In this document: positions 1 through 64,000 of the stretch, piece after piece
Layout of the letters: each line of letters begins with the position of its first letter
How positions within the stretch are numbered: position 1 is the stretch's first letter
Assembly (NCBI RefSeq): GCF_001463885.1
Contig: NZ_BBWQ01000018.1
Span: 310,001 to 374,000, forward strand
DNA length: 64,000 nt
Direction: 5' to 3'
DNA from: Aureimonas altamirensis
GTDB lineage: Bacteria > Pseudomonadota > Alphaproteobacteria > Rhizobiales > Rhizobiaceae
Notes under the pieces: generated by a model
Databases searched by the model: none
What the model was told of the DNA's origin: nothing
Seen by the model: only the letters and a program-made list of their open reading frames with translations
Translations under genes and position numbers: made by a program

Positions 1-2
1 TG

Positions 3-278
3 GATGTGAGCGGGCCGTTCGATTCGGACGATGGCGACGTTCTGACCGACTGGGCGCTGGCCGGGCGCGGCATCGTGATGAAGCCCCGCTTCGAGGTGGA
101 GCCTTATTTGCGCTCCGGCCGGCTGCAGGTCGTGCTACCGCAGGCACCCCCGCCTGCCGTACAGCTTGCGGCGGTCTATCCGCACCGCAAGTTCCAGGAC
201 CCCAAGCTGCGGCTGTTTCTGGAGTTCATGGTAGCGCGCTGCCAGCGCATGGTGCGCGATGCGCTGGCAGCCGCGTGA
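3..278 (+). CDS. LysR-type regulator, C-terminal part (cut by window edge)
   Basis: Only the last 91 residues of the effector-binding domain are inside the window; the helix-turn-helix lies to the left. The fragment aligns by eye with the end of the LysR protein encoded at 11831-12751. Both have a DWALAG/EWALAG-like helix, a PRFEVE/PRFEVA strand, a run of prolines and a YPH followed by NPKL/DPKL near the C-terminus. So it is a paralogue of that regulator. It lies next to the uric-acid genes, which suggests a role in purine catabolism (inference). Whether the gene is intact upstream cannot be seen. Confidence 0.85.
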   Translation, partial: DVSGPFDSDDGDVLTDWALAGRGIVMKPRFEVEPYLRSGRLQVVLPQAPPPAVQLAAVYPHRKFQDPKLRLFLEFMVARCQRMVRDALAAA

Positions 279-289
279 TGGCGAGGCCG

Positions 290-652
290 TCAGCTACCCC
301 GGTAGGTGGAGTAGCTGAACGGAGAGATCAGCAGCGGTACGTGATAATGCGCCGCTTCTGCCATGCCGAAGCGGATCGGCACACGGTCCAGGAACAGCGG
401 TTCCGAAAGGCCGGGCGCGGTGCTTTTCAGATAATCGCCGGCATGGAAAAGCAGCTCGTACACACCGGTGGAGAAGTCCGCGCCGGACAGGATGGGCCCA
501 TCGCACCGGCCGTCATCATTGGTGACGACCGTCTTCAGGTGAACGCGGCTATCCCCGTCCAGCCGGAACAGCTCTATGCGCATGCCGGCGGCCGGACGCC
601 CGGTTGCCGTATCCAGAACATGCGTGGTCAACCGTCCTGTCGTATCGGCCAT
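290..652 (-). CDS. uraH: 5-hydroxyisourate hydrolase (transthyretin-like)
   Basis: The 120-residue product hydrolyses 5-hydroxyisourate, the product of urate oxidation, to OHCU. The N-terminal [14 protein letters not shown] segment is the hallmark of the family and carries the first active-site His. The protein ends in the YRGS signature that distinguishes HIU hydrolases from vertebrate transthyretin. I chose the ATG at 652 because an AGAGAGG-like ribosome site precedes it; an in-frame start 27 bases upstream would add only an unconserved tail. It is transcribed away from the puuE-uraD fusion gene and shares its promoter region. The next enzyme of the pathway, UraD, is encoded in that fusion. 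Confidence 0.93.
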
Positions 653-727
653 GGGATCCTCTCTCTTTTCGACTTGCACAGGATACCCTAACGCCGGAAC
701 CGAAACCTCATGGATGCTGTCCGGCAG

Positions 728-741
728 GAAAGACTTTCAAA
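728..741. promoter_or_regulatory. Palindrome GAAAGACTTTCAAA in the uraH/puuE divergent promoter
   Basis: GAAAG-A-CTTTC is a 5-bp inverted repeat about 70 bases upstream of the PuuE-UraD start and 75 bases from the uraH start. The 13-base string AAAGACTTTCAAA occurs again at 4191-4203, before the NCS2 permease, and a shorter AAGACTTTA occurs at 11772-11780 in the xdhA/LysR intergenic region. Recurrence at three purine promoters suggests a shared operator. This is inference from sequence only. Confidence 0.4.
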
Positions 742-809
742 TTCGTGGGGGTGAATGCGGCCGGGCAAGCTATTCTAACCTCGATTTCGAGTGGAATGGA
801 GACGACGCT

Positions 810-2255
810 ATGGGCACCGCCGACCGTTATGTACGCAACATGCGGGGTTATGGACCAAACCCGCCCGATGCGCGCTGGCCGGGGGGCGCCAAAGTGGCCG
901 TATCCTTCGTCGTCAATTACGAGGAAGGCGGCGAGAACAACGTGCTGCACGGGGATGCCGCTTCGGAGGCTTTCCTGTCCGAGATCGTCGGCGCGGCGCC
1001 GTGGCCGGGCAAGCGCCACTGGAACATGGAATCCATCTACGAGTACGGCGCGCGCGTCGGCTTCTGGCGGCTGCACCGGCTGTTCACGCAGAGTGCCGTG
1101 CCGGTAACGGTGTACGGGGTGGCAACCGCGCTTGCCCGCTCGCCCGAGCAGGTCGAGGCCATGAAGGCCGCCGATTGGGAGATCGCATCGCACGGCCTGC
1201 GCTGGATCGACTATCGCGACCATGCCGAGGCCGACGAGGCGAAAGACCTGGACGAGGCGATCCGGCTGCATACCGAAGTCGTGGGCGAGCGTCCGACCGG
1301 CCTGTATCTCGGCCGCACATCGAGCTGGTCGGTGCGGCTGGCCGCAGCGGAAAAGGGCTTCGTCTGGATATCGGACACCTATGACGACGACCTGCCCTAC
1401 TGGCTCGACCATGATGGCCACGGCAATGGCATAGACCCGCAGCTCGTGTTGCCCTACACGCTCGACGCCAACGACATGCGCTTCGCCACGCCGCAAGGCT
1501 TCAACACCGGCGAGCAGTTCTTCACCTATCTCAAGGATGCCTTCGACACGCATTATGCCGAAGGCGCGGAAGGCCGCCCGTCGATGATGACCATCGGCCT
1601 GCACTGCCGCCTGATCGGGCGGCCGGGCCGCTTTGCCGCGCTCCGCCGCTTCGTGGAATATGTCAGGGGCCATGAGGACGTCTGGATTGCCCGGCGTATC
1701 GACATTGCGCGGCACTGGATTGCAGGACATCCCTACCAGGCACCGTCGCTGCGGCCATCGCGGATGGCGCGGGCGGATTTCGTCACCCGCTTCGGCTCGA
1801 TCTACGAGCATTCGCCCTTCATCGCCGAACGGGCTTTCGACCTGGAGCTTGGGCCCGCGCATGACAGCGCGGCCGGCCTTGCCAACGCCCTGGCCCGCGC
1901 CTTCCGTTCGTCCAGCGCAGAGGAAAGGCTGGGCGTTCTGCAGGCCCACCCCGATCTGGCCGGCAAGCTTGCCGCGGCAAAGCGGCTGACCGACGAGTCC
2001 ACGCGGGAGCAGGCATCGGCCGGACTGGATGCCCTGACCGATGACGAAAGGGCGAAGTTCACGCAGCTCAACGAGGCCTATGTGGCCAAGTTCGGCTTTC
2101 CCTTCATCATTGCCGTGCGCGACCACGACAAGGCGTCCATCCTGTCGGCTTTCGAGCAACGCCTTTCGAACGACCGCGACAGCGAACTGGCCACCGCCTG
2201 CCGGCAGGTGGAGCGGATCGCGACCCTGCGCCTCAAGGAGATCCTCCCGCAATGA
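810..2255 (+). CDS. Allantoinase PuuE fused to OHCU decarboxylase UraD
   Basis: The 481-residue product carries two consecutive purine-catabolic enzymes. Residues about 1-310 are a PuuE-type allantoinase of the polysaccharide-deacetylase fold (NYEEGGE, IASHGLRWIDY, TIGLHCRLIGRPGR), which opens the allantoin ring to give allantoate. Residues about 315-481 are the helical OHCU decarboxylase (FVTRFGSIYEHSPF, HPDLAGK, FGFPFI), which makes S-allantoin. UraD feeds PuuE, so the fusion joins adjacent steps, with the later enzyme first in the chain. The ATG at 810 follows GGAG and matches the usual PuuE N-terminus; the open frame extends further upstream without homology. The stop overlaps the next start by four bases (ATGA). 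Confidence 0.92.
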   Translation: MGTADRYVRNMRGYGPNPPDARWPGGAKVAVSFVVNYEEGGENNVLHGDAASEAFLSEIVGAAPWPGKRHWNMESIYEYGARVGFWRLHRLFTQSAVPVTVYGVATALARSPEQVEAMKAADWEIASHGLRWIDYRDHAEADEAKDLDEAIRLHTEVVGERPTGLYLGRTSSWSVRLAAAEKGFVWISDTYDDDLPYWLDHDGHGNGIDPQLVLPYTLDANDMRFATPQGFNTGEQFFTYLKDAFDTHYAEGAEGRPSMMTIGLHCRLIGRPGRFAALRRFVEYVRGHEDVWIARRIDIARHWIAGHPYQAPSLRPSRMARADFVTRFGSIYEHSPFIAERAFDLELGPAHDSAAGLANALARAFRSSSAEERLGVLQAHPDLAGKLAAAKRLTDESTREQASAGLDALTDDERAKFTQLNEAYVAKFGFPFIIAVRDHDKASILSAFEQRLSNDRDSELATACRQVERIATLRLKEILPQ

Positions 2256-3100
2256 ACGCAAAGACGATGAACCGCAGCTATTACGCGCCCACCGGCGGGC
2301 TGCCGCCGCAGACGCAACTGCTGACCGACAGGGCGGTGTTCACAGAGGCCTATGCCGTCATTCCGAAGGGCACGATGAGCGACATCGTGACCAGCCTTCT
2401 GCCGCACTGGACCGGAACCCGTCTGTGGGTATTGTCGCGCCCATTGTCCGGCTTTGCGGAAACCTTCTCCCAGTACATCATGGAAGTGCAGCCGGGCGGC
2501 GGCTCCGACCGGCCCGAGAGCGACCCGGACGCCGAGGGCGTACTCTTCGTGGTCGAGGGGGAGATCACCGTCAGCGTAGACGGGGAAGCCCATCGCCTGC
2601 ATGCCGGCTGCTACGCCTATCTGCCGCCATCCAGCAACTGGACCCTGTCCAACGGAGGCGATCGCGTTGCGCGGTTCCACTGGGTGCGCAAGGCCTACGA
2701 GGCGGTCGATGGTATCGACGTGCCGGAGCCGCTGTTCCTCGACGAAGCCTCGATTGCGCCGACGCCCATGCCGGGCACCGACGGCAAGTGGGCGACAACA
2801 CGCTTCGTCGACCCGGCCGACCTTCGGCACGACATGCACGTGACCATCGTCACGTTGCAGCCGGGCGCGGTCATCCCCTTCGCCGAAACCCATGTCATGG
2901 AACACGGGCTCTACGTGCTGGAGGGCAAGGCCGTCTACCACCTCAACCAGGACTGGGTAGAGGTCGAGGCCGGCGATTACATGTGGCTGCGCGCCTTCTG
3001 CCCGCAAGCCTGCTATGCGGGCGGCCCGGGCAATTTCCGCTATCTTCTCTACAAGGACGTCAACCGCCACATGGCGCTACCGCGTCGGGGCCGGGCATGA
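2252..3100 (+). CDS. (S)-ureidoglycine aminohydrolase (bicupin)
   Basis: This 282-residue protein has two cupin domains. The N-terminal one is around residues 65-150, and the C-terminal one around 195-270 contains PFAETHVMEHGLYVLEG, the metal-binding His/Glu set typical of UGHY (AllE/YlbA). The enzyme removes ammonia from ureidoglycine to give S-ureidoglycolate. Both ends overlap neighbours by four bases (ATGA), so it is translationally coupled between the PuuE-UraD fusion and ureidoglycolate lyase. Position in the pathway and homology agree. Allantoate amidohydrolase, which would supply its substrate, is not in this window. Confidence 0.9.
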   Translation: MNAKTMNRSYYAPTGGLPPQTQLLTDRAVFTEAYAVIPKGTMSDIVTSLLPHWTGTRLWVLSRPLSGFAETFSQYIMEVQPGGGSDRPESDPDAEGVLFVVEGEITVSVDGEAHRLHAGCYAYLPPSSNWTLSNGGDRVARFHWVRKAYEAVDGIDVPEPLFLDEASIAPTPMPGTDGKWATTRFVDPADLRHDMHVTIVTLQPGAVIPFAETHVMEHGLYVLEGKAVYHLNQDWVEVEAGDYMWLRAFCPQACYAGGPGNFRYLLYKDVNRHMALPRRGRA

Positions 3101-3609
3101 GCCCCGTCGTGACGGCCAGGCCGCTGACACGCGCGGCCTTTGCCCCCTATGGCGATGTGCTGGATACCGATTGGACGAATCACTATCCGATCAATGCCGG
3201 CCGCTGCGAGCGCTTCCACGAGCTGGCGCGCATCGAAACCATCGGCGAGGATGCGCGGGCCATCCTGTCGATCTTCTGCGGCACACCCTACGACATGCCC
3301 CTCACCCTGACGCTGGTGGAGCGGCACCCGCTGGGTAGCCAGGCCTTCATGCCGATGGACGGGCGGCCTTTCCTGGTGGTCGTCTGCCCGGACGAGGATG
3401 GCCGGCCCGGCCGTCCGGAGGCGTTCGTGACGGCCCCGGGACAAGGGGTCAACTACCATCGCAATGTCTGGCACGGCGTGCTGACGCCGCTTGGGCAACC
3501 GCAGAACTTCATCGTGGCCGACCGGGGCGGAAGCGGCAACAATCTTGAAGAGTTCACCCTGGACGAGCCCTTCACAATCGCGCTTCCGAAGGACATGGCC
3601 CATGAATAG
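3097..3609 (+). CDS. allA: Ureidoglycolate lyase
   Basis: The 170-residue cupin-like protein splits S-ureidoglycolate into glyoxylate and urea, the last step of the ureide pathway. The family motif is seen near the C-terminal third (GQGVNYHRNVWHGVLTPL), together with RPFLVVVCPDEDG. The ATG at 3097 overlaps the previous stop by four bases and gives the normal family length; the open frame upstream is a shadow of the preceding gene. The next gene begins eight bases before its stop. Urea made here could be handled by nitrogen genes elsewhere in the genome; no urease is encoded in the window. Confidence 0.9.
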   Translation: MSPVVTARPLTRAAFAPYGDVLDTDWTNHYPINAGRCERFHELARIETIGEDARAILSIFCGTPYDMPLTLTLVERHPLGSQAFMPMDGRPFLVVVCPDEDGRPGRPEAFVTAPGQGVNYHRNVWHGVLTPLGQPQNFIVADRGGSGNNLEEFTLDEPFTIALPKDMAHE

Positions 3610-4192
3610 TGAGATGATCGACCGGCTGTTCGACGTGATCGAGCAGGACATCGTCCCCAGGACACGCGCCGGCGTCGCCGCCGGCAACAAGGTGTTCGGA
3701 GCGGCGATCCTGCGCAAGGACGATCTGTCGGTGGTGGTGGCGGAAACCAACAACGAGCTGGAAAATCCGCTTTGGCATGGCGAGATGCATGCGCTGAAGC
3801 GCTTTTACGAAATGCGCAAGGAAGACAGGCCCGACACGCGGGACTGCGTCTTCCTGTCGACGCACGAGCCGTGCACCCTTTGCCTGTCGGCGATCACCTG
3901 GGCCGGGTTCGACAATTTCTCCTACTTCTTCAGCCACGAGGATTCACGGGATGCCTTCGCCATCCCGCATGACCTTGCCATCCTGAAGGAAGTGTTCGGG
4001 CTGGAGCCGGGCGGCTACCGCCGCACCAACGCCTATTGGACAAGCACCGCCCTTGCCGGCGCGGTGGAGGCGGCGCCCGATGGCGCACGGCCCCGGCTGC
4101 GGGCCCGCGCGGATGCCATCCGTTCGGCATATGACGGGCTTTCGGGCACGTATCAGGCGTCCAAGGCCGGCAACGACATTCCCTTGTCGTAA
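3602..4192 (+). CDS. CMP/dCMP-type zinc deaminase in the ureide operon
   Basis: The 196-residue product is a member of the cytidine/deoxycytidylate deaminase superfamily. The zinc site is visible as WHGEMHAL (His and catalytic Glu) and HEPCTLC (two Cys ligands). It starts inside the allA stop region, so it belongs to the same transcript. Small nucleoside/guanine deaminases have this fold, but GuaD, an unrelated amidohydrolase-type guanine deaminase, is encoded nearby, so a second guanine deaminase would be redundant. It is longer than the usual 150-160 residues, with a C-terminal extension rich in Arg and Ala. The substrate is not resolved; a purine or a ureide-derived compound is the contextual guess. 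Confidence 0.8.
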   Translation: MNSEMIDRLFDVIEQDIVPRTRAGVAAGNKVFGAAILRKDDLSVVVAETNNELENPLWHGEMHALKRFYEMRKEDRPDTRDCVFLSTHEPCTLCLSAITWAGFDNFSYFFSHEDSRDAFAIPHDLAILKEVFGLEPGGYRRTNAYWTSTALAGAVEAAPDGARPRLRARADAIRSAYDGLSGTYQASKAGNDIPLS

Positions 4193-4203
4193 AGACTTTC
4201 AAA
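4191..4203. promoter_or_regulatory. Second copy of AAAGACTTTCAAA, before the NCS2 permease
   Basis: The 13 bases are identical to 729-741. Here the copy overlaps the deaminase stop codon and lies about 145 bases before the permease start. Exact repetition of 13 bases upstream of two purine genes is unlikely by chance and suggests a regulator site. No binding protein can be assigned from the sequence. Confidence 0.4.
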
Positions 4204-4345
4204 CCGACTGACGGAAATGCGCGAGCGGAACCCAGAGTAGGCTCGCTGTGATCGGCCCTGCCCCAGATAACAACAAAACGGGGGCATGGCCGAGATGCGC
4301 CGCATGGCGCATCATGATCAGGACAAACAGGGAGGACCGTTCCTG

Positions 4346-5848
4346 ATGACCCCCAATTCCATTGGCGCCGATACCGCCGGCCCGCAGACGGGCGTTCATC
4401 CCGTAGACGAGATGCTGCCGGCCCCCAAGCTGTTCACGCTGGGCCTGCAACACGTGCTGGTCATGTATGCCGGCGCGGTGGCCGTGCCGCTTATCGTCGG
4501 CCGCGCCTTGCAGCTTACGCCGACACAGGTGGCCCTTCTGATCTCGGCGGACCTGTTCGTCTGCGGCATCGTCACGCTTATCCAGTCGCTCGGCGCGACA
4601 CGCTGGTTCGGCATCAAGATGCCGGTGATGATGGGCGTCACCTTCGCGGCGGTCGGCCCGATGGTCGCCATCGGTACGGCCAACCCCGGCGTCGACGGCG
4701 CACGCATGATCTTCGGCTCGATCATCGCCGCAGGCTTCATCGCCATCTTTCTGGCGCCACTGGTGGCGCGGATGCTGCGCTTCTTTCCGCCGGTGGTGAC
4801 GGGCTCCATCATCCTCGTCATCGGCGTGACGCTGATGCGCGTCGGCATAGACTGGGTCTTCGGCATTCAGCGCGGCCCCACCGCACCCCAGGTGGTGGAC
4901 CCGGCGCATGCGGCGTGGCTGCAGGCCGCCGCCGCCAATGCCCCGGCAATGCCGGACGGGCTGAGGCTGGCCGCGACCGTGGACAACCCGGCCTATGCCC
5001 AGCCCTCGCACATCGCCATTTCGGCCCTCGTGCTGGTCGTAGTGCTGCTGATCGCCCGGTATGGCCGCGGGTTCCTGTCCAATATCTGCGTCCTGATCGG
5101 CATCGTGCTCGGCGGCGTCGTGGCCGCGCTTGCCGGCATGATGGACTTTTCCCATGTGGGAAGTGCCGGCTGGTTCGCCTTCGTCACGCCGTTCAGCTTC
5201 GGCACGCCCATCTTCGAGCCGGTCATGATCGCGACCATGGTGCTGGTGATGATCGTGACCCTGATCGAGTCCACCGGCATGTTCCTGGCCTTGAGCGACC
5301 TGACCGGGCGCAAGCTGACCCGGCCCATGCTGGAGGCCGGCCTGCGCACCGATGGCCTCGGAACCGTCATCGGCGGCATCTTCAACACCTTTCCCTACAC
5401 GTCCTTCTCTCAGAATGTCGGCCTTGTGGGCGTTACCGGTATCCGCTCCCGCTATGTCTGCGCCGCCGGCGGCGTCATCCTGATATGCCTGGGGCTCGTC
5501 CCCAAGATGGGCGCCCTCGCCGAAGCCATTCCGACCTTCGTCCTGGGTGGCGCGGGCATCGTCATGTTCGGCATGGTGGCGGCGACGGGAGTGCGCATCC
5601 TGGGCGCCGGTGCGGACTTTGCCCGTAACCGCCACAACATGTTCATCGTTGCGGTCAGCCTGGGCTTCGGCATGATCCCGATGGTCGCGCCGCATTTCCT
5701 GATGTGGATGCCGCATGCGCTGCACCCGCTGATCGAATCCGGCATCCTGCTGGCCAGCATATCGGCCGTGGCGTTGAACGCGTTCTTCAACGGTGCCGGC
5801 GCAACGGAAGCGGATCTGCGTGCCGCGGCGCAGGTGGCAGAGCACTGA
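4346..5848 (+). CDS. NCS2 family nucleobase (xanthine/urate) permease
   Basis: This 500-residue, multi-pass membrane protein belongs to the nucleobase:cation symporter-2 family. The signature QNVGLVGVTGIRSRYV around residues 355-370 and the LIESTGMFLALSDLTGRKL segment match UraA/PbuX/UacT-like carriers. It imports a purine such as xanthine or uric acid with H+ or Na+ (family knowledge; the substrate is inferred from the neighbourhood). The start at 4346 is set by GGAGG at 4331-4335. Its 3' end runs 62 bases into the convergent guanine deaminase gene, so both C-terminal coding segments share DNA. Confidence 0.9.
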   Translation: MTPNSIGADTAGPQTGVHPVDEMLPAPKLFTLGLQHVLVMYAGAVAVPLIVGRALQLTPTQVALLISADLFVCGIVTLIQSLGATRWFGIKMPVMMGVTFAAVGPMVAIGTANPGVDGARMIFGSIIAAGFIAIFLAPLVARMLRFFPPVVTGSIILVIGVTLMRVGIDWVFGIQRGPTAPQVVDPAHAAWLQAAAANAPAMPDGLRLAATVDNPAYAQPSHIAISALVLVVVLLIARYGRGFLSNICVLIGIVLGGVVAALAGMMDFSHVGSAGWFAFVTPFSFGTPIFEPVMIATMVLVMIVTLIESTGMFLALSDLTGRKLTRPMLEAGLRTDGLGTVIGGIFNTFPYTSFSQNVGLVGVTGIRSRYVCAAGGVILICLGLVPKMGALAEAIPTFVLGGAGIVMFGMVAATGVRILGAGADFARNRHNMFIVAVSLGFGMIPMVAPHFLMWMPHALHPLIESGILLASISAVALNAFFNGAGATEADLRAAAQVAEH

Positions 5849-7148
5849 CCGCTTCCACACGGTCGACTGCGCCACCCTTGAGAGCCCTGCCGGCGACGTA
5901 GGTTTCGACGACGGCACGGTCATCGCCCATGGTCTGCAGGATGAACAGCTCATCCTCCAGGCAGCGGGCACGCTCCGCCCGCAGCGCCATGGCGGGCGTG
6001 GCAGCCGGATCGAGAACGACGATATCGGCGGCGCTGCCATCGGCCAGCGTGCCGATATAGTGTGCCAGTCCGAGCGCCAGCGCGTTGCCGCGCGTCGCCT
6101 TGTGGAACCCGGCCAGAATGCCCAGCTTGTCGCCGCGAAGCTGCCGCACATCATAGGCCGCCGCGAGGGTGCGCAGCATCGAATAGGAGGTGCCTGCACC
6201 GATATCCGTGGCGATGGCACTGACGATACCGCGCCCTTCCAGCGTCCGCCCGGCAAACAGGCCGGAGCCGAGGAACAGGTTGGAGGTCGGGCAATGGACG
6301 GCGCGCGCGCCGCTTTCCGCCATGCGCTCTATCTCCCGCTCTTCCAGATGGATGGCATGGGCCAGATGCAGGCGCGGCGACAGGAGGCCGACGCTTTCGT
6401 AGATATCCAGATAATCGCGAGCCTTCGGATAGAGCGACAGCGTATACGCGATCTCGGCAAGGTTTTCCGAAAGGTGCGTCTGCACGATGCAATCGGGGTG
6501 TTCACGCGCCAGGGCGCCGGCCGCTTCGAGCTGGCCTTGCGTCGACGTGATCGCGAAGCGCGGCGTGATCGCATAGGCAAGCCTGCCGCGCCCATGCCAC
6601 CGGGCGATCAGGGCCTTGCTATCGTCATAGCTGGACTGCGCCGTATCCAGGACGCTGTCCGGCGCGTTCCGGTCCATCATCGTCTTTCCGGCCACCAGGC
6701 ACATGTTGCGCGCCTCGGCGGCGGCCATCAGCGCGTCGACGGACGTCGCGTGGCTGGAGCCGAAGGCCAGCGCCGTCGTGGTGCCGTTGCGCGAAAATTC
6801 GTCCAGGATGAACTCCGCCATCCGCTGGGCGTGGGCCGCATCGCAAAAACGCCCTTCCTCCGGGAAGACGTAGCTGTTGAGCCAGTCGAGAAGCTGCTCG
6901 CCCCAGCTTGCCACCACCTGCACCTGCGGAAAGTGGATATGGGCGTCGATGAAGCCGGGCATCAGGATATGCGGGCGATGATCCACCACGCGCGCACCGC
7001 GTCCGTCCATATCGGAAAAAGGACCGCTGGCGACGATACGCCCATGCTCGATCAGGATTGCGCCATCCTCGATCCACCGGTGAGTGTTCGTGTCCGTCTC
7101 CGGATCGCCGTGGAAATCAAGCAGGCGTCCGCGCAGCAACGTCTTCAT
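5787..7148 (-). CDS. guaD: Guanine deaminase
   Basis: The 453-residue amidohydrolase converts guanine to xanthine and ammonia. The metal site is visible in order: PGFIDAHIHFPQ (HxH), a His in IVQTHLSEN, a His in LAHAIHLEE and an Asp in AIATDIGAGTSYSML. The HFPQ and WLNSYVFPEE motifs are typical of GuaD rather than other amidohydrolases. Its start lies 32 bases upstream of the xdhC stop, so it is the last gene of an xdhABC-guaD operon and supplies xanthine to the dehydrogenase encoded upstream. The 3' end overlaps the convergent NCS2 permease gene by 62 bases. Confidence 0.93.
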   Translation of the reverse strand: MKTLLRGRLLDFHGDPETDTNTHRWIEDGAILIEHGRIVASGPFSDMDGRGARVVDHRPHILMPGFIDAHIHFPQVQVVASWGEQLLDWLNSYVFPEEGRFCDAAHAQRMAEFILDEFSRNGTTTALAFGSSHATSVDALMAAAEARNMCLVAGKTMMDRNAPDSVLDTAQSSYDDSKALIARWHGRGRLAYAITPRFAITSTQGQLEAAGALAREHPDCIVQTHLSENLAEIAYTLSLYPKARDYLDIYESVGLLSPRLHLAHAIHLEEREIERMAESGARAVHCPTSNLFLGSGLFAGRTLEGRGIVSAIATDIGAGTSYSMLRTLAAAYDVRQLRGDKLGILAGFHKATRGNALALGLAHYIGTLADGSAADIVVLDPAATPAMALRAERARCLEDELFILQTMGDDRAVVETYVAGRALKGGAVDRVEAVSALPPAPRHADPLPLRRHR

Positions 7149-7893
7149 GGTTTTCTTCCTTCATATCAGCGGGGCCGAACAGCCCCATCAACTCGGCGGC
7201 GGTAAACGCGGCGATGACTTCCGGACGCTTGTCCCTGGAGAAGCCCGCGCCGATAGGGCAGGTCAGCCCGGTGTCCGAAAGGCCGGGCACGGACCGACGC
7301 AGCCATGAGCGGAAGCTGGCCCGCTTGGTGGAAGAGCCGATCATGCCGACATAGGCCGCATCGCCGCGCCCCAACGCCTCCGCAGCCAGGAGAAAGTCGA
7401 GCGCATGGTCGTGCGTCAGGATCACGTAGGCCGTGTTGGCCGGCGCGGCGCGCACCTCGGCCTCCGGAATGGGCGTCAGCACCCGCTCGATCCCGTCGGG
7501 CAGCAGCGAAAGCTCATCCGTGCGCGGATCGATGACGCGGAAGGCAACCGGAAGCAGCGACAGGGCCCGTGCAAGGGCGCGTCCGACATGCCCGGCGCCG
7601 AAGATCAGAACCGTCGGCAGGTTTGGTGCGGGGGCATCCTCGCCCTCGGTGCCGGTCAGTTGCAGCGTGACGTGTCCGCCGCAGCATTGGCCGATGGCCG
7701 GCCCCAGCGGAACCTCCATCCGCAGCGCGCCGCCGCCGGCCGCAAGAAGGCGTCGCGCCTCCGCGATGGCCATGTATTCGAGCTGTCCGCCGCCGATGGT
7801 CCCGACGAGGCGATCGGCATGCACGTCCATGAAGGTCCCGGACTCGCGGGGGGCAGAGCCACGGACCCGCACGATGGCGACACGCACGAACAT
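7117..7893 (-). CDS. xdhC: Xanthine dehydrogenase accessory protein XdhC
   Basis: XdhC binds molybdenum cofactor, promotes its sulfuration and inserts it into xanthine dehydrogenase (family knowledge). Visible features are VRGSAPRESG at the N-terminus, IGGGQLEYMAI around residues 35-45, and a Rossmann-type nucleotide loop, IFGAGHVGRALARAL, near residue 100. The ATG at 7893 follows the xdhB stop after one base; a GTG at 7905 would add four residues and overlap xdhB. The N-terminus is about 15 residues shorter than in many XdhC proteins. Close packing with xdhB and guaD shows one transcript. Confidence 0.9.
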   Translation of the reverse strand: MFVRVAIVRVRGSAPRESGTFMDVHADRLVGTIGGGQLEYMAIAEARRLLAAGGGALRMEVPLGPAIGQCCGGHVTLQLTGTEGEDAPAPNLPTVLIFGAGHVGRALARALSLLPVAFRVIDPRTDELSLLPDGIERVLTPIPEAEVRAAPANTAYVILTHDHALDFLLAAEALGRGDAAYVGMIGSSTKRASFRSWLRRSVPGLSDTGLTCPIGAGFSRDKRPEVIAAFTAAELMGLFGPADMKEENHEDVAARTPA

Positions 7894-7894
7894 G

Positions 7895-10218
<2,324 letters not shown>

Positions 10219-10222
<4 letters not shown>

Positions 10223-11700
10223 GCCACCCTCCCCATGATGGTCGCGTCCACGCCGCGATCCAGCCGATGGACGTCGCCGGTTCCGTGCTCCAGCCAGAAA
10301 CGGCGTAAGAGATTGGCCGCCACGAGCAGCCTGTAGTCGGCGCTGGCGCGCCAGTCGGACAGGGGCGTGAAATCTTCCGGTATGGCGGCTGCGGCCGCTT
10401 CGAAGCTGCGCTCGCAGAAGGGCGCGCCGGTCAGGGTAACCTCGGCGCCCGTCGCGCGCTTCGGCGTGCCCGCCATGCCGCCGAAGGCGATGCGCGCCTC
10501 TTCTATGATGCCGTCGCGCACGGTGATGCAGAAGCCTGCCGCGACGGCCGAGATATCGGCATGATGGCGCTTGGATACCTTGTAGGCGGACACCAGGCGG
10601 CCCGCCGGCAAGGGCACATGGATGGTCTCAAGGAACTCGCCCTTCTGCCTGTCCTGTTTTCCGTATGCGATGAAGAAATCCTCGAGCTTCATCCGGCGGC
10701 GCTGCCCGCGATGGCGCAAGGTAATCTCCGCACCCAGCGCGATCATCAGCGGCGGCGTCTCGCCGATGGGCGAGCCATTGGCGATGTTGCCGCCGATCGT
10801 GCCGGCATTGCGCACCTGCCAGCCGCCGATGCGCGACCAGTAGTCGGCAGCGCCCGGCACCAGCCGCCGGATGGTGTCCTCTGCCTCGCTGTAGGTGGCG
10901 CCGGCGCCGATGGACAGCCATTCGCCGTCCTGGGTAACGCCCTTCAATCCATCGAGGCCGCCGATGAAGATGGCGGGCGAAATCGGCTTCAGAAACTTGG
11001 TGACCCACAGGCCGACATCGGTTGCGCCGGCTACCAGCGTAGCCTCCGGCATGTCGGCATAGATCTGCGCGAACTGATCGAGATCGGCCGGCACCACGCC
11101 AAGGCCGGACGGGCCCTCCAGCCGCGCGCCGCTGCCGGCCAGTTTCGCCAACCGCGCCATGATGTCTTCCCGTTCGACGGCAAGCCTGTCGAAGGCCTGT
11201 CCGCCCGCGGCGGCTGCGGCCAGTGCAGCGCGCACGATGCTTTCATATCCGGTGCAGCGGCAGAGATTGCCCTGCAGCGCCGTCTCCACCGCGACGGCAT
11301 CGGGTTTGGGATTACCGATCCACAGGCCGTACAGCGCCATGACGATGCCGGGCGTGCAGAAGCCGCACTGCGAGCCATGGTGCTCCATCATCGCCAGCTG
11401 CACGGGGTGCAGGCCGCCTTGTGCACCCCTCAGATGCTCGATGGTTACGACATGGGTTGCGTGGCAGGACGCCAGGAAACGGATGCAGGCGTTGACCGGC
11501 TCGTAGACGAGGCGACCGTCCATGAGACGGCCGACAAGCACGGTGCACGCGCCGCAATCTCCCTCGGCGCAGCCCTCCTTTGTCCCCGTCAGGCGCAGTT
11601 GCAGGCGCAGGAAATCCAGAAGCGTCGCATCGGGTGCGCCGTCGCGCACCTCGATATCGCGATCGTTGAGAATGAACCGTATCCCATCGGCGTCGCGCAT
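10219..11700 (-). CDS. xdhA: Xanthine dehydrogenase, Fe-S/FAD subunit
   Basis: The 493-residue small subunit passes electrons from the molybdenum site to NAD+. Two [2Fe-2S] sites are visible: GCAEGDCGACTV near residue 42, and CGFCTPG plus LCRCTGY around residues 105-140. A FAD domain follows from about residue 195 (LVAGATDVG, IGGNIANGSPIGE). The ATG at 11700 is preceded by an excellent ribosome site (GGGAGGAAG). It is the first gene of the xdhABC-guaD operon and is divergent from a LysR gene, a classic arrangement for regulation from a shared 130-bp intergenic region. Confidence 0.94.
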
Positions 11701-11771
11701 TCGGCTTCCTCCCTTGCGTTGCGGTGAGACTAAGTCCGAGCGCCCCCTTGCCGACAGGCATCGTTTCGATG

Positions 11772-11796
11772 AAGACTTTATAGATCGCGTAGATAA
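11772..11796. promoter_or_regulatory. Candidate LysR operator between xdhA and lysR
   Basis: Within the 130-bp divergent intergenic region, TTAT and ATAA form a perfect inverted repeat separated by 11 bases (11778-11796), a LysR-type box geometry. It overlaps AAGACTTTA (11772-11780), which resembles the longer repeat at 729-741 and 4191-4203. LysR regulators usually bind between their own gene and the divergent target, so this is a reasonable operator candidate, but it is unproven. Confidence 0.35.
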
Positions 11797-11830
11797 TCGC
11801 GGTTCTCCCATCATCAGGGTCGGACATCGC

Positions 11831-12751
11831 ATGACGCATATCGACAGCCTGAGGCTTTTCATCCGTGTCGTCGAACTGGGCAGCATCACCGCCGGCGGGC
11901 GCGATGTGCGCATGACGCCGGCCGTCGCTTCCAACCGCATCCGCGCGCTGGAGCAGGCGCTGGGCATCCAGCTATTCAACCGCACGACGCGCAAGCTGAA
12001 GCCGACGGAGGCGGCACAGCTCTACTACGAACATGCGCGGCGCATCGTCGATGCCGTCGAGGAGGCCGACGCCCAGATGGCCGGCTATGCCGGACGCCCG
12101 CGCGGAACCATCCGCGTGGCTGCGCCGCTTGTGGCCGGCAAGACAATCGTCGGGCCGATCATTCCGGCTTTCGCCGACGCCTACCCCGACATCGAGCTGC
12201 GGGTACGGCTGACCGACCGGACCATCGACGTCTTCGACGACAGTCTCGACCTTGTCTTCTTTCTGGGGGAACTGCACGATTCCGGCCTGAGCTGGGCGCA
12301 TATCGCGGATTGCGACCGCGTCATCTGCGCCGCCCCTTCTTACCTTGCACGCCACGGCACGCCGGAACGGCCCGAAGACCTTGCCGCACACAACTGCCTG
12401 CTGCTGCGCTATCCGCGCTCCTCGGAATATTACTGGGTGCTGACCGGTGCGGACGGACCGCAGAAGATGCTGGTCAAGGGCAGCTTCGACGCCGACGACA
12501 GCGGCCTGCTCCTGGAATGGGCGCTGGCCGGAGCCGGCATCGTCAACCGGCCGCGCTTCGAGGTGGCCGCCGATCTGGCGGCAGGCAGGCTCGTGGAACT
12601 GCTGTCCGGGCACGCGCCGCCGCCGGCGCGATTTGGCCTGTTGTACCCCCATAGCCGCATGCGCAATCCGAAGTTGAAGGTTTTTGTGGACTTCGCGGTG
12701 CGTGAAGCAAAGAAAGCCCACCAGCGATTGTTGTCAGTCGAGGCGGCATGA
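11831..12751 (+). CDS. LysR-type regulator of the purine genes (predicted)
   Basis: The 306-residue protein has an N-terminal winged helix (about residues 1-60, with ASNRIRALEQALGIQLFNRTTRK) and a LysR substrate-binding domain from about residue 90. Starting at 11831 gives the normal family length. It is divergent from xdhA and precedes an AzgA purine permease gene, so control of purine uptake and oxidation is likely (inference). Its C-terminal domain resembles the truncated LysR at 3-278, so the purine island is bracketed by two paralogous regulators. The ligand may be a purine or urate, but nothing in the sequence fixes this. Confidence 0.88.
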   Translation: MTHIDSLRLFIRVVELGSITAGGRDVRMTPAVASNRIRALEQALGIQLFNRTTRKLKPTEAAQLYYEHARRIVDAVEEADAQMAGYAGRPRGTIRVAAPLVAGKTIVGPIIPAFADAYPDIELRVRLTDRTIDVFDDSLDLVFFLGELHDSGLSWAHIADCDRVICAAPSYLARHGTPERPEDLAAHNCLLLRYPRSSEYYWVLTGADGPQKMLVKGSFDADDSGLLLEWALAGAGIVNRPRFEVAADLAAGRLVELLSGHAPPPARFGLLYPHSRMRNPKLKVFVDFAVREAKKAHQRLLSVEAA

Positions 12752-12762
12752 TTTTCAATCAT
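12748..12762. promoter_or_regulatory. Perfect palindrome at the lysR stop, before the AzgA gene
   Basis: ATGATT-TTC-AATCAT is a 6-3-6 inverted repeat that begins in the last codons of the LysR gene and lies about 100 bases upstream of the permease start. It contains the T-N11-A spacing of LysR boxes. It could be an operator for the purine permease or part of a transcript end; no T-tract follows. Confidence 0.35.
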
Positions 12763-12860
12763 CTGTAGAAACTGAGTCCGCGAGTTCTGGTTAATCGCCT
12801 TGCCGCGATCTCCGTATTCTGGCCCGCATGAGCGGGATTGAACCCGACACCCCGGGAGGA

Positions 12861-14165
12861 ATGATGGCAGGGAAATGGTTCGACCTCGAGGCATTGGGTA
12901 CCAATGTCCGTACCGAGGTAATCGCCGGTGTCACCACGTTTTTGACGATGGCGTACATCATCTTCGTAAACCCCGAAATCCTGGCGACGACAGGCATGGA
13001 CCACGGGGCGGTCTTCGTGGCCACGTGCCTTGCCGCCGCGCTCGGCTCGGCCATCATGGGCCTGTGGGCGAACTGGCCGGTAGCCATGGCGCCCGGCATG
13101 GGCCTCAACGCCTTCTTCGCCTTCACCGTCGTCGCCGGCCTCGGCTTCACATGGCAGCAGGCGCTGGGTGCGGTCTTCATCTCCGGCCTCATCTTCCTGT
13201 TCCTGTCGGTAACCGGCATCCGCCGATGGCTGATCGCCGGCATACCGGCGTCGATGCGCAGCGCCATCGCCGCCGGCATCGGCCTGTTTCTGGCCATCAT
13301 CGCGCTCAAGAGCGCCGGCATCGTCGTCGCCAGCCCGGCCACGCTGATTACCCTCGGCGATCTGACCGCCAGCACGACGCTTCTGGCCATATTCGGCTTC
13401 TTCCTGATCGCGGCTCTGGATGCGCTGCGCGTCAAGGGCGCGATCCTGATCGGCATCATCGTGGTTACGCTGGCGGCGATGGTGACCGGTGACACCACCT
13501 TCTCCGGCATCGTCGACCTGCCGCCATCCCTGGCGCCGACCTTCCTGCAACTGGATATCTGGGGCGCCCTTGGCTTCGGCATCATCCATGTCGTGCTGGT
13601 GATGGTGCTTGTGGAGGTGTTCGACGCCACCGGCACGCTGATCGGCGTTGCCAAGCGCGCCGGCCTGCTGAAGGAAGGGCCCACCCACCAGAACCCGAAC
13701 CTCAGCCGCGCCCTGATGGCGGATTCGACGGCCATCCTGGCCGGCTCGGTGCTCGGAACATCGTCCACGACGGCCTATGTCGAAAGTGCATCGGGCGTGC
13801 AGGCCGGCGGCCGCTCGGGCCTGACGGCCCTCACCGTCGCCGTCCTGTTCCTGCTGGCGATGTTCTTCTCGCCACTGGCGGCGGCCGTTCCCGCTGCGGC
13901 GACGGCGCCGGCATTGCTGTTCGTGGCCACGCTGATGATGCGCGAGCTGGTCGAGGTGGAATGGGAAGACGTCACCACCGCCGCGCCCGCGGCGCTGACG
14001 GCCCTGGCCATGCCCTTCACCTATTCGATCGCCAACGGCCTCGCCTTCGGCTTCATCTCCTATGCGGTGTTGAAGCTGGTTACGGGTCGCGGCCGAGAAG
14101 TGCATCCCGCAACCTGGATCATCGCGGCGCTCTTTGCCATCAAGTTCGCCTTCTTCGGCGAATGA
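12861..14165 (+). CDS. AzgA-type purine (hypoxanthine/guanine/adenine) permease
   Basis: This multi-pass membrane protein of 434 residues belongs to the AzgA branch of purine permeases. The signatures are seen in order: GTNVRTEVIAGVTTFLTMAYIIFVNP, ATCLAAALGSAIMGL, MAPGMGLNAFFAFTVV, and the late ALMADSTAILAGSVLGTSSTTAYVESASGV loop. It imports oxopurines or adenine by proton symport (family knowledge). The start at 12861 (or the adjacent ATG at 12864) sits close behind GGGAGGA; an ATG at 12828 would add 11 residues but lacks a ribosome site. It follows the LysR gene on the same strand and provides a second purine uptake route beside the NCS2 carrier. Confidence 0.9.
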   Translation: MMAGKWFDLEALGTNVRTEVIAGVTTFLTMAYIIFVNPEILATTGMDHGAVFVATCLAAALGSAIMGLWANWPVAMAPGMGLNAFFAFTVVAGLGFTWQQALGAVFISGLIFLFLSVTGIRRWLIAGIPASMRSAIAAGIGLFLAIIALKSAGIVVASPATLITLGDLTASTTLLAIFGFFLIAALDALRVKGAILIGIIVVTLAAMVTGDTTFSGIVDLPPSLAPTFLQLDIWGALGFGIIHVVLVMVLVEVFDATGTLIGVAKRAGLLKEGPTHQNPNLSRALMADSTAILAGSVLGTSSTTAYVESASGVQAGGRSGLTALTVAVLFLLAMFFSPLAAAVPAAATAPALLFVATLMMRELVEVEWEDVTTAAPAALTALAMPFTYSIANGLAFGFISYAVLKLVTGRGREVHPATWIIAALFAIKFAFFGE

Positions 14166-14172
14166 CGCTTAC

Positions 14173-14201
14173 GGCCGGCAGTCCAATTCGGGCTGCCGGC
14201 C
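14173..14201 (+). terminator. Hairpin after the AzgA permease gene
   Basis: GGCCGGCAG and CTGCCGGCC form a perfect 9-bp stem with an 11-base loop, starting seven bases after the permease stop. No T-tract follows, so it may be a Rho-independent-like or mRNA-end hairpin only. Confidence 0.4.
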
Positions 14202-14264
14202 CCTCCTCCCCCGAACGGCCGCACGCTCTATCTTCGCGATGTACACCGTCGGGGCTTTAACTTC

Positions 14265-16157
14265 ATGGATATCATCTCATCCCAGCAGATGCGGAAGCTT
14301 CTGCCGCTGCTGACCGCCCTTGCGGTAACCGTGCTCGTCTTGAGCATCTCGGCAATCCTGTATCTCGGCCGGGAAATCTTCGTGCCCTTCGCCCTGGGCA
14401 TATTGTTGTCCTTCGTGCTGGCGCCCATCGTGATCGGGCTGCAAAGGCTGAACGTTCCGCGCAGCCTTGCCATCTCCGCCGCCATCCTGACGGCGACATG
14501 CGCGATCGTCGCGCTGATATTGCTGATCTTCTCGCAGGTCGCCAACCTCGCCGAGGACCTGCCAGGCTACCGCGCCACGATCCAGCAGAAGCTGGACAGC
14601 GTCGCCGAGGGTGAGTCACGGCCCAGCGGCCCGTACGGCCGCGCGCTGGAGGCCCTGCAGGGCATTGCATCGGACATCGAGAAGATCGGCGGCAGCGTCC
14701 CCGAAGATGCGGACGTTCCGGGTGTCGCGCGGCCAATGCCGGTGACGATCGTCTCGTCCGGCGGGGGCACGCTGGCCACGGCGGCAGCGGTAATCTCTCC
14801 GCTTCTCGGTCCGCTGACGACGCTTGGTATCGTCATCGTCTTCGCCATCTTCATTCTGCTGCAGCGCGAAGATCTGCGGAACCGCTTCATCAGGCTTGCC
14901 GGCACGGACGACCTGCAGCAGACGACGGCGGCCATCGACGACGCCGCCCTGCGGCTATCGCGCCTGCTTCTGTTCCAGTTCGGCATGAACGCGGCCTTCG
15001 GCCTCATCACCGGAGCCGGCCTCTACGTGATCGGCGTGCCGAGCCCGTTCCTGTGGGGCATTCTCGGCGGCATCCTTCGATACATTCCCTATGTCGGCGG
15101 GTTCATCGGAGCGGGGCTGCCGATGATGCTGGCCTTCGCAGTCGATCCCGGCTGGAACATGATCCTGTGGACGGCCCTTCTGTACATCGCCGTCGAAACG
15201 GCGATGTCCAACATCGTGGAGCCCATCCTGTATGGGCATTCGTCCGGCCTGTCGCCGGTCGCGATCATCCTTGCGGCGCTGATATGGGCTCTGTTGTGGG
15301 GCCCTGTCGGGCTGATCCTGGCGACACCGCTGACGATCTGCCTTGTCGTGCTGGCGCGCTATGTGCCGGCGCTCGGCATCATCGACATCATGTTCGGCGA
15401 CAAGCCGGCCCTGTCGCCGCATCAGATATTCTACCAGCGGATGCTGGCCGGAGAGCCTCAGGAGGCGGGGCTGCAGGCACGCGAATTCCTGCGCGAGCGG
15501 GCACTGGTGACCTATTACGACGAAGTGGCGCTGGAAGGCATCCGGCTTGCGCATGACGACGTCGCGCGCCTTGCCGTGCAGGGCAAACGGCTGGAGACGC
15601 TGCAGCATGCGGCGATGGCGCTGGTGGAGCGGCTCGACAGGGTGGAAAGCCCCCTGCCGCGCGGCGGCGTGGTGCGGACAGAGGCAAAGGCGGCGGTGGA
15701 AGCCGCCGGGCCGGATAGAGCAGGTGCGCTGGTGGTGCAGCGCCCGGAAGACCTCAAGCCCGAATGGCGCGTCGCCCGCCCCGTCGTTTGCATATCCGGC
15801 AACGATCCGCTCGATGCGACGGTGGCGGCGATGCTGGCCCAGGTGCTGACGCGGCATGGCCTGACGGCCGAGACGGTGGCCTGGGCTGACCTTGCGAAAA
15901 ACCCGCCTTCCGCCACTGACGCGTCGGACGTCCGACTGGTCTGCCTGTCCTTCCTGGAGCCGCTTTCCACCGTGCACCTGCGCATGATGGTGCGCCAGGT
16001 GCACCGGATTGCCCCGAAGGCCCACGTCTTCGTTGGCATATGGCGTCAACGGGATCCGGCCATGGTGGCGCAGCTTGCCACGCGTCTGCACACGGACGCA
16101 CTCGTCACCACATTCTCGGCAGCGTTGGTGGAGGCACAGAAGCTGGCCGCGAAGTAA
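14265..16157 (+). CDS. AI-2E family transporter with long cytosolic C-terminal domain
   Basis: Residues about 1-370 are the AI-2E (PerM/TqsA/YdiK) transporter core. Hydrophobic helices begin at residue 12, and the family signatures GILGGILRYIPYVGGFIGAGLP and VEPILYGHSSGLSPVAIILAALIWALLWGPVGLILATPLT are present. Family members export small solutes or signals; the substrate cannot be predicted here. Residues about 380-630 form a soluble extension. Its last part (RPVVCISGNDPLDATVAAML onward) has alternating strands and helices like a flavodoxin/B12-binding-type fold, although no cofactor-binding His motif is clear. It stands alone and converges on the two-component genes at 16168. Confidence 0.85.
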   Translation: MDIISSQQMRKLLPLLTALAVTVLVLSISAILYLGREIFVPFALGILLSFVLAPIVIGLQRLNVPRSLAISAAILTATCAIVALILLIFSQVANLAEDLPGYRATIQQKLDSVAEGESRPSGPYGRALEALQGIASDIEKIGGSVPEDADVPGVARPMPVTIVSSGGGTLATAAAVISPLLGPLTTLGIVIVFAIFILLQREDLRNRFIRLAGTDDLQQTTAAIDDAALRLSRLLLFQFGMNAAFGLITGAGLYVIGVPSPFLWGILGGILRYIPYVGGFIGAGLPMMLAFAVDPGWNMILWTALLYIAVETAMSNIVEPILYGHSSGLSPVAIILAALIWALLWGPVGLILATPLTICLVVLARYVPALGIIDIMFGDKPALSPHQIFYQRMLAGEPQEAGLQAREFLRERALVTYYDEVALEGIRLAHDDVARLAVQGKRLETLQHAAMALVERLDRVESPLPRGGVVRTEAKAAVEAAGPDRAGALVVQRPEDLKPEWRVARPVVCISGNDPLDATVAAMLAQVLTRHGLTAETVAWADLAKNPPSATDASDVRLVCLSFLEPLSTVHLRMMVRQVHRIAPKAHVFVGIWRQRDPAMVAQLATRLHTDALVTTFSAALVEAQKLAAK

Positions 16158-16167
16158 CGCGCGGCCC

Positions 16168-16557
16168 TTACGCGGCCGGCGCGGCGCTGCCCTGCTTTTC
16201 CACCAGCGCCTCGATCTGGCCAAGCAGCCTGGCAAAATCCACAGGCTTGGCATGGTAGTCGTCGCAGCCGGCGGCGATGGTCTTTTCACGGTCGCCGGAC
16301 ATAGCATGCGCCGTCAAAGCGATAATCGGCATGCGTGGCAGGGAGGCATCGGCGCGGATGGTGCGCGCCGCTGTCCAGCCGTCGACGATAGGCAGGTTCA
16401 TATCCAGCAGGATGATGTCCGGATTGGTGATGCGCGCCTTGTCGATGCCGTCCTGCCCATCATGGGCCAGGATCACCTCATACCCCTTGCGCTGCAAGCG
16501 ACGCGACAGGAAATCCCAGATTTCCTCGTGGTCCTCGACAAGCAGGATGCGCGTCAT
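16168..16557 (-). CDS. Single-domain response regulator (CheY-like)
   Basis: The 129-residue protein is a lone receiver domain. The acidic pair is in LLVEDHEE, the phosphoacceptor Asp is in ILLDMNLP, the conserved Thr is in IALTAHAM and the Lys is in HAKPVDF. There is no output domain, so it acts by protein-protein contact or as a phosphate relay. Its start overlaps the stop of the hybrid kinase gene by four bases (ATGA), which makes it the obvious partner of that kinase. The adaptor-like DKARITNPDIILLDMNLPIVDGW segment resembles receivers of multi-step phosphorelays. Confidence 0.9.
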   Translation of the reverse strand: MTRILLVEDHEEIWDFLSRRLQRKGYEVILAHDGQDGIDKARITNPDIILLDMNLPIVDGWTAARTIRADASLPRMPIIALTAHAMSGDREKTIAAGCDDYHAKPVDFARLLGQIEALVEKQGSAAPAA

Positions 16558-19106
16558 TCGGAAGTCTCCTGTGCTGGCGAAACGATAACGCGTATCTGGG
16601 CGGCAAGCTCCGGCAACTCGATCTCCTTTTTTACGATGACCTCGTCCGTCTCGGCACGAAGCCGGCGGAATTCATCCCGGGTCAGGTCTTTCGATGTCAG
16701 TACGATGATCGGGGTCTGCGCCGTCTCCGGACGGGCGCGTGCAGCCCGGATGAAGGCGAAGCCATCCATCTGCGGCATCACCAGGTCGGTCAGGATCAGG
16801 TCGGGTGTCTTTTCGGTCAGGGCGTCCAGCGCCATGCGCCCGTTGGACGCCGTCATGACCCCATATCCCTCGCGCTCCAAGATTTCACGCGTGCGGGCCA
16901 GAAAATCCTCGTCGTCGTCGACAGCCAGAACCAGCGCGTTGGCGGCCGTGCGGAACCGGTCCATAACCTTGCGCAGATGCCCCCATTCCACGGGCTTGAG
17001 CAGGTAATCGGAAGCACCCAGCGCATAGCCGAGGCTGTGCTCGTCGATCACCGTCAGCATCACCACCGGAATACGTGACAGGTCGGCATCGGCCTTGAGC
17101 GCCGACAGCACCGACCATCCGTCCATGCGCGGCATCGTCACATCGAGAAGAATGACATCCGGGCGCACCAGCGCCGCCATCTCCAGCCCCGCCAGACCAT
17201 CGGCCGCTGTGCGGACAAGAAACCCTTCGCGCGTCAGGAAGCGTGCGACAAGGTCGCGTGCGTTCGGATCGTCATCGATGGCCAGCACCACGCCGGACGA
17301 GGAATTGCGCTCCGCCGCGGCGATCGGCTGCATGGCCGGCGCCTCCACGACGCTGGCCGTCGCGATGGCGGGAATCTTGATGGTGAAGGTGGTGCCCTCG
17401 CCCGACCGGCTGACAACCGCGATGTCGCCCCCCAGCATCTTGGAGAACGCCTTGGTGATGGCAAGGCCCAGCCCGGTGCCGCCGAATTTGCGGGTGGTGG
17501 AGGCATCGGCCTGCGTGAAGCGCTGGAACAGCCGGCCCAGCTCTTCCTGCGTCATGCCGATGCCGTCATCCTGCACCTCGAAGACAAGCCAGTCGCGCTT
17601 GTCCGCCGCCTCGCGCCGCACCCGAAGGATGATCGTTCCGTTTTCGGTGAACTTGGCCGCGTTGGACAGAAGGTTGATGACGCATTGCCGCAGCTTGACC
17701 TGGTCGGTATGGGCCTCGCCAAGGCCAGGCCCCGCGTCGATGACGAAGCGGTTGCCCTTCTTGTCCATGAGGCTTCCGACGGTGGCCGCGATCTCTTCCA
17801 CGACCGTGTCGACGGAAAAGCTTTCGGTATAGACCTCCATCCGCTCGGCCTCGATCTTCGACAGGTCGAGCACGTCGTTGATGAGGCTCAGAAGGTGGCG
17901 AGCATTGGCGTTGATCTTGCCGAGATCCGCAAGCAAACTCTGCTCGCCCATGTCGGTCACTTCTTCCTCGAGCATCTCGGTATAACCGATGACGGCCGTC
18001 AGCGGCGTGCGAAGCTCGTGGCTCATATTGGCAATGAACTGGCTTTTCGCCCGGTTGGCATTTTCGGCTATGTCACGCGCGGTTTCCAACTCGCGCTCCT
18101 GCGCGCGTTGGTGCGTTACGTCGGTATTGGTGCCGAACCAGCGCAGAACGGCGCCATCCGCCCCACGGATCGGCACCGCGCGCGTCAAGAACCAGCCATA
18201 GGTTTCGTCGGCGCCGCGCAGCGGAAAGGTGTCTTCCCATTCCCGCGCCGCAGCCACCGAAGCGTCGAACCCGGCCCGGACACGGTCGATATGGTCGGGA
18301 TGCACTGCCTCGAGCCAGCGATGGTCTCCGAGGTCTTCCAGGGAGCGACCGGTGTAATCGAACCAGCGGCGATTGTACCAGAAGATGTCCCCGTTCTTTT
18401 GAGCCATCCATGCCATCTGCGGGATATTCTCGGCCAGCGCCTCGAACTGGGCGTTGGTCTCCCGAAGCCGCGCCTGCCGCCGCAGGGCCAGCCAGGCCAG
18501 CGCCAGTGCCGCGACGGCCGCGATTGCAAACGCGATGCCGGAGACAAGCTCGACCTGCCGCCGCTCTATCGTGATCGAGGCGATCTGCGTCGATGCCCCT
18601 TCCTGTACGGTATTGATGATGGCGCGCACGGCATCCATGCGCGCCTTGCCTTCGCCCGAGCGGACCATCTGGGCCGCTGCCTCGAAGCCGTCCACGGCGC
18701 GCGTTCGTACCGCCTCTTCCGCAAACTGCGTCTGCGCGCCGATGGCGGATCGCAGCTCATCCAGTGCCGCGCCGTCGGCGTGGGCGTCGGACCATGCGGT
18801 CTCGAGCTGGGAGATCTGCGCGCCCAGCGCCGCCAGCGCGCCTTCATAAGGCTCCAGAAAATTCTCAAGCCCCGTCAGAACATATCCGCGCTGCCCGGAT
18901 TCCAGCGACAGAAGCGTCGACAGCACCTTCTGCGTCTCGTCGATCAGGCGTACCTGCGCCGCGATCGCGTCCGTCTTCTGGGACGATGACCAGAATGTCC
19001 ACGCAAACAGGGCAATCCCGACCGCGAGAGCGGCGATCGCTGCCTTTTCGAAGCGGCCGAGACGGCCAATCAAGCCGGGCATCTCCCTTGCCGAACCATC
19101 ACCCAT
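16554..19106 (-). CDS. Hybrid sensor histidine kinase: CHASE3-PAS-HisKA-HATPase-REC-REC
   Basis: This 850-residue membrane kinase has a first membrane helix at about residues 20-38 and a CHASE3 periplasmic helical sensor (LLSLESGQRGYVLTG). A second membrane helix lies at about 190-208. A PAS domain follows (ENIPQMAWMAQKNGDIFWYN), then HisKA (SHELRTPLTAVIGY), HATPase (LSNAAKFTENG, GTGLGLAI) and two receivers with Asp in ILLDVTMPRMDGW and LILTDLVMPQMDG. The signal is unknown. Together with the coupled CheY-like protein downstream, three receivers are available, which implies a phosphorelay. No DNA-binding output is encoded nearby. Confidence 0.92.
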   Translation of the reverse strand: MGDGSAREMPGLIGRLGRFEKAAIAALAVGIALFAWTFWSSSQKTDAIAAQVRLIDETQKVLSTLLSLESGQRGYVLTGLENFLEPYEGALAALGAQISQLETAWSDAHADGAALDELRSAIGAQTQFAEEAVRTRAVDGFEAAAQMVRSGEGKARMDAVRAIINTVQEGASTQIASITIERRQVELVSGIAFAIAAVAALALAWLALRRQARLRETNAQFEALAENIPQMAWMAQKNGDIFWYNRRWFDYTGRSLEDLGDHRWLEAVHPDHIDRVRAGFDASVAAAREWEDTFPLRGADETYGWFLTRAVPIRGADGAVLRWFGTNTDVTHQRAQERELETARDIAENANRAKSQFIANMSHELRTPLTAVIGYTEMLEEEVTDMGEQSLLADLGKINANARHLLSLINDVLDLSKIEAERMEVYTESFSVDTVVEEIAATVGSLMDKKGNRFVIDAGPGLGEAHTDQVKLRQCVINLLSNAAKFTENGTIILRVRREAADKRDWLVFEVQDDGIGMTQEELGRLFQRFTQADASTTRKFGGTGLGLAITKAFSKMLGGDIAVVSRSGEGTTFTIKIPAIATASVVEAPAMQPIAAAERNSSSGVVLAIDDDPNARDLVARFLTREGFLVRTAADGLAGLEMAALVRPDVILLDVTMPRMDGWSVLSALKADADLSRIPVVMLTVIDEHSLGYALGASDYLLKPVEWGHLRKVMDRFRTAANALVLAVDDDEDFLARTREILEREGYGVMTASNGRMALDALTEKTPDLILTDLVMPQMDGFAFIRAARARPETAQTPIIVLTSKDLTRDEFRRLRAETDEVIVKKEIELPELAAQIRVIVSPAQETSE

Positions 19107-19154
19107 GCAATCCGTACCCGTGGCCAGAAAACCGATGCAGTGGAAGATGGTCCG

Positions 19155-20330
19155 TCAAGCGGTTTCGGATAGCCCCCCGATGGTGCGGACAAGCTCCGGC
19201 TGGGCACCCAGAACCCGATTGCGCCCTGCCCTTTTCGCCTCGTAAAGGGCGCGGTCCGCACGGCTGAACAGGGTTACCCCGGTTTCCTTGCCGTCGGAGG
19301 CAATGGCGAAGCCTGCCGTCACCGTGGCTGCAATCGTTTCGCCTTCATTGGAAACAGGTGTCAAAGCCAGTGTTCGGCGAACCGCTTCGCCCAGCGCATG
19401 CGCCTGTGGCGCGGCGGCGTTGCGTATCATGATGCCGAATTCCTCGCCGCCCAGGCGGGCCGCAATGGCGCCGTCCGGCACGTGTTGCGCAAGAATGCCG
19501 GCGAAATGGACGAGGACCAGGTCTCCGGCCGCGTGGCCATACCGATCGTTGACCTGCTTGAAATGATCCAGGTCGAACAGGATCAGGCAGGTGCCCGGCG
19601 CCGCGTGCATTTCCAGAAAATTGTCGGTCAGCGCCCGCCGGTTCGGAAGTTGTGTCAGCGGGTCGGTCAACGATGCGCGGCGATGCTGCTGACTTGTCCG
19701 GAACTGCATGAGCGCAAAGGAGATCGCCCCGATACTCGTCAACCCCACGATGGACGCAACGGCGTTGAACTCTTCCGCCCAGCTCGACGGGCGAGCCGTC
19801 AGTATGGCCGGCCCCTCGATAAACAATACGGCGGCGCATGCCACAAAGGACAGGGCCGTTGCGCCATACAGCATGGCAATTGCGCCCATACCCAGCAGCG
19901 CCTCGTGGCGATGCACCCAGAAGCGCCAACCCGTCAGCGACATCAGGATCGCGACCGCCGCATTGGCGCATGCCGTGGCGAGGCCGGACAGACCCTCCAT
20001 GAACAGAAGCGTAACCGCGACGACGCCGACGACGCCGATGGCGCAAGGCAGCCGCCAGTACAGCCGCCGCGCGCAAAACAGGCTCGAACCGCAGTCGATG
20101 GCGACAAAGCCGACAACCAGCAACACCATGGCCGGCAGGCGCAGCAGCGTCGGGTATCCATCGCCGCTATTATACAGGACGATCGAGGTGATGATGGCTG
20201 CAAGGCCGACGGCCCACACCAGCAGATGCTTCTCGTTGCGAAACAGTATCCACGACGACAGCAAGGCGACCGCAAGCGCGGCGCTGGAAAGCCCAGCAGC
20301 AGTCAGCAGGGTCGTCAGATCCAGGTGCAT
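19155..20330 (-). CDS. Membrane-anchored diguanylate cyclase (GGDEF)
   Basis: The first 215 residues or so contain six or seven hydrophobic helices and no recognisable extracellular sensor domain. The C-terminal GGDEF domain (about residues 225-380) has TDPLTQLPNRRAL, FDLDHFKQVNDRYGH and the catalytic RLGGEEFG, so cyclic-di-GMP synthesis is likely. The RxxD inhibitory site normally found five residues before GGEEF is absent (the positions read PDGA), suggesting no product inhibition. The gene is 48 bases upstream of the hybrid kinase gene on the same strand and may share its transcript. Confidence 0.9.
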   Translation of the reverse strand: MHLDLTTLLTAAGLSSAALAVALLSSWILFRNEKHLLVWAVGLAAIITSIVLYNSGDGYPTLLRLPAMVLLVVGFVAIDCGSSLFCARRLYWRLPCAIGVVGVVAVTLLFMEGLSGLATACANAAVAILMSLTGWRFWVHRHEALLGMGAIAMLYGATALSFVACAAVLFIEGPAILTARPSSWAEEFNAVASIVGLTSIGAISFALMQFRTSQQHRRASLTDPLTQLPNRRALTDNFLEMHAAPGTCLILFDLDHFKQVNDRYGHAAGDLVLVHFAGILAQHVPDGAIAARLGGEEFGIMIRNAAAPQAHALGEAVRRTLALTPVSNEGETIAATVTAGFAIASDGKETGVTLFSRADRALYEAKRAGRNRVLGAQPELVRTIGGLSETA

Positions 20331-20517
20331 GAAACCATCATCGCCGAGGGATGCGCTCCTGCAGCCACCGGCCGTGCGGCGTGGCGGTGCATGAAGCCCA
20401 CATGAACTTACCTTGCCTCAGACGAAAGGTGTGCGCAATCTCCGATATGGTACGGCAAGCGTCCATGGTTTAGAGAAGCCACACGCGTGACCACGCGCCT
20501 CTAAAGGACGACCGAGG

Positions 20518-20964
20518 ATGCTGAAACTCATTCCGCCGCTCATTTCACCCGAGCTTCTTTTGACACTCGCCGAAATGGGCCATGGCGACGATCTCGTCAT
20601 TGCCGACCGCAACTTCCCGGCGGAGTCGGTGGCCGCTTCCACCGTCACGGGACGCTGCATCCGCCTGTCCAACGTGGACACGACCGAGGCCGCGCGCGAA
20701 ATCCTGAAACTGTATCCGCTCGACTCCTTCGTGGAAGCGCCGGTGCGGCGGATGGGCGTGGTGGACGATTTCAGCGCCGTGCTGGAGGTCCACACCGCCA
20801 TGCAAGAGGTTATCGACGAGGCCGAAGGGCGGCCCATCCGTATGGAAACGGTAGAGCGCTTCGCCTTCTACGAGGCGGCGGCCAAAGCCTACGCCGTCGT
20901 CCGCACGACGGAAGCGCGCCCCTACGGCTGCTTCATCCTGAAGAAGGGCGTCATCTTCGACTGA
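20518..20964 (+). CDS. RbsD/FucU family sugar mutarotase
   Basis: The 148-residue protein matches the RbsD/FucU fold: LLTLAEMGHGDDLVIADRNFPA near the N-terminus with the catalytic His, and an ending that places Tyr in ARPYGCFILKKGV. Such enzymes interconvert sugar anomers (L-fucose or D-ribose). The VDTTEAAREILKLYPLDSF segment is closer to FucU than to RbsD. The ATG at 20518 follows AGG. No sugar pathway genes adjoin it, so the substrate cannot be set by context. Confidence 0.85.
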   Translation: MLKLIPPLISPELLLTLAEMGHGDDLVIADRNFPAESVAASTVTGRCIRLSNVDTTEAAREILKLYPLDSFVEAPVRRMGVVDDFSAVLEVHTAMQEVIDEAEGRPIRMETVERFAFYEAAAKAYAVVRTTEARPYGCFILKKGVIFD

Positions 20965-20967
20965 CCG

Positions 20968-21366
20968 TCAGGTCAGGTCGATCAGCGGGTTCCAGGCGAC
21001 TTCCCACAGAAAGCCATCCGGATCGGCAAAGTAGCCGGAACGCCCGCCCCAGAAGACGTCGGTCGCCTGCTTGACGATGCGGGCGCCGACGCGCTCCGCC
21101 TCGGCAAGGGCGGTGTCGACATCGCCCTTCTCGGCCACGTTATGCGCAAGGGTGATGCCGCGAAACCCCACTCCGGCGGGCGCAACGCTTGCATCGTCGG
21201 CCAGCGCCTCGCGCGGGTAGAGGCTCAGCCAGCTTCCATCGAGCTCGAAGAAGGCAACGCCCTGGGCGTCGAACGGATAGCGCTTGAAGCCAAGCGCTTC
21301 ATAGAAATTTGTTGCACGGGCCAAGTCGGTTACGCCCAGTGTGACGATGCTGATCTTACCCTTCAT
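20968..21366 (-). CDS. VOC family (glyoxalase/bleomycin-resistance fold) protein
   Basis: A 132-residue single VOC domain protein with paired beta-alpha-beta-beta-beta units: SIVTLGVTDLARATNFYEALGF at the start and GYFADPDGFLWEVAWNP at the end. Metal-ligand-like Glu and His residues occur in the strands, but the substrate is unknown; the family includes glyoxalases, dioxygenases and resistance proteins. It follows the MBL hydrolase gene start on the same strand and converges on the mutarotase gene, with three bases between the two stops. Confidence 0.8.
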   Translation of the reverse strand: MKGKISIVTLGVTDLARATNFYEALGFKRYPFDAQGVAFFELDGSWLSLYPREALADDASVAPAGVGFRGITLAHNVAEKGDVDTALAEAERVGARIVKQATDVFWGGRSGYFADPDGFLWEVAWNPLIDLT

Positions 21367-21428
21367 CCCTGCCCCTCCCGTCTATCTCCAGACGGAACAT
21401 AAAGGGAACATCGTGGCAGGGCAACAGC

Positions 21429-22238
21429 TCAGCCGATCGGGATCGTGAATGTCTGTCCGTCATAGGCGGGGCGCACATGCGGCGGCAGCTCCGCGCACAG
21501 CGTGTCGTAGTCGAGCGGGGTGTGCATATGCGTCAGCACCGCCTGCCCCACATCCAGGCGGCCGATCCACTGCAAGGCTTCGTCCAGCGATAGGTGGCTC
21601 GGGTGCGGCCGGCGCTGGAGAGCATCGATGATCAGGATCGGGGCGCCGACAATCTCCGCGATGGCGGGCTCCGGAAAATCCGAAACGTCGCTGCAGTAGG
21701 CAATGTCGCCGATGCGGAAGCCGAGCGACAGGATGCGGCCGTGGACCTGATGGAAAGGCCGCAGCGTAATCGGCCCGCCGGCGCCATAGATGGCGAAAGG
21801 CTGCCCCGCCCATATCGGGACATGCTCGACGATGGGGGGATAATTGCTCCCTTCCGGTGTTCGGAAACAGTAGCCGAACGCCTCGAAAACCCGCGCGAAT
21901 GTCGGCTCGTCGGCATAGACCGGCACGAGGCCGCGCCTGTCCTGCGCATAGCCGCGCACATCGTCGATCCCATGGATATGATCCGCATGCGCATGGGTCA
22001 GAACGACGGCATCCAGGTGTCGCACCTCGGCATCCAGCATCTGATTGCGGAAATCCGGCCCGCAGTCGATGGCAACCGTCGTCACACCACTCGCGCCGTA
22101 CCGGCGCACAAGGGCGGCAGCCCGCCTGCGCCGGTTGCGTGGCTGGGATGGGTCGCAGGCGCCCCAATCGCCGTTGACGCGCGGCACGCCGGGCGATGAG
22201 CCGCAACCCAGGATGGTGAACTCCAATCGGTCGCTCAC
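21429..22238 (-). CDS. Metallo-beta-lactamase-fold hydrolase (PhnP-like)
   Basis: The 269-residue protein shows the metal site THAHADHIHGIDD (HxHxDH), an upstream TILGCGSSPGVPR strand typical of PhnP/RNase Z-like phosphodiesterases, and a late LTHMHTPLDY. It probably hydrolyses a phosphodiester or cyclic phosphate. It overlaps tatD by four bases and is third in the metG-tatD-MBL string that is widely conserved in rhizobial genomes, which suggests a housekeeping role rather than phosphonate use. Confidence 0.87.
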   Translation of the reverse strand: MSDRLEFTILGCGSSPGVPRVNGDWGACDPSQPRNRRRRAAALVRRYGASGVTTVAIDCGPDFRNQMLDAEVRHLDAVVLTHAHADHIHGIDDVRGYAQDRRGLVPVYADEPTFARVFEAFGYCFRTPEGSNYPPIVEHVPIWAGQPFAIYGAGGPITLRPFHQVHGRILSLGFRIGDIAYCSDVSDFPEPAIAEIVGAPILIIDALQRRPHPSHLSLDEALQWIGRLDVGQAVLTHMHTPLDYDTLCAELPPHVRPAYDGQTFTIPIG

Positions 22239-23044
22239 GCCGCCTCGGCTGCGCGCGGGTCCGGTGTCTTTGCAAACAGCCGGAAGAAATTGTCGCTGGT
22301 GGCCTCTGCGACTTCGTCCAGCGTCAGGCCCTTCACCTTGGCAAGGACTTCGGCGGTGTAGCGGGTGTAGGCCGGTTCGTTGCGCTTGCCCCGGAAAGGC
22401 GGCGGCGCAAGGAAGGGCGCGTCCGTTTCCACCAGGATCCGGTCCATGGGGCTGGCCGCGGCGACGGCACGGATTTCCTCGGAGCGGTTGAAGGTCAAAA
22501 TGCCCGAAAAGGAAATGTAGCCGCCCATTTCCAGTCCGGCCTCGGCAAGCCGTGGGCCGGACGAAAAGCAGTGCAGCAGGAATGGGAAGGCGCCCCTTGC
22601 CGTTTCCTCAGCAAGGATGCGCTCCATGTCCGCGTCTGCGTCCCGTGCATGGATGACCAACGGCAAGCGGGTTTCACGCGCCGCGTCGATATGGCGGCGG
22701 AACACCGCCTCCTGCACTGCGGGCCCGGCCTTGTCGTAGTGGTAGTCCAACCCCGCCTCGCCGATACCGACGATCTTGCGATGGGCGCTCAACGCTACCA
22801 GGCGCTCCGTCGGCACGTCCGGCTCTTCGGCCGCGCTGTTGGGATGCGTGCCGACCGTGGCGTAGACGTTGGGATAAGCCTCGGCGATCTCCAGCAGCAC
22901 CGGCAGGCGTTCGACCTTGGTGGAGATCGTCACCATGAGGCGCACGCCCTTATCGGCAGCGCGGGCGATCAGGGCATCGCGCTCCCCGTCGAAATCCGGG
23001 AAATCGAGATGGCAATGACTGTCGACGATGAATGGCAGGGTCAT
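22235..23044 (-). CDS. tatD: TatD family metal-dependent deoxyribonuclease
   Basis: The 269-residue TIM-barrel hydrolase has [11 protein letters not shown] (HxH metal ligands), [12 protein letters not shown] (Glu ligand), [11 protein letters not shown] (His) and [11 protein letters not shown] (Asp), the complete TatD signature. Family members are Mg-dependent 3'-5' exonucleases active in DNA repair. It overlaps metG upstream and the MBL gene downstream by four bases each, so the three are translationally coupled. Confidence 0.92.
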
Positions 23045-24591
23045 GATGCCGCCTGGCCTTCCGCCTCCACGTAGCGCGGGAACACGCCCTGCGGCGCCGG
23101 CATCGCGCGGCCGGGCTTAAGGCCTTTCCCTTCGGATAGAGCCGTAAAATCACGCTCGTCCGCCGTCACCGCCAGAAGATCCAGCAGCCGTGCGCAGGAG
23201 TCGGGCATGAAGGGCTGCAACAGGATGGCCGCACGGCGGACGACTTCCGCCGTGACATAAAGAACCGTCGCCATGCGCGCCGGATCGGACTTCCGCAGCG
23301 CCCATGGCTCCTGCCCGGCGAAGTAGCGGTTCGCCTCCGAGATGACGGCAACCACCTGCCCCAGCATGACATGCAGTTCCTGCCGCGCCATCGCCTCGCG
23401 CGCCTGCGCCAGCAGCGCACCCGAAGCGGACAGGATCGCCTTGTCCTCGGCGGTGAATTCGCCGGGCTGCGGCACCAGGCCCTCGCAATGCTTGGCGATC
23501 ATCGAAAGCGAGCGCTGCGCCAGGTTTCCAAGATCGTTTGCAAGTTCGGAATTGGTACGATTTACAATGGCTTCATGCGAATAGTTACCATCCTGCCCGA
23601 AGGGGACTTCGCGCAGCAGGAAGTAGCGGAACTGGTCGAGGCCATAGGTGTCGATCAGCGCCATCGGATCGATGACGTTGCCGACGGACTTCGACATCTT
23701 CTCCCCCCGGTTGAACAGGAAGCCGTGCACGAAGACACGCTTGGGCAACGGTATGCCCGCCGACATCAGGAAGGCCGGCCAGTAGACCGTGTGAAAGCGC
23801 ACGATATCCTTGCCAACGACATGCAGATCGGCTGGCCAGAAGCCACTCCGCTCTCCCTCGTTCGGGAAGCCGGTCGCCGTCAGATAGTTCGTCAGGGCGT
23901 CGACCCAGACATACATGACGTGCCGCTCGTCTCCCGGCACCGGGATGCCCCAATCGAAGGTCGTGCGCGAGATGGAAAGATCCCGCAAGCCCGACTTGAC
24001 GAAGGACACGACCTCGTTGCGCCGCTCGGCCGGGGCGATGAAGCCCGGATTGTCTTCGTAGAGTGCCAGAAGGCGATCCTGGAAGGCGGACAGGCGGAAG
24101 AAGTAGCTTTCCTCCTCCACCCATTCCACCGGGCTGCCCTGCGGGCCGAGGCGCGTTCCATTGTCGGTGACGCGGGTCTCGTCCTCGGCGTAATAGGCTT
24201 CGTCCCGCACCGAGTACCAGCCGGAATAGGAACCCTTGTAGATATCGCCGGCATCTACCATGCGACGCCAGATCTCCTGGCTGGCAATTTTGTGGCGCGC
24301 CTCGGTCGTGCGGATGAAATCATCGTTGGAGGCGTTGACCGCGCGGCCCATGGCGCGGAACTCGTCGGCATTGCGGGTAGCCAGTTCCAGCGGTTCGATG
24401 CCGAGGTTGCGGGCGGTCTGCAGCATCTTGATGCCATGCTCGTCCGTGCCGGTCAGGAAAAGGACGTCCGCCCCGTCGAGCCGCTTGAAACGGGCGATGG
24501 CATCCGTGGCGATCAACTCGTAAGCGTGGCCGATGTGCGGACGGCCATTCGGGTACGAAATGGCGGTCGTCAGGTAGTAGCGTTCGGCCAT
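23041..24591 (-). CDS. metG: Methionyl-tRNA synthetase
   Basis: The 516-residue class I synthetase charges tRNA-Met. HIGH is at residues 19-22 and the KMSKS loop is in [14 protein letters not shown]. The length and the lack of a C-terminal tRNA-binding domain fit the short MetG form common in alphaproteobacteria. The ATG at 24591 gives the conserved [16 protein letters not shown] start; 13 further codons are open upstream but unconserved. It is followed by coupled tatD. Confidence 0.96.
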
Positions 24592-24657
24592 GATTGTTCC
24601 GGTATCCAGTCGCGATAAGTCGTATGCCAAGCGAGATAATGCATCCGGGCCATGGGC

Positions 24658-25674
24658 TCAATCGTTTCGCGCTGCGGAAAGCCCGGTAAAGAAGGTCAAA
24701 AGCATCTGCTTGCGATCGAGATTATAGGCCTCGCCCTCTCGCCAGCGGGCATCTTCCGACTGCCAGAATGCGGCGAGCCGCTCGGCGGCACGCAGGTTTC
24801 CGGCGGCCAGCGCCGCTTCCGATTCCGCGCCCAGCGCCCGGAACAACTCGCGCACCATTACCCCGTAGGACGCCTCGCGCCCTTTTGCGGTGACGGCGTC
24901 GGCCAGTGCCTGTATGCCGGCCCAGTCCGGCGTGGACAGCGCGAACAGGCGGCGCACCTGCGCATTCACCTCGCCGCCGCCACCGATGAGATTCTGGAAG
25001 CCGGTCCGCATGCTGCCCATGGCTTGCGCCGATGCCTGTGCGATCTCGTCGTCCGAAGCGTCGGGAACTTCCTTACGCAGCCGGGCCGCGATATCCGAGG
25101 CCTGAAGCTCACCCAGCCGCAGAACCCGGCAACGCGAGCGGATGGTGGGCAGCAGGCGGCCGGGCATGTGGTTGACGATCAAAAACAGCGAGCGCGCCGG
25201 TGGCTCCTCCAGGATCTTCAGCAGCGCATTGGCGGCATTGCGGTTCATGTCGTCGGCCGGATCGACGATGGCGACACGCCACCCGAGGCCCGCCGTCGTG
25301 TGAAAGAAGTGCATCAGCCGCCGCGTTTCATCCACGGTGATCTGCGTCTTGAAGCCACCGCCCCTGTCAGCCAGCGGGCGGCTCAGATGGATCAGGCGGG
25401 GATGGCTGCCTTGCGCCACCTGTCGCGCCACCGCAACGGGGTCTTCGCCGGTGGAGGCCAAAAGGGTGCGTGCGAAGGCAAAGGCAAGCGTTGCCTTGCC
25501 GATGCCCTGCGGCCCTTGCAGCAGCCAGGCATGATGCATGCGTCCGCCGTCCAGCGCCTGCGTCAACGCGCCAAACGCCGCCTCATGCCCGACGACATCC
25601 AGTTGCGCCGCCGGCGGCGGAATGCCGTCCATATCGTCGTGCCGCTGCTGCGCGACCAGTTCCGCATCCGGCAT
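24658..25674 (-). CDS. holB: DNA polymerase III delta-prime subunit
   Basis: The 338-residue AAA+ clamp-loader subunit has a Walker-A-like loop (LLQGPQGIGKATLAFAFARTLL), DDMNRNAANALLKILEEPP, the sensor SRCRVLRL motif and an N-terminal VVGHEAAFGAL. It works with the gamma and delta subunits to load the beta clamp. It starts four bases after the tmk stop, an arrangement (tmk-holB) conserved across bacteria. Confidence 0.93.
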   Translation of the reverse strand: MPDAELVAQQRHDDMDGIPPPAAQLDVVGHEAAFGALTQALDGGRMHHAWLLQGPQGIGKATLAFAFARTLLASTGEDPVAVARQVAQGSHPRLIHLSRPLADRGGGFKTQITVDETRRLMHFFHTTAGLGWRVAIVDPADDMNRNAANALLKILEEPPARSLFLIVNHMPGRLLPTIRSRCRVLRLGELQASDIAARLRKEVPDASDDEIAQASAQAMGSMRTGFQNLIGGGGEVNAQVRRLFALSTPDWAGIQALADAVTAKGREASYGVMVRELFRALGAESEAALAAGNLRAAERLAAFWQSEDARWREGEAYNLDRKQMLLTFFTGLSAARND

Positions 25675-25677
25675 GGA

Positions 25678-26313
25678 TCAGGCTTCCGTCAGGCCGAGAT
25701 GCTCGGCGACGCGGGCAAATACATCGTCGGCAACGATATCGGCCGGGCGCCGCGCGTCTATCACATGACAGCGCTCCGGCTCGCGCGTGGCGATCGCCAG
25801 AAAGGCCATGCGCCGCTCTTCGTGGAGGCTCGACGCCTCTGCCTCGAAGCGGTCGGCGGCAGCGCTCTCGCGCCGTGCCGCGGCGCGGCGCAGCCCTTCC
25901 TCCGCCGGCAGGTCGAGTATGAAGGTCATTTCGGGGCGGCAATCGCCCATGGCGGCGTCTTCCAGCGCTTCCAGATAGCGCGTGTTGTCGCCACGCCCCT
26001 GATACACTCTGGTTGAATCGTGGAACCTGTCGCAGATGACATCCGCGCCACGGGCAAGCGCCGGCGCAATCACGCTGTCTACGTGGTCGGCGCGCGCTGC
26101 AGCAAACAGGGCCGCCTCGACATCGTTTCCGAATGCCTCGGCGTCGCCGCCAAGGACCATCTCGCGGATCATGTCGGCGCCGGTGGTGCCGCCCGGCTCC
26201 CGCGTGGTGATGACGGTGCGCCCAAGCTTTCGCAGCGCCTCGGCCAGCCGTGCAACCTGCGTAGACTTGCCGCTGCCTTCTCCGCCTTCGAAAGTGATGA
26301 ACAGCCCCGCCAA
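25678..26313 (-). CDS. tmk: Thymidylate kinase
   Basis: The 211-residue P-loop kinase phosphorylates dTMP to dTDP. The N-terminal FITFEGGEGSGKSTQ loop, REPGGT, the CDRFHDSTRVYQG dTMP-binding DR(F/Y) motif and the LID region rich in Arg are all present. It lies between the D,D-carboxypeptidase gene (11 bases away) and holB (3 bases away) in a conserved housekeeping operon. Confidence 0.96.
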   Translation of the reverse strand: MAGLFITFEGGEGSGKSTQVARLAEALRKLGRTVITTREPGGTTGADMIREMVLGGDAEAFGNDVEAALFAAARADHVDSVIAPALARGADVICDRFHDSTRVYQGRGDNTRYLEALEDAAMGDCRPEMTFILDLPAEEGLRRAAARRESAAADRFEAEASSLHEERRMAFLAIATREPERCHVIDARRPADIVADDVFARVAEHLGLTEA

Positions 26314-26324
26314 GTCGCGCCTTT

Positions 26325-27521
26325 CTACAATGCGCGGATCCAGCCGAAGGCCAGTTCGTGCGCGGCATCCAGTGCCCGGCTCGAGAATGTGCCCTGCGGC
26401 ACGTCTTCGCCGGCGAACAGGTCCCGCACGATGCTGGCCTGATTCTCGATCCGCATCTCGACCCGGCCTATCTTCTGCCCCTTCTCGATCGGCGCACGCA
26501 AGGGCCCGTCATAGATCATCACAGCCTTGACGAGATCGGGCGATGCATTCGGAACATAGGCGACGACGTCTTCGGCGGTGCGCAGCGAAACGCGTGGCGC
26601 CGTCCCGCCGTATACCGTGGCATGGCCGACGATCTCGCCCGCCGCAAACACTTCCTGCCTTTCGAATGTCTCGCTGGCCCACTTCAACAACGTCTCAGCC
26701 TCGCGGGCGCGCTCCGCATCGCTGGCAAGGCCGCCGAGCGCGATAAAGGTCTTGCGGCCACCATGGTCGGTTACCCCGACGAGGGAGTAGCCGGAGGCCT
26801 CGGTGAAACCGGTGCCCATGCCCGTGGCGCCGATATCGAGACGCAGCAGCGGGTTGCGGTTGCGCTGCAGGATCTTGTTCCACTCGAACTCGGGTTGCGA
26901 ATAAAGCCGGTAGTATTCGGGATAGGTCGTCTCGATATGCCGCGCCAGCGTCACCAGGTCTCGCGCCGTCACGCTTTGCCCCTCGGCCGGAAGGCCCGTC
27001 GGGTTGACGAAATGGCTGCCCGTGAGCCCGATTTCGGCGGCACGCCGGTTCATGCGCTGGGCGAAGGCATCCTCGGAGCCGGCCATGCCCTCCGCCAGCA
27101 CGATGCAGGCGTCGTTGGCAGCCTGCACGATGGCGCCCTGCAGCAACGCATCCACCGTCACGCTGGATTTGACCGCCGCAAACATGGTCGATGTCCGCGA
27201 AGGCGCGCCTCCGGTACGCCAGGCATGTTCGCTGACGGTGAAACTGTCGGTGAGCGAAAGTTCGCCGCGCTTCAGCGCATCGAAGACGATTTCCATCGTC
27301 ATCAGCTTCGCCAGCGAGGCAGGCCCGAAGGCGATGTCGGCATTCTTTTCCAACAGGACGGCGCGCGTTTCGCCGTCGACGATCAGCGCCTGGCGTGCCT
27401 TGGTCTGGTTGAAGAAGGATGGTTGCGCATCCTGCGCGGCGGCAGGCACCGCAAGCGCGATCAGCAACAGGGCGGACATGCAGGAAAGGATCGGCGCACG
27501 CGCCGCGCTGAAGCTGATCAT
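26325..27521 (-). CDS. D-alanyl-D-alanine carboxypeptidase family protein with altered motifs
   Basis: The 398-residue protein has a signal peptide (cleavage near AAAQDAQ at about residue 30), a peptidase S11 domain and a C-terminal PBP5-type domain (VPNASPDLVKAVMIYDGPLRAPI onward). The catalytic SxxK motif is intact (S69-L-A-K72). The second motif, normally SxN, reads A134-A-N136, and the third, normally KTG, reads G236-T-G238. I checked both at the nucleotide level. The first change may be common in rhizobial homologues; the loss of the KTG lysine is more surprising. Activity may be low or altered. The gene heads the tmk-holB-metG string and follows rlpA, another cell-wall gene. Confidence 0.88.
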   Translation of the reverse strand: MISFSAARAPILSCMSALLLIALAVPAAAQDAQPSFFNQTKARQALIVDGETRAVLLEKNADIAFGPASLAKLMTMEIVFDALKRGELSLTDSFTVSEHAWRTGGAPSRTSTMFAAVKSSVTVDALLQGAIVQAANDACIVLAEGMAGSEDAFAQRMNRRAAEIGLTGSHFVNPTGLPAEGQSVTARDLVTLARHIETTYPEYYRLYSQPEFEWNKILQRNRNPLLRLDIGATGMGTGFTEASGYSLVGVTDHGGRKTFIALGGLASDAERAREAETLLKWASETFERQEVFAAGEIVGHATVYGGTAPRVSLRTAEDVVAYVPNASPDLVKAVMIYDGPLRAPIEKGQKIGRVEMRIENQASIVRDLFAGEDVPQGTFSSRALDAAHELAFGWIRAL

Positions 27522-27623
27522 GGGTTCCTCCGCTGCAAGTATTCAACCGGCAGTGTAGCAAACCCGGAGCCGACCGCTATGACAGGGCGGCCGCATCTTC
27601 AAAAGCTTCGCGGTATCGTTAAC

Positions 27624-28829
27624 TCAATCCTTGACGACGAAGGCATCCTCGGCGCCGCTGGTCCACAGGGCCTGCAACACGGTGTCGGCGCTTTCGCCGG
27701 GCGCTAGCGCCAGCGTCAGGGAAACGCCGCCGCCGAACTCTGCCGGTACTGCCTCACGCGTCACATTGCCGTGTTGTGCGGCAAGAGCCTCTACGCCAGC
27801 CAGCACGGTTGCGTCGGTCAGGACCCCAAGCTCGATCGTCTCCGTGCCGGCAGCGATGGCGGCAAGGGCGCTGAAGGCGTTGCTCTGCGTTTGCGCCGGC
27901 GCATAGGAGAGCATGCCGGAGCGCGGTGTCGGCATGGGCGCAAAAGCGGGCGCCGACGGCGCGGGGGCTGCGACGGGCATTGCGAAGCCTTCGCTGCGCG
28001 CTGCGCGCTCTGCTGCCGTAGCCTGCTGGATGGCTTGCATGGACCGCACGCCCGGCACGCCGCTGCCTGCGGCGGCTGCCGTGGTGGCGGGCGCATCGTG
28101 ACCGGCCGAGGCAAAGGCCGCGGCAACGAGCATCTCGTCGCTCGGGCGCTCGGCAGAGGCCACCATGACGCCTTGCGGCAGGCCATCCTGCTCTCCGCCC
28201 TGCCCACCCGGGCGGAACGAAGCCATCAGCATCGAGGTGTCGTCTCCATCCACGGGCGCGCGGCCGACATACTCGACGTGCACGTCGGCGATGCCCGCGT
28301 TCTTGAAGCCGAGCACATCGGCGGCCTTGGACGAAACGTCGACGATACGGTTGTGGGAGAACGGGCCCCTGTCATTGACGCGGACAAGCACGGAATTGCC
28401 GTTGCTCTTGTTGGTCACGCGGGCATAGGACGGAAGCGGGAATGTCGGATGCGCGGCCGACAAATGGTACATGTCGTAGACTTCGCCGTTGGCCGTCAGC
28501 CGGCCATGGAAATTGGCCCCATACCAGGAAGCCTTGCCGGCCTTTGCGTAACCCTCGTCTTCCTTGGGGTAATACCACTTGCCCTTGACCTTGTAGGGCT
28601 TGCCGACATGGTCGCGGCCACCGCCCTTGCGCACCTGTTTCAGGTTGGTTACCCGCGGGCTTGCATCGACGCCGTATTCGGCGGACGTAAAGGCCGGCGC
28701 ATCCGGTTCGGGCGCCAGCTCCGCATGGGTGGAAGACCCGGATTGGCAGGCTGCCAGCAGCGCGGTGGCACATACGGCGATAACGACAGGCGCCACGCGG
28801 GAACGTGACGCATCGGCAGTCATTTTCAT
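27624..28829 (-). CDS. rlpA: RlpA-type septal lipoprotein (DPBB + SPOR-like domains)
   Basis: The 401-residue lipoprotein has a signal ending in the lipobox LLAAC (Cys about residue 28). The double-psi beta-barrel follows at about 95-190 (GKASWYGANFHGRLTANGE, VRVNDRGPFSHNRIVDVSSKAA), with the catalytic-type Asp and His of lytic transglycosylases. A low-complexity Ala/Pro linker leads to a SPOR-like C-terminal domain (about 325-401). RlpA proteins cleave denuded glycan strands at the septum. The adjacent carboxypeptidase could supply peptide-trimmed peptidoglycan. Confidence 0.9.
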   Translation of the reverse strand: MKMTADASRSRVAPVVIAVCATALLAACQSGSSTHAELAPEPDAPAFTSAEYGVDASPRVTNLKQVRKGGGRDHVGKPYKVKGKWYYPKEDEGYAKAGKASWYGANFHGRLTANGEVYDMYHLSAAHPTFPLPSYARVTNKSNGNSVLVRVNDRGPFSHNRIVDVSSKAADVLGFKNAGIADVHVEYVGRAPVDGDDTSMLMASFRPGGQGGEQDGLPQGVMVASAERPSDEMLVAAAFASAGHDAPATTAAAAGSGVPGVRSMQAIQQATAAERAARSEGFAMPVAAPAPSAPAFAPMPTPRSGMLSYAPAQTQSNAFSALAAIAAGTETIELGVLTDATVLAGVEALAAQHGNVTREAVPAEFGGGVSLTLALAPGESADTVLQALWTSGAEDAFVVKD

Positions 28830-29205
28830 CTTTTGTCCCCTCAGATGTGACGCCTGCAGATACCGGCCAACTGGAACGCGGCCATCCCTCTGCGGAAATT
28901 GTTACCAACAAATTAACACGCAAGGCAAGCCGGTAATGACAAACGCGTGTTTCCGGGTTGATCGTGGGTAAATTTTCGCGCAAGGAAGCAAGATGAATGT
29001 ATGGAGTATAAAGTGCATTACACTACCGTACAGAAAGATTCATCTTTTCAGATATCGTTTACAGGAATACTCTGCTGTCCGATGGCTTGCGTGCGGCGCG
29101 GCTTGGGACGGTTCATGACGGATTCAAGCCACAATTTGTATCTGACCACAAAATCATGCCATTGTAGGTCTGCCGCACGTTCGCGGTCGTTACCGAAAGA
29201 CACTC
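28830..29205. other. Non-coding region between rlpA and the cold-shock gene
   Basis: This 376-bp stretch is clearly richer in A+T than its surroundings and holds the divergent promoters of rlpA and the cold-shock gene. AGTG-CATTA-CACT (29012-29024) is an inverted repeat in its AT-rich centre and may be a regulator site. A 60-codon open frame in it does not look like a protein. The long leader before the cold-shock gene fits cold-responsive mRNA structure, but I cannot identify a cold-box. Confidence 0.5.
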
Positions 29206-29415
29206 ATGGCTACTGGCACTGTTAAATTCTTCAACGCCGACAAAGGGTTCGGCTTCATCACCCCGGACAATGGGGGTCCGGACACCTTCGTTCACATCTC
29301 GGCGGTACAGAATTCAGGGATCAACGCCCTGAACGACGGCCAGAAGGTTTCCTACGACACCGAGCCGGATCGTCGCGGCAAGGGCGATAAGGCCGTAAAC
29401 CTTAAGCTCCTTTAG
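29206..29415 (+). CDS. Cold-shock protein (CspA family)
   Basis: The 69-residue single OB-fold protein has both RNA-binding motifs, KGFGFI (RNP1) and DTFVHIS (RNP2-like). It binds single-stranded RNA and melts structure (family knowledge). The 5' region is AT-rich and unusually long for this window, typical of csp genes whose leader RNA controls expression. No strong Shine-Dalgarno sequence is seen before the ATG (GAAAGA only). Confidence 0.94.
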
Positions 29416-29421
29416 TTTCAA

Positions 29422-29456
29422 GGTCGGTGGCGGTGTCCAGCGCATCGCCACCGATC
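29422..29456 (+). terminator. Hairpin after the cold-shock gene
   Basis: GGTCGGTGGCGGTG and CATCGCCACCGATC pair almost perfectly over 14 bases with a 7-base loop, starting seven bases after the stop. Only a short T-rich stretch follows, so termination is probable but not certain. Confidence 0.5.
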
Positions 29457-29773
29457 GATTTGCGCCGCGATCGGCGTGACGACCGACACCCTTTTGAAAT
29501 GATTTCGTTGCAACAGCGCCAGGACGGTTTACCGCCGCGCTGATTCGGCGTCAGCGCCGGGCAGTATGCCAGGCCCCTACTCTCCTCTTCACCGACATTG
29601 CTTCCCGGAACGCCCCCCTCAAGGCGGGGCGACGAACCGTTGCGATCACGTGCGCGCTAGGGGCGTAGCGCGGCCATCAAAAAGCCCCGCTCCCGGTGCG
29701 CTGTGACGAATTGATGGGGTTGGCTTGCAGCATCTGTGCAAGGATCAGTCTCAACTTGCAAAGGGATGGACCA
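29457..29773. other. Non-coding stretch before the 41-residue protein gene
   Basis: I find no convincing gene in these 317 bases. A perfect 7-bp inverted repeat (CGCGCTA/TAGCGCG, 29653-29672) is followed by ATCAAAAAGCCCC. The region presumably holds the promoter of the small basic protein gene and could encode a small RNA, but nothing decides this. Confidence 0.4.
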
Positions 29774-29899
29774 ATGGGCGAGAAATCACGCGGTTCCAAA
29801 GAGGCCCGAAAGCCGAAAAAGGTGAAGGAAAAGGTCATAGCCGCGGCGCCAAGCCTCAAGGGCGGCATTTCCAGTACACAGCCAGCCAAGAAAAAATAA
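29774..29899 (+). CDS. Small basic hypothetical protein (41 residues)
   Basis: The product begins MGEKSRGSKEARKPKK and ends in a Lys triplet. It is very rich in Lys, Arg, Ser and Ala and has no hydrophobic segment. GGGATGGA precedes the ATG at a good distance, so translation is likely. Short basic proteins of this style (EARKPKK, then KEKV and AAPS) recur in alphaproteobacterial and pseudomonad genomes as uncharacterised proteins, from memory rather than a search. It is probably disordered and nucleic-acid binding. An in-frame ATG at 29696 would add 26 residues but lacks a ribosome site. Confidence 0.65.
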   Translation: MGEKSRGSKEARKPKKVKEKVIAAAPSLKGGISSTQPAKKK

Positions 29900-30174
29900 T
29901 CGCTTCGTCGGTGCCCGGAGCCGGGTTGGACTTTTGCCTTCAATCCAACCCGCGCACCGACCATCGCCAGGCCCCTGACCTTCGGCAAATCCATGCGACG
30001 CAGATGTCTGCGGACGGGTAATCCGGGGCATGGCCGCCGACGCTGGGGAACAAGTTGACGCAGCGATCCGCAAGGCGGTAAAGACGGCCTCATAACGGCG
30101 TTCGGAGCAATTCGGTAGCAGCGGTCACGAACTGGCCTGCGCGTAAACCGAAAAAGCGAACGAAAACAAACGCC

Positions 30175-30264
30175 GGAAGGGTGGCCGAGTGGTTTAAGGC
30201 AGCGGTCTTGAAAACCGCCGTGCGGGAGACCGTACCGTGGGTTCGAATCCCACCCCTTCCGCCA
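30175..30264 (+). tRNA. tRNA-Ser (anticodon TGA)
   Basis: The 90-base class II tRNA has acceptor arms GGAAGGG and CCCTTCC with discriminator G and an encoded CCA end (30262-30264). The anticodon stem GCGGT/ACCGC (30202-30218) encloses CTTGAAA with anticodon TGA at 30209-30211. A variable arm of serine type and a T-arm with GTTCGAATC are present. It reads UCA and related serine codons. Confidence 0.97.
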
Positions 30265-30357
30265 AACATCGCCGGTTGCCCTCTATCGTGCGATATTGCC
30301 GCCAATCACCGCATCGCCATCAAGCAACGCTGAGAACCGCCGATACTCTGAAAAGGT

Positions 30358-32073
30358 TCACGCATCCCGTGGTTGCAGGTTGCAGCTACAGCCCCAATGG
30401 AGGCGTTTGGAAGTTTTGCCGACGCCCGGATTGAAAGAGTTGGTCGGGTCGAGCTCGCGGTAGAAACCGGCGAGCGCTTCGTCGGCGGCGTAAAGATGGC
30501 CCACATTGTGCTCGGCCGGGTATTTGGCGCCCCTCTGCGTCAGCAGCGACAGGATCGCATCCTTGACCGCGTCGCAATCTTCGCCCTTGCGAACCAGGTA
30601 TTCCTGGTGAAGCACATGGCACAGGAAGTGGCCACAATACATCTTGAACTCGAGCTTTTCCTCGATCTCCGGAGGCAGCACTTCCAGCCATTCCGTCGCG
30701 TTTCGTGGCAGGGCGATATCCAGCGCCACGATATCTTCCACCGTCCTGGGGTGCACCGCCCGGTAACGCACGATCGCCCCGCCCACGGCAAAGCGCGTAA
30801 GGAAGGCGGCCTGCGCCTCCGTCTCCGTGCATTCGAAAAAATCCCCGTCTGCGGTCGGGAACCGCTCCGCGAAATAGCGTGACGCTTCGGACACGCCGTC
30901 GTCGCCGACCTTTATGAGAAGATGGTGGGGGTAGCGCGCGCGAAATGCTTCCATACGCGGCGGCAGATGGTTGGGAAGGATGTCGGTGATCCACTGCAGG
31001 ATCCTGTCCGAAACGGCCGTTCCCATGCCGAGCCGCGCCGTGACGGCATCGAACCACCCCTTCCAGGCATAGGCTTTCGGAACATGGCGTGCGCCGAAGG
31101 TTCGGATGAAAAGGAAGAGGTCCTTGCCGTATCGCCGGCTCGCATCATAGGCGCTTGAATGCATGTATTCGCCGGCAATGGGCAGGTGCTCGAAGCGCGT
31201 CAGGATATCGGCCCTGATCGTCGCAAGCTCTGCCGGGTCGCGACTGCCGATGTAGAAAACGCGGGTCTTGCGATCTGCAGCGAAGGTGTCGAGACGCAGT
31301 GCGAAGACCGCCAGGTGGCCGGCCGATCCGGAGGCCTCGTACAGCCGCCGCGGATCGGCATTGTAGCGGGCCGGGCTGGATGCGGTGACGTCGCGCACAT
31401 GGCGGGCATAGTCCCTGTCCGACCCCCAGCGCCCGTCCGCATCGGTAATGGCGGCCTCGTCGATGCGCCCTTCGTCGAGCCGGCGCAGCATCTCTTCCGG
31501 CGTGTCGCCGAGCGCGATGCCCAGATTGTTGACGAGTTCGAGCTTCCCCTCGCGCGTGACACGGGCATAAAGAGCCATCTGCGTATAGGCCGGCCCCCGC
31601 CGGACCAGGGCGCCGCCCGAATTGTTGCAGATCCCACCCGTCACCGTGGCGCCGATACAGGTGGAGCCGATCACCGAATGCGGCTCCCGGCCGATGGGCG
31701 CAAGCGCGGCTTCCAGCCGCTCCAGGGTGACGCCGGGTTGGCACACAACTTCCCGACCTTCGCGGATCAGCGCCATATGGTTCAGGCGCAAGGTGCTGAT
31801 GATCACAACCGGTCGGTCATACCCCTCGGCCTGCGGCGTCGAGCCGCCGGTCAACCCCGTATTGGCGGCCTGGAAGATGACGATATGGCCCGCCTCGATG
31901 ACGAGTTTGAGCGCCGACCACATTTCCAAAAGAGTGCCGGGACGCACGACCGCCAATGCATCCCCGCCGCCATAGCGGTAACCGCGCCGAAAACGACGCG
32001 TCTGCGTCTCCCCGGTCAGGACATGGCGCGCGCCGACGGCGGAGCGCAGCGCATCGACAAGCGTGCTGGACAT
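30358..32073 (-). CDS. dld: Quinone-dependent D-lactate dehydrogenase
   Basis: This 571-residue membrane-associated flavoprotein oxidises D-lactate to pyruvate and passes electrons to the quinone pool. The FAD-binding PCMH domain covers about residues 30-250 (AANTGLTGGSTP, SVIGSTCIGATVTGGICNNSGG). The Dld-specific membrane-binding domain follows, with AYDASRRYGKDLFLFIR and, near the end, HNVGHLYAA. It is divergent from a sugar/aldehyde operon, and a TAG...CTA palindrome lies 37 bases upstream of its start. That suggests co-regulation and D-lactate (from lactaldehyde) as a metabolite of that pathway (inference). Confidence 0.93.
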   Translation of the reverse strand: MSSTLVDALRSAVGARHVLTGETQTRRFRRGYRYGGGDALAVVRPGTLLEMWSALKLVIEAGHIVIFQAANTGLTGGSTPQAEGYDRPVVIISTLRLNHMALIREGREVVCQPGVTLERLEAALAPIGREPHSVIGSTCIGATVTGGICNNSGGALVRRGPAYTQMALYARVTREGKLELVNNLGIALGDTPEEMLRRLDEGRIDEAAITDADGRWGSDRDYARHVRDVTASSPARYNADPRRLYEASGSAGHLAVFALRLDTFAADRKTRVFYIGSRDPAELATIRADILTRFEHLPIAGEYMHSSAYDASRRYGKDLFLFIRTFGARHVPKAYAWKGWFDAVTARLGMGTAVSDRILQWITDILPNHLPPRMEAFRARYPHHLLIKVGDDGVSEASRYFAERFPTADGDFFECTETEAQAAFLTRFAVGGAIVRYRAVHPRTVEDIVALDIALPRNATEWLEVLPPEIEEKLEFKMYCGHFLCHVLHQEYLVRKGEDCDAVKDAILSLLTQRGAKYPAEHNVGHLYAADEALAGFYRELDPTNSFNPGVGKTSKRLHWGCSCNLQPRDA

Positions 32074-32109
32074 GATAGGAAGATCGAACCTCTGCAGGAT
32101 TGGATACTA

Positions 32110-32120
32110 TAGCAAAACTA
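32110..32120. promoter_or_regulatory. Operator candidate TAGCAAAACTA (dld side)
   Basis: TAG-CAAAA-CTA is palindromic at its ends and lies 37 bases upstream of dld, overlapping a likely promoter for that gene. The same TAGCAAAACTA string occurs at 37718-37728 before the sugar ABC genes. MurR/RpiR regulators often bind such short TAG...CTA palindromes. Confidence 0.55.
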
Positions 32121-32190
32121 CGCGAAGCTGCACCAAACGGTCAAGTATGGGCGTCGGGCAGGCGCTTGCGCGCCAAAAAGCGCTTTGCTA

Positions 32191-32203
32191 GTAGTATCAC
32201 TAC
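32191..32203. promoter_or_regulatory. Operator candidate GTAGTATCACTAC (aldehyde dehydrogenase side)
   Basis: GTAGT-ATC-ACTAC is a perfect 5-3-5 palindrome 19 bases before the aldehyde dehydrogenase start. It overlaps a TAGTAT sequence that could serve as the -10 box, a position suited to repression. Its arms match the other sites at 32110, 37526 and 37717. Confidence 0.6.
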
Positions 32204-32221
32204 ATATCGGAGGACAGAATC

Positions 32222-33703
32222 ATGCTCAATCCAGTGGACAGCCCGGTTCCCGGCAGACTTACCGGTGTCCTCTTCATCGATGGGGCGTTTCGGGCGGGCA
32301 GCGGCGCCGCCCTCCCCGTCGTCAATCCGGCGACGGGCCAAGAGGTCGGCACCATTCCGGCAACGCAGCCGGACGAGCTGAATGATGCGGTGGCCGCGGC
32401 ACGGCGCGCTTTCAAGACCTGGTCGCGGCTGAACGCCCGCAAGCGCGCGGATGCGCTGCACCGGCTTGGCGACGCCATTGCCGCCGATGCAGACGCCATG
32501 GCGCGCATCATGACGGCCGAGCAGGGCAAGCCCGTGAACGAGGCGCGTGGCGAGATCCTCAAGCTTGCCGATGCGTGCCACTTCTATGCCGAGGAAGCGA
32601 CCCGTGTGCACGGGGAGGTCGTCCCCAACGACCAGAACGGCTATCAGAGCCTCGTCCTGCGCGAGCCCATCGGGGTCGTCGGCGCCATCACCCCCTGGAA
32701 CTATCCGGCGGAACTTGTCGGCTGGAAGCTTTGCGCAAGCCTTGCGGCCGGCTGCACCATCGTCATCAAGCCGGCAGAGCTGACGCCCTTCACTGCCCTT
32801 GCCATTGCCGAAAAAACGCTGGCGGCAGGCATACCGGCCGGTGTCGTCAACGTGGTGACCGGCAAGGGATCGCAGGTCGGTCAAGCGCTCGTCGAGCATC
32901 CCGACGTCGACAAGATCGCCTTCACGGGGTCCAGTGCCGTCGGCCTGCATATCCAGCAGAGCTGCACCCAGGTGAAGCGGCTGTCGCTGGAGCTTGGCGG
33001 CAACTGCCCGATGATCGTGACCCAGAGCGCGGACCTTGCGCTTGCCGTCAAGGGCGCGGCGCGGCGCGGCTTCCGCAACGCCGGACAGATCTGCATCGCG
33101 GTAAACCGCATCTACGTGGCCCGCTCGCTCTACGAGGATTTCGTGCGCGAGCTTGGCGCCGCGGCCGACAAGCTGACCGTCGCCGACGGGCTGCAGACGC
33201 CGGATGCGGATCTGGGCGCCATGGCGTCGGGTGAGCCGCTCGGCAAAACGCAGGATCACATCGCCGATGCGCTGGCCAAGGGTGCACGGCTGGTGGCCGG
33301 CGGACGAGCCCCGGAAGGCGAGGCCTATGCCGCAGGTTTTTTCTTCAGGCCCACCGTCGTTGCCGACTGCACGCACGACATGAAAGTGATGACGGAGGAA
33401 ACATTCGGCCCGCTGATCGGCGTCATGCCCTTCGACACGCTGGAGGAAGCGATCGCGCTTGCCAATGACACGCCCTATGGCCTTGCCTCCTACCTGTATG
33501 CCCGCGACATGGTGGATATCCAGACCGTGTCCGCCGGGCTCGACTACGGCAATGTCGCCATCAACAATGTCGATGCCGGCATCATGAACGCCCCCTATGG
33601 CGGGCGTAAGCAGAGCGGCATCGGGTACGAGCACGGGCGAGAGGGGCTTCTGGAGTATTTCAACTTCAAGCATGTCCGCCTTTTCCACGGCGTCGGCGCC
33701 TGA
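32222..33703 (+). CDS. NAD(P)-dependent aldehyde dehydrogenase (lactaldehyde/glycolaldehyde type)
   Basis: The 493-residue ALDH has the oxyanion Asn in ITPWNYP, the general base Glu in LSLELGGN and the catalytic Cys in NAGQICIAVNR. Sequence style is close to AldA and succinate-semialdehyde dehydrogenases. GGAGGA precedes the ATG at 32222. It heads an operon with a xylulokinase-type kinase, a HAD phosphatase, RpiR and RpiA, so oxidation of a short hydroxyaldehyde from sugar cleavage is plausible. With dld divergent, lactaldehyde to lactate to pyruvate is one possible route. The substrate is inferred only. Confidence 0.88.
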   Translation: MLNPVDSPVPGRLTGVLFIDGAFRAGSGAALPVVNPATGQEVGTIPATQPDELNDAVAAARRAFKTWSRLNARKRADALHRLGDAIAADADAMARIMTAEQGKPVNEARGEILKLADACHFYAEEATRVHGEVVPNDQNGYQSLVLREPIGVVGAITPWNYPAELVGWKLCASLAAGCTIVIKPAELTPFTALAIAEKTLAAGIPAGVVNVVTGKGSQVGQALVEHPDVDKIAFTGSSAVGLHIQQSCTQVKRLSLELGGNCPMIVTQSADLALAVKGAARRGFRNAGQICIAVNRIYVARSLYEDFVRELGAAADKLTVADGLQTPDADLGAMASGEPLGKTQDHIADALAKGARLVAGGRAPEGEAYAAGFFFRPTVVADCTHDMKVMTEETFGPLIGVMPFDTLEEAIALANDTPYGLASYLYARDMVDIQTVSAGLDYGNVAINNVDAGIMNAPYGGRKQSGIGYEHGREGLLEYFNFKHVRLFHGVGA

Positions 33704-33706
33704 GCC

Positions 33707-35218
33707 ATGACGGAAGTCCTTCTCGGTATCGATATCGGCACGTCCGGCTGCAAGGCGCTGGTGCTGGACCTGGACGGCACGCCCATCGCCTCGGCCACGG
33801 CGACCTACCCGCTGGCCCGGCCGCGCCCCGGCTGGACGGAGCAGGACCCGGCCCTGTGGGTGGAGGGTGCCCGCAAGGCCGTGGCGGAAGCGCTGGCAGC
33901 TTCCGGCCGGACGCAGATCCGGTGCATCGGCCTGTCGGGCCAGATGCACGGCCTGGTGGCGCTGGACGAAGGCCATCGCGTCCTGCGCCCGGCCCTCCTG
34001 TGGAACGACCAGCGAAATGGCGCCGAATGCGCGGAGATCACCGAACGGGCCGGCGGGCTGGAAGCGCTGCTTGCTGCAACCAACAACAGGATGCTGATCG
34101 GCTATACGGGCGGCAAGATTGTCTGGATGCGCGAGAACGAGCCCGAGCTCTTCGCCCGCATGACCTGCATGCTCAACCCGAAGGACTATCTTCGGCTCGT
34201 CCTGTCGGGCGAAGTGGCGACGGAAGTGTCCGACGCATCGGGAACGGGCCTCTTCGATACGCGCCGCCGGCAGTGGGCGCGGGAGTTGACCGAGCGGATC
34301 GGGCTCGACCCTGCCTTGCTGCCACCCTGCCACGAGTCCAGCGTGATATCGGCTCGCGTCAGCGCCTCTGCCGCCCGCCTCTTCGGCCTGCCGGAGGGAA
34401 CGCCCATCGCCGGCGGCGGCGGTGACAGCGTCATCCAGACGATCGGGTCCGGCGTCATCGCGCCGGGGGAGTTGCAGACTACCATCGGTACGGCCGGCAT
34501 ATTGGCCGCCGCACTCGACAAGCCGGTCGACAATCCGGACGGCCGCTTGCAGATCTTCTGCAACGTGGCGCCGGAAAAGTGGCACTGCATGGGGGTTTCG
34601 CTGAATGCCGGCGGCGCCATGTCGTGGCTGCGCGAAACCTTGTGGCCGGATGACGAACCCGCCTTCGAGGCGATCGTGGAGGAGGCAGCGGCAAGCCCGA
34701 CGGGCGCGCGCGGGCTCCTGTTCCTGCCTTATCTCTACGGCGAACGCTGCCCGCACCCCGATCCGTCGGCGCGCGCGGCCTTCGTCGGCCTGACGGCGCG
34801 TCACGGCCGCCCCGACATGGCCCGCAGCGTCATGGAGGGCGTTGCCTACGCCTTTGCCGACATGCACAGGCTGATGGCGCCGCTCGGCATGGACAGTGGC
34901 CTGATCAAGGCGTCCGGCGGCGGTGCGCGTGCGCCGCTCTGGCGGCAGATGCAGGCCGACCTGTTCGGATGCGATGTCGTGACAACGCAGGGCGCCGCCG
35001 AAGGGGCTGCCTACGGTGCTGCGCTGGTGGCCGGGGTGGGCATCGGTGTCTGGCCGGATGCGCAGACGGCCGCAGCCTGCTGCCGCCCCCTCACCCGCGA
35101 GCGCCCCGACGCCGCTACCGGCGAGCGCATGCGCGCGATGCTAAGCGTCTATCGCAGCCTGTACCCCGCCCTGATTGCCAGCTTCGATGCGCTTGCCGCG
35201 CTCGACACGCAAGCCTGA
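33707..35218 (+). CDS. xylB: FGGY sugar kinase, xylulokinase type
   Basis: This 503-residue kinase of the FGGY family has GIDIGTSGCKALVLD at the N-terminus (ATP phosphate 1 motif), the XylB-typical GLSGQMHGLVALD near residue 80, the catalytic Asp in GGGGDS and the adenosine-binding ASGGGARAPLW. It should phosphorylate D-xylulose or a related ketopentose. It starts three bases after the aldehyde dehydrogenase stop. RpiA downstream would link the pentose phosphate to central metabolism. No xylose isomerase or polyol dehydrogenase gene is present, so the transported sugar may already be a ketose or be oxidised elsewhere. Confidence 0.85.
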   Translation: MTEVLLGIDIGTSGCKALVLDLDGTPIASATATYPLARPRPGWTEQDPALWVEGARKAVAEALAASGRTQIRCIGLSGQMHGLVALDEGHRVLRPALLWNDQRNGAECAEITERAGGLEALLAATNNRMLIGYTGGKIVWMRENEPELFARMTCMLNPKDYLRLVLSGEVATEVSDASGTGLFDTRRRQWARELTERIGLDPALLPPCHESSVISARVSASAARLFGLPEGTPIAGGGGDSVIQTIGSGVIAPGELQTTIGTAGILAAALDKPVDNPDGRLQIFCNVAPEKWHCMGVSLNAGGAMSWLRETLWPDDEPAFEAIVEEAAASPTGARGLLFLPYLYGERCPHPDPSARAAFVGLTARHGRPDMARSVMEGVAYAFADMHRLMAPLGMDSGLIKASGGGARAPLWRQMQADLFGCDVVTTQGAAEGAAYGAALVAGVGIGVWPDAQTAAACCRPLTRERPDAATGERMRAMLSVYRSLYPALIASFDALAALDTQA

Positions 35219-35242
35219 CCCCGGACGCCCAAGGAGAAGATC

Positions 35243-35914
35243 ATGACCGCGACGGCCTACAGCGCCCTCATCTTCGATCTCGACGGCACATTGATCGACA
35301 GTGCGCCGGACATCGCCAGGGCGGTCAATGCCTGCTTTGCCGCCAGGGGATGGCCGGAGCTGGAGGTCGCCTATGTGGAATCCTATATCGGCAACGGTCC
35401 GCGGCGGCTGATCGCCGACATACTGGTCGATCGTGGGCTACCGTCCGATCCGGAGACGGTCGATGCCGCGATGAAGGGGTATCTGGACGCCTATAGCCAG
35501 GATCCCGCCGGCCGCTGCCGGCTGTTCGACCATGTGCGCGAAGACCTCGCCGCCTTGCATGGCGCAGGCATCAGGCTTGGCATCTGCACCAACAAGCCGC
35601 ATGAACTGACGGCCCGCATCCTCGATCTGCTCCACCTTGCCCGCTACTTCGACGTTGCGCTCGGCGCCGATGCCGTGCCGGCCTGCAAGCCCGACCCCGG
35701 CCATCTCCTGGCCGTGGCCGAGGCGATGCAGCTTGAACCCGGCACCTACGCCTATGTCGGCGATACGCGTGTCGACCAGGCGACGGCACAGGCGGCCGGT
35801 ATCCCCTTCTTCGTCGTGCCGTGGGGCACCGGGCCGGGGGTAGAGGTGCCGGCACAGAACCGCCTGTCCCGGCTTGCGGACCTGATCGCCCCCACCGCCA
35901 TCGCGGCACAATAG
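35243..35914 (+). CDS. HAD phosphatase (phosphoglycolate phosphatase-like)
   Basis: The 223-residue HAD hydrolase has the nucleophile motif FDLDGTLIDSAPD, motif II in GICTNKP and motif IV in VGDTRVDQATAQAAG, with a helical cap between them. This is the Gph pattern. It may remove phosphate from 2-phosphoglycolate or a sugar phosphate formed by the neighbouring kinase. It lies 24 bases after xylB with GGAG before the ATG, in the same operon. Confidence 0.85.
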   Translation: MTATAYSALIFDLDGTLIDSAPDIARAVNACFAARGWPELEVAYVESYIGNGPRRLIADILVDRGLPSDPETVDAAMKGYLDAYSQDPAGRCRLFDHVREDLAALHGAGIRLGICTNKPHELTARILDLLHLARYFDVALGADAVPACKPDPGHLLAVAEAMQLEPGTYAYVGDTRVDQATAQAAGIPFFVVPWGTGPGVEVPAQNRLSRLADLIAPTAIAAQ

Positions 35915-35932
35915 GCCAAGGGAGCGCGCGCC

Positions 35933-36772
35933 ATGAGCATGAGCCTTCTGCAACGCATCCTGGTGGAAAAGCCGACAATGGCGGCGGCAGAGCAGCGCGT
36001 TGCGGCCTTCGTCAGCACCTCGCCGGCCGAGGTGGTGCGGATGAGCATGGCGCGCCTGTCGCAAGCATGCTCCGTCAGCGATCCGACCATCCTGCGCTTC
36101 TGCCGACGCTTCGGCTTCGACGGCTACCAGGATTTCAAGCTGCAGTTGGCGCAGAGCCTGGTGCCGTCGGCGCCCTTCTCCTACGAGCAGATCGTGGCGG
36201 CGGACAGCATCGACAACATCGTCCGCAAGACCTGCCGTAACTCGCTCAATGCCATCCAGCGCCTGCTGGAGGATTTCGATGCGCGGGAGATCGCCGCCGC
36301 GTCCGAACGGCTGTCGGAAGCGAACTGGATCGGTATTTATGCCACCGGCATTTCCGAGGTGACGGCGCTCGACGCCGAGCACAAGTTCCAGCGGCTCGGC
36401 CTGCGTTGCCAGGCGCTGCTCGGCCCTAAAAAGCAGTGGATGCATGCGGAAAGCGCCCGTCCGGGCGAAGTGGCGCTGATCTTCTCGCAATCCGGCCACA
36501 CCAAACAGATGGTCGAGGTTGCGATCGCAGCCCGGGCGGGCGGCGCGCGTGTCGTTTCCATTGCCGCCGGCGACAGCCCACTGGCCCGCGTCTCGGATGT
36601 CACCGTCGCCGTCGTGCCCTACGACCGCACCGAGTTGATGACGCCCCTCGCCTCTCGGCTGAACCATCACCTCGTCATCAACATGCTCGTCACGGCCATC
36701 GCAGTGACGAGCGGCAGTGAATTTCCCGATCAGTTGCCTGCCCTGGATTCATGGCAGACCGACAAGATCTGA
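35933..36772 (+). CDS. MurR/RpiR family transcriptional regulator
   Basis: The 279-residue protein has an N-terminal HTH_6 domain (residues about 5-80, with ARLSQACSVSDPTILRFCRRFGFDGYQDFK) and a C-terminal SIS sugar-phosphate-binding domain (about 125-255, VALIFSQSGHTKQMVE). It most likely senses a phosphorylated sugar made by the XylB-type kinase. It sits inside the operon that it probably controls; the TAG...CTA palindromes at both operon promoters are the candidate sites. The start follows AAGGGAG. Confidence 0.9.
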   Translation: MSMSLLQRILVEKPTMAAAEQRVAAFVSTSPAEVVRMSMARLSQACSVSDPTILRFCRRFGFDGYQDFKLQLAQSLVPSAPFSYEQIVAADSIDNIVRKTCRNSLNAIQRLLEDFDAREIAAASERLSEANWIGIYATGISEVTALDAEHKFQRLGLRCQALLGPKKQWMHAESARPGEVALIFSQSGHTKQMVEVAIAARAGGARVVSIAAGDSPLARVSDVTVAVVPYDRTELMTPLASRLNHHLVINMLVTAIAVTSGSEFPDQLPALDSWQTDKI

Positions 36773-36819
36773 CACCCCCACGCAGGACAGCGCCGCGGCT
36801 GCGGCACGAAGGAGAAGGC

Positions 36820-37524
36820 ATGAGCGCACAGGACGAAGCCAAGAAGGTCGCAGGACGACGGGTTATCGAGGAATTTGTGACCGACGGCATGAAGCTCGGA
36901 CTGGGCTCCGGCACGACGTCGCATTTCTTCGTGCGCGAACTCGGCAAGCTCGTTGCCGATGGTCTGCAGGTGACCTGCACAACGACATCCCGCTCCACCA
37001 ACGACGTCGCGCGCGAAGCCGGCGTTGCCATCACCGATCCGAACGAGATTGGCCTGATCGACCTGACCGTCGATGGGCCGGACGAGATCGACCGCCAATT
37101 CAACATGATCAAGGGCGGCGGCGCCTGCCTTCTGTGGGAAAAGATCATCGCCCATGCCTCCACGCGCATGATCTGCGTCTGCGACGAGACGAAGATCGTG
37201 GACCGGCTCGGCGGCTTTCCGCTTCCCGTGGAAGTGGTCCAGTTCGCCTGGAAGCAGACGCAGCGCCAGGTGGCCGACATCCTTGCCGCACATGGTTTGG
37301 CCGATGTCGAGATGGTGCGCCGTACGCGCGATGGAACGCCCGTCGTGACCGACAGCGGCAACTTCATCCTGGATTGCAAATGCATCGCCATAGAGGATCC
37401 GGCCACACTGGAGACGGAGCTGAACCGGATACCGGGTGTCGTTGAAAACGGCCTTTTCACGCGGGAGGCGGCCGGCATGGTTGTCGGTCGCTTCGACGGC
37501 ACGTCCTACATCCAGATGCGCTGA
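36820..37524 (+). CDS. rpiA: Ribose-5-phosphate isomerase A
   Basis: The 234-residue enzyme interconverts ribose 5-phosphate and ribulose 5-phosphate. Key motifs are GLGSGTTSHFFV (substrate phosphate loop), DLTVDGPDEID (catalytic Asp), KGGGACLLWEKI (with the base Glu) and ENGLFT near the end. The ATG at 36820 is preceded by AAGGAG. A pentose-pathway isomerase embedded in a regulated sugar operon suggests a pentose substrate. It is the last gene before a 239-base gap with a hairpin and promoter. Confidence 0.93.
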   Translation: MSAQDEAKKVAGRRVIEEFVTDGMKLGLGSGTTSHFFVRELGKLVADGLQVTCTTTSRSTNDVAREAGVAITDPNEIGLIDLTVDGPDEIDRQFNMIKGGGACLLWEKIIAHASTRMICVCDETKIVDRLGGFPLPVEVVQFAWKQTQRQVADILAAHGLADVEMVRRTRDGTPVVTDSGNFILDCKCIAIEDPATLETELNRIPGVVENGLFTREAAGMVVGRFDGTSYIQMR

Positions 37525-37525
37525 C

Positions 37526-37538
37526 GTAGTAAAACTTG
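37526..37538. promoter_or_regulatory. Imperfect operator candidate after rpiA
   Basis: GTAGTAAAACTTG, two bases after the rpiA stop, matches the left half of the other TAG...CTA sites but has a weaker right arm. It may be a secondary RpiR site. Confidence 0.35.
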
Positions 37539-37566
37539 CATTTCGGGTGAATGGGCCACGCGCCGT

Positions 37567-37589
37567 GCGCGGGGATGGGAGCCCCGCGC
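37567..37589 (+). terminator. Hairpin downstream of rpiA
   Basis: GCGCGGGG and CCCCGCGC form a perfect 8-bp stem with a 7-base loop, 42 bases after the rpiA stop. No T-tract follows. It may separate the metabolic genes from the ABC transporter transcript. Confidence 0.45.
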
Positions 37590-37698
37590 CACGACACCCG
37601 ACGGATACGCCTAAAGCATTGTTCAAAGGGCACGTGAAGGCAGTCTCTGCCCCGTTTTCGGAGCGATGGTTGAATCATTCCAGCCTAAGCTCTACCGC

Positions 37699-37729
37699 TT
37701 GACACCGCACTGGATTGTAGCAAAACTAG
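37699..37729 (+). promoter_or_regulatory. Promoter with RpiR-type operator before the sugar ABC genes
   Basis: A consensus -35 hexamer TTGACA (37699-37704) is followed by GTAGCAAAACTAG (37717-37729), which covers the -10 region and contains the same TAGCAAAACTA as 32110-32120. The operator position suits repression. The transporter gene starts 34 bases further on. Confidence 0.6.
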
Positions 37730-37763
37730 ATGAGGATCAGCTTTTGCTGAGGGGAGGAAACAC

Positions 37764-38846
37764 ATGACGCGAATCAAGGGAATGAATCGCCGCGATATTC
37801 TGGCCATGGGCGCCGCGCTGGGCGTGGGCATGCTGGCCGCGCCGGGCGCTTTCGCACAGGGACGGAAGTTCATTCCGTTCTCCAACAAGAGCCTCGACTA
37901 CTATTTCTTCGTCATCGAGGAAGAGGCGGTTAAGCGGGCCGTCCAGGCGCAGAGCTTCGAGTTTCAGGCAACGAACGCCAATTTCGACAATACAAGGCAG
38001 CTTGAGCAGTGGCAGAGCCTCATGCTGTCGCAGCCGTCGGCACTGGTGGCGGACCCGATCGACAGCCAGGCCATCGTCAGCGCGATCCGGCGCTACAACC
38101 AGCGTAAGATTCCGGTGGCGATCATCGACACGCCGTCCGACGGCGGCGACGTCGCCATCACGGTCAGCTTCGACAATTTCGAGGGTGGCATCATGGCCGC
38201 CAACGAGATCATCGAGCGCCTGAAGCAGAAATACGGCAGCCCGCGTGGCACGGTGCTCAACTGCTACGGCGCGCTGGCATCGGTTGCCTGGCGCCAGCGC
38301 AAGGAAGGCATGGAGTCCGTCTTCGCGCAGTATCCGGACATCAACTACCTTGCGCGGCCGACGGAAGGTCAGCTCGACCAGATGCTCGCCGTGACGCTGT
38401 CGACCCTGTCCGAATTCCCGCAGCTCGATGCCGTGCACGCACCGTCCGACTCTCCGTCGCGCGGCATCGTGACGGCGCTTCAGCAGCGCGATCGCTGGAA
38501 AAAGGTCGGCGAGGAAGGCCATGTCATCTTTGTCAACATCGACGGCGAGCCGGTGGCGCTGAAATGGATCCAGGAAGGCTACATGGACTCCTGCGTCTCG
38601 CAGGACCCGATCGCCTATGGCGAGATCGCCGTAGAGATGCTCCTGAAGCATTCGCTGAACGGCGAGGCTGTCCCGATCGGCACTTATGAGAACAAGAAAT
38701 ACTTCTGGGAAAAGGGCGAGATCGTCGACGGCAAGACCGGCCCGACGCTGATCATCCCGCCTTTCGTCATCAATGGCGACAACGCCACCGACCCGCGCCA
38801 CTGGGGCACCGTCGCCGAGAAGGATTGGGGCATCGCCTATACCTGA
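37764..38846 (+). CDS. Sugar ABC transporter, periplasmic binding protein
   Basis: The 360-residue protein is a periplasmic-binding-protein-like I (RbsB/XylF-type) sugar receptor. The N-terminus has an Arg pair and a hydrophobic core (NRRDILAMGAA) ending in GAFAQ, which could be a Tat or Sec signal. The two-lobe fold is seen in SNKSLDYYFFVIEEEA and FVNIDGEPVALKWIQEGYMDSCVSQDP. GGAGG precedes the ATG. It is the first gene of a three-gene importer (receptor, ATPase, permease); the sugar is probably a pentose given the neighbouring kinase and RpiA. Confidence 0.88.
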   Translation: MTRIKGMNRRDILAMGAALGVGMLAAPGAFAQGRKFIPFSNKSLDYYFFVIEEEAVKRAVQAQSFEFQATNANFDNTRQLEQWQSLMLSQPSALVADPIDSQAIVSAIRRYNQRKIPVAIIDTPSDGGDVAITVSFDNFEGGIMAANEIIERLKQKYGSPRGTVLNCYGALASVAWRQRKEGMESVFAQYPDINYLARPTEGQLDQMLAVTLSTLSEFPQLDAVHAPSDSPSRGIVTALQQRDRWKKVGEEGHVIFVNIDGEPVALKWIQEGYMDSCVSQDPIAYGEIAVEMLLKHSLNGEAVPIGTYENKKYFWEKGEIVDGKTGPTLIIPPFVINGDNATDPRHWGTVAEKDWGIAYT

Positions 38847-38946
38847 GCCGGGGCTTGGCGGACGGCGGTCCAGCTTTTGGCCGCCGCCCCCTTTCAGGAA
38901 GCGCCCGTTACAAGGCGCGTCGAGGCGAAGAAGGACTGGCTCGACC

Positions 38947-40461
38947 ATGCAGACTGTTGAAAAGGCGGCCACCCCCGCCGATACGGACGCGATCCTGTCG
39001 ATCGAGAACGTGTCCAAGAGCTATGGCCCGGTCCATGCGCTCCGCAACGTTTCGCTGACCATCCGGCGCGGCACCATCCATGGGCTTCTCGGAGAAAACG
39101 GCGCCGGCAAGTCGACGCTGGTGGGCATCATTTCCGGGCAGAGGATGGCCACGTCCGGCCATGTCTACATGGACGGGGTGGAGGTGCATGGCGCCGACGT
39201 CAAAGCCATGGAGAAAGCCGGCGTCTTCCTGGTGACCCAGGAGCCGATGATCATCGACAACATGTCTGCGGCAGAAAACCTGATGCTGGGCATATGGCCG
39301 GAGCATCGCGGCTTCGTGGACTGGAAGCGCATGCGTGCCGAGGCAGCCCGCATGCTCGAAGGCTCCGGTATCGCCGCCGACGCCATGGCAGGACGTCTGG
39401 ACGCCGTGGCCCGGCGCAAGCTCAATATCCTGCGCGCCATGTATTCGGGCGGACGGGTCATCATCCTCGACGAGCCGACCGCCGCCCTCACCGTGGCGGA
39501 CCGCGACATACTCTTCGACTTCATGCGGCGGCTGAAGAAGGAAGGCGTCACCTTCGTCTTCATCTCGCACTATAATGACGAGATCCTCGACATCTGCGAC
39601 GCCGTCTCGGTCTTGCGGGACGGCGCTCTGGCCGGCGGCAGCGAGGACGTTTCGAGCCTGAGCTCGGCCGGCCTTTCGGAGCTGGTTCTGGGGCGCGGGC
39701 TCGAGCTTTTCCAGCGGCAGCGGACAGACGTGCCGGCGACCGCACCCATCGTCATCGACAATGTCACAGGCAAGGGCCTGCGCCTGTCCGGCCTGACGAT
39801 CCACCCGGGCGAGATCGTCGGTTTCACCGGCTTGCCGGGCTCCGGCGCCAAGGAACTCGGCCGCGCCATCTTCGGCTTCCTGCCGGGCGTTTCCGGCACC
39901 ATCCGCTTCGGTTCGGACGCGCCGAGGCCACTGCCCCGTTCCCCACGCGACGCGTTCAACGCCGGCATCGCCTACCTTTCGGACGATCGCCGGCGCGACG
40001 GCGCCGTGGGGCAACTGCCGATCGGACAGAACATCGCCATGTCTTCGCTCGAGCGGCGCAGCAGCAGCGGATTTATCGACAGGAAAGCCGAAGACACAAT
40101 CATCGACCGTTTCTTCAAGGCCATGGGCATCAAGGCGCCCGGGCCGGACTATGCGGTGGATACGTTGAGCGGCGGCAACCAGCAGAAGGTCTGCCTCGGC
40201 CGCGTCCTCGCCACCGAACCCCGGCTGCTCATCGTGGACGAGCCGACGCGCGGGATCGACGTCGGCGTCAAGCAGGATGTTCTGCGCATCCTCGACGGGC
40301 TCAGCCGGCGCGGCGTCGCCATCATCATCGTATCGACCGACAGCGACGAGCTTGCCCGCGCCGCCGACCGTGTCTGCGTCTTCGGCGGAGGCGATGTCGC
40401 CCATGTCGTCGCGGGGGCCGATATCACGTCCGACACGCTGCGCCGCCTGGCGCAGACGTGA
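38947..40461 (+). CDS. Sugar ABC transporter, double ATPase subunit
   Basis: The 504-residue protein has the tandem ATPase layout of RbsA/XylG. Domain 1 has Walker A GENGAGKST and Walker B VIILDEPTAAL, but its signature motif is degenerate (the region reads AVARRKLNILRAM). Domain 2 has a poor Walker A (GLPGSGAKE) but an intact signature LSGGNQQK and Walker B LLIVDEPTRGID. This asymmetry is normal for the family. The ATG at 38947 gives the expected N-terminus; an open frame further upstream overlaps the binding-protein gene and is not used. Confidence 0.9.
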   Translation: MQTVEKAATPADTDAILSIENVSKSYGPVHALRNVSLTIRRGTIHGLLGENGAGKSTLVGIISGQRMATSGHVYMDGVEVHGADVKAMEKAGVFLVTQEPMIIDNMSAAENLMLGIWPEHRGFVDWKRMRAEAARMLEGSGIAADAMAGRLDAVARRKLNILRAMYSGGRVIILDEPTAALTVADRDILFDFMRRLKKEGVTFVFISHYNDEILDICDAVSVLRDGALAGGSEDVSSLSSAGLSELVLGRGLELFQRQRTDVPATAPIVIDNVTGKGLRLSGLTIHPGEIVGFTGLPGSGAKELGRAIFGFLPGVSGTIRFGSDAPRPLPRSPRDAFNAGIAYLSDDRRRDGAVGQLPIGQNIAMSSLERRSSSGFIDRKAEDTIIDRFFKAMGIKAPGPDYAVDTLSGGNQQKVCLGRVLATEPRLLIVDEPTRGIDVGVKQDVLRILDGLSRRGVAIIIVSTDSDELARAADRVCVFGGGDVAHVVAGADITSDTLRRLAQT

Positions 40462-40488
40462 CGCGGCGAACACAGACAGGAGACCGTC

Positions 40489-41490
40489 ATGAATGAAGCA
40501 ATAGCTGCCACCGCGCCGGCGACGAGCCCGGCTGCGAAGACGCGCCCGGGCCATGTCCTGATCGGCTGGGTCCTGCACAATGTCGTCTGGATCTGGCTCG
40601 TTGCGCTGGTCGTTCTGTTCGGGTCCTTCAACGAATTCTTCCTGACTGTCTTCAACCTTCAGAACATCATGGTCCAGGCGACGGTGCTGGGCATGCTGGG
40701 TCTGGCCGTCGCCCTTCCGCTTCTGGTGGCGGAAATCGATCTTTCCATTCCCGCCAATCTGGGGTTCTCCTCCGCCATCGGCGCGCTCGCCTATTCGGAC
40801 CTCGGCCTGCCATGGTTCGTGGCCATGCTGATCGGCGTCGGCGTGGCGACGGCGATCGGCTTCTTCAACGGCCTGTGCATCACGCGGCTGCGGATGGTTT
40901 CGCTTATCGAAACACTGGCCATGATGATCATCCTGCAAGGCGCTCTCCTGGCGCTGACGCAGGGCAAGACGCTGACAAACCTGTCCGACGGCTACATCTG
41001 GATCGGCCAGGCGACGATCGGCGGGTGGCCCGTCATGCCGCTGGTCTTCGTCGTGGCATTGATCGCAATGGGCATCATGCTGACACGGACCGTGCTTGGC
41101 CGCTCCATCTACGCCGTCGGCGGGAACGCCGTTGCCTCGTCGGCCGCGGGCATCCGCGTCGCCCGCACCAAGGTTATCGCGTACACGCTGTCGGGCTTCC
41201 TTGCCGGTGTCGCCGGCTTCCTCCTGGCGTCGTGGCAGATGGCGATCACCTCGAACCAAGGGTCCAGCTACCTCCTGTACGCCATCGCAGCGCCCATCAT
41301 CGGCGGCGTCAGCGTGTTCGGAGGCCGCGGCAACGTCACCGGCATACTGGGCGGCGTCCTCCTGCTGACGGTGATCCAGGTCGGGCTGGCGATCATATCG
41401 GTGCCCTCCTTCTATGTCGGCATAATCGGCGGCTTCATGATCTTCGTCGCGGTGGCCATCGACGCCGTGCGGGTTCGCTATTTCAGCTAG
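40489..41490 (+). CDS. Sugar ABC transporter, permease
   Basis: The 333-residue integral membrane protein belongs to the RbsC/XylH permease family (BPD_transp_2), with eight to ten hydrophobic helices. The typical late segment is ASSAAGIRVARTKVIAYTLSGFLAGVAGFLLASWQ, followed by GGVSVFGGRGNVTGILGGV. It starts 28 bases after the ATPase stop behind AGGAGA. It completes the importer; no second permease is present, so it probably acts as a homodimer. Confidence 0.9.
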   Translation: MNEAIAATAPATSPAAKTRPGHVLIGWVLHNVVWIWLVALVVLFGSFNEFFLTVFNLQNIMVQATVLGMLGLAVALPLLVAEIDLSIPANLGFSSAIGALAYSDLGLPWFVAMLIGVGVATAIGFFNGLCITRLRMVSLIETLAMMIILQGALLALTQGKTLTNLSDGYIWIGQATIGGWPVMPLVFVVALIAMGIMLTRTVLGRSIYAVGGNAVASSAAGIRVARTKVIAYTLSGFLAGVAGFLLASWQMAITSNQGSSYLLYAIAAPIIGGVSVFGGRGNVTGILGGVLLLTVIQVGLAIISVPSFYVGIIGGFMIFVAVAIDAVRVRYFS

Positions 41491-41531
41491 CAAACCCGCT
41501 TGATAGCGTCTCTTGCGCAAGCGGCGCTGAC

Positions 41532-41732
41532 CTTCAGCGGCAACGGTTCGAGGTCCGCAAGATCCTGGCGTCCGGTGAGAACGCCGTCATTCTTGGAGGT
41601 CTTGCTTCACTGGTGAAGGCCACCGGCAGGCGGATCGAGTCCGAGTTCGCCTTCGACCTCACCGTGCGTGACGGATTGATCCTCCGCTATCGCATGCTGG
41701 AGGACAGCTACGCGGTCGAGCAGGCTTACTGA
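41532..41732 (+). pseudogene. C-terminal remnant of a SnoaL/NTF2-like protein gene
   Basis: About 66 codons ending at a TGA at 41732 encode RFEVRKILASGENAVILGG, ATGRRIESEFAFDLTVRDG and LILRYRMLEDSYAVEQAY. This is the C-terminal half of the nuclear-transport-factor-2/SnoaL fold found in small polyketide cyclase-like and ketosteroid-isomerase-like proteins. No start or N-terminal half is present; the frame upstream runs into the ABC permease gene. It is probably a deletion remnant marking the edge of an inserted accessory block. Confidence 0.65.
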
Positions 41733-41741
41733 GAGCCCTCG

Positions 41742-42674
41742 CTATGTTCTGGCGTGGCAAACCCAGGGCGGATCGGGATGGAACCCGGCCGCCAGCCAGT
41801 CGGAAAAGGCACGGGTCTTGGTGGGCAGACCGGCAACAGACGGGGTGACGATGTGGATCGCGCCTTCGTCGGGGATGCGCCAGTCCGCCAGCACCCGCAC
41901 CAACGCGCCGGACGCCAGTTGCCGCGCTACAAGCCAGTCGGTGCCATAGAGCAGGCCAAGTCCGGCGACCGCCGAGTCGACCAGGACCTCCGCATCGTCA
42001 CTCGCCAGCCCACCCGTAATCGGCACCGTCATCAGTCGGTTATCGACGTCTATAAACTCCCACACGGCCGGGTTCACCTTGCCGGTGTAGCGCAGGCACG
42101 GGTGGTGCGCGATATCGCCAGGTTGTTGCAAGGGCGCGGCGCGCTCGAGATAATCGGGTGACGCGCAGACCAGCCTTCGACGGGGAAACAAACGCCGCGC
42201 GACCAGCCGGGAATCGGGCAGCACGCCGAGCCGCACGGCCAGATCGAACCGCTCGCCTATGATGTCGACGAAGCGATTGCTGAATTCCGCCTCGATCGTC
42301 ACCTCAGGGTACGCTTTCAAAAAACCCGCGATCATCGGCGACAGCCACATCCTGCCGAAGCTGGTGGGGAGCGACACGCGCAGATGGCCCCGCGGCGTAC
42401 CTTGCGCAAATGTAGCGACATCGCGATTGGCAGCGGTCAACTCGCGCAGCAGCGGTCTTACCCGATCCAGATAGCACCGCCCCGCTTCGGTCAGCGTCAC
42501 GCGACGTGTGCTGCGCTCCGCCAGCCGAACACCAAGCCGCGCCTCCAGCGCCTGGACGCGCCGAGACACAATCGTTGGATCACGCCCCAGCCGCCGTCCC
42601 GCCAATGCGAAGCTGCCGGCATCCGCGAGGGCTATGAATGCCTCAAGGGATTCAAGATCGGCTGATTGCTGCAT
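41742..42674 (-). CDS. LysR-type regulator, divergent from an oxidoreductase operon
   Basis: The 310-residue regulator has an N-terminal winged helix (LESLEAFIALADAGSFALAGRRLGRDPTIVSRRVQALEARLG) and a substrate-binding domain resembling the DNA-transfer-prone LysR subgroup that controls dehydrogenases (ENRF-like EFSNRFVDIIGERFDLAVRLG). It is divergent from the MDR/SDR gene pair and most likely regulates it and itself from the 81-bp intergenic region. The perfect palindrome at 42681-42693 is the candidate site. Confidence 0.87.
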   Translation of the reverse strand: MQQSADLESLEAFIALADAGSFALAGRRLGRDPTIVSRRVQALEARLGVRLAERSTRRVTLTEAGRCYLDRVRPLLRELTAANRDVATFAQGTPRGHLRVSLPTSFGRMWLSPMIAGFLKAYPEVTIEAEFSNRFVDIIGERFDLAVRLGVLPDSRLVARRLFPRRRLVCASPDYLERAAPLQQPGDIAHHPCLRYTGKVNPAVWEFIDVDNRLMTVPITGGLASDDAEVLVDSAVAGLGLLYGTDWLVARQLASGALVRVLADWRIPDEGAIHIVTPSVAGLPTKTRAFSDWLAAGFHPDPPWVCHART

Positions 42675-42680
42675 GATTCA

Positions 42681-42693
42681 CAGTTACCAACTG
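42681..42693. promoter_or_regulatory. LysR operator candidate CAGTT-ACC-AACTG
   Basis: A perfect 5-3-5 palindrome lies seven bases upstream of the LysR start and 63 bases upstream of the divergent oxidoreductase gene. The position fits autoregulation by steric block plus activation of the divergent gene. Confidence 0.45.
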
Positions 42694-42755
42694 CATGAAA
42701 CGCTCATTCCAGCAGAAACTGCATCGCCATACAATCGGTCGAAAGGAGATCGACC

Positions 42756-43766
42756 ATGCACGGCATCGAACTTGGCGGCCCAGCCGTTACGACCATTAAG
42801 CGCGTTTCCATTGCCGAGCCCGGCCCGGTCGGCCACGGACAGGCGCTGGTGCGAATGCGCGCGGCGGCATTCAACTATCTCGACCGTCTGGTCGCGACAG
42901 GCTCCTATCCCGGCGCGCTCTATCCCAATGTGCCGGTGGCTGATGGCGCTGGCGAAGTCATTGCGACCGGCGACGGCGTCGAGGGTGTGAGCGTCGGCGA
43001 TCGCGTTGCCGTTCACCCCAAGGCGCTGTGGATCGCGGGGGCCGGCACCGCACGTAACAACGGCGCCATGCGCGGCGTGACGATACCGGGATCGCTCGTG
43101 GAACTGGCGCTGGTGGATGCGGCGTCGCTGGTGGTGGCGCCCGCTCACCTAGGGTTCGAGGCGATCGCCAGCCTGCCTATTCCCGCCACGACCAGTTGGA
43201 ACGCACTGCGCGCGGGCGATATAGGCCCGGGATCCACCGTGGTGCTGCCCGGCACCGGCGTCACCTCCTTGCAAACGCTGCAATTGGCCAAGGCGGCCGG
43301 TGCCCGCGTTATCGTCACCTCGTCGTCGGACGAGAAGCTAAGTCGCGCCCGATCGATGGGTGCAGACGAAGGAATCAACTATCGCGCCATACCTGAGTGG
43401 CAGGATGAGGTTCTGCGCCTCACCGACGGGGTCGGTGCCGATCTGGTGCTGGAGACGACTGGCGCCGACACCTTCGCACGTTCGCTGGCCGCCGTGCGTC
43501 ATGGCGGCACGGTTTTCGCGATCGGCTTCGTCAGCGGGCGCGAGACGCCGCTGGATGTCCTCACCGTCATTGGCAAGGCGATCCGGCTGATCGGCGGCAA
43601 CACCGGATCGGCTGCCGATTTTCGTGCCGCGACGAATGCCATCGCCGCACTTGGTATCGAGCCGGTGATCGCGCGGACCTTCGGCGTCGGAGAGATAACG
43701 GGCGCCTACGCGACGCTGCTCGCCGGAGAGCAGTTTGGCAAGATCGCAATCGCGTTGGACTGGTAA
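42756..43766 (+). CDS. MDR family NAD(P)-dependent alcohol dehydrogenase/quinone reductase
   Basis: The 336-residue medium-chain dehydrogenase/reductase has a GroES-like N-terminal domain (NYLDRLVATGSYPG, PVADGAGEVIATG, GDRVAVHPK) and a Rossmann domain (VVLPGTGVTSLQTLQLAKAAGARVIVTSSSDEKL). The four-Cys structural zinc loop is absent, so it is a zinc-lacking or single-zinc member. It starts after AGGAGA and is followed 11 bases later by an SDR gene. Oxidation or reduction of an alcohol, carbonyl or quinone is expected; no substrate is evident. Confidence 0.85.
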   Translation: MHGIELGGPAVTTIKRVSIAEPGPVGHGQALVRMRAAAFNYLDRLVATGSYPGALYPNVPVADGAGEVIATGDGVEGVSVGDRVAVHPKALWIAGAGTARNNGAMRGVTIPGSLVELALVDAASLVVAPAHLGFEAIASLPIPATTSWNALRAGDIGPGSTVVLPGTGVTSLQTLQLAKAAGARVIVTSSSDEKLSRARSMGADEGINYRAIPEWQDEVLRLTDGVGADLVLETTGADTFARSLAAVRHGGTVFAIGFVSGRETPLDVLTVIGKAIRLIGGNTGSAADFRAATNAIAALGIEPVIARTFGVGEITGAYATLLAGEQFGKIAIALDW

Positions 43767-43777
43767 GGAGCGGTATC

Positions 43778-44524
43778 ATGCGACTGCAAGGCAAACATGC
43801 GCTCATCACCGGCGGCACCAGTGGCATAGGGCTGGAAACGGCTCGACAATTCATAGCGGAAGGCGCGACGGTGGCGATCACCGGCCGCTCGGAAGCTGGA
43901 CTTGCGGCGGCAAGACGAGAGCTGGGCGCAGGCGTGCTGGCGATCTGCAGCGAAGCCGGCGAGGTCGCGGGGCAGCAGGTGCTTGCCACCGAACTGAAGG
44001 CGGCTTGGCCAAAGCTGGACGTGCTCTTCCTTAATGCAGGCGACGTCACCCACCGCCCACTGGCCGAATGGGACGAGGCGACCTTCGACAGGCTGATGGC
44101 GACGAACCTGAAGGGTCCGTTCTTCCTGATCCGTGCGTTGTCGCCGCTGTTCGCCAATCCGGCTTCGATCATCCTTTGCGGCTCGGTGTCCGCACATATT
44201 GGACTGCCGCAATCGAGCGCCTATGCGGCCAGCAAGGCCGCTCTCCTGTCCCTCGCGCGTACGCTGTCGGGTGAACTCATGCATCGCGGCATCCGCGTGA
44301 ACGGTCTCAGCCCAGGCCCGACGGAGACACCGGCGCTGGGCAAGCTCGGGCTGGATGCAACGGCGCAGTCCGCCTTACGCGACGACATCCGCGCCCTCGT
44401 GCCGATCGGCCGCATGGGCACACCGATCGAACTCGCCAAGGCAGCGGTGTTCCTCGCTTCGGACGAATCTGCCTTCGTTGTCGGCACCGAGCTGCGGGTC
44501 GATGGCGGCGTCGGCAGTCTGTAA
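43778..44524 (+). CDS. SDR family oxidoreductase (first)
   Basis: The 248-residue short-chain dehydrogenase has the nucleotide loop TGGTSGIG at residues 11-18, NAG in LFLNAGDVTH, the catalytic Ser in LCGSVSA and the YAASK active site. The C-terminal VVGTELRVDGGVGSL is classical. Arg in ITGRSEAG after the second strand suggests NADP(H). It follows the MDR gene after 11 bases behind AAGGAG and forms a two-gene operon with it, controlled by the divergent LysR (inferred). Confidence 0.88.
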   Translation: MRLQGKHALITGGTSGIGLETARQFIAEGATVAITGRSEAGLAAARRELGAGVLAICSEAGEVAGQQVLATELKAAWPKLDVLFLNAGDVTHRPLAEWDEATFDRLMATNLKGPFFLIRALSPLFANPASIILCGSVSAHIGLPQSSAYAASKAALLSLARTLSGELMHRGIRVNGLSPGPTETPALGKLGLDATAQSALRDDIRALVPIGRMGTPIELAKAAVFLASDESAFVVGTELRVDGGVGSL

Positions 44525-44633
44525 GGATGGGGTGTCGTCACGAGACGTATGTTCTCCGGTTTTGGTTGCCCAGGTGATGAGCGGTGCCGCGCTCTTCCCG
44601 ATGCCCGGTTACTGCATCCGTTGTCGCGGTCTC

Positions 44634-45371
44634 TCAATCCTGCGCGGTCGGCCGGACAACGATGCTTCCGATCTCGACGTCGGCGGGCTGCTCGATCGCA
44701 AAGGCAATGGCCCGGGCGATGGCGTCCGGCGAGATTGCAAGCTTGCGCTTTTGCCGGTTGACCGCTTCCCGAACAGCGGGATCGGTGACGGAAGAGTCGA
44801 CGAACGTCGTGTCGATGAACCCGGGAGACACTTCGGTGACACGCAGGCCGGGCACGCATTCCTGTCGAAGAGCTTCGGTTGCCGTCCGTAACGCGTTCTT
44901 GGTTGCCGCGTAGACGCCCATGGTCGGTACGATCTTCAGCCCCGCTGTCGAGATGACGTTCACGACGTGGCCGCTCCGCTGGGCGCCGAAAATAGGAAGA
45001 ACCGCCGCGATCCCGTAAAGAGCCCCTCTTACATTGACGTCGATCATAGCGTCCCAATCCTCCACCCTCAGGGCGTCGAACCGGGATATGGGGCCGATCC
45101 CGGCGTTGTTGACGATGACGTCCAATCGACCGAACCGATCCTGTGCCAGGCCGACAAGGGCCTCGAGATCCGCTCGGCGGGTTACATCCAGCTGTCGAAA
45201 GACGGCGCTGCCGCCCGCTTTCTCTATGCTATCGGCGACGGTGGCGATCTCGGCCTCGCTGCGCGCTCCCAGCACGAGACGCGCACCACGCGCGGCGAGG
45301 TGTAGAGCCGTGGCCCGGCCGATCCCGCGTCCGGCCCCGGTTATGGCGACGATCTTGTTTTCGATGGTCAT
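44634..45371 (-). CDS. SDR family oxidoreductase (second)
   Basis: The 245-residue SDR has TGAGRGIG at residues 11-18, NNAGIGPIS, VISTAGL and the YAATK catalytic motif, and LGARSEAE suggests NADP(H). It resembles the YdfG/serine-dehydrogenase-like subgroup (AIARAIAFAIEQPADVEIGSIVVRPT near the end). It is divergent from an AraC gene at 45465, whose product is the likely regulator. The function is not predictable beyond carbonyl/alcohol redox chemistry. Confidence 0.87.
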   Translation of the reverse strand: MTIENKIVAITGAGRGIGRATALHLAARGARLVLGARSEAEIATVADSIEKAGGSAVFRQLDVTRRADLEALVGLAQDRFGRLDVIVNNAGIGPISRFDALRVEDWDAMIDVNVRGALYGIAAVLPIFGAQRSGHVVNVISTAGLKIVPTMGVYAATKNALRTATEALRQECVPGLRVTEVSPGFIDTTFVDSSVTDPAVREAVNRQKRKLAISPDAIARAIAFAIEQPADVEIGSIVVRPTAQD

Positions 45372-45464
45372 GAAGGTCTCCTTCGTGGAGAAGCCAAGCT
45401 ATGAGAGCGCCGCAGGCTGCTCTATGCTTGATCGACCGTTTCTTTGTAGCGATCCGCCAAGACC

Positions 45465-46382
45465 ATGTTCGATCCGTTTTCAAATGTTGTGTCGCTGCTC
45501 GGCACAAAAAATGTCCGCGGCACCAGCCTCGAGGCATCCGGCGACTGGGCACTGTCATTCGATGGCACGGCTCGCCTGAAGTTCGTGGCGGTGACGCGAG
45601 GTCGATGCTGGCTGCTGCTTCCGGACGCGCAGCCGGAGCCGATGGAGGAAGGCGACGTCGTTCTCTTAAGTGACACGCGCTACGCGGTGGCGAGCGATCC
45701 CCGCATCGAACCGATCGACGGCATGACGCTTTATGCCGGTCCGGGACAGGACGTGGTGCGGTTGGCCGAAGGGGGAGACACGGCGATGATCGGCGGCGGA
45801 AGCGGCTTCGCCGATGGTTGCGCCCCGTTCGTCCTGGAGGCCCTGCCACGTTTCCTTCGGATCGACCGTGCTTCGGCGAGCGCAAAAGCGATCTCGCGGA
45901 CCCTGGCTTCGTTGCGGGCGGAGGTTCAAAATCCGGGCGTCGGCAGTTCGCTCATCGCCACCCGCCTGGCCGACATCCTCGTCGCCGAGGCCGTCCGCGC
46001 CTTCGTCACCGCCGGGTCACACGGCAGCGTCGGATGGATCGCCGCTCTGGCGGATCCCCGTTTGGCGAAAGCGATCGGGCATATGCATGACGACATTGCC
46101 TGTCGCTGGACGGCACCTGTCCTTGCGCGGGAAGTCGGCATGTCTCGTTCCGCGTTCACGTCCCTGTTCACCCGTCGGGTCGGTCGACCGCCGATCGATT
46201 ATCTGACCCATTGGCGAATGGTTCTTGCCCGGCAGAGGTTGGAGGCCGGATCGAGCGTTGCCGCCGTCGCCGAGGAAGTAGGCTACAGTTCCCAAAGCGC
46301 CTTCTCGCAGGCGTTCAAGCGGACGCTGGGCCGAACTCCGCGATCGCGGCTAGACCTACAGGAACGCGAACAGTTCTCGTAG
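45465..46382 (+). CDS. AraC family regulator (cupin_6 type)
   Basis: The 305-residue protein has an N-terminal cupin-like effector domain (LKFVAVTRGRCWLLLPDAQPEPMEEGDVVLL) and a C-terminal AraC double HTH (VLAREVGMSRSAFTSLFTRRVGRPPIDYLTHWRMVLARQRL, then VAAVAEEVGYSSQSAFSQAFKRTLG). It is divergent from the second SDR gene and probably controls it. Its last 27 bases overlap the convergent alpha/beta-hydrolase gene. Confidence 0.88.
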   Translation: MFDPFSNVVSLLGTKNVRGTSLEASGDWALSFDGTARLKFVAVTRGRCWLLLPDAQPEPMEEGDVVLLSDTRYAVASDPRIEPIDGMTLYAGPGQDVVRLAEGGDTAMIGGGSGFADGCAPFVLEALPRFLRIDRASASAKAISRTLASLRAEVQNPGVGSSLIATRLADILVAEAVRAFVTAGSHGSVGWIAALADPRLAKAIGHMHDDIACRWTAPVLAREVGMSRSAFTSLFTRRVGRPPIDYLTHWRMVLARQRLEAGSSVAAVAEEVGYSSQSAFSQAFKRTLGRTPRSRLDLQEREQFS

Positions 46383-47234
46383 CGTCTCTTCGGGAGATTC
46401 CTCCTGTGGGGAGTGTCCACATTCGAGTGCACGTCCGCGTACATCGTGGGCCTTTTCCCGCCAGGTTTCGAGAACATCGTAAAGTTGCCCCACCGTGCCT
46501 TGCGCGCCCCACAGGGCAAGAAGCGGCGCTTCGATGCGACGATCGCCGTCGGCGCGATCATGGTCGAGGTCGATGGTCGAGGCGGCTCGATAATCCTCGC
46601 AGATGGCGTGGCGTGTGGCCGGGTTCCGGTAGCAGCGGAGGTACTCGGCAAAGAGCGCCTCGCTTGTCGCGCCAGGCACCTTGATCTGGCCGGTGATGTG
46701 GCGCCTGAGAAAGAATTCGGGGTCGGCCGCGATCATGCGTTCCGGCAATGGCGCCGGCTGAATGAGGAAAAACCACCAGAAATAGCGCGTCGCGAACTCT
46801 TGGTTCGTGCGTTCGTACATGGTCAAAGTCGGCGCGATGTCGAAGACGGCGATCCGTTGAACGGCGTCCGGATAATCGAGCGCCATCCGATGCGCCACGC
46901 GCCCGCCGCGGTCGTGGCCGACAAGGTCGAAGCGGGGAAAGCCGAGCGCGCGCATCACTTCGATCTGGTCGGCCGCCATGGATCGCTTGCTGTAATTAAC
47001 GTGACGCTCACCGCCCTCGGGCTTGCTGGAATCTCCGTAGCCGCGCAGGTCCGGCAATATGACGGTGAAGCGCTCGGCCAGGCGAGACGCAATCTTGTGC
47101 CAGGTCAGGTGTGTCTGCGGATGGCCATGCAGCATGAGAAGCGGCGGTCCACTGCCGCCGATGGCCAGGTGGATGCACGCGCCCGTGGTCTCGATATCCC
47201 TTGTCTCGAAGCCGGGCAGAAATTCGTGGGTCAT
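46356..47234 (-). CDS. Alpha/beta-hydrolase (haloacetate dehalogenase/epoxide hydrolase-like)
   Basis: The 292-residue hydrolase has the oxyanion motif HGHPQTHLTWH, DLRGYGDSSKP, the nucleophile Asp in VGHDRGGRVAHR and a late His in ECGHSPQEESPEE. The Asp nucleophile and the RGGR that follows it are as in fluoroacetate dehalogenases. The halide-binding His-Trp pair of true dehalogenases reads Trp-Trp here (RYFWWFFLIQPAPLPE), so the substrate may differ. The ATG at 47234 gives the family N-terminus; the open frame extends 55 codons upstream without homology. An AraC gene lies just upstream on the same strand. Confidence 0.85.
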   Translation of the reverse strand: MTHEFLPGFETRDIETTGACIHLAIGGSGPPLLMLHGHPQTHLTWHKIASRLAERFTVILPDLRGYGDSSKPEGGERHVNYSKRSMAADQIEVMRALGFPRFDLVGHDRGGRVAHRMALDYPDAVQRIAVFDIAPTLTMYERTNQEFATRYFWWFFLIQPAPLPERMIAADPEFFLRRHITGQIKVPGATSEALFAEYLRCYRNPATRHAICEDYRAASTIDLDHDRADGDRRIEAPLLALWGAQGTVGQLYDVLETWREKAHDVRGRALECGHSPQEESPEETLRELFAFL

Positions 47235-47289
47235 GATGATACGCCGATTTCCATTCTGGTAAGACAAGGGCGGGCAACGGGAATGCCCG

Positions 47290-48171
47290 TCACGGACCGG
47301 CTTCGGCGAGCGACTGCAGGAGGTTCGCGTCGCGACGGGGTGGTGCGCCGAACAGCTTCTTGTACTCGCGCGAGAATTGGGATGCACTCTCGTATCCAAC
47401 CGCGTAGCCGACGATAGCAGCCTCCGCCTGCTGCGTGACGAGATGCCGGCGTGCCTCGTGCAGCCGAATATGCTTCTGATATTGCAACGGACTTACGCCG
47501 GTCACCGCCTTGAAACGGCGATGAAAGACCGACACGCTCATTCCGGCCACCCGCGCCATGGCGTCGATGCTCAGGTGCTCGGCATAATTCTGGCGAACAA
47601 AGGCCATGGCCCGGCGGATATGGGATAGCCGCGTATCCGCGCCGGCGATCTGGCGAATTAAAGGGCCATGCGGCCCCATCAACAGCCGATACATCAGCTC
47701 ACGTTCCAGGTTGGCGGCGAGGATGGGGATCTCGTCGGGGCGGTCGAGCAGGCCGGCGAGCCGGCGCCACGCATCGAGCAGATCAGGCCCCGCCTTGGCG
47801 ACACCGAAGCCAGAACCGATGGCAGGCTCGGCAAATCTGTTCATGTCGAGCAGGATCGTGGAGATCACGGCCGGGTCGATATACAGGTTGAACGCCAGAT
47901 ATGGCTCGTCCGTCGAGGCTTCGCAAACCTGCCCCATGGCGGTCAACTCGGCGGCCACCACCATGCATTCGCTGGGGCCATATTCAAGCACGCTGTTGCC
48001 GATCATGGTGCGCTTGCGGCCCTGCAGCACAAGGCAGACCACGGGCTCATAGATCAGCCCGGCGGCGTCGGTGGGGTTGTCGATGCAGTATATGTGAAGC
48101 CTCGGCATGGCCGGGTTGGGCGCGCCCGCGTAGCGCAGGGCGATGGCACGGATATCGTTCAAAACTGTCAT
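47290..48171 (-). CDS. AraC family regulator (AraC_N type)
   Basis: The 293-residue protein has the AraC_N ligand-binding domain (IYEPVVCLVLQGRKRTMIGN, typical of the subgroup that controls aldo/keto reductase and alcohol genes) and a C-terminal double HTH (MARVAGMSVSVFHRRFKAVTGVSPLQYQKHIRLHEARR). The ATG at 48171 gives the usual start; an upstream extension of 40 codons is unconserved. It is divergent from the aldo/keto reductase gene, its likely target, and also lies upstream of the hydrolase gene on its own strand. Confidence 0.88.
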   Translation of the reverse strand: MTVLNDIRAIALRYAGAPNPAMPRLHIYCIDNPTDAAGLIYEPVVCLVLQGRKRTMIGNSVLEYGPSECMVVAAELTAMGQVCEASTDEPYLAFNLYIDPAVISTILLDMNRFAEPAIGSGFGVAKAGPDLLDAWRRLAGLLDRPDEIPILAANLERELMYRLLMGPHGPLIRQIAGADTRLSHIRRAMAFVRQNYAEHLSIDAMARVAGMSVSVFHRRFKAVTGVSPLQYQKHIRLHEARRHLVTQQAEAAIVGYAVGYESASQFSREYKKLFGAPPRRDANLLQSLAEAGP

Positions 48172-48293
48172 GCGTGCATCCCACAGGTCTTGGGACACAG
48201 GGTCAAGCCATCGGCAGGATCGGGCAATCATTCGAGACCATCGGACATCCGGACATGTGGTGACGTGCCTACGTTTTACCGGCACACGCATGA

Positions 48294-49280
<987 letters not shown>

Positions 49281-49281
49281 C

Positions 49282-49382
49282 CATGATGGGTGGCTGGCCT
49301 TGCCGGCCACCCATGATGCCCAGCGATAGGGTCCCACATACGGCAATGTCCGCCTGACGCCGCTTCGCGTCCGTCAGGCGGA
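49282..49382 (+). terminator. Two tandem hairpins after the aldo/keto reductase gene
   Basis: The first repeat (49282-49318) pairs ATGGGTGGC with GCCACCCAT directly after the stop. The second (49349-49382) pairs TCCGCCTGACG with CGTCAGGCGGA, an 11-bp perfect stem. A run of six T lies 20 bases further on at 49402-49407. Together they probably insulate the reductase gene from the ABC operon. Confidence 0.55.
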
Positions 49383-49504
49383 TATCCCGTCTCCCCGGCT
49401 CTTTTTTACTCGCGTCCAATATCCTGACTATTTGCCTCTTGTTTAAGCTGTGGCGCCGCATTAGGAGAGTTGCCGTTTCCGCCGTTGCGAACTGGAGCGA
49501 TCCC

Positions 49505-50515
49505 TTGCCGAGACTGAGTGTTGTGGTGCCGGTTACCCTGGCGACGATTGTCTTCTGTGCGCCCGCGAGCGCCGAGCCGACCAAGTACCCGCTGACGATC
49601 GAGAACTGCGGGCGGGAGATCACATTCGACAAGGCGCCCGAGCGCACCGTCGCTCTCGGCCAGAACAGCGCCGAGGTGCTGTATCTGCTTGGCCTGGAAG
49701 ACCGCATGGTCGGCACGGCCTTTTGGCCGAACCGCGTCCTGCCCTCTCTCAAAGAGGCCGACGACAAGGTGGAAACACTGTCGGTGGAGTTCCCTTCGAT
49801 GGAATCGGTGCTTGCCAAGGAGCCCGATTTCGTGACCGCCATGCTGGTGACGCTGATGGGGCCCGACAGCAAGGTTGCCAAGCGCGATGACTTCGAGGCG
49901 CTCGGCATTCCGACCTACCTTTCGCCCAGCGCCTGCACGGTGGAAGAGGACGCCAAGGACGTATACGGCCGGCGCGCCGAGCTTTGGAACATGGATCTTC
50001 TCTACAAGGAGATCGAGGACATGGCGAAGATCTTCGACGTCGCCGATCGCGGCGAAGAGGTCGTAGCCGATTTCAAGGCCCGGGAAGCCGCCCTTCGCAG
50101 CGAGTTCGCCAAGCGCGAGGATCTGACCTTCCTGTTCTGGTTCTCCAGCCCCTCCACCGCCGACGACGCATACCTTGCCGGCGGCAACGGGCCTTCGGCC
50201 TACATCGCCGACATTCTGGGTGGTTCCAACGCGGTCACCACCACCAGCGAATGGCCGACGCTCGGCTGGGAGGGCATCATCGCCGCCGATCCCACCGTCA
50301 TCGTCGCAACCCAGGTGGACCGCAAGCGCTGGGCGCTTGACGAGGCCGACGCCAAGATCGCCTATCTGACCACCGACCCGACCGTGAGCCAGATGCGTGC
50401 CGTGCGCGACGGCCATATCTTCACCATGAGCGGCGCGGCCACCAATGCCAGCATCCAGACGCTCTACGGCGCCGAGCAGTTGGCCGAGCAACTTCGGACC
50501 AGCGACCTGAAGTGA
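49505..50515 (+). CDS. BtuF/FecB-type ABC substrate-binding protein
   Basis: This class III periplasmic receptor carries an N-terminal signal (SVVVPVTLATIVFCAPASAE) and a two-lobe Peripla_BP_2 domain (APERTVALGQNSAEVLYLLGLEDRMVG; GWEGIIAADPTVIVATQ). Such proteins bind ferric siderophores, haem or cobalamin. Features such as IENCGREITFDKAPER and PTYLSPSAC are like the group sometimes annotated as F420-0 or iron importers, so the ligand is open. I prefer the TTG at 49505, behind GGAGCG; a TTG at 49439 would place 22 more residues before the signal. It begins a three-gene importer operon. Confidence 0.85.
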   Translation: MPRLSVVVPVTLATIVFCAPASAEPTKYPLTIENCGREITFDKAPERTVALGQNSAEVLYLLGLEDRMVGTAFWPNRVLPSLKEADDKVETLSVEFPSMESVLAKEPDFVTAMLVTLMGPDSKVAKRDDFEALGIPTYLSPSACTVEEDAKDVYGRRAELWNMDLLYKEIEDMAKIFDVADRGEEVVADFKAREAALRSEFAKREDLTFLFWFSSPSTADDAYLAGGNGPSAYIADILGGSNAVTTTSEWPTLGWEGIIAADPTVIVATQVDRKRWALDEADAKIAYLTTDPTVSQMRAVRDGHIFTMSGAATNASIQTLYGAEQLAEQLRTSDLK

Positions 50516-51555
50516 TGGCCGAGGCGGGACATTCGTGGGAACGGCCGGGGCGCCTCGCGGCGGTTCTTGCCCTTGTTCTCCTGACGCTTGCTTTTGCGAT
50601 CGCGCTTGCAACCGCGATCGGCGATTTCAACATCGGCCTCGGCACGGTGGTTCTTGCCGTCACCAACCGACTGGGGCTGACCGCTGTCGAGATCAGCCGG
50701 TTGCAGGAAAGCGTGGTCTGGAACCTGCGGCTTAGCCGCGCCATCGTGGCCGCGCTGGCCGGCGCGGGGCTGGCGCTCTGCGGCGCCATTCTGCAGGCGC
50801 TTCTGCGCAATCCGCTTGCCGAGCCATTTGTACTGGGTGTCTCGGCCGGTGCCTCTACCGGCGCCGTCTGCGTGATCGTTCTGGGTATCGGGGCCGGCAG
50901 CCTGACCCTCTCGCTGGGCGCCTTCGCGGGCGCATTTGCTGCCTTCGCCCTGGTGGCACTTCTGTCCAATGGGGCAACCAGCGGGCCGAACCATACGATC
51001 CTTGCCGGCGTTGCCACCGCCCAGCTCTTCAATGCGCTGACCTCTTACATCGTCACCACTTCGGGAAATGCGCAGCAGGCGCGCGATGTCATGTTCTGGC
51101 TGCTCGGCAGCTTCGGCGGCGTGCGCTGGCCCGATGTGCAGTTGCTTCTGGCTGTGGTGGCGGTGGGCCTCATTGTCTGCCTCTTGATGGCGCGGGCGCT
51201 CGACGCTTTCACTTTCGGCGACGAGGACGCCGCCTCGCTCGGCGTGCCGGTCGGCCGCATCCGCCTCATCCTGTTTGCCGTAACCGCTCTTGTCACCGCC
51301 ACCATCGTCAGCATGGTGGGCGCCATCGGCTTCGTTGGCCTCGTCGTGCCGCATGCGGCCCGCTACGTTGTGGGGCCGATGCATATGCGCCTTCTTCCGG
51401 CCTGCGCGGCGGTGGGCGCCGTATTCATGGTGCTCGCGGACATCGCCTCGCGTGTCGTCGCAGAGCAGCAGACGGTGCCGATCGGCGTCGTTACGGCCCT
51501 CGTCGGCGTGCCATTCTTCGCCCTTATCCTGTTCCGCTCACGGCCCCAGGCATGA
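50515..51555 (+). CDS. FecCD-family ABC permease
   Basis: The 346-residue membrane protein matches the BtuC/FecCD family, with nine to ten helices. Signature segments are LRLSRAIVAALAGAGLALCGAILQALLRNPLAEPFVLGVSAGAS, GFVGLVVPHAARYVVG and TALVGVPFFALILFR. ATG at 50515 overlaps the receptor stop by one base; a GTG one codon earlier is also possible. It imports the ligand of the preceding receptor. Confidence 0.92.
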   Translation: MAEAGHSWERPGRLAAVLALVLLTLAFAIALATAIGDFNIGLGTVVLAVTNRLGLTAVEISRLQESVVWNLRLSRAIVAALAGAGLALCGAILQALLRNPLAEPFVLGVSAGASTGAVCVIVLGIGAGSLTLSLGAFAGAFAAFALVALLSNGATSGPNHTILAGVATAQLFNALTSYIVTTSGNAQQARDVMFWLLGSFGGVRWPDVQLLLAVVAVGLIVCLLMARALDAFTFGDEDAASLGVPVGRIRLILFAVTALVTATIVSMVGAIGFVGLVVPHAARYVVGPMHMRLLPACAAVGAVFMVLADIASRVVAEQQTVPIGVVTALVGVPFFALILFRSRPQA

Positions 51556-52319
51556 CAACGATCCGTGCGGAAAACCTCGTTTGGGGCGTCGGTCGCAAGA
51601 CCATCGTGCATGGCGTGTCGTTAGACGTCGCGCGCGGCGAGACGGTGGGCCTGATCGGTCCGAACGGATCGGGGAAATCGTCGCTCCTGCGCCTTCTGGC
51701 CGGCCTGAGGGCGCCCCGCTCGGGGCTGGTGGAGCTGGAAGGGCGGAATGTCTCGCGCGTGACACGCCGCGCCCTCGCCCGGCATGTTGCTTTCGTGCAG
51801 CAGAACGCCAGCACTGACACTAATGTCAGCGTGCGCGACGTCGTGAAACTCGGCCGTACGCCGCACCGCTCGGCCCTGTCGGGGTGGTCGCAAACCGACG
51901 AAGCCGCGGTTCAAGGCGCGCTCGCGCGCGTCGAGATGACGGGGCGGCGCGATCAGTCCTGGCAGACGCTGTCCGGCGGCGAGCGCCAGCGCGTGCATAT
52001 CGCGAGGGCCTTGGCGCAGACGCCCTCCATCATGTTTCTGGATGAGCCGACCAACCATCTCGATATCCACCACCAGATCGAAATACTGCGCATGGTGCGC
52101 GATCTCGATCTCACCTCCGTGGTGGCGCTGCACGACCTGAACCTCGCCGCCATGTTCTGCGACCGCATTGCCGTGATGTGCGAGGGGCGGTTGATCGAAT
52201 GCGGCACGCCAGCCCAGGTGCTTACCCGCTCGCTTCTGCGCGAGGTGTTCCGCATCGAGACGGAGATCGGCGAGCCGGACGCCTCCGGCCGGCCCCATAT
52301 CCGCTTTCTGGCGGTGTAA
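51552..52319 (+). CDS. FecE/BtuD-type ABC ATPase
   Basis: The 255-residue ATPase has Walker A in GPNGSGKSSLLRLL, Q-loop in FVQQNAS, signature LSGGERQRVHIARAL, Walker B IMFLDEPTNHLD and the switch His in VVALHDLNLA. It starts four bases before the permease stop (ATGA overlap), completing a BtuCDF/FecBCDE-like importer. No TonB-dependent receptor, biosynthesis gene or cobalamin riboswitch is visible around it. Confidence 0.92.
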   Translation: MTTIRAENLVWGVGRKTIVHGVSLDVARGETVGLIGPNGSGKSSLLRLLAGLRAPRSGLVELEGRNVSRVTRRALARHVAFVQQNASTDTNVSVRDVVKLGRTPHRSALSGWSQTDEAAVQGALARVEMTGRRDQSWQTLSGGERQRVHIARALAQTPSIMFLDEPTNHLDIHHQIEILRMVRDLDLTSVVALHDLNLAAMFCDRIAVMCEGRLIECGTPAQVLTRSLLREVFRIETEIGEPDASGRPHIRFLAV

Positions 52320-52344
52320 TCTCCCCGTCTCAGCTAGTCGGCCA

Positions 52345-52375
52345 CCCTGTTGTACAGGGCCGGCCAAGTGGCCGG
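52345..52375. terminator. Two abutting palindromic hairpins between convergent genes
   Basis: CCCTGT-TGT-ACAGGG (52345-52359) is directly followed by CCGGCCA-AG-TGGCCGG (52360-52375). Both are perfect and lie in the 61-base gap between convergent ATPase and fmdB genes. They could act as a bidirectional terminator, though T-tracts are lacking. Confidence 0.5.
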
Positions 52376-52380
52376 TCGCT

Positions 52381-52713
52381 TCAGTGGCTGATCATCCAGG
52401 GCCGCGCCGAGGGAAATGTCTTGGCTCCGCTTGCCGTATGGACGGCCTTGCCGGATTTCGACTTGGAGCCGCAGCAGCCACAGCCTGCCGGGTGCTGGCC
52501 GGAAGAGCGGGCCGGCTCGTGCCGGCTCCGCTCGTTGGTGGCCATGGCGTTGCGCCGCCGCGAGTCCATGCCTGCCACGAAGGGCGCCGACAGGATCACC
52601 CGCCCGCTGGCCGCGCCGCAGCTTGGACAGGCGGCCGGTTCCGCCGCCCGCGCCATCGGATGAAGCGCGGAAAACGACCCGCAATCGGCGCATTCGTAAT
52701 CGTAGAACGGCAT
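52381..52713 (-). CDS. fmdB: FmdB-type zinc ribbon protein
   Basis: The 110-residue protein begins MPFYDYECADCGSF, with CxxC pairs in CADC and CPSC forming a zinc ribbon, and ends with a second small Cys cluster (CGCCGSK). FmdB of Methylophilus is encoded with formamidase and was proposed to regulate it. The gene follows fmdA after 22 bases and is the last gene of the urt-fmd operon. Whether it binds DNA or assists the enzyme is not known. Confidence 0.88.
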   Translation of the reverse strand: MPFYDYECADCGSFSALHPMARAAEPAACPSCGAASGRVILSAPFVAGMDSRRRNAMATNERSRHEPARSSGQHPAGCGCCGSKSKSGKAVHTASGAKTFPSARPWMISH

Positions 52714-52735
52714 GATGCCCGCCTTTCGTCTTCGT

Positions 52736-53968
52736 TCACAGATCCTGGGCGATCGGCATGTCGACCGAACCGTCCAGGTATTTCTGCGGGCCTGCGGCGC
52801 TGGGGCTGATGTCGAAGTCGAATATCTGGGTCGGCAGCCACAGCGTGGCGCAGCTATTGGGTATGTCGACGACGCCGGATAGATGCCCCTGCACGGGTGC
52901 GACACCCAGGATGGAATGTGCCTGTGCCGGCGAGTAGCCGAACTTGGTGAGGTAGGCGATCGCGTTCAGGCACGCCTGGCGATAGGCCACATTGGCGTCC
53001 AGGTAATGCTGGGTGCCGGCCTCGTCCACCGAGATACCCTCGAAGATAAGATAGTCGTTGTAGTTCGGCGAGATGGGCGACGGCTTGAAGATCGGGTTCT
53101 TGATTCCGTACAGCGCCATGCCATCCTTGATGATGTTGACGCGGATGTGCAGCCACGCGCCGAACATCTCGATGGCCCCGCAAAAGGTGATTTCGCCGTC
53201 TCCCTGGCTGAAATGCATGTCGCCCATCGACAGGCCCGCCCCGTCCACATAGACCGGAAAGAATATCTTGGACCCGCGCGACAGGTCCTTGATATCGCAG
53301 TTGCCGCCATGCTCGCGCGGGGGGACGGTGCGCGCGCCTTCCGCCGCCACGCGGTCGCGGTCGGCGCCGGTGAGCTTGCCCAGATGCGCCGTCGCGGCGA
53401 AGGGCGGGTTGGCCAAAGGCGGCACGCGCCCCGGATCGGTATCGATCAACGCCTGCTCGCGCGTGTTCCACTTGTCCAGAAGGCTCTTGTCCGGCAGCGT
53501 GCCGATCAGCCCGGGATGGATCAACCCGGCAAAGCCGACGCCCGGAACGTGCCGCGAGCGCGTGAACAGGCCCTCGTAGTGCCAGACGGATTTCTGCGCC
53601 AGCGGGAAGTGATCGGTCAGGAAGCCGCCGCCGTTTTTCTTGGAGAAGAAGCCGTTGAAGCCCCATTCGTGGCCCTTCAGCGTACCGGCGTCGAGAATGT
53701 CGACCACCAGCAGGTCGCCCGGTTTGGCGCCTTTAACTCCGATAGGACCCGACAGATAGTGCACCGTCGACAGGTCCACGTCGCGGATATCCTCGGCGCT
53801 GTCATCGTTCTTGATGGCGCCGCCCGTCCAGTCGACCGTCTCCACCAGGAAGTCCGCGCCGGGCTCCACCCAGACGGCGATCGGAATGTCTGGATGCCAG
53901 CGATTGTGCAGCATCTCGTTCTCGGTCGCCGGACGGGACAGGTCGACTGAAATGAGGGTATCAGGCAT
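52736..53968 (-). CDS. fmdA: Formamidase/acetamidase
   Basis: The 410-residue enzyme belongs to the FmdA/AmdA family that hydrolyses formamide and other short amides to the acid and ammonia. Recognisable stretches are WVEPGADFLVETVDWTGGAIKND, PGDLLVVDILD, GVGFAGLIHPGLIGT and HGGNCDIKDLSRGSKI. The gene lies 45 bases after urtE. Co-transcription with a urea/amide ABC importer and fmdB is the known formamide-utilisation layout (fmd genes of methylotrophs), so the importer probably carries short amides, urea or both. Confidence 0.93.
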   Translation of the reverse strand: MPDTLISVDLSRPATENEMLHNRWHPDIPIAVWVEPGADFLVETVDWTGGAIKNDDSAEDIRDVDLSTVHYLSGPIGVKGAKPGDLLVVDILDAGTLKGHEWGFNGFFSKKNGGGFLTDHFPLAQKSVWHYEGLFTRSRHVPGVGFAGLIHPGLIGTLPDKSLLDKWNTREQALIDTDPGRVPPLANPPFAATAHLGKLTGADRDRVAAEGARTVPPREHGGNCDIKDLSRGSKIFFPVYVDGAGLSMGDMHFSQGDGEITFCGAIEMFGAWLHIRVNIIKDGMALYGIKNPIFKPSPISPNYNDYLIFEGISVDEAGTQHYLDANVAYRQACLNAIAYLTKFGYSPAQAHSILGVAPVQGHLSGVVDIPNSCATLWLPTQIFDFDISPSAAGPQKYLDGSVDMPIAQDL

Positions 53969-54013
53969 GGGACGCTCCTGTTGTCGGTTTCTTCTGCGGT
54001 CTGGTCCCGTCCG

Positions 54014-54703
54014 TCATACGGACAGGTAGCGGGTGATCTGCGCCTCATCGACGGACGCCGCCGGCGTATCGTGGACGAGTTCGCCGTTCTCGATGACGAG
54101 CACGCGGTCGGCGATATCGAGGGCGAAAGAGAGGACCTGTTCGGATACGACGATGGCCAGCCCCTTTTCGTCGCGGATCCGGCGCAGGGTGCGCGCCATC
54201 TCGCGGATGATCGAAGGCTGGATGCCCTCCGTCGGCTCGTCGAGCAGCAGCACCTTCGGGCGCGATGCCAGCGCACGGGCGATGGCCAGTTGCTGCTGCT
54301 GCCCGCCCGACAGGTTGCCGCCGCGCCGGCGGCCCATTTCGGACAGAACGGGGAACAACTCATACAGATCGCCAGGCACGTCGCGCTCTCCCGTGACGGT
54401 CAAGCCGGTCTCGATGTTCTCGCGCACCGTCATGGTTGAGAAGATCATCCGGCCCTGCGGCACGTAGCCGAGGCCACTGCGCACGCGGACATGGCTTTTG
54501 GCCGAGGTCACGTCGGCACCGTCTATACCGACACGCCCTTCGCGCGTCGGGATGATGCCCATCAGCGATTTCATGAGCGTCGTCTTGCCCATGCCGTTGC
54601 GGCCCATGATGGCGACGATCTCGCCTGCGCCCACACGGAAATCCAGCCCGTGCAGCACCTCGCTCGATCCGTAGGAAACCCGCAAACCGTTTACGTCCAG
54701 CAT
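54014..54703 (-). CDS. urtE: Urea/amide ABC transporter ATPase UrtE
   Basis: The 229-residue LivF-like ATPase has Walker A MGRNGMGKTTL, signature LSGGQQQQLAIARAL and Walker B VLLLDEPTEGIQP. The GIQPSI motif after Walker B and the N-terminal LDVNGLRVSYGSSEVLHGLD are typical of UrtE. It follows urtD after 27 bases. With UrtD it powers import through the UrtB-UrtC channel. Confidence 0.92.
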   Translation of the reverse strand: MLDVNGLRVSYGSSEVLHGLDFRVGAGEIVAIMGRNGMGKTTLMKSLMGIIPTREGRVGIDGADVTSAKSHVRVRSGLGYVPQGRMIFSTMTVRENIETGLTVTGERDVPGDLYELFPVLSEMGRRRGGNLSGGQQQQLAIARALASRPKVLLLDEPTEGIQPSIIREMARTLRRIRDEKGLAIVVSEQVLSFALDIADRVLVIENGELVHDTPAASVDEAQITRYLSV

Positions 54704-54730
54704 AGTGCACCCTCCTGCCCGGTCGGCGGC

Positions 54731-55477
54731 TCAATGGCCGAGATAGACGTCCACGACCCTCGGGTCGTTCTTCACATGCTCCATCGTGCCTTCGGACAGG
54801 ACATGACCCTGGTGCAGCACGGTGACGCGGTGGGCGATGTCCTCCACGAATTTCATGTCGTGCTCGATCACGATGACCGAGCGCCCGTCGATGATGCGGT
54901 GCAGAAGCTCGGCGGTGCGCATGCGCTCGGTTACGCTCATGCCGGCCACGGGCTCATCCAGCATCAACAGATCCGGGTCCTGGATCAGCAGCATGCCGAT
55001 CTCCAGCCACTGCTTCTGCCCATGGCTCAACATGTCGGAGCGCCGGTGCAGGTGTTCTTTCAGGAAGACCGTCTCGGCGATCTCCTCGACCCGGTCGCGC
55101 ACCTCGGCATCGCGGCGGAAAGCGAGCGCCCCGAAGACCGACCAGCCGCGCGGGTAGGAAATTTCGAGATTTTCGAAGACGGTCAGGTCTTCGTAGATCG
55201 TCGGGTTCTGGAACTTGCGCCCCACGCCCGCATGGACGATCTGGTACTCCTTCATCTGCGTCAGCTCCTTGTCGCGGAAGCGGATGGAGCCGGACGTCGC
55301 CTTGGTCTTGCCGCAGATCAGGTCGAGCGCCGTGGTCTTGCCCGCCCCGTTGGGGCCGATGATCACGCGGATCTCGTTCTCGTCGACATAGAAGGACAGG
55401 TCGTTGACCGCCTTGAACCCGTCGAAGGACACGGTCAGCGCCTCTACCGAAAGCAGGAAATCGTTGGTCGTCGCCAT
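54731..55477 (-). CDS. urtD: Urea/amide ABC transporter ATPase UrtD
   Basis: The 248-residue LivG-like ATPase has Walker A GPNGAGKTTALD and Walker B LLMLDEPVAGM. The signature loop reads LSHGQKQWLEIGM, the SHGQKQWLEI form that distinguishes UrtD from branched-chain amino-acid ATPases, which read SGGQQ. It follows urtC after 12 bases. Confidence 0.93.
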   Translation of the reverse strand: MATTNDFLLSVEALTVSFDGFKAVNDLSFYVDENEIRVIIGPNGAGKTTALDLICGKTKATSGSIRFRDKELTQMKEYQIVHAGVGRKFQNPTIYEDLTVFENLEISYPRGWSVFGALAFRRDAEVRDRVEEIAETVFLKEHLHRRSDMLSHGQKQWLEIGMLLIQDPDLLMLDEPVAGMSVTERMRTAELLHRIIDGRSVIVIEHDMKFVEDIAHRVTVLHQGHVLSEGTMEHVKNDPRVVDVYLGH

Positions 55478-55489
55478 GGAAGGCGCTCC

Positions 55490-56623
55490 TTACTTGGCGG
55501 TGGAAGGGGTTGCGTCGGGTGTTACGATGCCTGCCGTACGCCGCCCGGTCAGACGCTTCAGCAGCGGCTCGACATGCGTGGTCCACAGGCCGGCGAGACC
55601 CATGGGGAAAGCCACCGTCACACCGATGAACAGCGCGCCCATGGCGAACAGCCACAGTTCGGGAAAGCTTTCGGAAAACGAGGTCTTGGCGAAGTTGACG
55701 AGCAGCGTTCCGTAGACCGCACCCAGCAGCGACAGGCGGCCGCCGACGGCACAGAAGATCACCATTTCGATGGATGGCACGATGCCGATCAGCGTCGGCG
55801 ACATGAAGCCCACCTGCAGGGTGAACATCGCACCGCCGATGCCGGCCAGCGCCGCCGCGAAGGTGAAGACGAAAATCTTGAAGCGCGCCGTGTCGTAGCC
55901 GGAAAAGCGCACGCGGTCTTCCTTGTCGCGCATGGCGACCAGGATACGCCCCAGCTTGGAACTGCGCACCAGCATGCACAGCACGATGGCGCCGAGCAGC
56001 AGGAAGGCGTTGATGAAGTAAAGGATCGTCTTGGCGCCGTCGCCGCGGATATCGAAGCCGGCAAGGGTGCGCAGGTCGGTGATGCCGTTGACGCCGCCCG
56101 TATAGCCCTGCTGTCCGACGATCAGAATGGTCAGGATGGCGGCGATGGCCTGCGTGATGATGGCAAAGTATACGCCGCCGACCCGCCGGGTGAACATTGC
56201 AAAGCCGATCACGAAGGCAAGTGCGGCGGGCACCGCCACGATGCCGATGAGGGTCAGCGGCAGCGAGTGGAAGGGCTGCCAGAACCACGGCAGTTCCGTG
56301 ACCTGGTTCCAGTCCATGAAGTCCGGAATGCCGGGGGTGGACTGGATGGCGGTGGCTTCCGGCGTCGAGGCCTCGAGCTTCAGGAACATCGCCATGCAGT
56401 AGCCGCCGAGGCCGAAGAAGATGCCCTGCCCCAGCGACAGGATGCCTGCGCTGCCCCAGCACAGGACCAGCCCGACGGCGACGAAGGCGTAGGTGAGATA
56501 TTTTCCGACGAGGTTGAGCCGGAAGGCGTCGGTGACGGCTGGAATGATCAGGAGGATCAGCGCGGCCAGGATGAGAAGGCCGATGGCCTGTCCGCGCATG
56601 GGGGAGTTCAGCGGGTTCTGCAT
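55490..56623 (-). CDS. urtC: Urea/amide ABC transporter permease UrtC
   Basis: The 377-residue LivM-type permease has about ten hydrophobic segments and the UrtC-typical GSAGILSLGQGIFFGLGGYCMAMFLKLEA and MRDKEDRVRFSGYDTARFKIFVFTFAAALAGIGGAMFTLQVG. The ATG at 56623 is nine bases after the urtB stop and gives the normal length; the open frame runs on upstream through urtB as a shadow. Confidence 0.93.
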   Translation of the reverse strand: MQNPLNSPMRGQAIGLLILAALILLIIPAVTDAFRLNLVGKYLTYAFVAVGLVLCWGSAGILSLGQGIFFGLGGYCMAMFLKLEASTPEATAIQSTPGIPDFMDWNQVTELPWFWQPFHSLPLTLIGIVAVPAALAFVIGFAMFTRRVGGVYFAIITQAIAAILTILIVGQQGYTGGVNGITDLRTLAGFDIRGDGAKTILYFINAFLLLGAIVLCMLVRSSKLGRILVAMRDKEDRVRFSGYDTARFKIFVFTFAAALAGIGGAMFTLQVGFMSPTLIGIVPSIEMVIFCAVGGRLSLLGAVYGTLLVNFAKTSFSESFPELWLFAMGALFIGVTVAFPMGLAGLWTTHVEPLLKRLTGRRTAGIVTPDATPSTAK

Positions 56624-56631
56624 GGCGGGCC

Positions 56632-57558
56632 TCAGTTGCGGACCTTGAGGGTGAACAGGCCCTGCGGCCGCACCATCAGGATGGCGACGACGGTGAGCAG
56701 GGTAAGAACCTTGGCCATCGAGCCCGACAGGAAGAACTCCATGGTCGACTGGGCTTGCGAGATGGCGAAAGCGGAAGCGAGCGTGCCGATCAGGCTGGCC
56801 GCACCGCCGAAGACGACGACAAGGAACGTGTCCACGATGTAGAGCTGGCCTGCGCTGGGCCCGGTCGAGCCGATCATGGTGAAGGCGCTGCCGGCAATGC
56901 CGGCAATGCCGCAACCCAGCCCGAAGGTAAGGCGATCGACCTTCTCCGTATCGATGCCGACCGCGCCGGCCATCGGCCGGTTCTGCACCACGGCGCGCAC
57001 CCGTGCCCCGAACCTGGAGCGGTACATGAGCAGCCAGACGGCCAGCGTTATCGTCAGCGTGATCGCCATGACGATAAGGCCGTTGATCGGCACCTCGACC
57101 ATGTCGGTCAACGCCAGCGAGCCCATCATCCAGTCGGGCAGCGTCACGCCCACTTCGCGCGCGCCGAAGATGCTGCGGAAGGCCTGCTGCATGATCAGGG
57201 AGAGGCCCCAGGTGGCCAGAAGCGTATCCAGCGGACGGCGATAGAGAAAGCGGATCAGCCCCCATTCGACCGCCATGCCGGCCGCGCCGCTGACGATGAA
57301 GGCAAGGCCCATCGATATGAAGAATGTGATTGGCATCAACGCCGGGGCATGGGCCTGCGCAAGCGTCGAGACCAGATAGGTCACGTAGGCGCCGAGGATC
57401 ATGAACTCGCCATGCGCCATGTTGATGACGCCCATCTGGCCGAAGATGATGGCCAGCCCCAGCGCCATCAGCACCAGGACGGAGAACAGCGTCAGCCCGG
57501 CGAAGCCCTGCATGGCGAAAATGGAAGAAAGCTCGCTCCAGCTATAGTCGGCGAACAT
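56632..57558 (-). CDS. urtB: Urea/amide ABC transporter permease UrtB
   Basis: The 308-residue LivH-type permease has the segments LALGLAIIFGQMGVINMAHGEFMILGAYVTY, VEWGLIRFLYRRPLDTLLATWGLSLI and GAVGIDTEKVDRLTFGLGCGIAGIAG. The length is that of the short UrtB (without the N-terminal receptor-like extension). A 73-base gap with a strong hairpin separates it from urtA. Confidence 0.93.
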   Translation of the reverse strand: MFADYSWSELSSIFAMQGFAGLTLFSVLVLMALGLAIIFGQMGVINMAHGEFMILGAYVTYLVSTLAQAHAPALMPITFFISMGLAFIVSGAAGMAVEWGLIRFLYRRPLDTLLATWGLSLIMQQAFRSIFGAREVGVTLPDWMMGSLALTDMVEVPINGLIVMAITLTITLAVWLLMYRSRFGARVRAVVQNRPMAGAVGIDTEKVDRLTFGLGCGIAGIAGSAFTMIGSTGPSAGQLYIVDTFLVVVFGGAASLIGTLASAFAISQAQSTMEFFLSGSMAKVLTLLTVVAILMVRPQGLFTLKVRN

Positions 57559-57595
57559 CGGTCGGCTCCCGTCGCGTTACGTTGAGGCAAGGCGT

Positions 57596-57621
57596 GTGGC
57601 CGGCCCGTTCGGGCCGGCCAC
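57596..57621 (-). terminator. Strong intercistronic hairpin between urtA and urtB
   Basis: GTGGCCGGCCC and GGGCCGGCCAC form a perfect 11-bp stem with a 4-base loop, 11 bases past the urtA stop. No U-tract follows on the minus strand, so it more likely stabilises the urtA mRNA end or slows read-through than fully terminates. Such hairpins commonly make the receptor more abundant than the membrane parts. Confidence 0.6.
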
Positions 57622-57631
57622 GCTGGGACGC

Positions 57632-58897
57632 TTATTGATAGCCTTCGGGGAAGGGATTGGGCTCCATCAGGTCGGTGGTCTCGTAGACGATGTCGTACTG
57701 CCCGTCGGGCAGCGCATGGCCGATGCGCGTCTTGGACCAGAGATGATGGTTCTCGTGGATCTTCACATAGCCTTCCGGCGCGGTATCCAGTTCGATGCCG
57801 GGGCTGGCGGCCCGCACCTTGTCGATATCGAAGCTGCCGGCCTTTTCCACCGCGGCCTTCCAGAGCCACGGGCCCAGATAGGCGGCCTGCGTCACGTCGC
57901 CCACCACCATGTCGGCGCCATAGGCTTCCTTGAACTTGTCGACGAAGCTCTTGTTGTTCTCGTTGTCGATGCTCTGGAAATATTTCATCGCGGCGTAGGC
58001 GCCGTTGATGTTTTCGCCGCCGATGCCCCGGATTTCGTCTTCCGTCACCGAGATGGTCAGAAGAAGCGGCTTCTCCTTGGTCATGTCGATACCGGCAGCC
58101 TTCAACTGCTTGTAGAAGGCGACGTTGGAGCCGCCGACGACGATGGCATAGATGACATCGGGCTTGCGCAGCTTGATCTTGTTGATCACCGAGTTGAACT
58201 GCGTGTGGCCGAGCGGATAATAATCCTCGCCGACCACTTCGAGCCCCAGCTTTTCGATGTGCTTGCGGGCGATCTTGTTGGACGTGCGCGGCCAGATGTA
58301 ATCCGAGCCCAGCAGATAGAAGGTCTTGGCGCCCTTCTCTTTCGTCACCCAGTCGATGCCTGCCAGGATCTGCTGCGTCGCTTCCTGCCCGGTGTAGATC
58401 ACGTTCGGGCTCTCTTCCAGACCTTCGTAGAAGGTCGGATAATAGAGCATGCCGTTATACTGCTCGAAGACCGGCAGCACGGCCTTGCGGGACGCCGACG
58501 TCCAGCAGCCGAAGACGGCCGCCGTCTTGTCTTCCACCAGAAGCTTGCGCGCCTTCTCGGCAAAGGTCGGCCAGTCCGACGCGCCGTCTTCCTGGATCAC
58601 CTCGATCTTGCGGCCAAGGACGCCTCCGGCGGCGTTGATCTCGTCGATGGCCAGCTTCTCGGCCTGCACCGACCCGGTCTCGCTGATCGCCATGGTGCCC
58701 GACACCGAGTGCAGGATGCCCACCTTGACCGTGTCATCGGTGACGGCAAGCCCGGTCGTGTTCACCTCGGCGGTCGGCGGCCCCGCCGCGAAGGCGACTG
58801 TCGGCAGAGCCGCCATCATGGCCAATGCGGCGGCCCCGAACATCAGGCGTCGCCGTGTGACGGACGGCGAGGCCGTCCCCTTGTTCCGTTCTGTCAT
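57632..58897 (-). CDS. urtA: Urea/amide ABC transporter, substrate-binding protein UrtA
   Basis: The 421-residue receptor starts with a twin-Arg signal (TRRRLMFGAAALAMM, ending VAFAAG), so Tat export is possible. The mature part matches UrtA/AmiC-like receptors: TVKVGILHSVSGTMAISE, IEVIQEDGASDWPTFAEKARKLL, AVFGCWTSASRKAVLPVFE and NGLLYYPTFYEG-like NGMLYYPTFYEGLEESPN. The start at 58897 avoids a longer upstream open frame that overlaps the divergent gene's promoter. It heads the urtABCDE-fmdAB operon. Confidence 0.94.
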   Translation of the reverse strand: MTERNKGTASPSVTRRRLMFGAAALAMMAALPTVAFAAGPPTAEVNTTGLAVTDDTVKVGILHSVSGTMAISETGSVQAEKLAIDEINAAGGVLGRKIEVIQEDGASDWPTFAEKARKLLVEDKTAAVFGCWTSASRKAVLPVFEQYNGMLYYPTFYEGLEESPNVIYTGQEATQQILAGIDWVTKEKGAKTFYLLGSDYIWPRTSNKIARKHIEKLGLEVVGEDYYPLGHTQFNSVINKIKLRKPDVIYAIVVGGSNVAFYKQLKAAGIDMTKEKPLLLTISVTEDEIRGIGGENINGAYAAMKYFQSIDNENNKSFVDKFKEAYGADMVVGDVTQAAYLGPWLWKAAVEKAGSFDIDKVRAASPGIELDTAPEGYVKIHENHHLWSKTRIGHALPDGQYDIVYETTDLMEPNPFPEGYQ

Positions 58898-58999
58898 GGT
58901 GAAGCCCCATCTCTTGGAAGAAGCGGCCGCCGCAAGGGATGAAGCGTCCGGGCCGCGCTGATCACGGGTTGCAGCCTTGCCCGGATCGCTGCGCTGCAA

Positions 59000-59019
59000 A
59001 ATACGTGAAATCGCGTATT
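59000..59019. promoter_or_regulatory. Palindrome AATACG-N8-CGTATT in the urtA/kinase divergent region
   Basis: AATACG (59000-59005) and CGTATT (59014-59019) form a 6-8-6 inverted repeat about 100 bases upstream of urtA and 130 bases upstream of the kinase gene. Such spacing suits a LuxR-family response regulator dimer; the regulator encoded at 62506 is the natural candidate. Confidence 0.4.
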
Positions 59020-59036
59020 CCAGCCGCGCGGGGCTG

Positions 59037-59052
59037 TGGCATGATCCATGCC
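59037..59052. promoter_or_regulatory. Palindrome GGCATG-ATC-CATGCC, also a sigma-54-like element
   Basis: The 6-3-6 repeat (59038-59052) also fits the GG-N10-GC spacing of a sigma-54 promoter on the plus strand (TGGCAT at the -24, ATGC at the -12). It would lie about 95 bases before the permease-kinase start. Nitrogen genes are often sigma-54/NtrC controlled, but the -12 half is not a good match, so an operator is equally likely. Confidence 0.35.
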
Positions 59053-59147
59053 GACAGTTTGAGAACGAACCCTTGATTTCCGCACGCGCCGGCGCGCCCG
59101 ACGCGATATCCTTGACCGGCGTTATTTCCGCCCCGTCCGGAACGCAG

Positions 59148-62100
59148 ATGACAGCACCCCAGCGCATCGTCCGGAATCGTCGCAGCTACAACCAGTGGGT
59201 TGCGAACGAGATGCTGGAAGATTACGCGCTGCGCTTCACCGCGAAGCGCGGCCGCCGCTGGTCGCCGCTGCAACTTGCCATGACGGCGTGCGGCGGCATT
59301 TCCTTTCTGGCGCTGGAAGCGATCGGCGGCGCGATCACGCTGCATTTCGGCTTCTGGGCCGCCTTGGCCGCCACCCTGACCGTGTCGACGCTGATCTTCT
59401 GCGCCAGCCTGCCGATCACTTATTACGCCGCGCGCTATGGCATCGACATGGACCTTCTGACGCGCGGTGCCGGGTTCGGCTATCTCGGCTCCACCGTCAC
59501 GTCGCTCATCTATGCCTCATTCACCTTCATCTTCTTCGCCGTAGAGGCGGCCATCATGGCCATGGCGCTGGAAATGATGACGGGCCTGCCGCTGTGGGCG
59601 GGCTACATCGTCTGCGCGGTCGCAGTCATCCCCATCGTTGCGCACGGCATGAACATGATCAGCCGGTTCCAGATCGTGACCCAGCCCTTCTGGCTGGTGC
59701 TCAACCTTGCGCCGTTTGTGTTTCTGGCCATCGCGGCGCCGATCGGCCTGGCAGACTGGACGGCCTATTCCGGCACGGTCGCGGCCCATGTCTCGCCTGT
59801 CGCCATGTTCGGCGCGGCATCCGCCATCCTGTTCGCGCTGACGGCGCAGATCGGCGAGCAGGTGGATTATCTCCGCTTCATGCCGGAGAGGGCAAAGGGG
59901 CAGCGCAACATCGGCTGGTGGGTGGCACTCCTGGCGGGCGGTCCCGGCTGGATCGTCATCGGCGCCGCCAAGATCCTTGCCGGCTCCTTCCTTGCGGTCC
60001 TTGCTGTGTCCTACGGCCTTGCCCCGTCGGAGGCCAGGCACCCGACCGAAATGTACCGCGTGGCCTACGCCACCATGTTCGACAATCCGGCCATCGTCAT
60101 TGCCGCCACCGGCATCTTCGTGGTGGTGGCGCAGATGAAGATCAACGTCACCAATGCCTATGCGGGCTCGATCGCCTGGTCGAACTTCTTTTCCCGCCTG
60201 ACGCATCATCACCCCGGACGCGTCGTATGGCTTGTCTTCAACGTCGCCATCGCGCTCCTGCTGATGGAAATGGGGGTGCTCCAGGCGCTGGAGCAGATCC
60301 TCGGCCTCTATGCCATCGTGGCCGTGTCGTGGGTCTTCGCGCTGACGGCGGACCTCGTCGTCAACAAGCCGCTCGGCCTGTCGCCCAAGCCGATCGAGTT
60401 CAAGCGCGCGCATCTCTACGACATCAACCCCGTCGGCTTCGGAGCCATGGGAGCCGGCATCCTGGCTTCGACGCTGGCCTATCTGGGCCTGTTCGGCGCA
60501 ACGCTGGCGGCCCTGCATGTCTATGTCGCGATGGTCACGGCCTTTGCCGTATCCCCGCTCATCGCATGGGCGACGGGCGGGCGCACCTACATCGCACGCG
60601 CGCCCACCAATAGCTGGAACGGCGCGCAATCACTGCGCTGCTGCGTCTGCGAAAACAGCTTCGAGCCCGAGGACATGGCCACCTGCCCGGCCTATTCCGG
60701 CCCCATATGCTCTCTCTGCTGTACACTCGATGCGCGCTGCCGCGACATGTGCAAGACGGACAGCCGCCTGCGTGAGCAGATCGTCTCGTTGCTGCGGGCG
60801 CATTCGCGGCGGCTGGCGGCCTTCGCCGATTCTCCGCGCGGGCACTATCTGGCCGTGTTCGCCACCATGATGACGCTGACGGGCGGCATCCTGGCCCTCA
60901 TCGCCTTTCAGGCCGCACTAGACCGGCCGGAGGAAACCGACGCCATCACCGGCTTTGCCGTCCGCGTCTTCGTTGTCTTCGCCATCGTGGAGGGCATCGT
61001 TTCCTGGCTGTTCGTGCTGGCCCATCACAGCCGGCGCGTCGCACAGGAGGAAACCAGCCGGCAGACCCGGGCGCTGACGCGCGAGATCAAGGCGCATCGG
61101 CAGACGGATATCGAGTTGCAGGCCGCCAAGGAACGTGCCGAGGCCGCCAGCCTGGCCAAGACGCGCTTCCTGTTCGGCATGAGCCACGAATTGCGCACGC
61201 CGTTGAACTCCATTCTCGGCTACGCGCAATTGATGGAGCAAGACACAACGCTGCCGGCCCGCCGCCGCGAAGGCGTCAAGGTGATCCGCCGCAGCGGCGA
61301 GCATCTTGCCGGGCTTATCGACGGCCTTCTGGATATTTCGCGCATCGAGGCCGGCAAGCTGCAGGTCTACCGCGACCCGATTTCGCTGACGGCGCTTCTG
61401 GGCGAGCTGGAAGAGATGTTCCGGATGCAGGCCGGCAATGTCGGACTGGAATTCCTGTTGGTGCGCGAGGGGACGGTGCCCGACCATGTGCGTGGCGACG
61501 AAAAGCGGCTGCGCCAGATCCTGATCAACCTTCTGTCCAACGCCTTCAAGTTCACACGCGAAGGCACGGTGATCCTGCGCGTTCGCTATCGCAGCCAGAC
61601 GGCGGAATTCACCGTCATCGACACCGGTCCCGGCATCCCGGCAGACGATCTGGAGCGTATTTTCGAACCCTTCGAGCGCGGCGACCATGGTGCGCCCGGC
61701 TCGGGCATCGGGCTGACCATCACCAAACTTCTGGTGGGAATTCTTGGTGGCGAGATGAAGGTCGAGAGCCGCCTTGGCGTCGGCAGCAGCTTTACCGTGC
61801 GGCTGATGCTGGCCAGCGATACGGCACCGCGGATGGCCGAAAGCCTGCGGGGGCACCCGACAGGCTATCTCGGCCCACGGCGCACCATCCTTGCCGTCGA
61901 CGACGAGCCGGCGCATCGGCAATTGCTGGAGGACATCCTCCAGCCGCTCGGCTTTACGCTTTTCACCGTGGACAGCGCCGCCGCCGGCCTGCAGATGGCC
62001 GAGCTGACCGAACCCGACCTCTTCATCCTCGACGTCAACATGCCGGGCATGGACGGCTGGGAGTTGTCGAGGCGGCTGCGGATGCAGGGCAACACGGCCA

Positions 62101-62513
62101 AGCTAATCATGCTTTCGGCGGACCGGCGGCCGGCCATCCCGGACGCGCGTCTGTGCGACGACTGGGTATCGAAACCCCTGTCCCTGCAAACGCTTCTGTC
62201 CTCGATCGAACGTCTGCTGCGGCTGGAATGGGTGTGCGAAGCAGCGTTGCCAATGCCGCCCGCTATCCTGAACAGCCCGTTGGAACCATCCGAAATTCCC
62301 GGCCCGCAGGCACGCGCGCAACTTGCGGACGCACTGCGGATCGGCCACGCAAGAGGCGCCCATGTCCAGCTCGATGCCATCGCCCTCGCCCACCCGCGCA
62401 CCGAACGCTTCGTCGCGCAGGTCCGCTCACGCCTCGATCTCTACGATCTCGACGCCTGCCTTGCGCTTGTCGAGGGGGTCGGCGACCTCGGCGCCGGCCG
62501 TGCCGATGCCTAG
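59148..62513 (+). CDS. NCS1 nucleobase permease-hybrid histidine kinase fusion
   Basis: This 1121-residue protein begins with a complete 12-helix NCS1 (purine/cytosine/allantoin permease) domain at about residues 20-480. A Cys-rich linker follows with nine Cys in residues 498-535 (CCVC, CSLCC). Two more helices lie near 565-627. A kinase core follows: His680 in SHELRTPLNS, N-box LSNAFKF, G-box GSGIGLTI. Then come a receiver (phosphoacceptor Asp962 in LDVNMPGMDGW) and a 70-residue helical tail. It is likely a permease-derived sensor reporting uptake or presence of a nucleobase, hydantoin or amide. It is divergent from the urt-fmd operon and overlaps the LuxR regulator gene by eight bases. The start at 59148 fits the NCS1 N-terminus; upstream codons are unconserved. 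Confidence 0.9.
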   Translation: MTAPQRIVRNRRSYNQWVANEMLEDYALRFTAKRGRRWSPLQLAMTACGGISFLALEAIGGAITLHFGFWAALAATLTVSTLIFCASLPITYYAARYGIDMDLLTRGAGFGYLGSTVTSLIYASFTFIFFAVEAAIMAMALEMMTGLPLWAGYIVCAVAVIPIVAHGMNMISRFQIVTQPFWLVLNLAPFVFLAIAAPIGLADWTAYSGTVAAHVSPVAMFGAASAILFALTAQIGEQVDYLRFMPERAKGQRNIGWWVALLAGGPGWIVIGAAKILAGSFLAVLAVSYGLAPSEARHPTEMYRVAYATMFDNPAIVIAATGIFVVVAQMKINVTNAYAGSIAWSNFFSRLTHHHPGRVVWLVFNVAIALLLMEMGVLQALEQILGLYAIVAVSWVFALTADLVVNKPLGLSPKPIEFKRAHLYDINPVGFGAMGAGILASTLAYLGLFGATLAALHVYVAMVTAFAVSPLIAWATGGRTYIARAPTNSWNGAQSLRCCVCENSFEPEDMATCPAYSGPICSLCCTLDARCRDMCKTDSRLREQIVSLLRAHSRRLAAFADSPRGHYLAVFATMMTLTGGILALIAFQAALDRPEETDAITGFAVRVFVVFAIVEGIVSWLFVLAHHSRRVAQEETSRQTRALTREIKAHRQTDIELQAAKERAEAASLAKTRFLFGMSHELRTPLNSILGYAQLMEQDTTLPARRREGVKVIRRSGEHLAGLIDGLLDISRIEAGKLQVYRDPISLTALLGELEEMFRMQAGNVGLEFLLVREGTVPDHVRGDEKRLRQILINLLSNAFKFTREGTVILRVRYRSQTAEFTVIDTGPGIPADDLERIFEPFERGDHGAPGSGIGLTITKLLVGILGGEMKVESRLGVGSSFTVRLMLASDTAPRMAESLRGHPTGYLGPRRTILAVDDEPAHRQLLEDILQPLGFTLFTVDSAAAGLQMAELTEPDLFILDVNMPGMDGWELSRRLRMQGNTAKLIMLSADRRPAIPDARLCDDWVSKPLSLQTLLSSIERLLRLEWVCEAALPMPPAILNSPLEPSEIPGPQARAQLADALRIGHARGAHVQLDAIALAHPRTERFVAQVRSRLDLYDLDACLALVEGVGDLGAGRADA

Positions 62514-63354
62514 CCTGTCGCGCATCGTCGTACTGGTGGTGGACGATTCTCCGGACAGCCTTGCCGTCCTGACCGAAACGCTGGAGCGCGAAGGCGCGGA
62601 CGTTCTGGTGGCGCGGTCCGGCGATGCGGCCCTTGGCATCGTGGCCCGCGTCAAGCCCGACATCGTCCTGCTCGACGCGCTGATGCCGGGCCGTGACGGT
62701 TTCGAGACGTGCCGGGCCCTGAAGGCGGACGAAGGCTCCGCCGGCATCCCGGTCATATTCATGACAGGCCTGGACGAGACGGAGCACATCGTGCGCGCCT
62801 TTTCCGTTGGCGGCGTCGATTACGTGACCAAGCCTTTCGCCGTCGCCGAGGTGATCGCGCGGATCAAGGTCCATGGCCGCAATGCCAGCCGCTCGCGCCT
62901 TGTGCAGCAAGCGCTGGAAACCAGCGGACGCCACCTCGTGGCCACCGATGCGCAAGGCCGGGTCACATGGGTTTCGGCCGAAGCGCGAAACCAGTTGCAG
63001 CCAGGCGCAACGCTGGTCGACGATCCGCACAGCCTTTTGCCGGGTGCAGTCGTCGAGGCGGCGGGGCTGACGCTCAACCATCTCGGCGCATGCGGTCCGT
63101 CGGAATATCTGTTCGAGCTTCTCGAAACCACGCGGGCGATTGCACCCGAAGAGGTGCTCAGGCAGGATTTCGGCCTCACCTCGCGCGAGGCGGAAGTGCT
63201 CATCTGGCTGGTGCGGGGCAAGTCGAACCGCGACATCGCCACCATCCTTAATCTATCACCCCGCACGGTGGACAAGCATCTGGAAGCGGTCTTCCGCAAG
63301 CTCGGCGTCGAAAACCGGACGTCGGCCGTTGCCCTGGCGGTTGCCAAAATGTAG
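62506..63354 (+). CDS. REC-(PAS-like)-LuxR response regulator
   Basis: The 282-residue regulator has a receiver (residues 5-125; acidic pair D13/D14, phosphoacceptor D57, Lys in VTKPFAV). A middle stretch of about 80 residues resembles a small PAS domain (HLVATDAQGRVTWVSAEA). A C-terminal LuxR HTH spans about 217-275 (LTSREAEVLIWLVRGKSNRDIATILNLSPRTVDKHL). The ATG at 62506 lies within the end of the kinase gene, so translation is coupled. It is almost certainly the output partner of the permease-kinase; the divergent urt-fmd promoter is its likely target (inference). Confidence 0.92.
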   Translation: MPSLSRIVVLVVDDSPDSLAVLTETLEREGADVLVARSGDAALGIVARVKPDIVLLDALMPGRDGFETCRALKADEGSAGIPVIFMTGLDETEHIVRAFSVGGVDYVTKPFAVAEVIARIKVHGRNASRSRLVQQALETSGRHLVATDAQGRVTWVSAEARNQLQPGATLVDDPHSLLPGAVVEAAGLTLNHLGACGPSEYLFELLETTRAIAPEEVLRQDFGLTSREAEVLIWLVRGKSNRDIATILNLSPRTVDKHLEAVFRKLGVENRTSAVALAVAKM

Positions 63355-63451
63355 CTCTGGGCGATGTACTGTCGATATGGGCATTTCCCCAAAGCGCGGC
63401 GGACAGCCGCGCCGTTCGCGGCCCATACGACAAAGGGTGGAAACGGATCAG

Positions 63452-64000
63452 ATGGCTGATATCCAGGTTGGCGGTTTTCCGGGCATCGACCCGACCTGGT
63501 CTTCCAGCGACAAGGACATGATCACGACAGGGCTCGGCGCCAGCCGGGTCTGGGCCACACTCGGCCACGGCATCGTCAACGAGGTCTATTGGCCGTCCAC
63601 CGGGCGCCCGCAGATCCGCGACCTCGGCTTCATCGTCCGGCACAAGGGTGGCTGGACCGAACTCAAGCGCGTCGATACCTATCTCTTCTCGCTGCCCAAA
63701 CCCTATATCCCGCTGCCGGCCGTGGTGCATGAGGGCGAGCATTATCGGCTCGAACTCGAAGTCCTGCCGCATCCCCTGCGCGATTGCCTCCTTATCCGCT
63801 ATGCGCTGTCGGGCGTCGATGCGAGGCTCTATGTGCTTCTTGCGCCCCATCTCGATGGCGCCCGCGACAACGATGCGATGGCCGGCGCCGATCTGTCGGC
63901 CAGCCACAATTCCACGTCGCTTTGCCTGCGTGCCGATGGTGGTTTCCTGCGCACCAGCGCCGGGTTTGTCGGCACCTCCGATGGCTGGCAGGACTTCTCA
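63452..64000 (+). CDS. GH15 glucoamylase-like protein, N-terminal part (cut by window edge)
   Basis: The 183 codons seen encode a bacterial glucoamylase/glucodextranase N-terminal beta-sandwich: GIDPTWSSSDKDMITTGLGASRVWATLGHGIVNEVYWPSTGRPQIRDLGF. The family hydrolyses alpha-1,4 or alpha-1,6 glucosidic bonds from the non-reducing end; the catalytic (alpha/alpha)6 barrel lies beyond the window. No signal peptide is evident, so it is likely cytoplasmic. The ATG at 63452 is preceded by a weak GGA. The gene follows the LuxR gene after 97 bases and need not be related to it. Confidence 0.88.
   Translation, partial: MADIQVGGFPGIDPTWSSSDKDMITTGLGASRVWATLGHGIVNEVYWPSTGRPQIRDLGFIVRHKGGWTELKRVDTYLFSLPKPYIPLPAVVHEGEHYRLELEVLPHPLRDCLLIRYALSGVDARLYVLLAPHLDGARDNDAMAGADLSASHNSTSLCLRADGGFLRTSAGFVGTSDGWQDFS

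Follow-up and report, generated by a model that had tools for sequence, protein, structure and literature searches.

Known fusions of transporters and histidine kinases

Among the bacterial sensors built on a transporter is the Kuenenia fusion Ks-Amt5. This ammonium transporter–histidine kinase fusion is described as serving as a sensor (PMC5764959) and resembles the protein analyzed here in combining a transporter for a nitrogen compound with a kinase, but its transporter is of the Amt type and its compound is ammonium. The SLC5-STAC kinases of the CbrA/CbrB and CrbS/CrbR systems are also described as LeuT-fold transporter domains fused to a histidine kinase; CrbS/CrbR is reported to govern acetate-use genes (PMC13022988, PMC5715377), and CbrA has been studied both as carrier and as kinase (PMC7096432, PMC13022988). 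These kinases combine an SLC5 permease with a STAC linker, whereas the protein described below has a predicted NCS1-type fold, a Cys-rich linker, and urea/amide target genes. No SLC5 symporter domain was found in it, and its Pfam matches include no STAC linker, although Pfam may hold no STAC model. For the NCS1 scaffold itself, the metformin transporter MetT is reported to show that an acyclic nitrogen compound can be accommodated; MetT differs from our protein in being a transporter only, with a docking pocket described as rich in aromatic residues (PMC13390362).

Similar gene clusters have been described as well. The main texts of the papers on the "urea transport system" (UrtABC/AmiF) of Klebsiella ST307 plasmids name the transporter and the formamidase, and the term "histidine kinase" is absent from these main texts (PMC13060141, PMC5506382). 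In Ectopseudomonas guguanensis G3, the urtABCDE operon III adjoins, by its locus tags, fmdA and a two-component LuxR pair, and the figure key lists a hybrid kinase; the likeness is one of gene order, and the sections on this operon mention no permease domain (PMC13296017).

A permease-shaped kinase divergent from a urea/formamide operon

The window, by which we mean the whole 64,000-nucleotide stretch of Aureimonas altamirensis DNA that was analyzed, encodes near its 3' end a single-chain protein that starts with a permease and an eight-Cys linker and continues into a hybrid histidine kinase with a receiver; a response regulator gene follows:

59148..62513, plus strand: transporter–kinase fusion ("transceptor"), 1121 aa (open reading frame and Pfam; ATG start matched in homologues)
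59148..60602, plus strand: predicted NCS1-fold permease domain, residues 1-485 (AlphaFold2 model, Foldseek, L101 bridge to PF02133, hhalign)
60639..60755, plus strand: Cys-rich linker, residues 498-536, eight invariant Cys (48 of 48 homologues)
60834..61004, plus strand: two long helices C-terminal to the linker, residues 563-619 (secondary structure of the model)
61155..61355, plus strand: HisKA, residues 670-736, phospho-acceptor His680 (Pfam PF00512)
61494..61811, plus strand: HATPase_c, residues 783-888 (Pfam PF02518)
61887..62207, plus strand: C-terminal receiver, residues 914-1020, Asp962 (Pfam PF00072)
62506..63354, plus strand: partner response regulator, 282 aa, receiver (Asp57) and LuxR/GerE helix-turn-helix (Pfam)

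The ATG start is backed by the homologues L001, L005, and L008, which have the same MTAPQRI N-terminus. All elements of a hybrid histidine kinase are present (HisKA with its His, HATPase_c, and receiver with its Asp), and the partner has the receiver and GerE helix-turn-helix of the REC-LuxR class according to Pfam. The initial annotation had proposed this single-chain arrangement, which reading frame, Pfam, and predicted fold now confirm, together with the eight-base overlap of the two genes. According to the model, the helices at residues 563-619 are a probable transmembrane hairpin.

The 250-bp divergence from urtABCDE-fmdAB that had been noted also holds: the minus-strand gene urtA begins at 58897, and the kinase gene begins at 59148 on the plus strand. 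The minus-strand operon has the order urtA-E, fmdA, fmdB:

57632..58897, minus strand: urtA, substrate-binding protein (TIGR03407, 560.2 bits, above the cut-off of 492.75)
56632..57558, minus strand: urtB, permease (67% identity by tblastn to annotated urtB of L154)
55490..56623, minus strand: urtC, permease (66% to annotated urtC of L154)
54731..55477, minus strand: urtD, ATPase (70% to annotated urtD of L154)
54014..54703, minus strand: urtE, ATPase (59% to annotated urtE of L154)
52736..53968, minus strand: fmdA, formamidase (NF045496, 726.1 bits, above the cut-off of 500)
52381..52713, minus strand: fmdB, zinc-ribbon protein (PF09723)

L154 is a Klebsiella plasmid with urtABCDE, a formamidase, and the sensor kinase, and it also gives a tblastn match to the regulator. 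From this gene set, we infer that its cluster is the published one of Klebsiella ST307; its formamidase is not FmdA-like by tblastn, unlike that of the window.

Relation of the permease domain to NCS1 transporters

Direct sequence searches were negative. Residues 1-567 of the sensor gave no NCS1 match in Pfam or NCBIfam, residues 1-500 had no sequence match in the PDB, and a profile of the 48-member family found no PDB chain at E values up to 1. PF02133 exceeded its cut-off in none of the 48 homologues and not in the window protein, and a PF02133 search of the window's own genome found no match. The relation to NCS1 is therefore drawn from three other lines. In the first, the AlphaFold2 model (mean pLDDT 82, pTM 0.83) was best matched in Foldseek by CodB (7qoa, E 2e-8) and Mhp1 (2jln, E 4e-8), with SLC5 structures ranking below the NCS1 structures. 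A bridge is provided by the stand-alone relative L101, which is 25% identical to the sensor across an alignment of 458 columns (E values of 4e-15 with a single locus and 4.5e-8 for its genome) and matches PF02133 above the cut-off (29.1 versus 23.5 bits). Finally, a profile–profile comparison (hhalign) of the sensor family with six canonical NCS1 proteins gave 98.1% probability and an E value of 7.6e-14 over 310 columns. With these data, an NCS1-type fold of the modeled permease domain is almost certain. The domain had been announced as an entire NCS1 nucleobase permease; the NCS1-type fold is borne out by the prediction, and no database match shows it directly.

Sensor homologues accompany urea and amide genes

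When homologues of this architecture were searched and their neighbors tabulated, as the initial annotation had suggested, most lay beside urt/fmd genes and not away from them. In 199 genomes of the order, urtA above cut-off was found within 5 kb in 41 of the 45 sensor-bearing genomes, and the sensor family was present in all 23 genomes with FmdA above cut-off, with G150 and G198 having a non-hybrid variant only; the genomes in these counts are related to one another and thus not independent, so that P values calculated from them come out too small and are given no weight. A second survey covered L001-L080, which rank highest among 358 confirmed stretches; L011 and L038, whose kinase frames are split, were excluded from tree and labels. 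The resulting 78 loci were labeled as fmd (17), urease (29), urtA only (8), or none (24), and some urt gene (>120 bits) was present in the stretch at 17/17 fmd loci and 25/29 urease loci. Of the 24 loci labeled none, where the stretch examined showed neither urtA nor fmdA nor a urease gene, ten belong to Azospirillum, whose neighbor genes were examined for another target and gave no lead. Across bacteria, the enzymes partnered with the sensor are formamidase, aliphatic amidase, or urease. The gene order, in particular the 41/45 and 23/23 co-occurrences, supports the earlier proposal that a permease-shaped sensor kinase works with a LuxR partner to regulate the import of urea and amides, and we regard it as very likely that the sensor system controls the urt/fmd (or urt/urease) operon. 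Matches were also obtained in 507 plasmid records, 338 of which are from Klebsiella, so that a likely regulator can be named for the urea/formamide cluster on many enterobacterial plasmids.

Pocket residues, linker cysteines, and the probable ligand

Urea is a major nitrogen source, and we know of no dedicated transmembrane bacterial urea receptor; by title, none appeared among the literature matches listed. The pocket comparison comprised 12 sensors, eight stand-alone permeases without a kinase, and six canonical NCS1 proteins. The sensor resembles CodB and Mhp1 in its predicted fold and also has Asp240/Arg243 in TM6 (6/6 canonical rows) and Asn333/Asn336 in TM8 (5/6). It differs from them by the attached kinase, by Glu133 in place of Mhp1 Gln121, and by Lys331 and Ile332, invariant in 48 sensors, in place of the Na2-site residues Thr278 and Thr279 in TM8 of CodB; as both hydroxyls are missing from the majority of the canonical rows as well, these are not family-defining. 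The stacking Trp of TM3 (CodB Trp108), which is reported to be conserved in NCS1 and was found in 6/6 canonical proteins, is replaced by Phe or Leu at position 129 in all 12 sensors aligned. The counterpart of the TM6 stacking residue (CodB Phe204) was placed differently by separate alignments. Glu133, Gln234, Glu237, and Gln238 are common to 12/12 sensors and 8/8 stand-alone permeases and occur in 0/6 canonical proteins.

The stand-alone relatives, of which 9 of the first 18 records listed were examined (L157 and L163 being the same protein accession), are 38-48% identical to the sensor permease. Urease, formamidase, amidase, or both formamidase and amidase genes lie near them in seven of eight annotated plasmid records; one Streptomyces record with a stand-alone permease has none of these genes. 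Judged from their neighbor genes only, the stand-alone members are probably transporters of urea and short amides. Because these relatives occur near urease, formamidase, or amidase genes and have the four pocket residues in common with the sensors, urea or a short amide is the probable ligand of the sensor.

The ligands suggested initially, beside amides, were products of purine breakdown (hydantoin, allantoin) and uracil-type bases, which might link the purine island of the window to urea/amide use. The NCS1 fold itself and the annotation of some stand-alone relatives as allantoin or cytosine permease would fit such a ligand, as would the more distant relative L101 (= L114), which adjoins hydantoinase-like and AmiC/AmiR-like genes. 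The next nearest permease, L112, adjoins carbon-nitrogen hydrolase and AmiC/AmiR-like genes. However, the closer stand-alone relatives are neighbors of urease, formamidase, or amidase genes, and the exchange of the TM3 Trp in 12/12 sensors speaks against a nucleobase. From the earlier ligand list, the amide is thus retained in agreement with the partner enzymes, while a nucleobase, hydantoin, or allantoin as the ligand is highly improbable.

As most pocket residues are common to sensors and stand-alone permeases, and CbrA, a similar fusion, has been studied in both capacities (PMC7096432, PMC13022988), the fusion could also still transport, with the kinase reading flux or a downstream signal such as ammonium or nitrogen status instead of urea/amide occupancy. 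Against this stands Glu57 in TM1, which is present in 48/48 sensors versus Phe (7/8) or Gln (1/8) in stand-alone permeases and thus hints at altered transport in the sensors; we consider flux reading unlikely.

The linker residues Cys498, 501, 513, 521, 524, 525, 531, and 535 are identical in 48/48 aligned homologues and form a probable metal site. Seven of the eight stand-alone permeases have only one to five of these Cys, and one has all eight. This distribution would suit a linker that senses zinc or redox state, with the permease as a mere anchor, but the permease pocket residues are equally invariant among the 48 aligned sensors, and the permease-linker unit is retained with a non-hybrid kinase type in L106 and L108, and by similarity in L107, which renders sensing by the linker very unlikely. 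With urea or a short amide as the preferred ligand, the linker might, tentatively, be the element that couples permease and kinase.

A putative palindromic operator and the proposed signaling path

The gap between urtA and the kinase gene contains a palindrome:

59002..59017, no strand assigned: putative operator palindrome TACGTGAAATCGCGTA, located upstream of urtA at about 105 nt from its start (core pattern match)

We examined 39 gaps between divergent urtA and kinase genes, among them that of the window and also near copies (L002/L003), and 33 contain the core of this palindrome, TACG-N8-CGTA. At each of the other spacers from 4 to 14, the count was 0/39, and shuffled controls of the 39 gaps gave a mean of 0.16 and a maximum of 2. 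In the draw of 199 genomes, 24 of the 45 with the sensor had the strict operator near urtA (21 had none there), versus 0 of 70 sensor-less genomes with urtA. Genome-wide, the strict pattern was hardly above its reversed control (33 versus 26 of the 199 genomes, and 6 versus 4 of 19 sensor-bearing genomes in a second set), and it is therefore the position that carries the operator signal. The strict operator was missing in 13 of 19 sensor-bearing genomes chosen for having no urtA or operator in the stretch and in the five Azospirillum genomes searched, and the core was missing from 15 of 74 urtA upstream regions, counted without six duplicate or near-copy loci. The window's own genome has no strict operator either: the window copy fits the looser core only and has three mismatches to the strict form, so that the strict search with up to two mismatches missed it; the single match of that search does not lie at urtA and is at the level of chance.

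At other loci, the operator lies upstream of fmdA (L018, L113, L116), aliphatic amidase (L018, 14310; L162, 9533), formamidase (L162, 982), and ureA (L062), and in five genomes it directly precedes urtA genes outside the sensor stretch. As sensor, regulator, and operator adjoin uptake and breakdown genes in many bacteria, a direct sensing of urea/amides is suggested.

The window also has a purine island (allantoinase, ureidoglycine aminohydrolase, xanthine dehydrogenase, guanine deaminase), which spans about 0.5-14 kb and is compatible by its presence with the nucleobase/hydantoin ligand discussed above. The operator core, however, matches the window only at 59002 and at 55523, inside urtC. 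A link between sensor and island was considered and dropped since the island has no match to the core.

We thus favor a permease-built transceptor for urea or a short amide that drives the urt/fmd operon through its LuxR partner and the palindrome, and consider this overall explanation probable. A permease from an NCS1-related branch would have been fused to a hybrid histidine kinase, with the Cys-rich linker between them. Occupancy of the permease site by urea, formamide, or another small carboxamide of this kind would cause a conformational change that reaches the kinase through the linker, and phosphate would pass from His680 to Asp57 of the LuxR partner, via or moderated by Asp962. A regulator dimer would then bind TACG-N8-CGTA, as co-occurrence and position suggest, and urtABCDE-fmdAB would presumably be activated and not repressed.

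A wider reading is plausible, although we would not lean to either side: a whole unrecognized NCS1-related branch, filed as allantoin/cytosine permeases or hypothetical proteins, may serve both Proteobacteria and Actinobacteria as carriers of urea and short amides, and the fusion may have generated a direct urea/amide receptor kinase, with Glu57 and the completed set of eight linker Cys as candidate changes from carrier to receptor and one operator following urt, fmd, amidase, and urease genes. This would correct the database names of stand-alone permease entries, and closely related carriers and receptors with few conserved-site differences offer a route to study how a transporter becomes a receptor. 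Sensor, partner, and operator together make urea/amide sensing directly testable in the laboratory strain Sinorhizobium meliloti 1021, where the genes for sensor and regulator as well as urtABCDE, together with the operator core, are located on pSymB.

In an alignment of the leaders of seven Aurantimonadaceae loci, TGC is found just 3' of the operator in 7/7 and TTGC in six. This TGC may belong to a -35 element.

Gene layout of the sensor locus

The gene layout of the initial annotation was borne out in the window: the kinase gene runs into the regulator gene, and both are divergent from the urt-fmd operon.

59148-62513, plus strand: sensor kinase gene, 1121 aa, with HisKA, HATPase_c and receiver domains within residues 670-1020 (Pfam)
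62506-63354, plus strand: REC-LuxR regulator gene, receiver and LuxR/GerE domains, 8-bp overlap with the kinase gene
Minus strand, first gene urtA (TIGR03407, over cut-off): urtABCDE-fmdA-fmdB operon, 250-bp gap to the kinase gene
59002-59017: operator palindrome at urtA

Urease and a second urtA are located elsewhere in this genome.

The permease domain has a predicted NCS1-type fold

Searches of Pfam and NCBIfam with residues 1-567, at E values up to 10, matched no known family of transporters beyond chance-level hits. An AlphaFold2 model of the N-terminal domain, built from 48 sequences, reached a mean pLDDT of 82 and a pTM of 0.83. Foldseek ranked the NCS1 proteins CodB and Mhp1 at the top, with SLC5 carriers and DUR3-type plant urea carriers below. 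In addition, the distant stand-alone protein L101 links the sensor permease to PF02133, and a profile comparison against six canonical NCS1 proteins gave 98.1% probability over 310 columns. Because of this ranking, bridge and profile match, the predicted fold is almost certainly NCS1-type. In the original description, "an entire NCS1 nucleobase permease", the NCS1 part is supported at the level of the fold and the nucleobase specificity is not; the sensor permease falls outside the NCS1 family model (PF02133) and carries Phe or Leu at the position of the TM3 Trp, which the CodB paper describes as conserved in the NCS1 family (PMC9379551). We file the domain as an NCS1-related branch rather than a nucleobase permease. 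Residue numbers of CodB and Mhp1 were mapped via the alignment of L102; for the TM6 pocket residue, the alignments disagree on placement.

All eight cysteines of the linker are invariant (48/48 homologues) and likely form a metal site; any role assigned to this site is a guess. Among eight stand-alone permeases, four linker cysteines occur in four, five in one, one in two, and all eight in one, the Methylovirgula protein.

The sensor is linked to urt and fmd genes

A genome-collection scan confirmed 358 stretches, the best 80 of which were analyzed; the closest relatives there are Aurantimonadaceae, with Aureimonas altamirensis 93% identical. Within these best 80 of 358, clustering placed a same-family regulator gene in 76 loci, and tblastn matched the regulator in 79, the sole miss (L034) stopping at a contig end. 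Two metagenome-derived contigs (L011 and L038), in which the kinase frame is broken into two by sequencing error or decay, were excluded from labeling. In the stretches examined, the remaining 78 loci contained fmdA (17), urease genes (29), urtA alone (8) or none of these (24); the last group includes 10 Azospirillum loci and 7 stretches shorter than 15 kb.

Of 199 genomes drawn separately from the window's order, 48 matched the sensor, 45 of them strongly. The proposed link to urt and fmd held up here, since homologues mostly lie near urt: urtA over cut-off lies within 5 kb of the sensor in 41 of the 45 strong-match genomes, and every one of the 23 genomes whose FmdA exceeds its cut-off belongs to this group of 45. 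A sensor kinase of this family is also encoded on pSymB of the laboratory strain Sinorhizobium meliloti 1021 (NC_003078.1, 1622168-1625467).

The permease and Cys linker are retained in a variant whose kinase is non-hybrid and which has fmdA nearby:

L106, 2409-5045: non-hybrid kinase fusion
L107, 2773-5466: non-hybrid kinase fusion
L108, 3499-6156: non-hybrid kinase fusion

L107 and L108 also bear an OmpR-type regulator gene. A Klebsiella conjugative plasmid (L154, 3909-14234) combines urtABCDE, a formamidase unlike FmdA and the sensor, with a regulator match outside the annotated gene list and an operator core at 9879.

A palindrome marks urtA

TACG-N8-CGTA occurs in 33 of 39 divergent urtA-kinase gaps, and the other spacers from 4 to 14 gave zero matches in the same gaps; 500 shuffles yielded a mean of 0.16 and a maximum of 2. 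Its 7-2-7 spacing is reminiscent of NarL sites. After removal of six duplicates or near copies, the core was found upstream of 59 of 74 urtA genes. It also precedes fmdA in 3 of 20 cases (L018, L113 and L116), an aliphatic amidase in L018 (154 nt) and in the Methylovirgula plasmid L162 (141 nt), a formamidase in L162 (95 nt), and ureA in L062. The window's genome contains ATACG-N8-CGTAT four times versus once for the reversed pattern; 59002-59017 is the copy at urtA, and the contigs with urease and the second urtA have none.

Nineteen genomes were picked since their examined stretch had no urtA or no operator. Six contained the strict form (reversed control, 4), and in five of these the site immediately precedes a urtA outside the stretch, either on another contig (L046, L050, L071) or within the same contig at distances of about 16 and 35 kb (L053, L060); in the sixth, L041, the site is about 1.3 kb from urtA. 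In the order-wide draw, a strict site near urtA was found in 24 of 45 sensor-bearing genomes, the window's genome not being one of them, versus 0 of 70 sensor-less genomes with urtA over cut-off. As the strict site occurs genome-wide in 33/199 genomes versus 26/199 for the reversed pattern, and lies elsewhere in 7 of the 154 genomes that lack the sensor, the information is in its position alone.

Stand-alone permeases and the ligand

The best clue to the sensor ligand is provided by the stand-alone permeases. A search with the kinase as query matched a 548-codon Moraxella gene that ends inside the linker region; with this gene as query, more stand-alone loci were obtained, and of nine plasmid loci opened, eight were annotated. 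The neighbors are fmdAB in Moraxella, urease for two Acinetobacter permeases (one protein accession), an aliphatic amidase in Arthrobacter, fmdA two genes away in Tsukamurella, and formamidase, amidase and the sensor pair in Methylovirgula. The Klebsiella permease is immediately 3' of ureG, in a record that is probably chromosomal DNA because it contains rpoD and dnaG. The annotated Streptomyces record has no urease, formamidase or amidase genes. All eight stand-alone permeases aligned share Thr126, Phe129, Glu133, Gln234, Glu237, Gln238 and Lys331 with the sensors, and neither Glu133 nor Gln234/Glu237/Gln238 occurs in any of the six canonical NCS1 proteins.

The chemistry common to the neighboring enzymes is a small carboxamide or urea. 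Arguing mainly from these neighbor genes, we consider it fairly likely that the sensor would bind urea or a short amide. Pseudomonas veronii grows on formamide, and its Urt system beside a formamidase has been proposed to import this compound (PMC13209695).

Five stand-alone permeases (L157, L158, L160, L161, L163) carry the annotation allantoin permease, cytosine permease or hypothetical protein, yet are near urease, formamidase or amidase genes; these names are probably wrong, and the proteins would be urea/amide carriers. On L162 (1257-7590), the sensor-regulator pair is side by side with a separate stand-alone permease; the latter has all eight linker cysteines, but Gln at position 57. Downstream of the Moraxella permease (L155, after 7557), no kinase remnant was found; a frame there starts like an aliphatic amidase N-terminus and stops before an insertion element. 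Two distant NCS1 permeases were also seen: that of L114 (2296-10727), with a Cys tail, adjoins hydantoinase A/B-like and AmiR/AmiC-like genes, and that of L112 (7949-12984; PF02133, 36.4 bits) adjoins genes for a carbon-nitrogen hydrolase, a binding protein of AmiC type and an ANTAR protein resembling AmiR.

Proposed mechanism and relation to known systems

In the simplest reading, the sensor would be a transceptor: a ligand would occupy the permease site, the signal would pass through the linker to the kinase and on to the LuxR regulator, and the regulator at the operator would switch on urt/fmd. We infer the ligand, the direction of control and the regulator-operator contact. Glu57 is invariant in 48 sensors and absent from all eight stand-alone permeases, and being sensor-specific, it may contribute to the change from carrier to receptor. 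The scheme does not account for those sensor-bearing genomes, from Azospirillum and Saccharospirillum, in which urt genes are not nearby or the strict operator is absent.

Transporter-kinase fusions are already known from CbrA (PMC7096432, PMC13022988), CrbS (PMC13022988, PMC5715377) and the Amt kinase (PMC5764959). Among the matches listed from the open-access literature, neither an NCS1-kinase fusion nor an NCS1 urea carrier was found. In Ectopseudomonas, the gene pair is seen as gene order (PMC13296017), and a Klebsiella plasmid urea cluster is discussed without a kinase in the main texts of two papers (PMC13060141, PMC5506382).

The suggested tie between the purine island and the urea/amide operon found no support, as the operator pattern has zero matches in the island (window 576-14165). 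The island encodes an allantoinase/OHCU decarboxylase fusion, ureidoglycine aminohydrolase, an NCS2 permease, guanine deaminase and xanthine dehydrogenase. Running towards fmdB, window 49439-52319 encodes a Peripla_BP_2 binding protein, a permease-like protein and an ABC ATPase, a predicted iron- or cobalamin-type uptake system.
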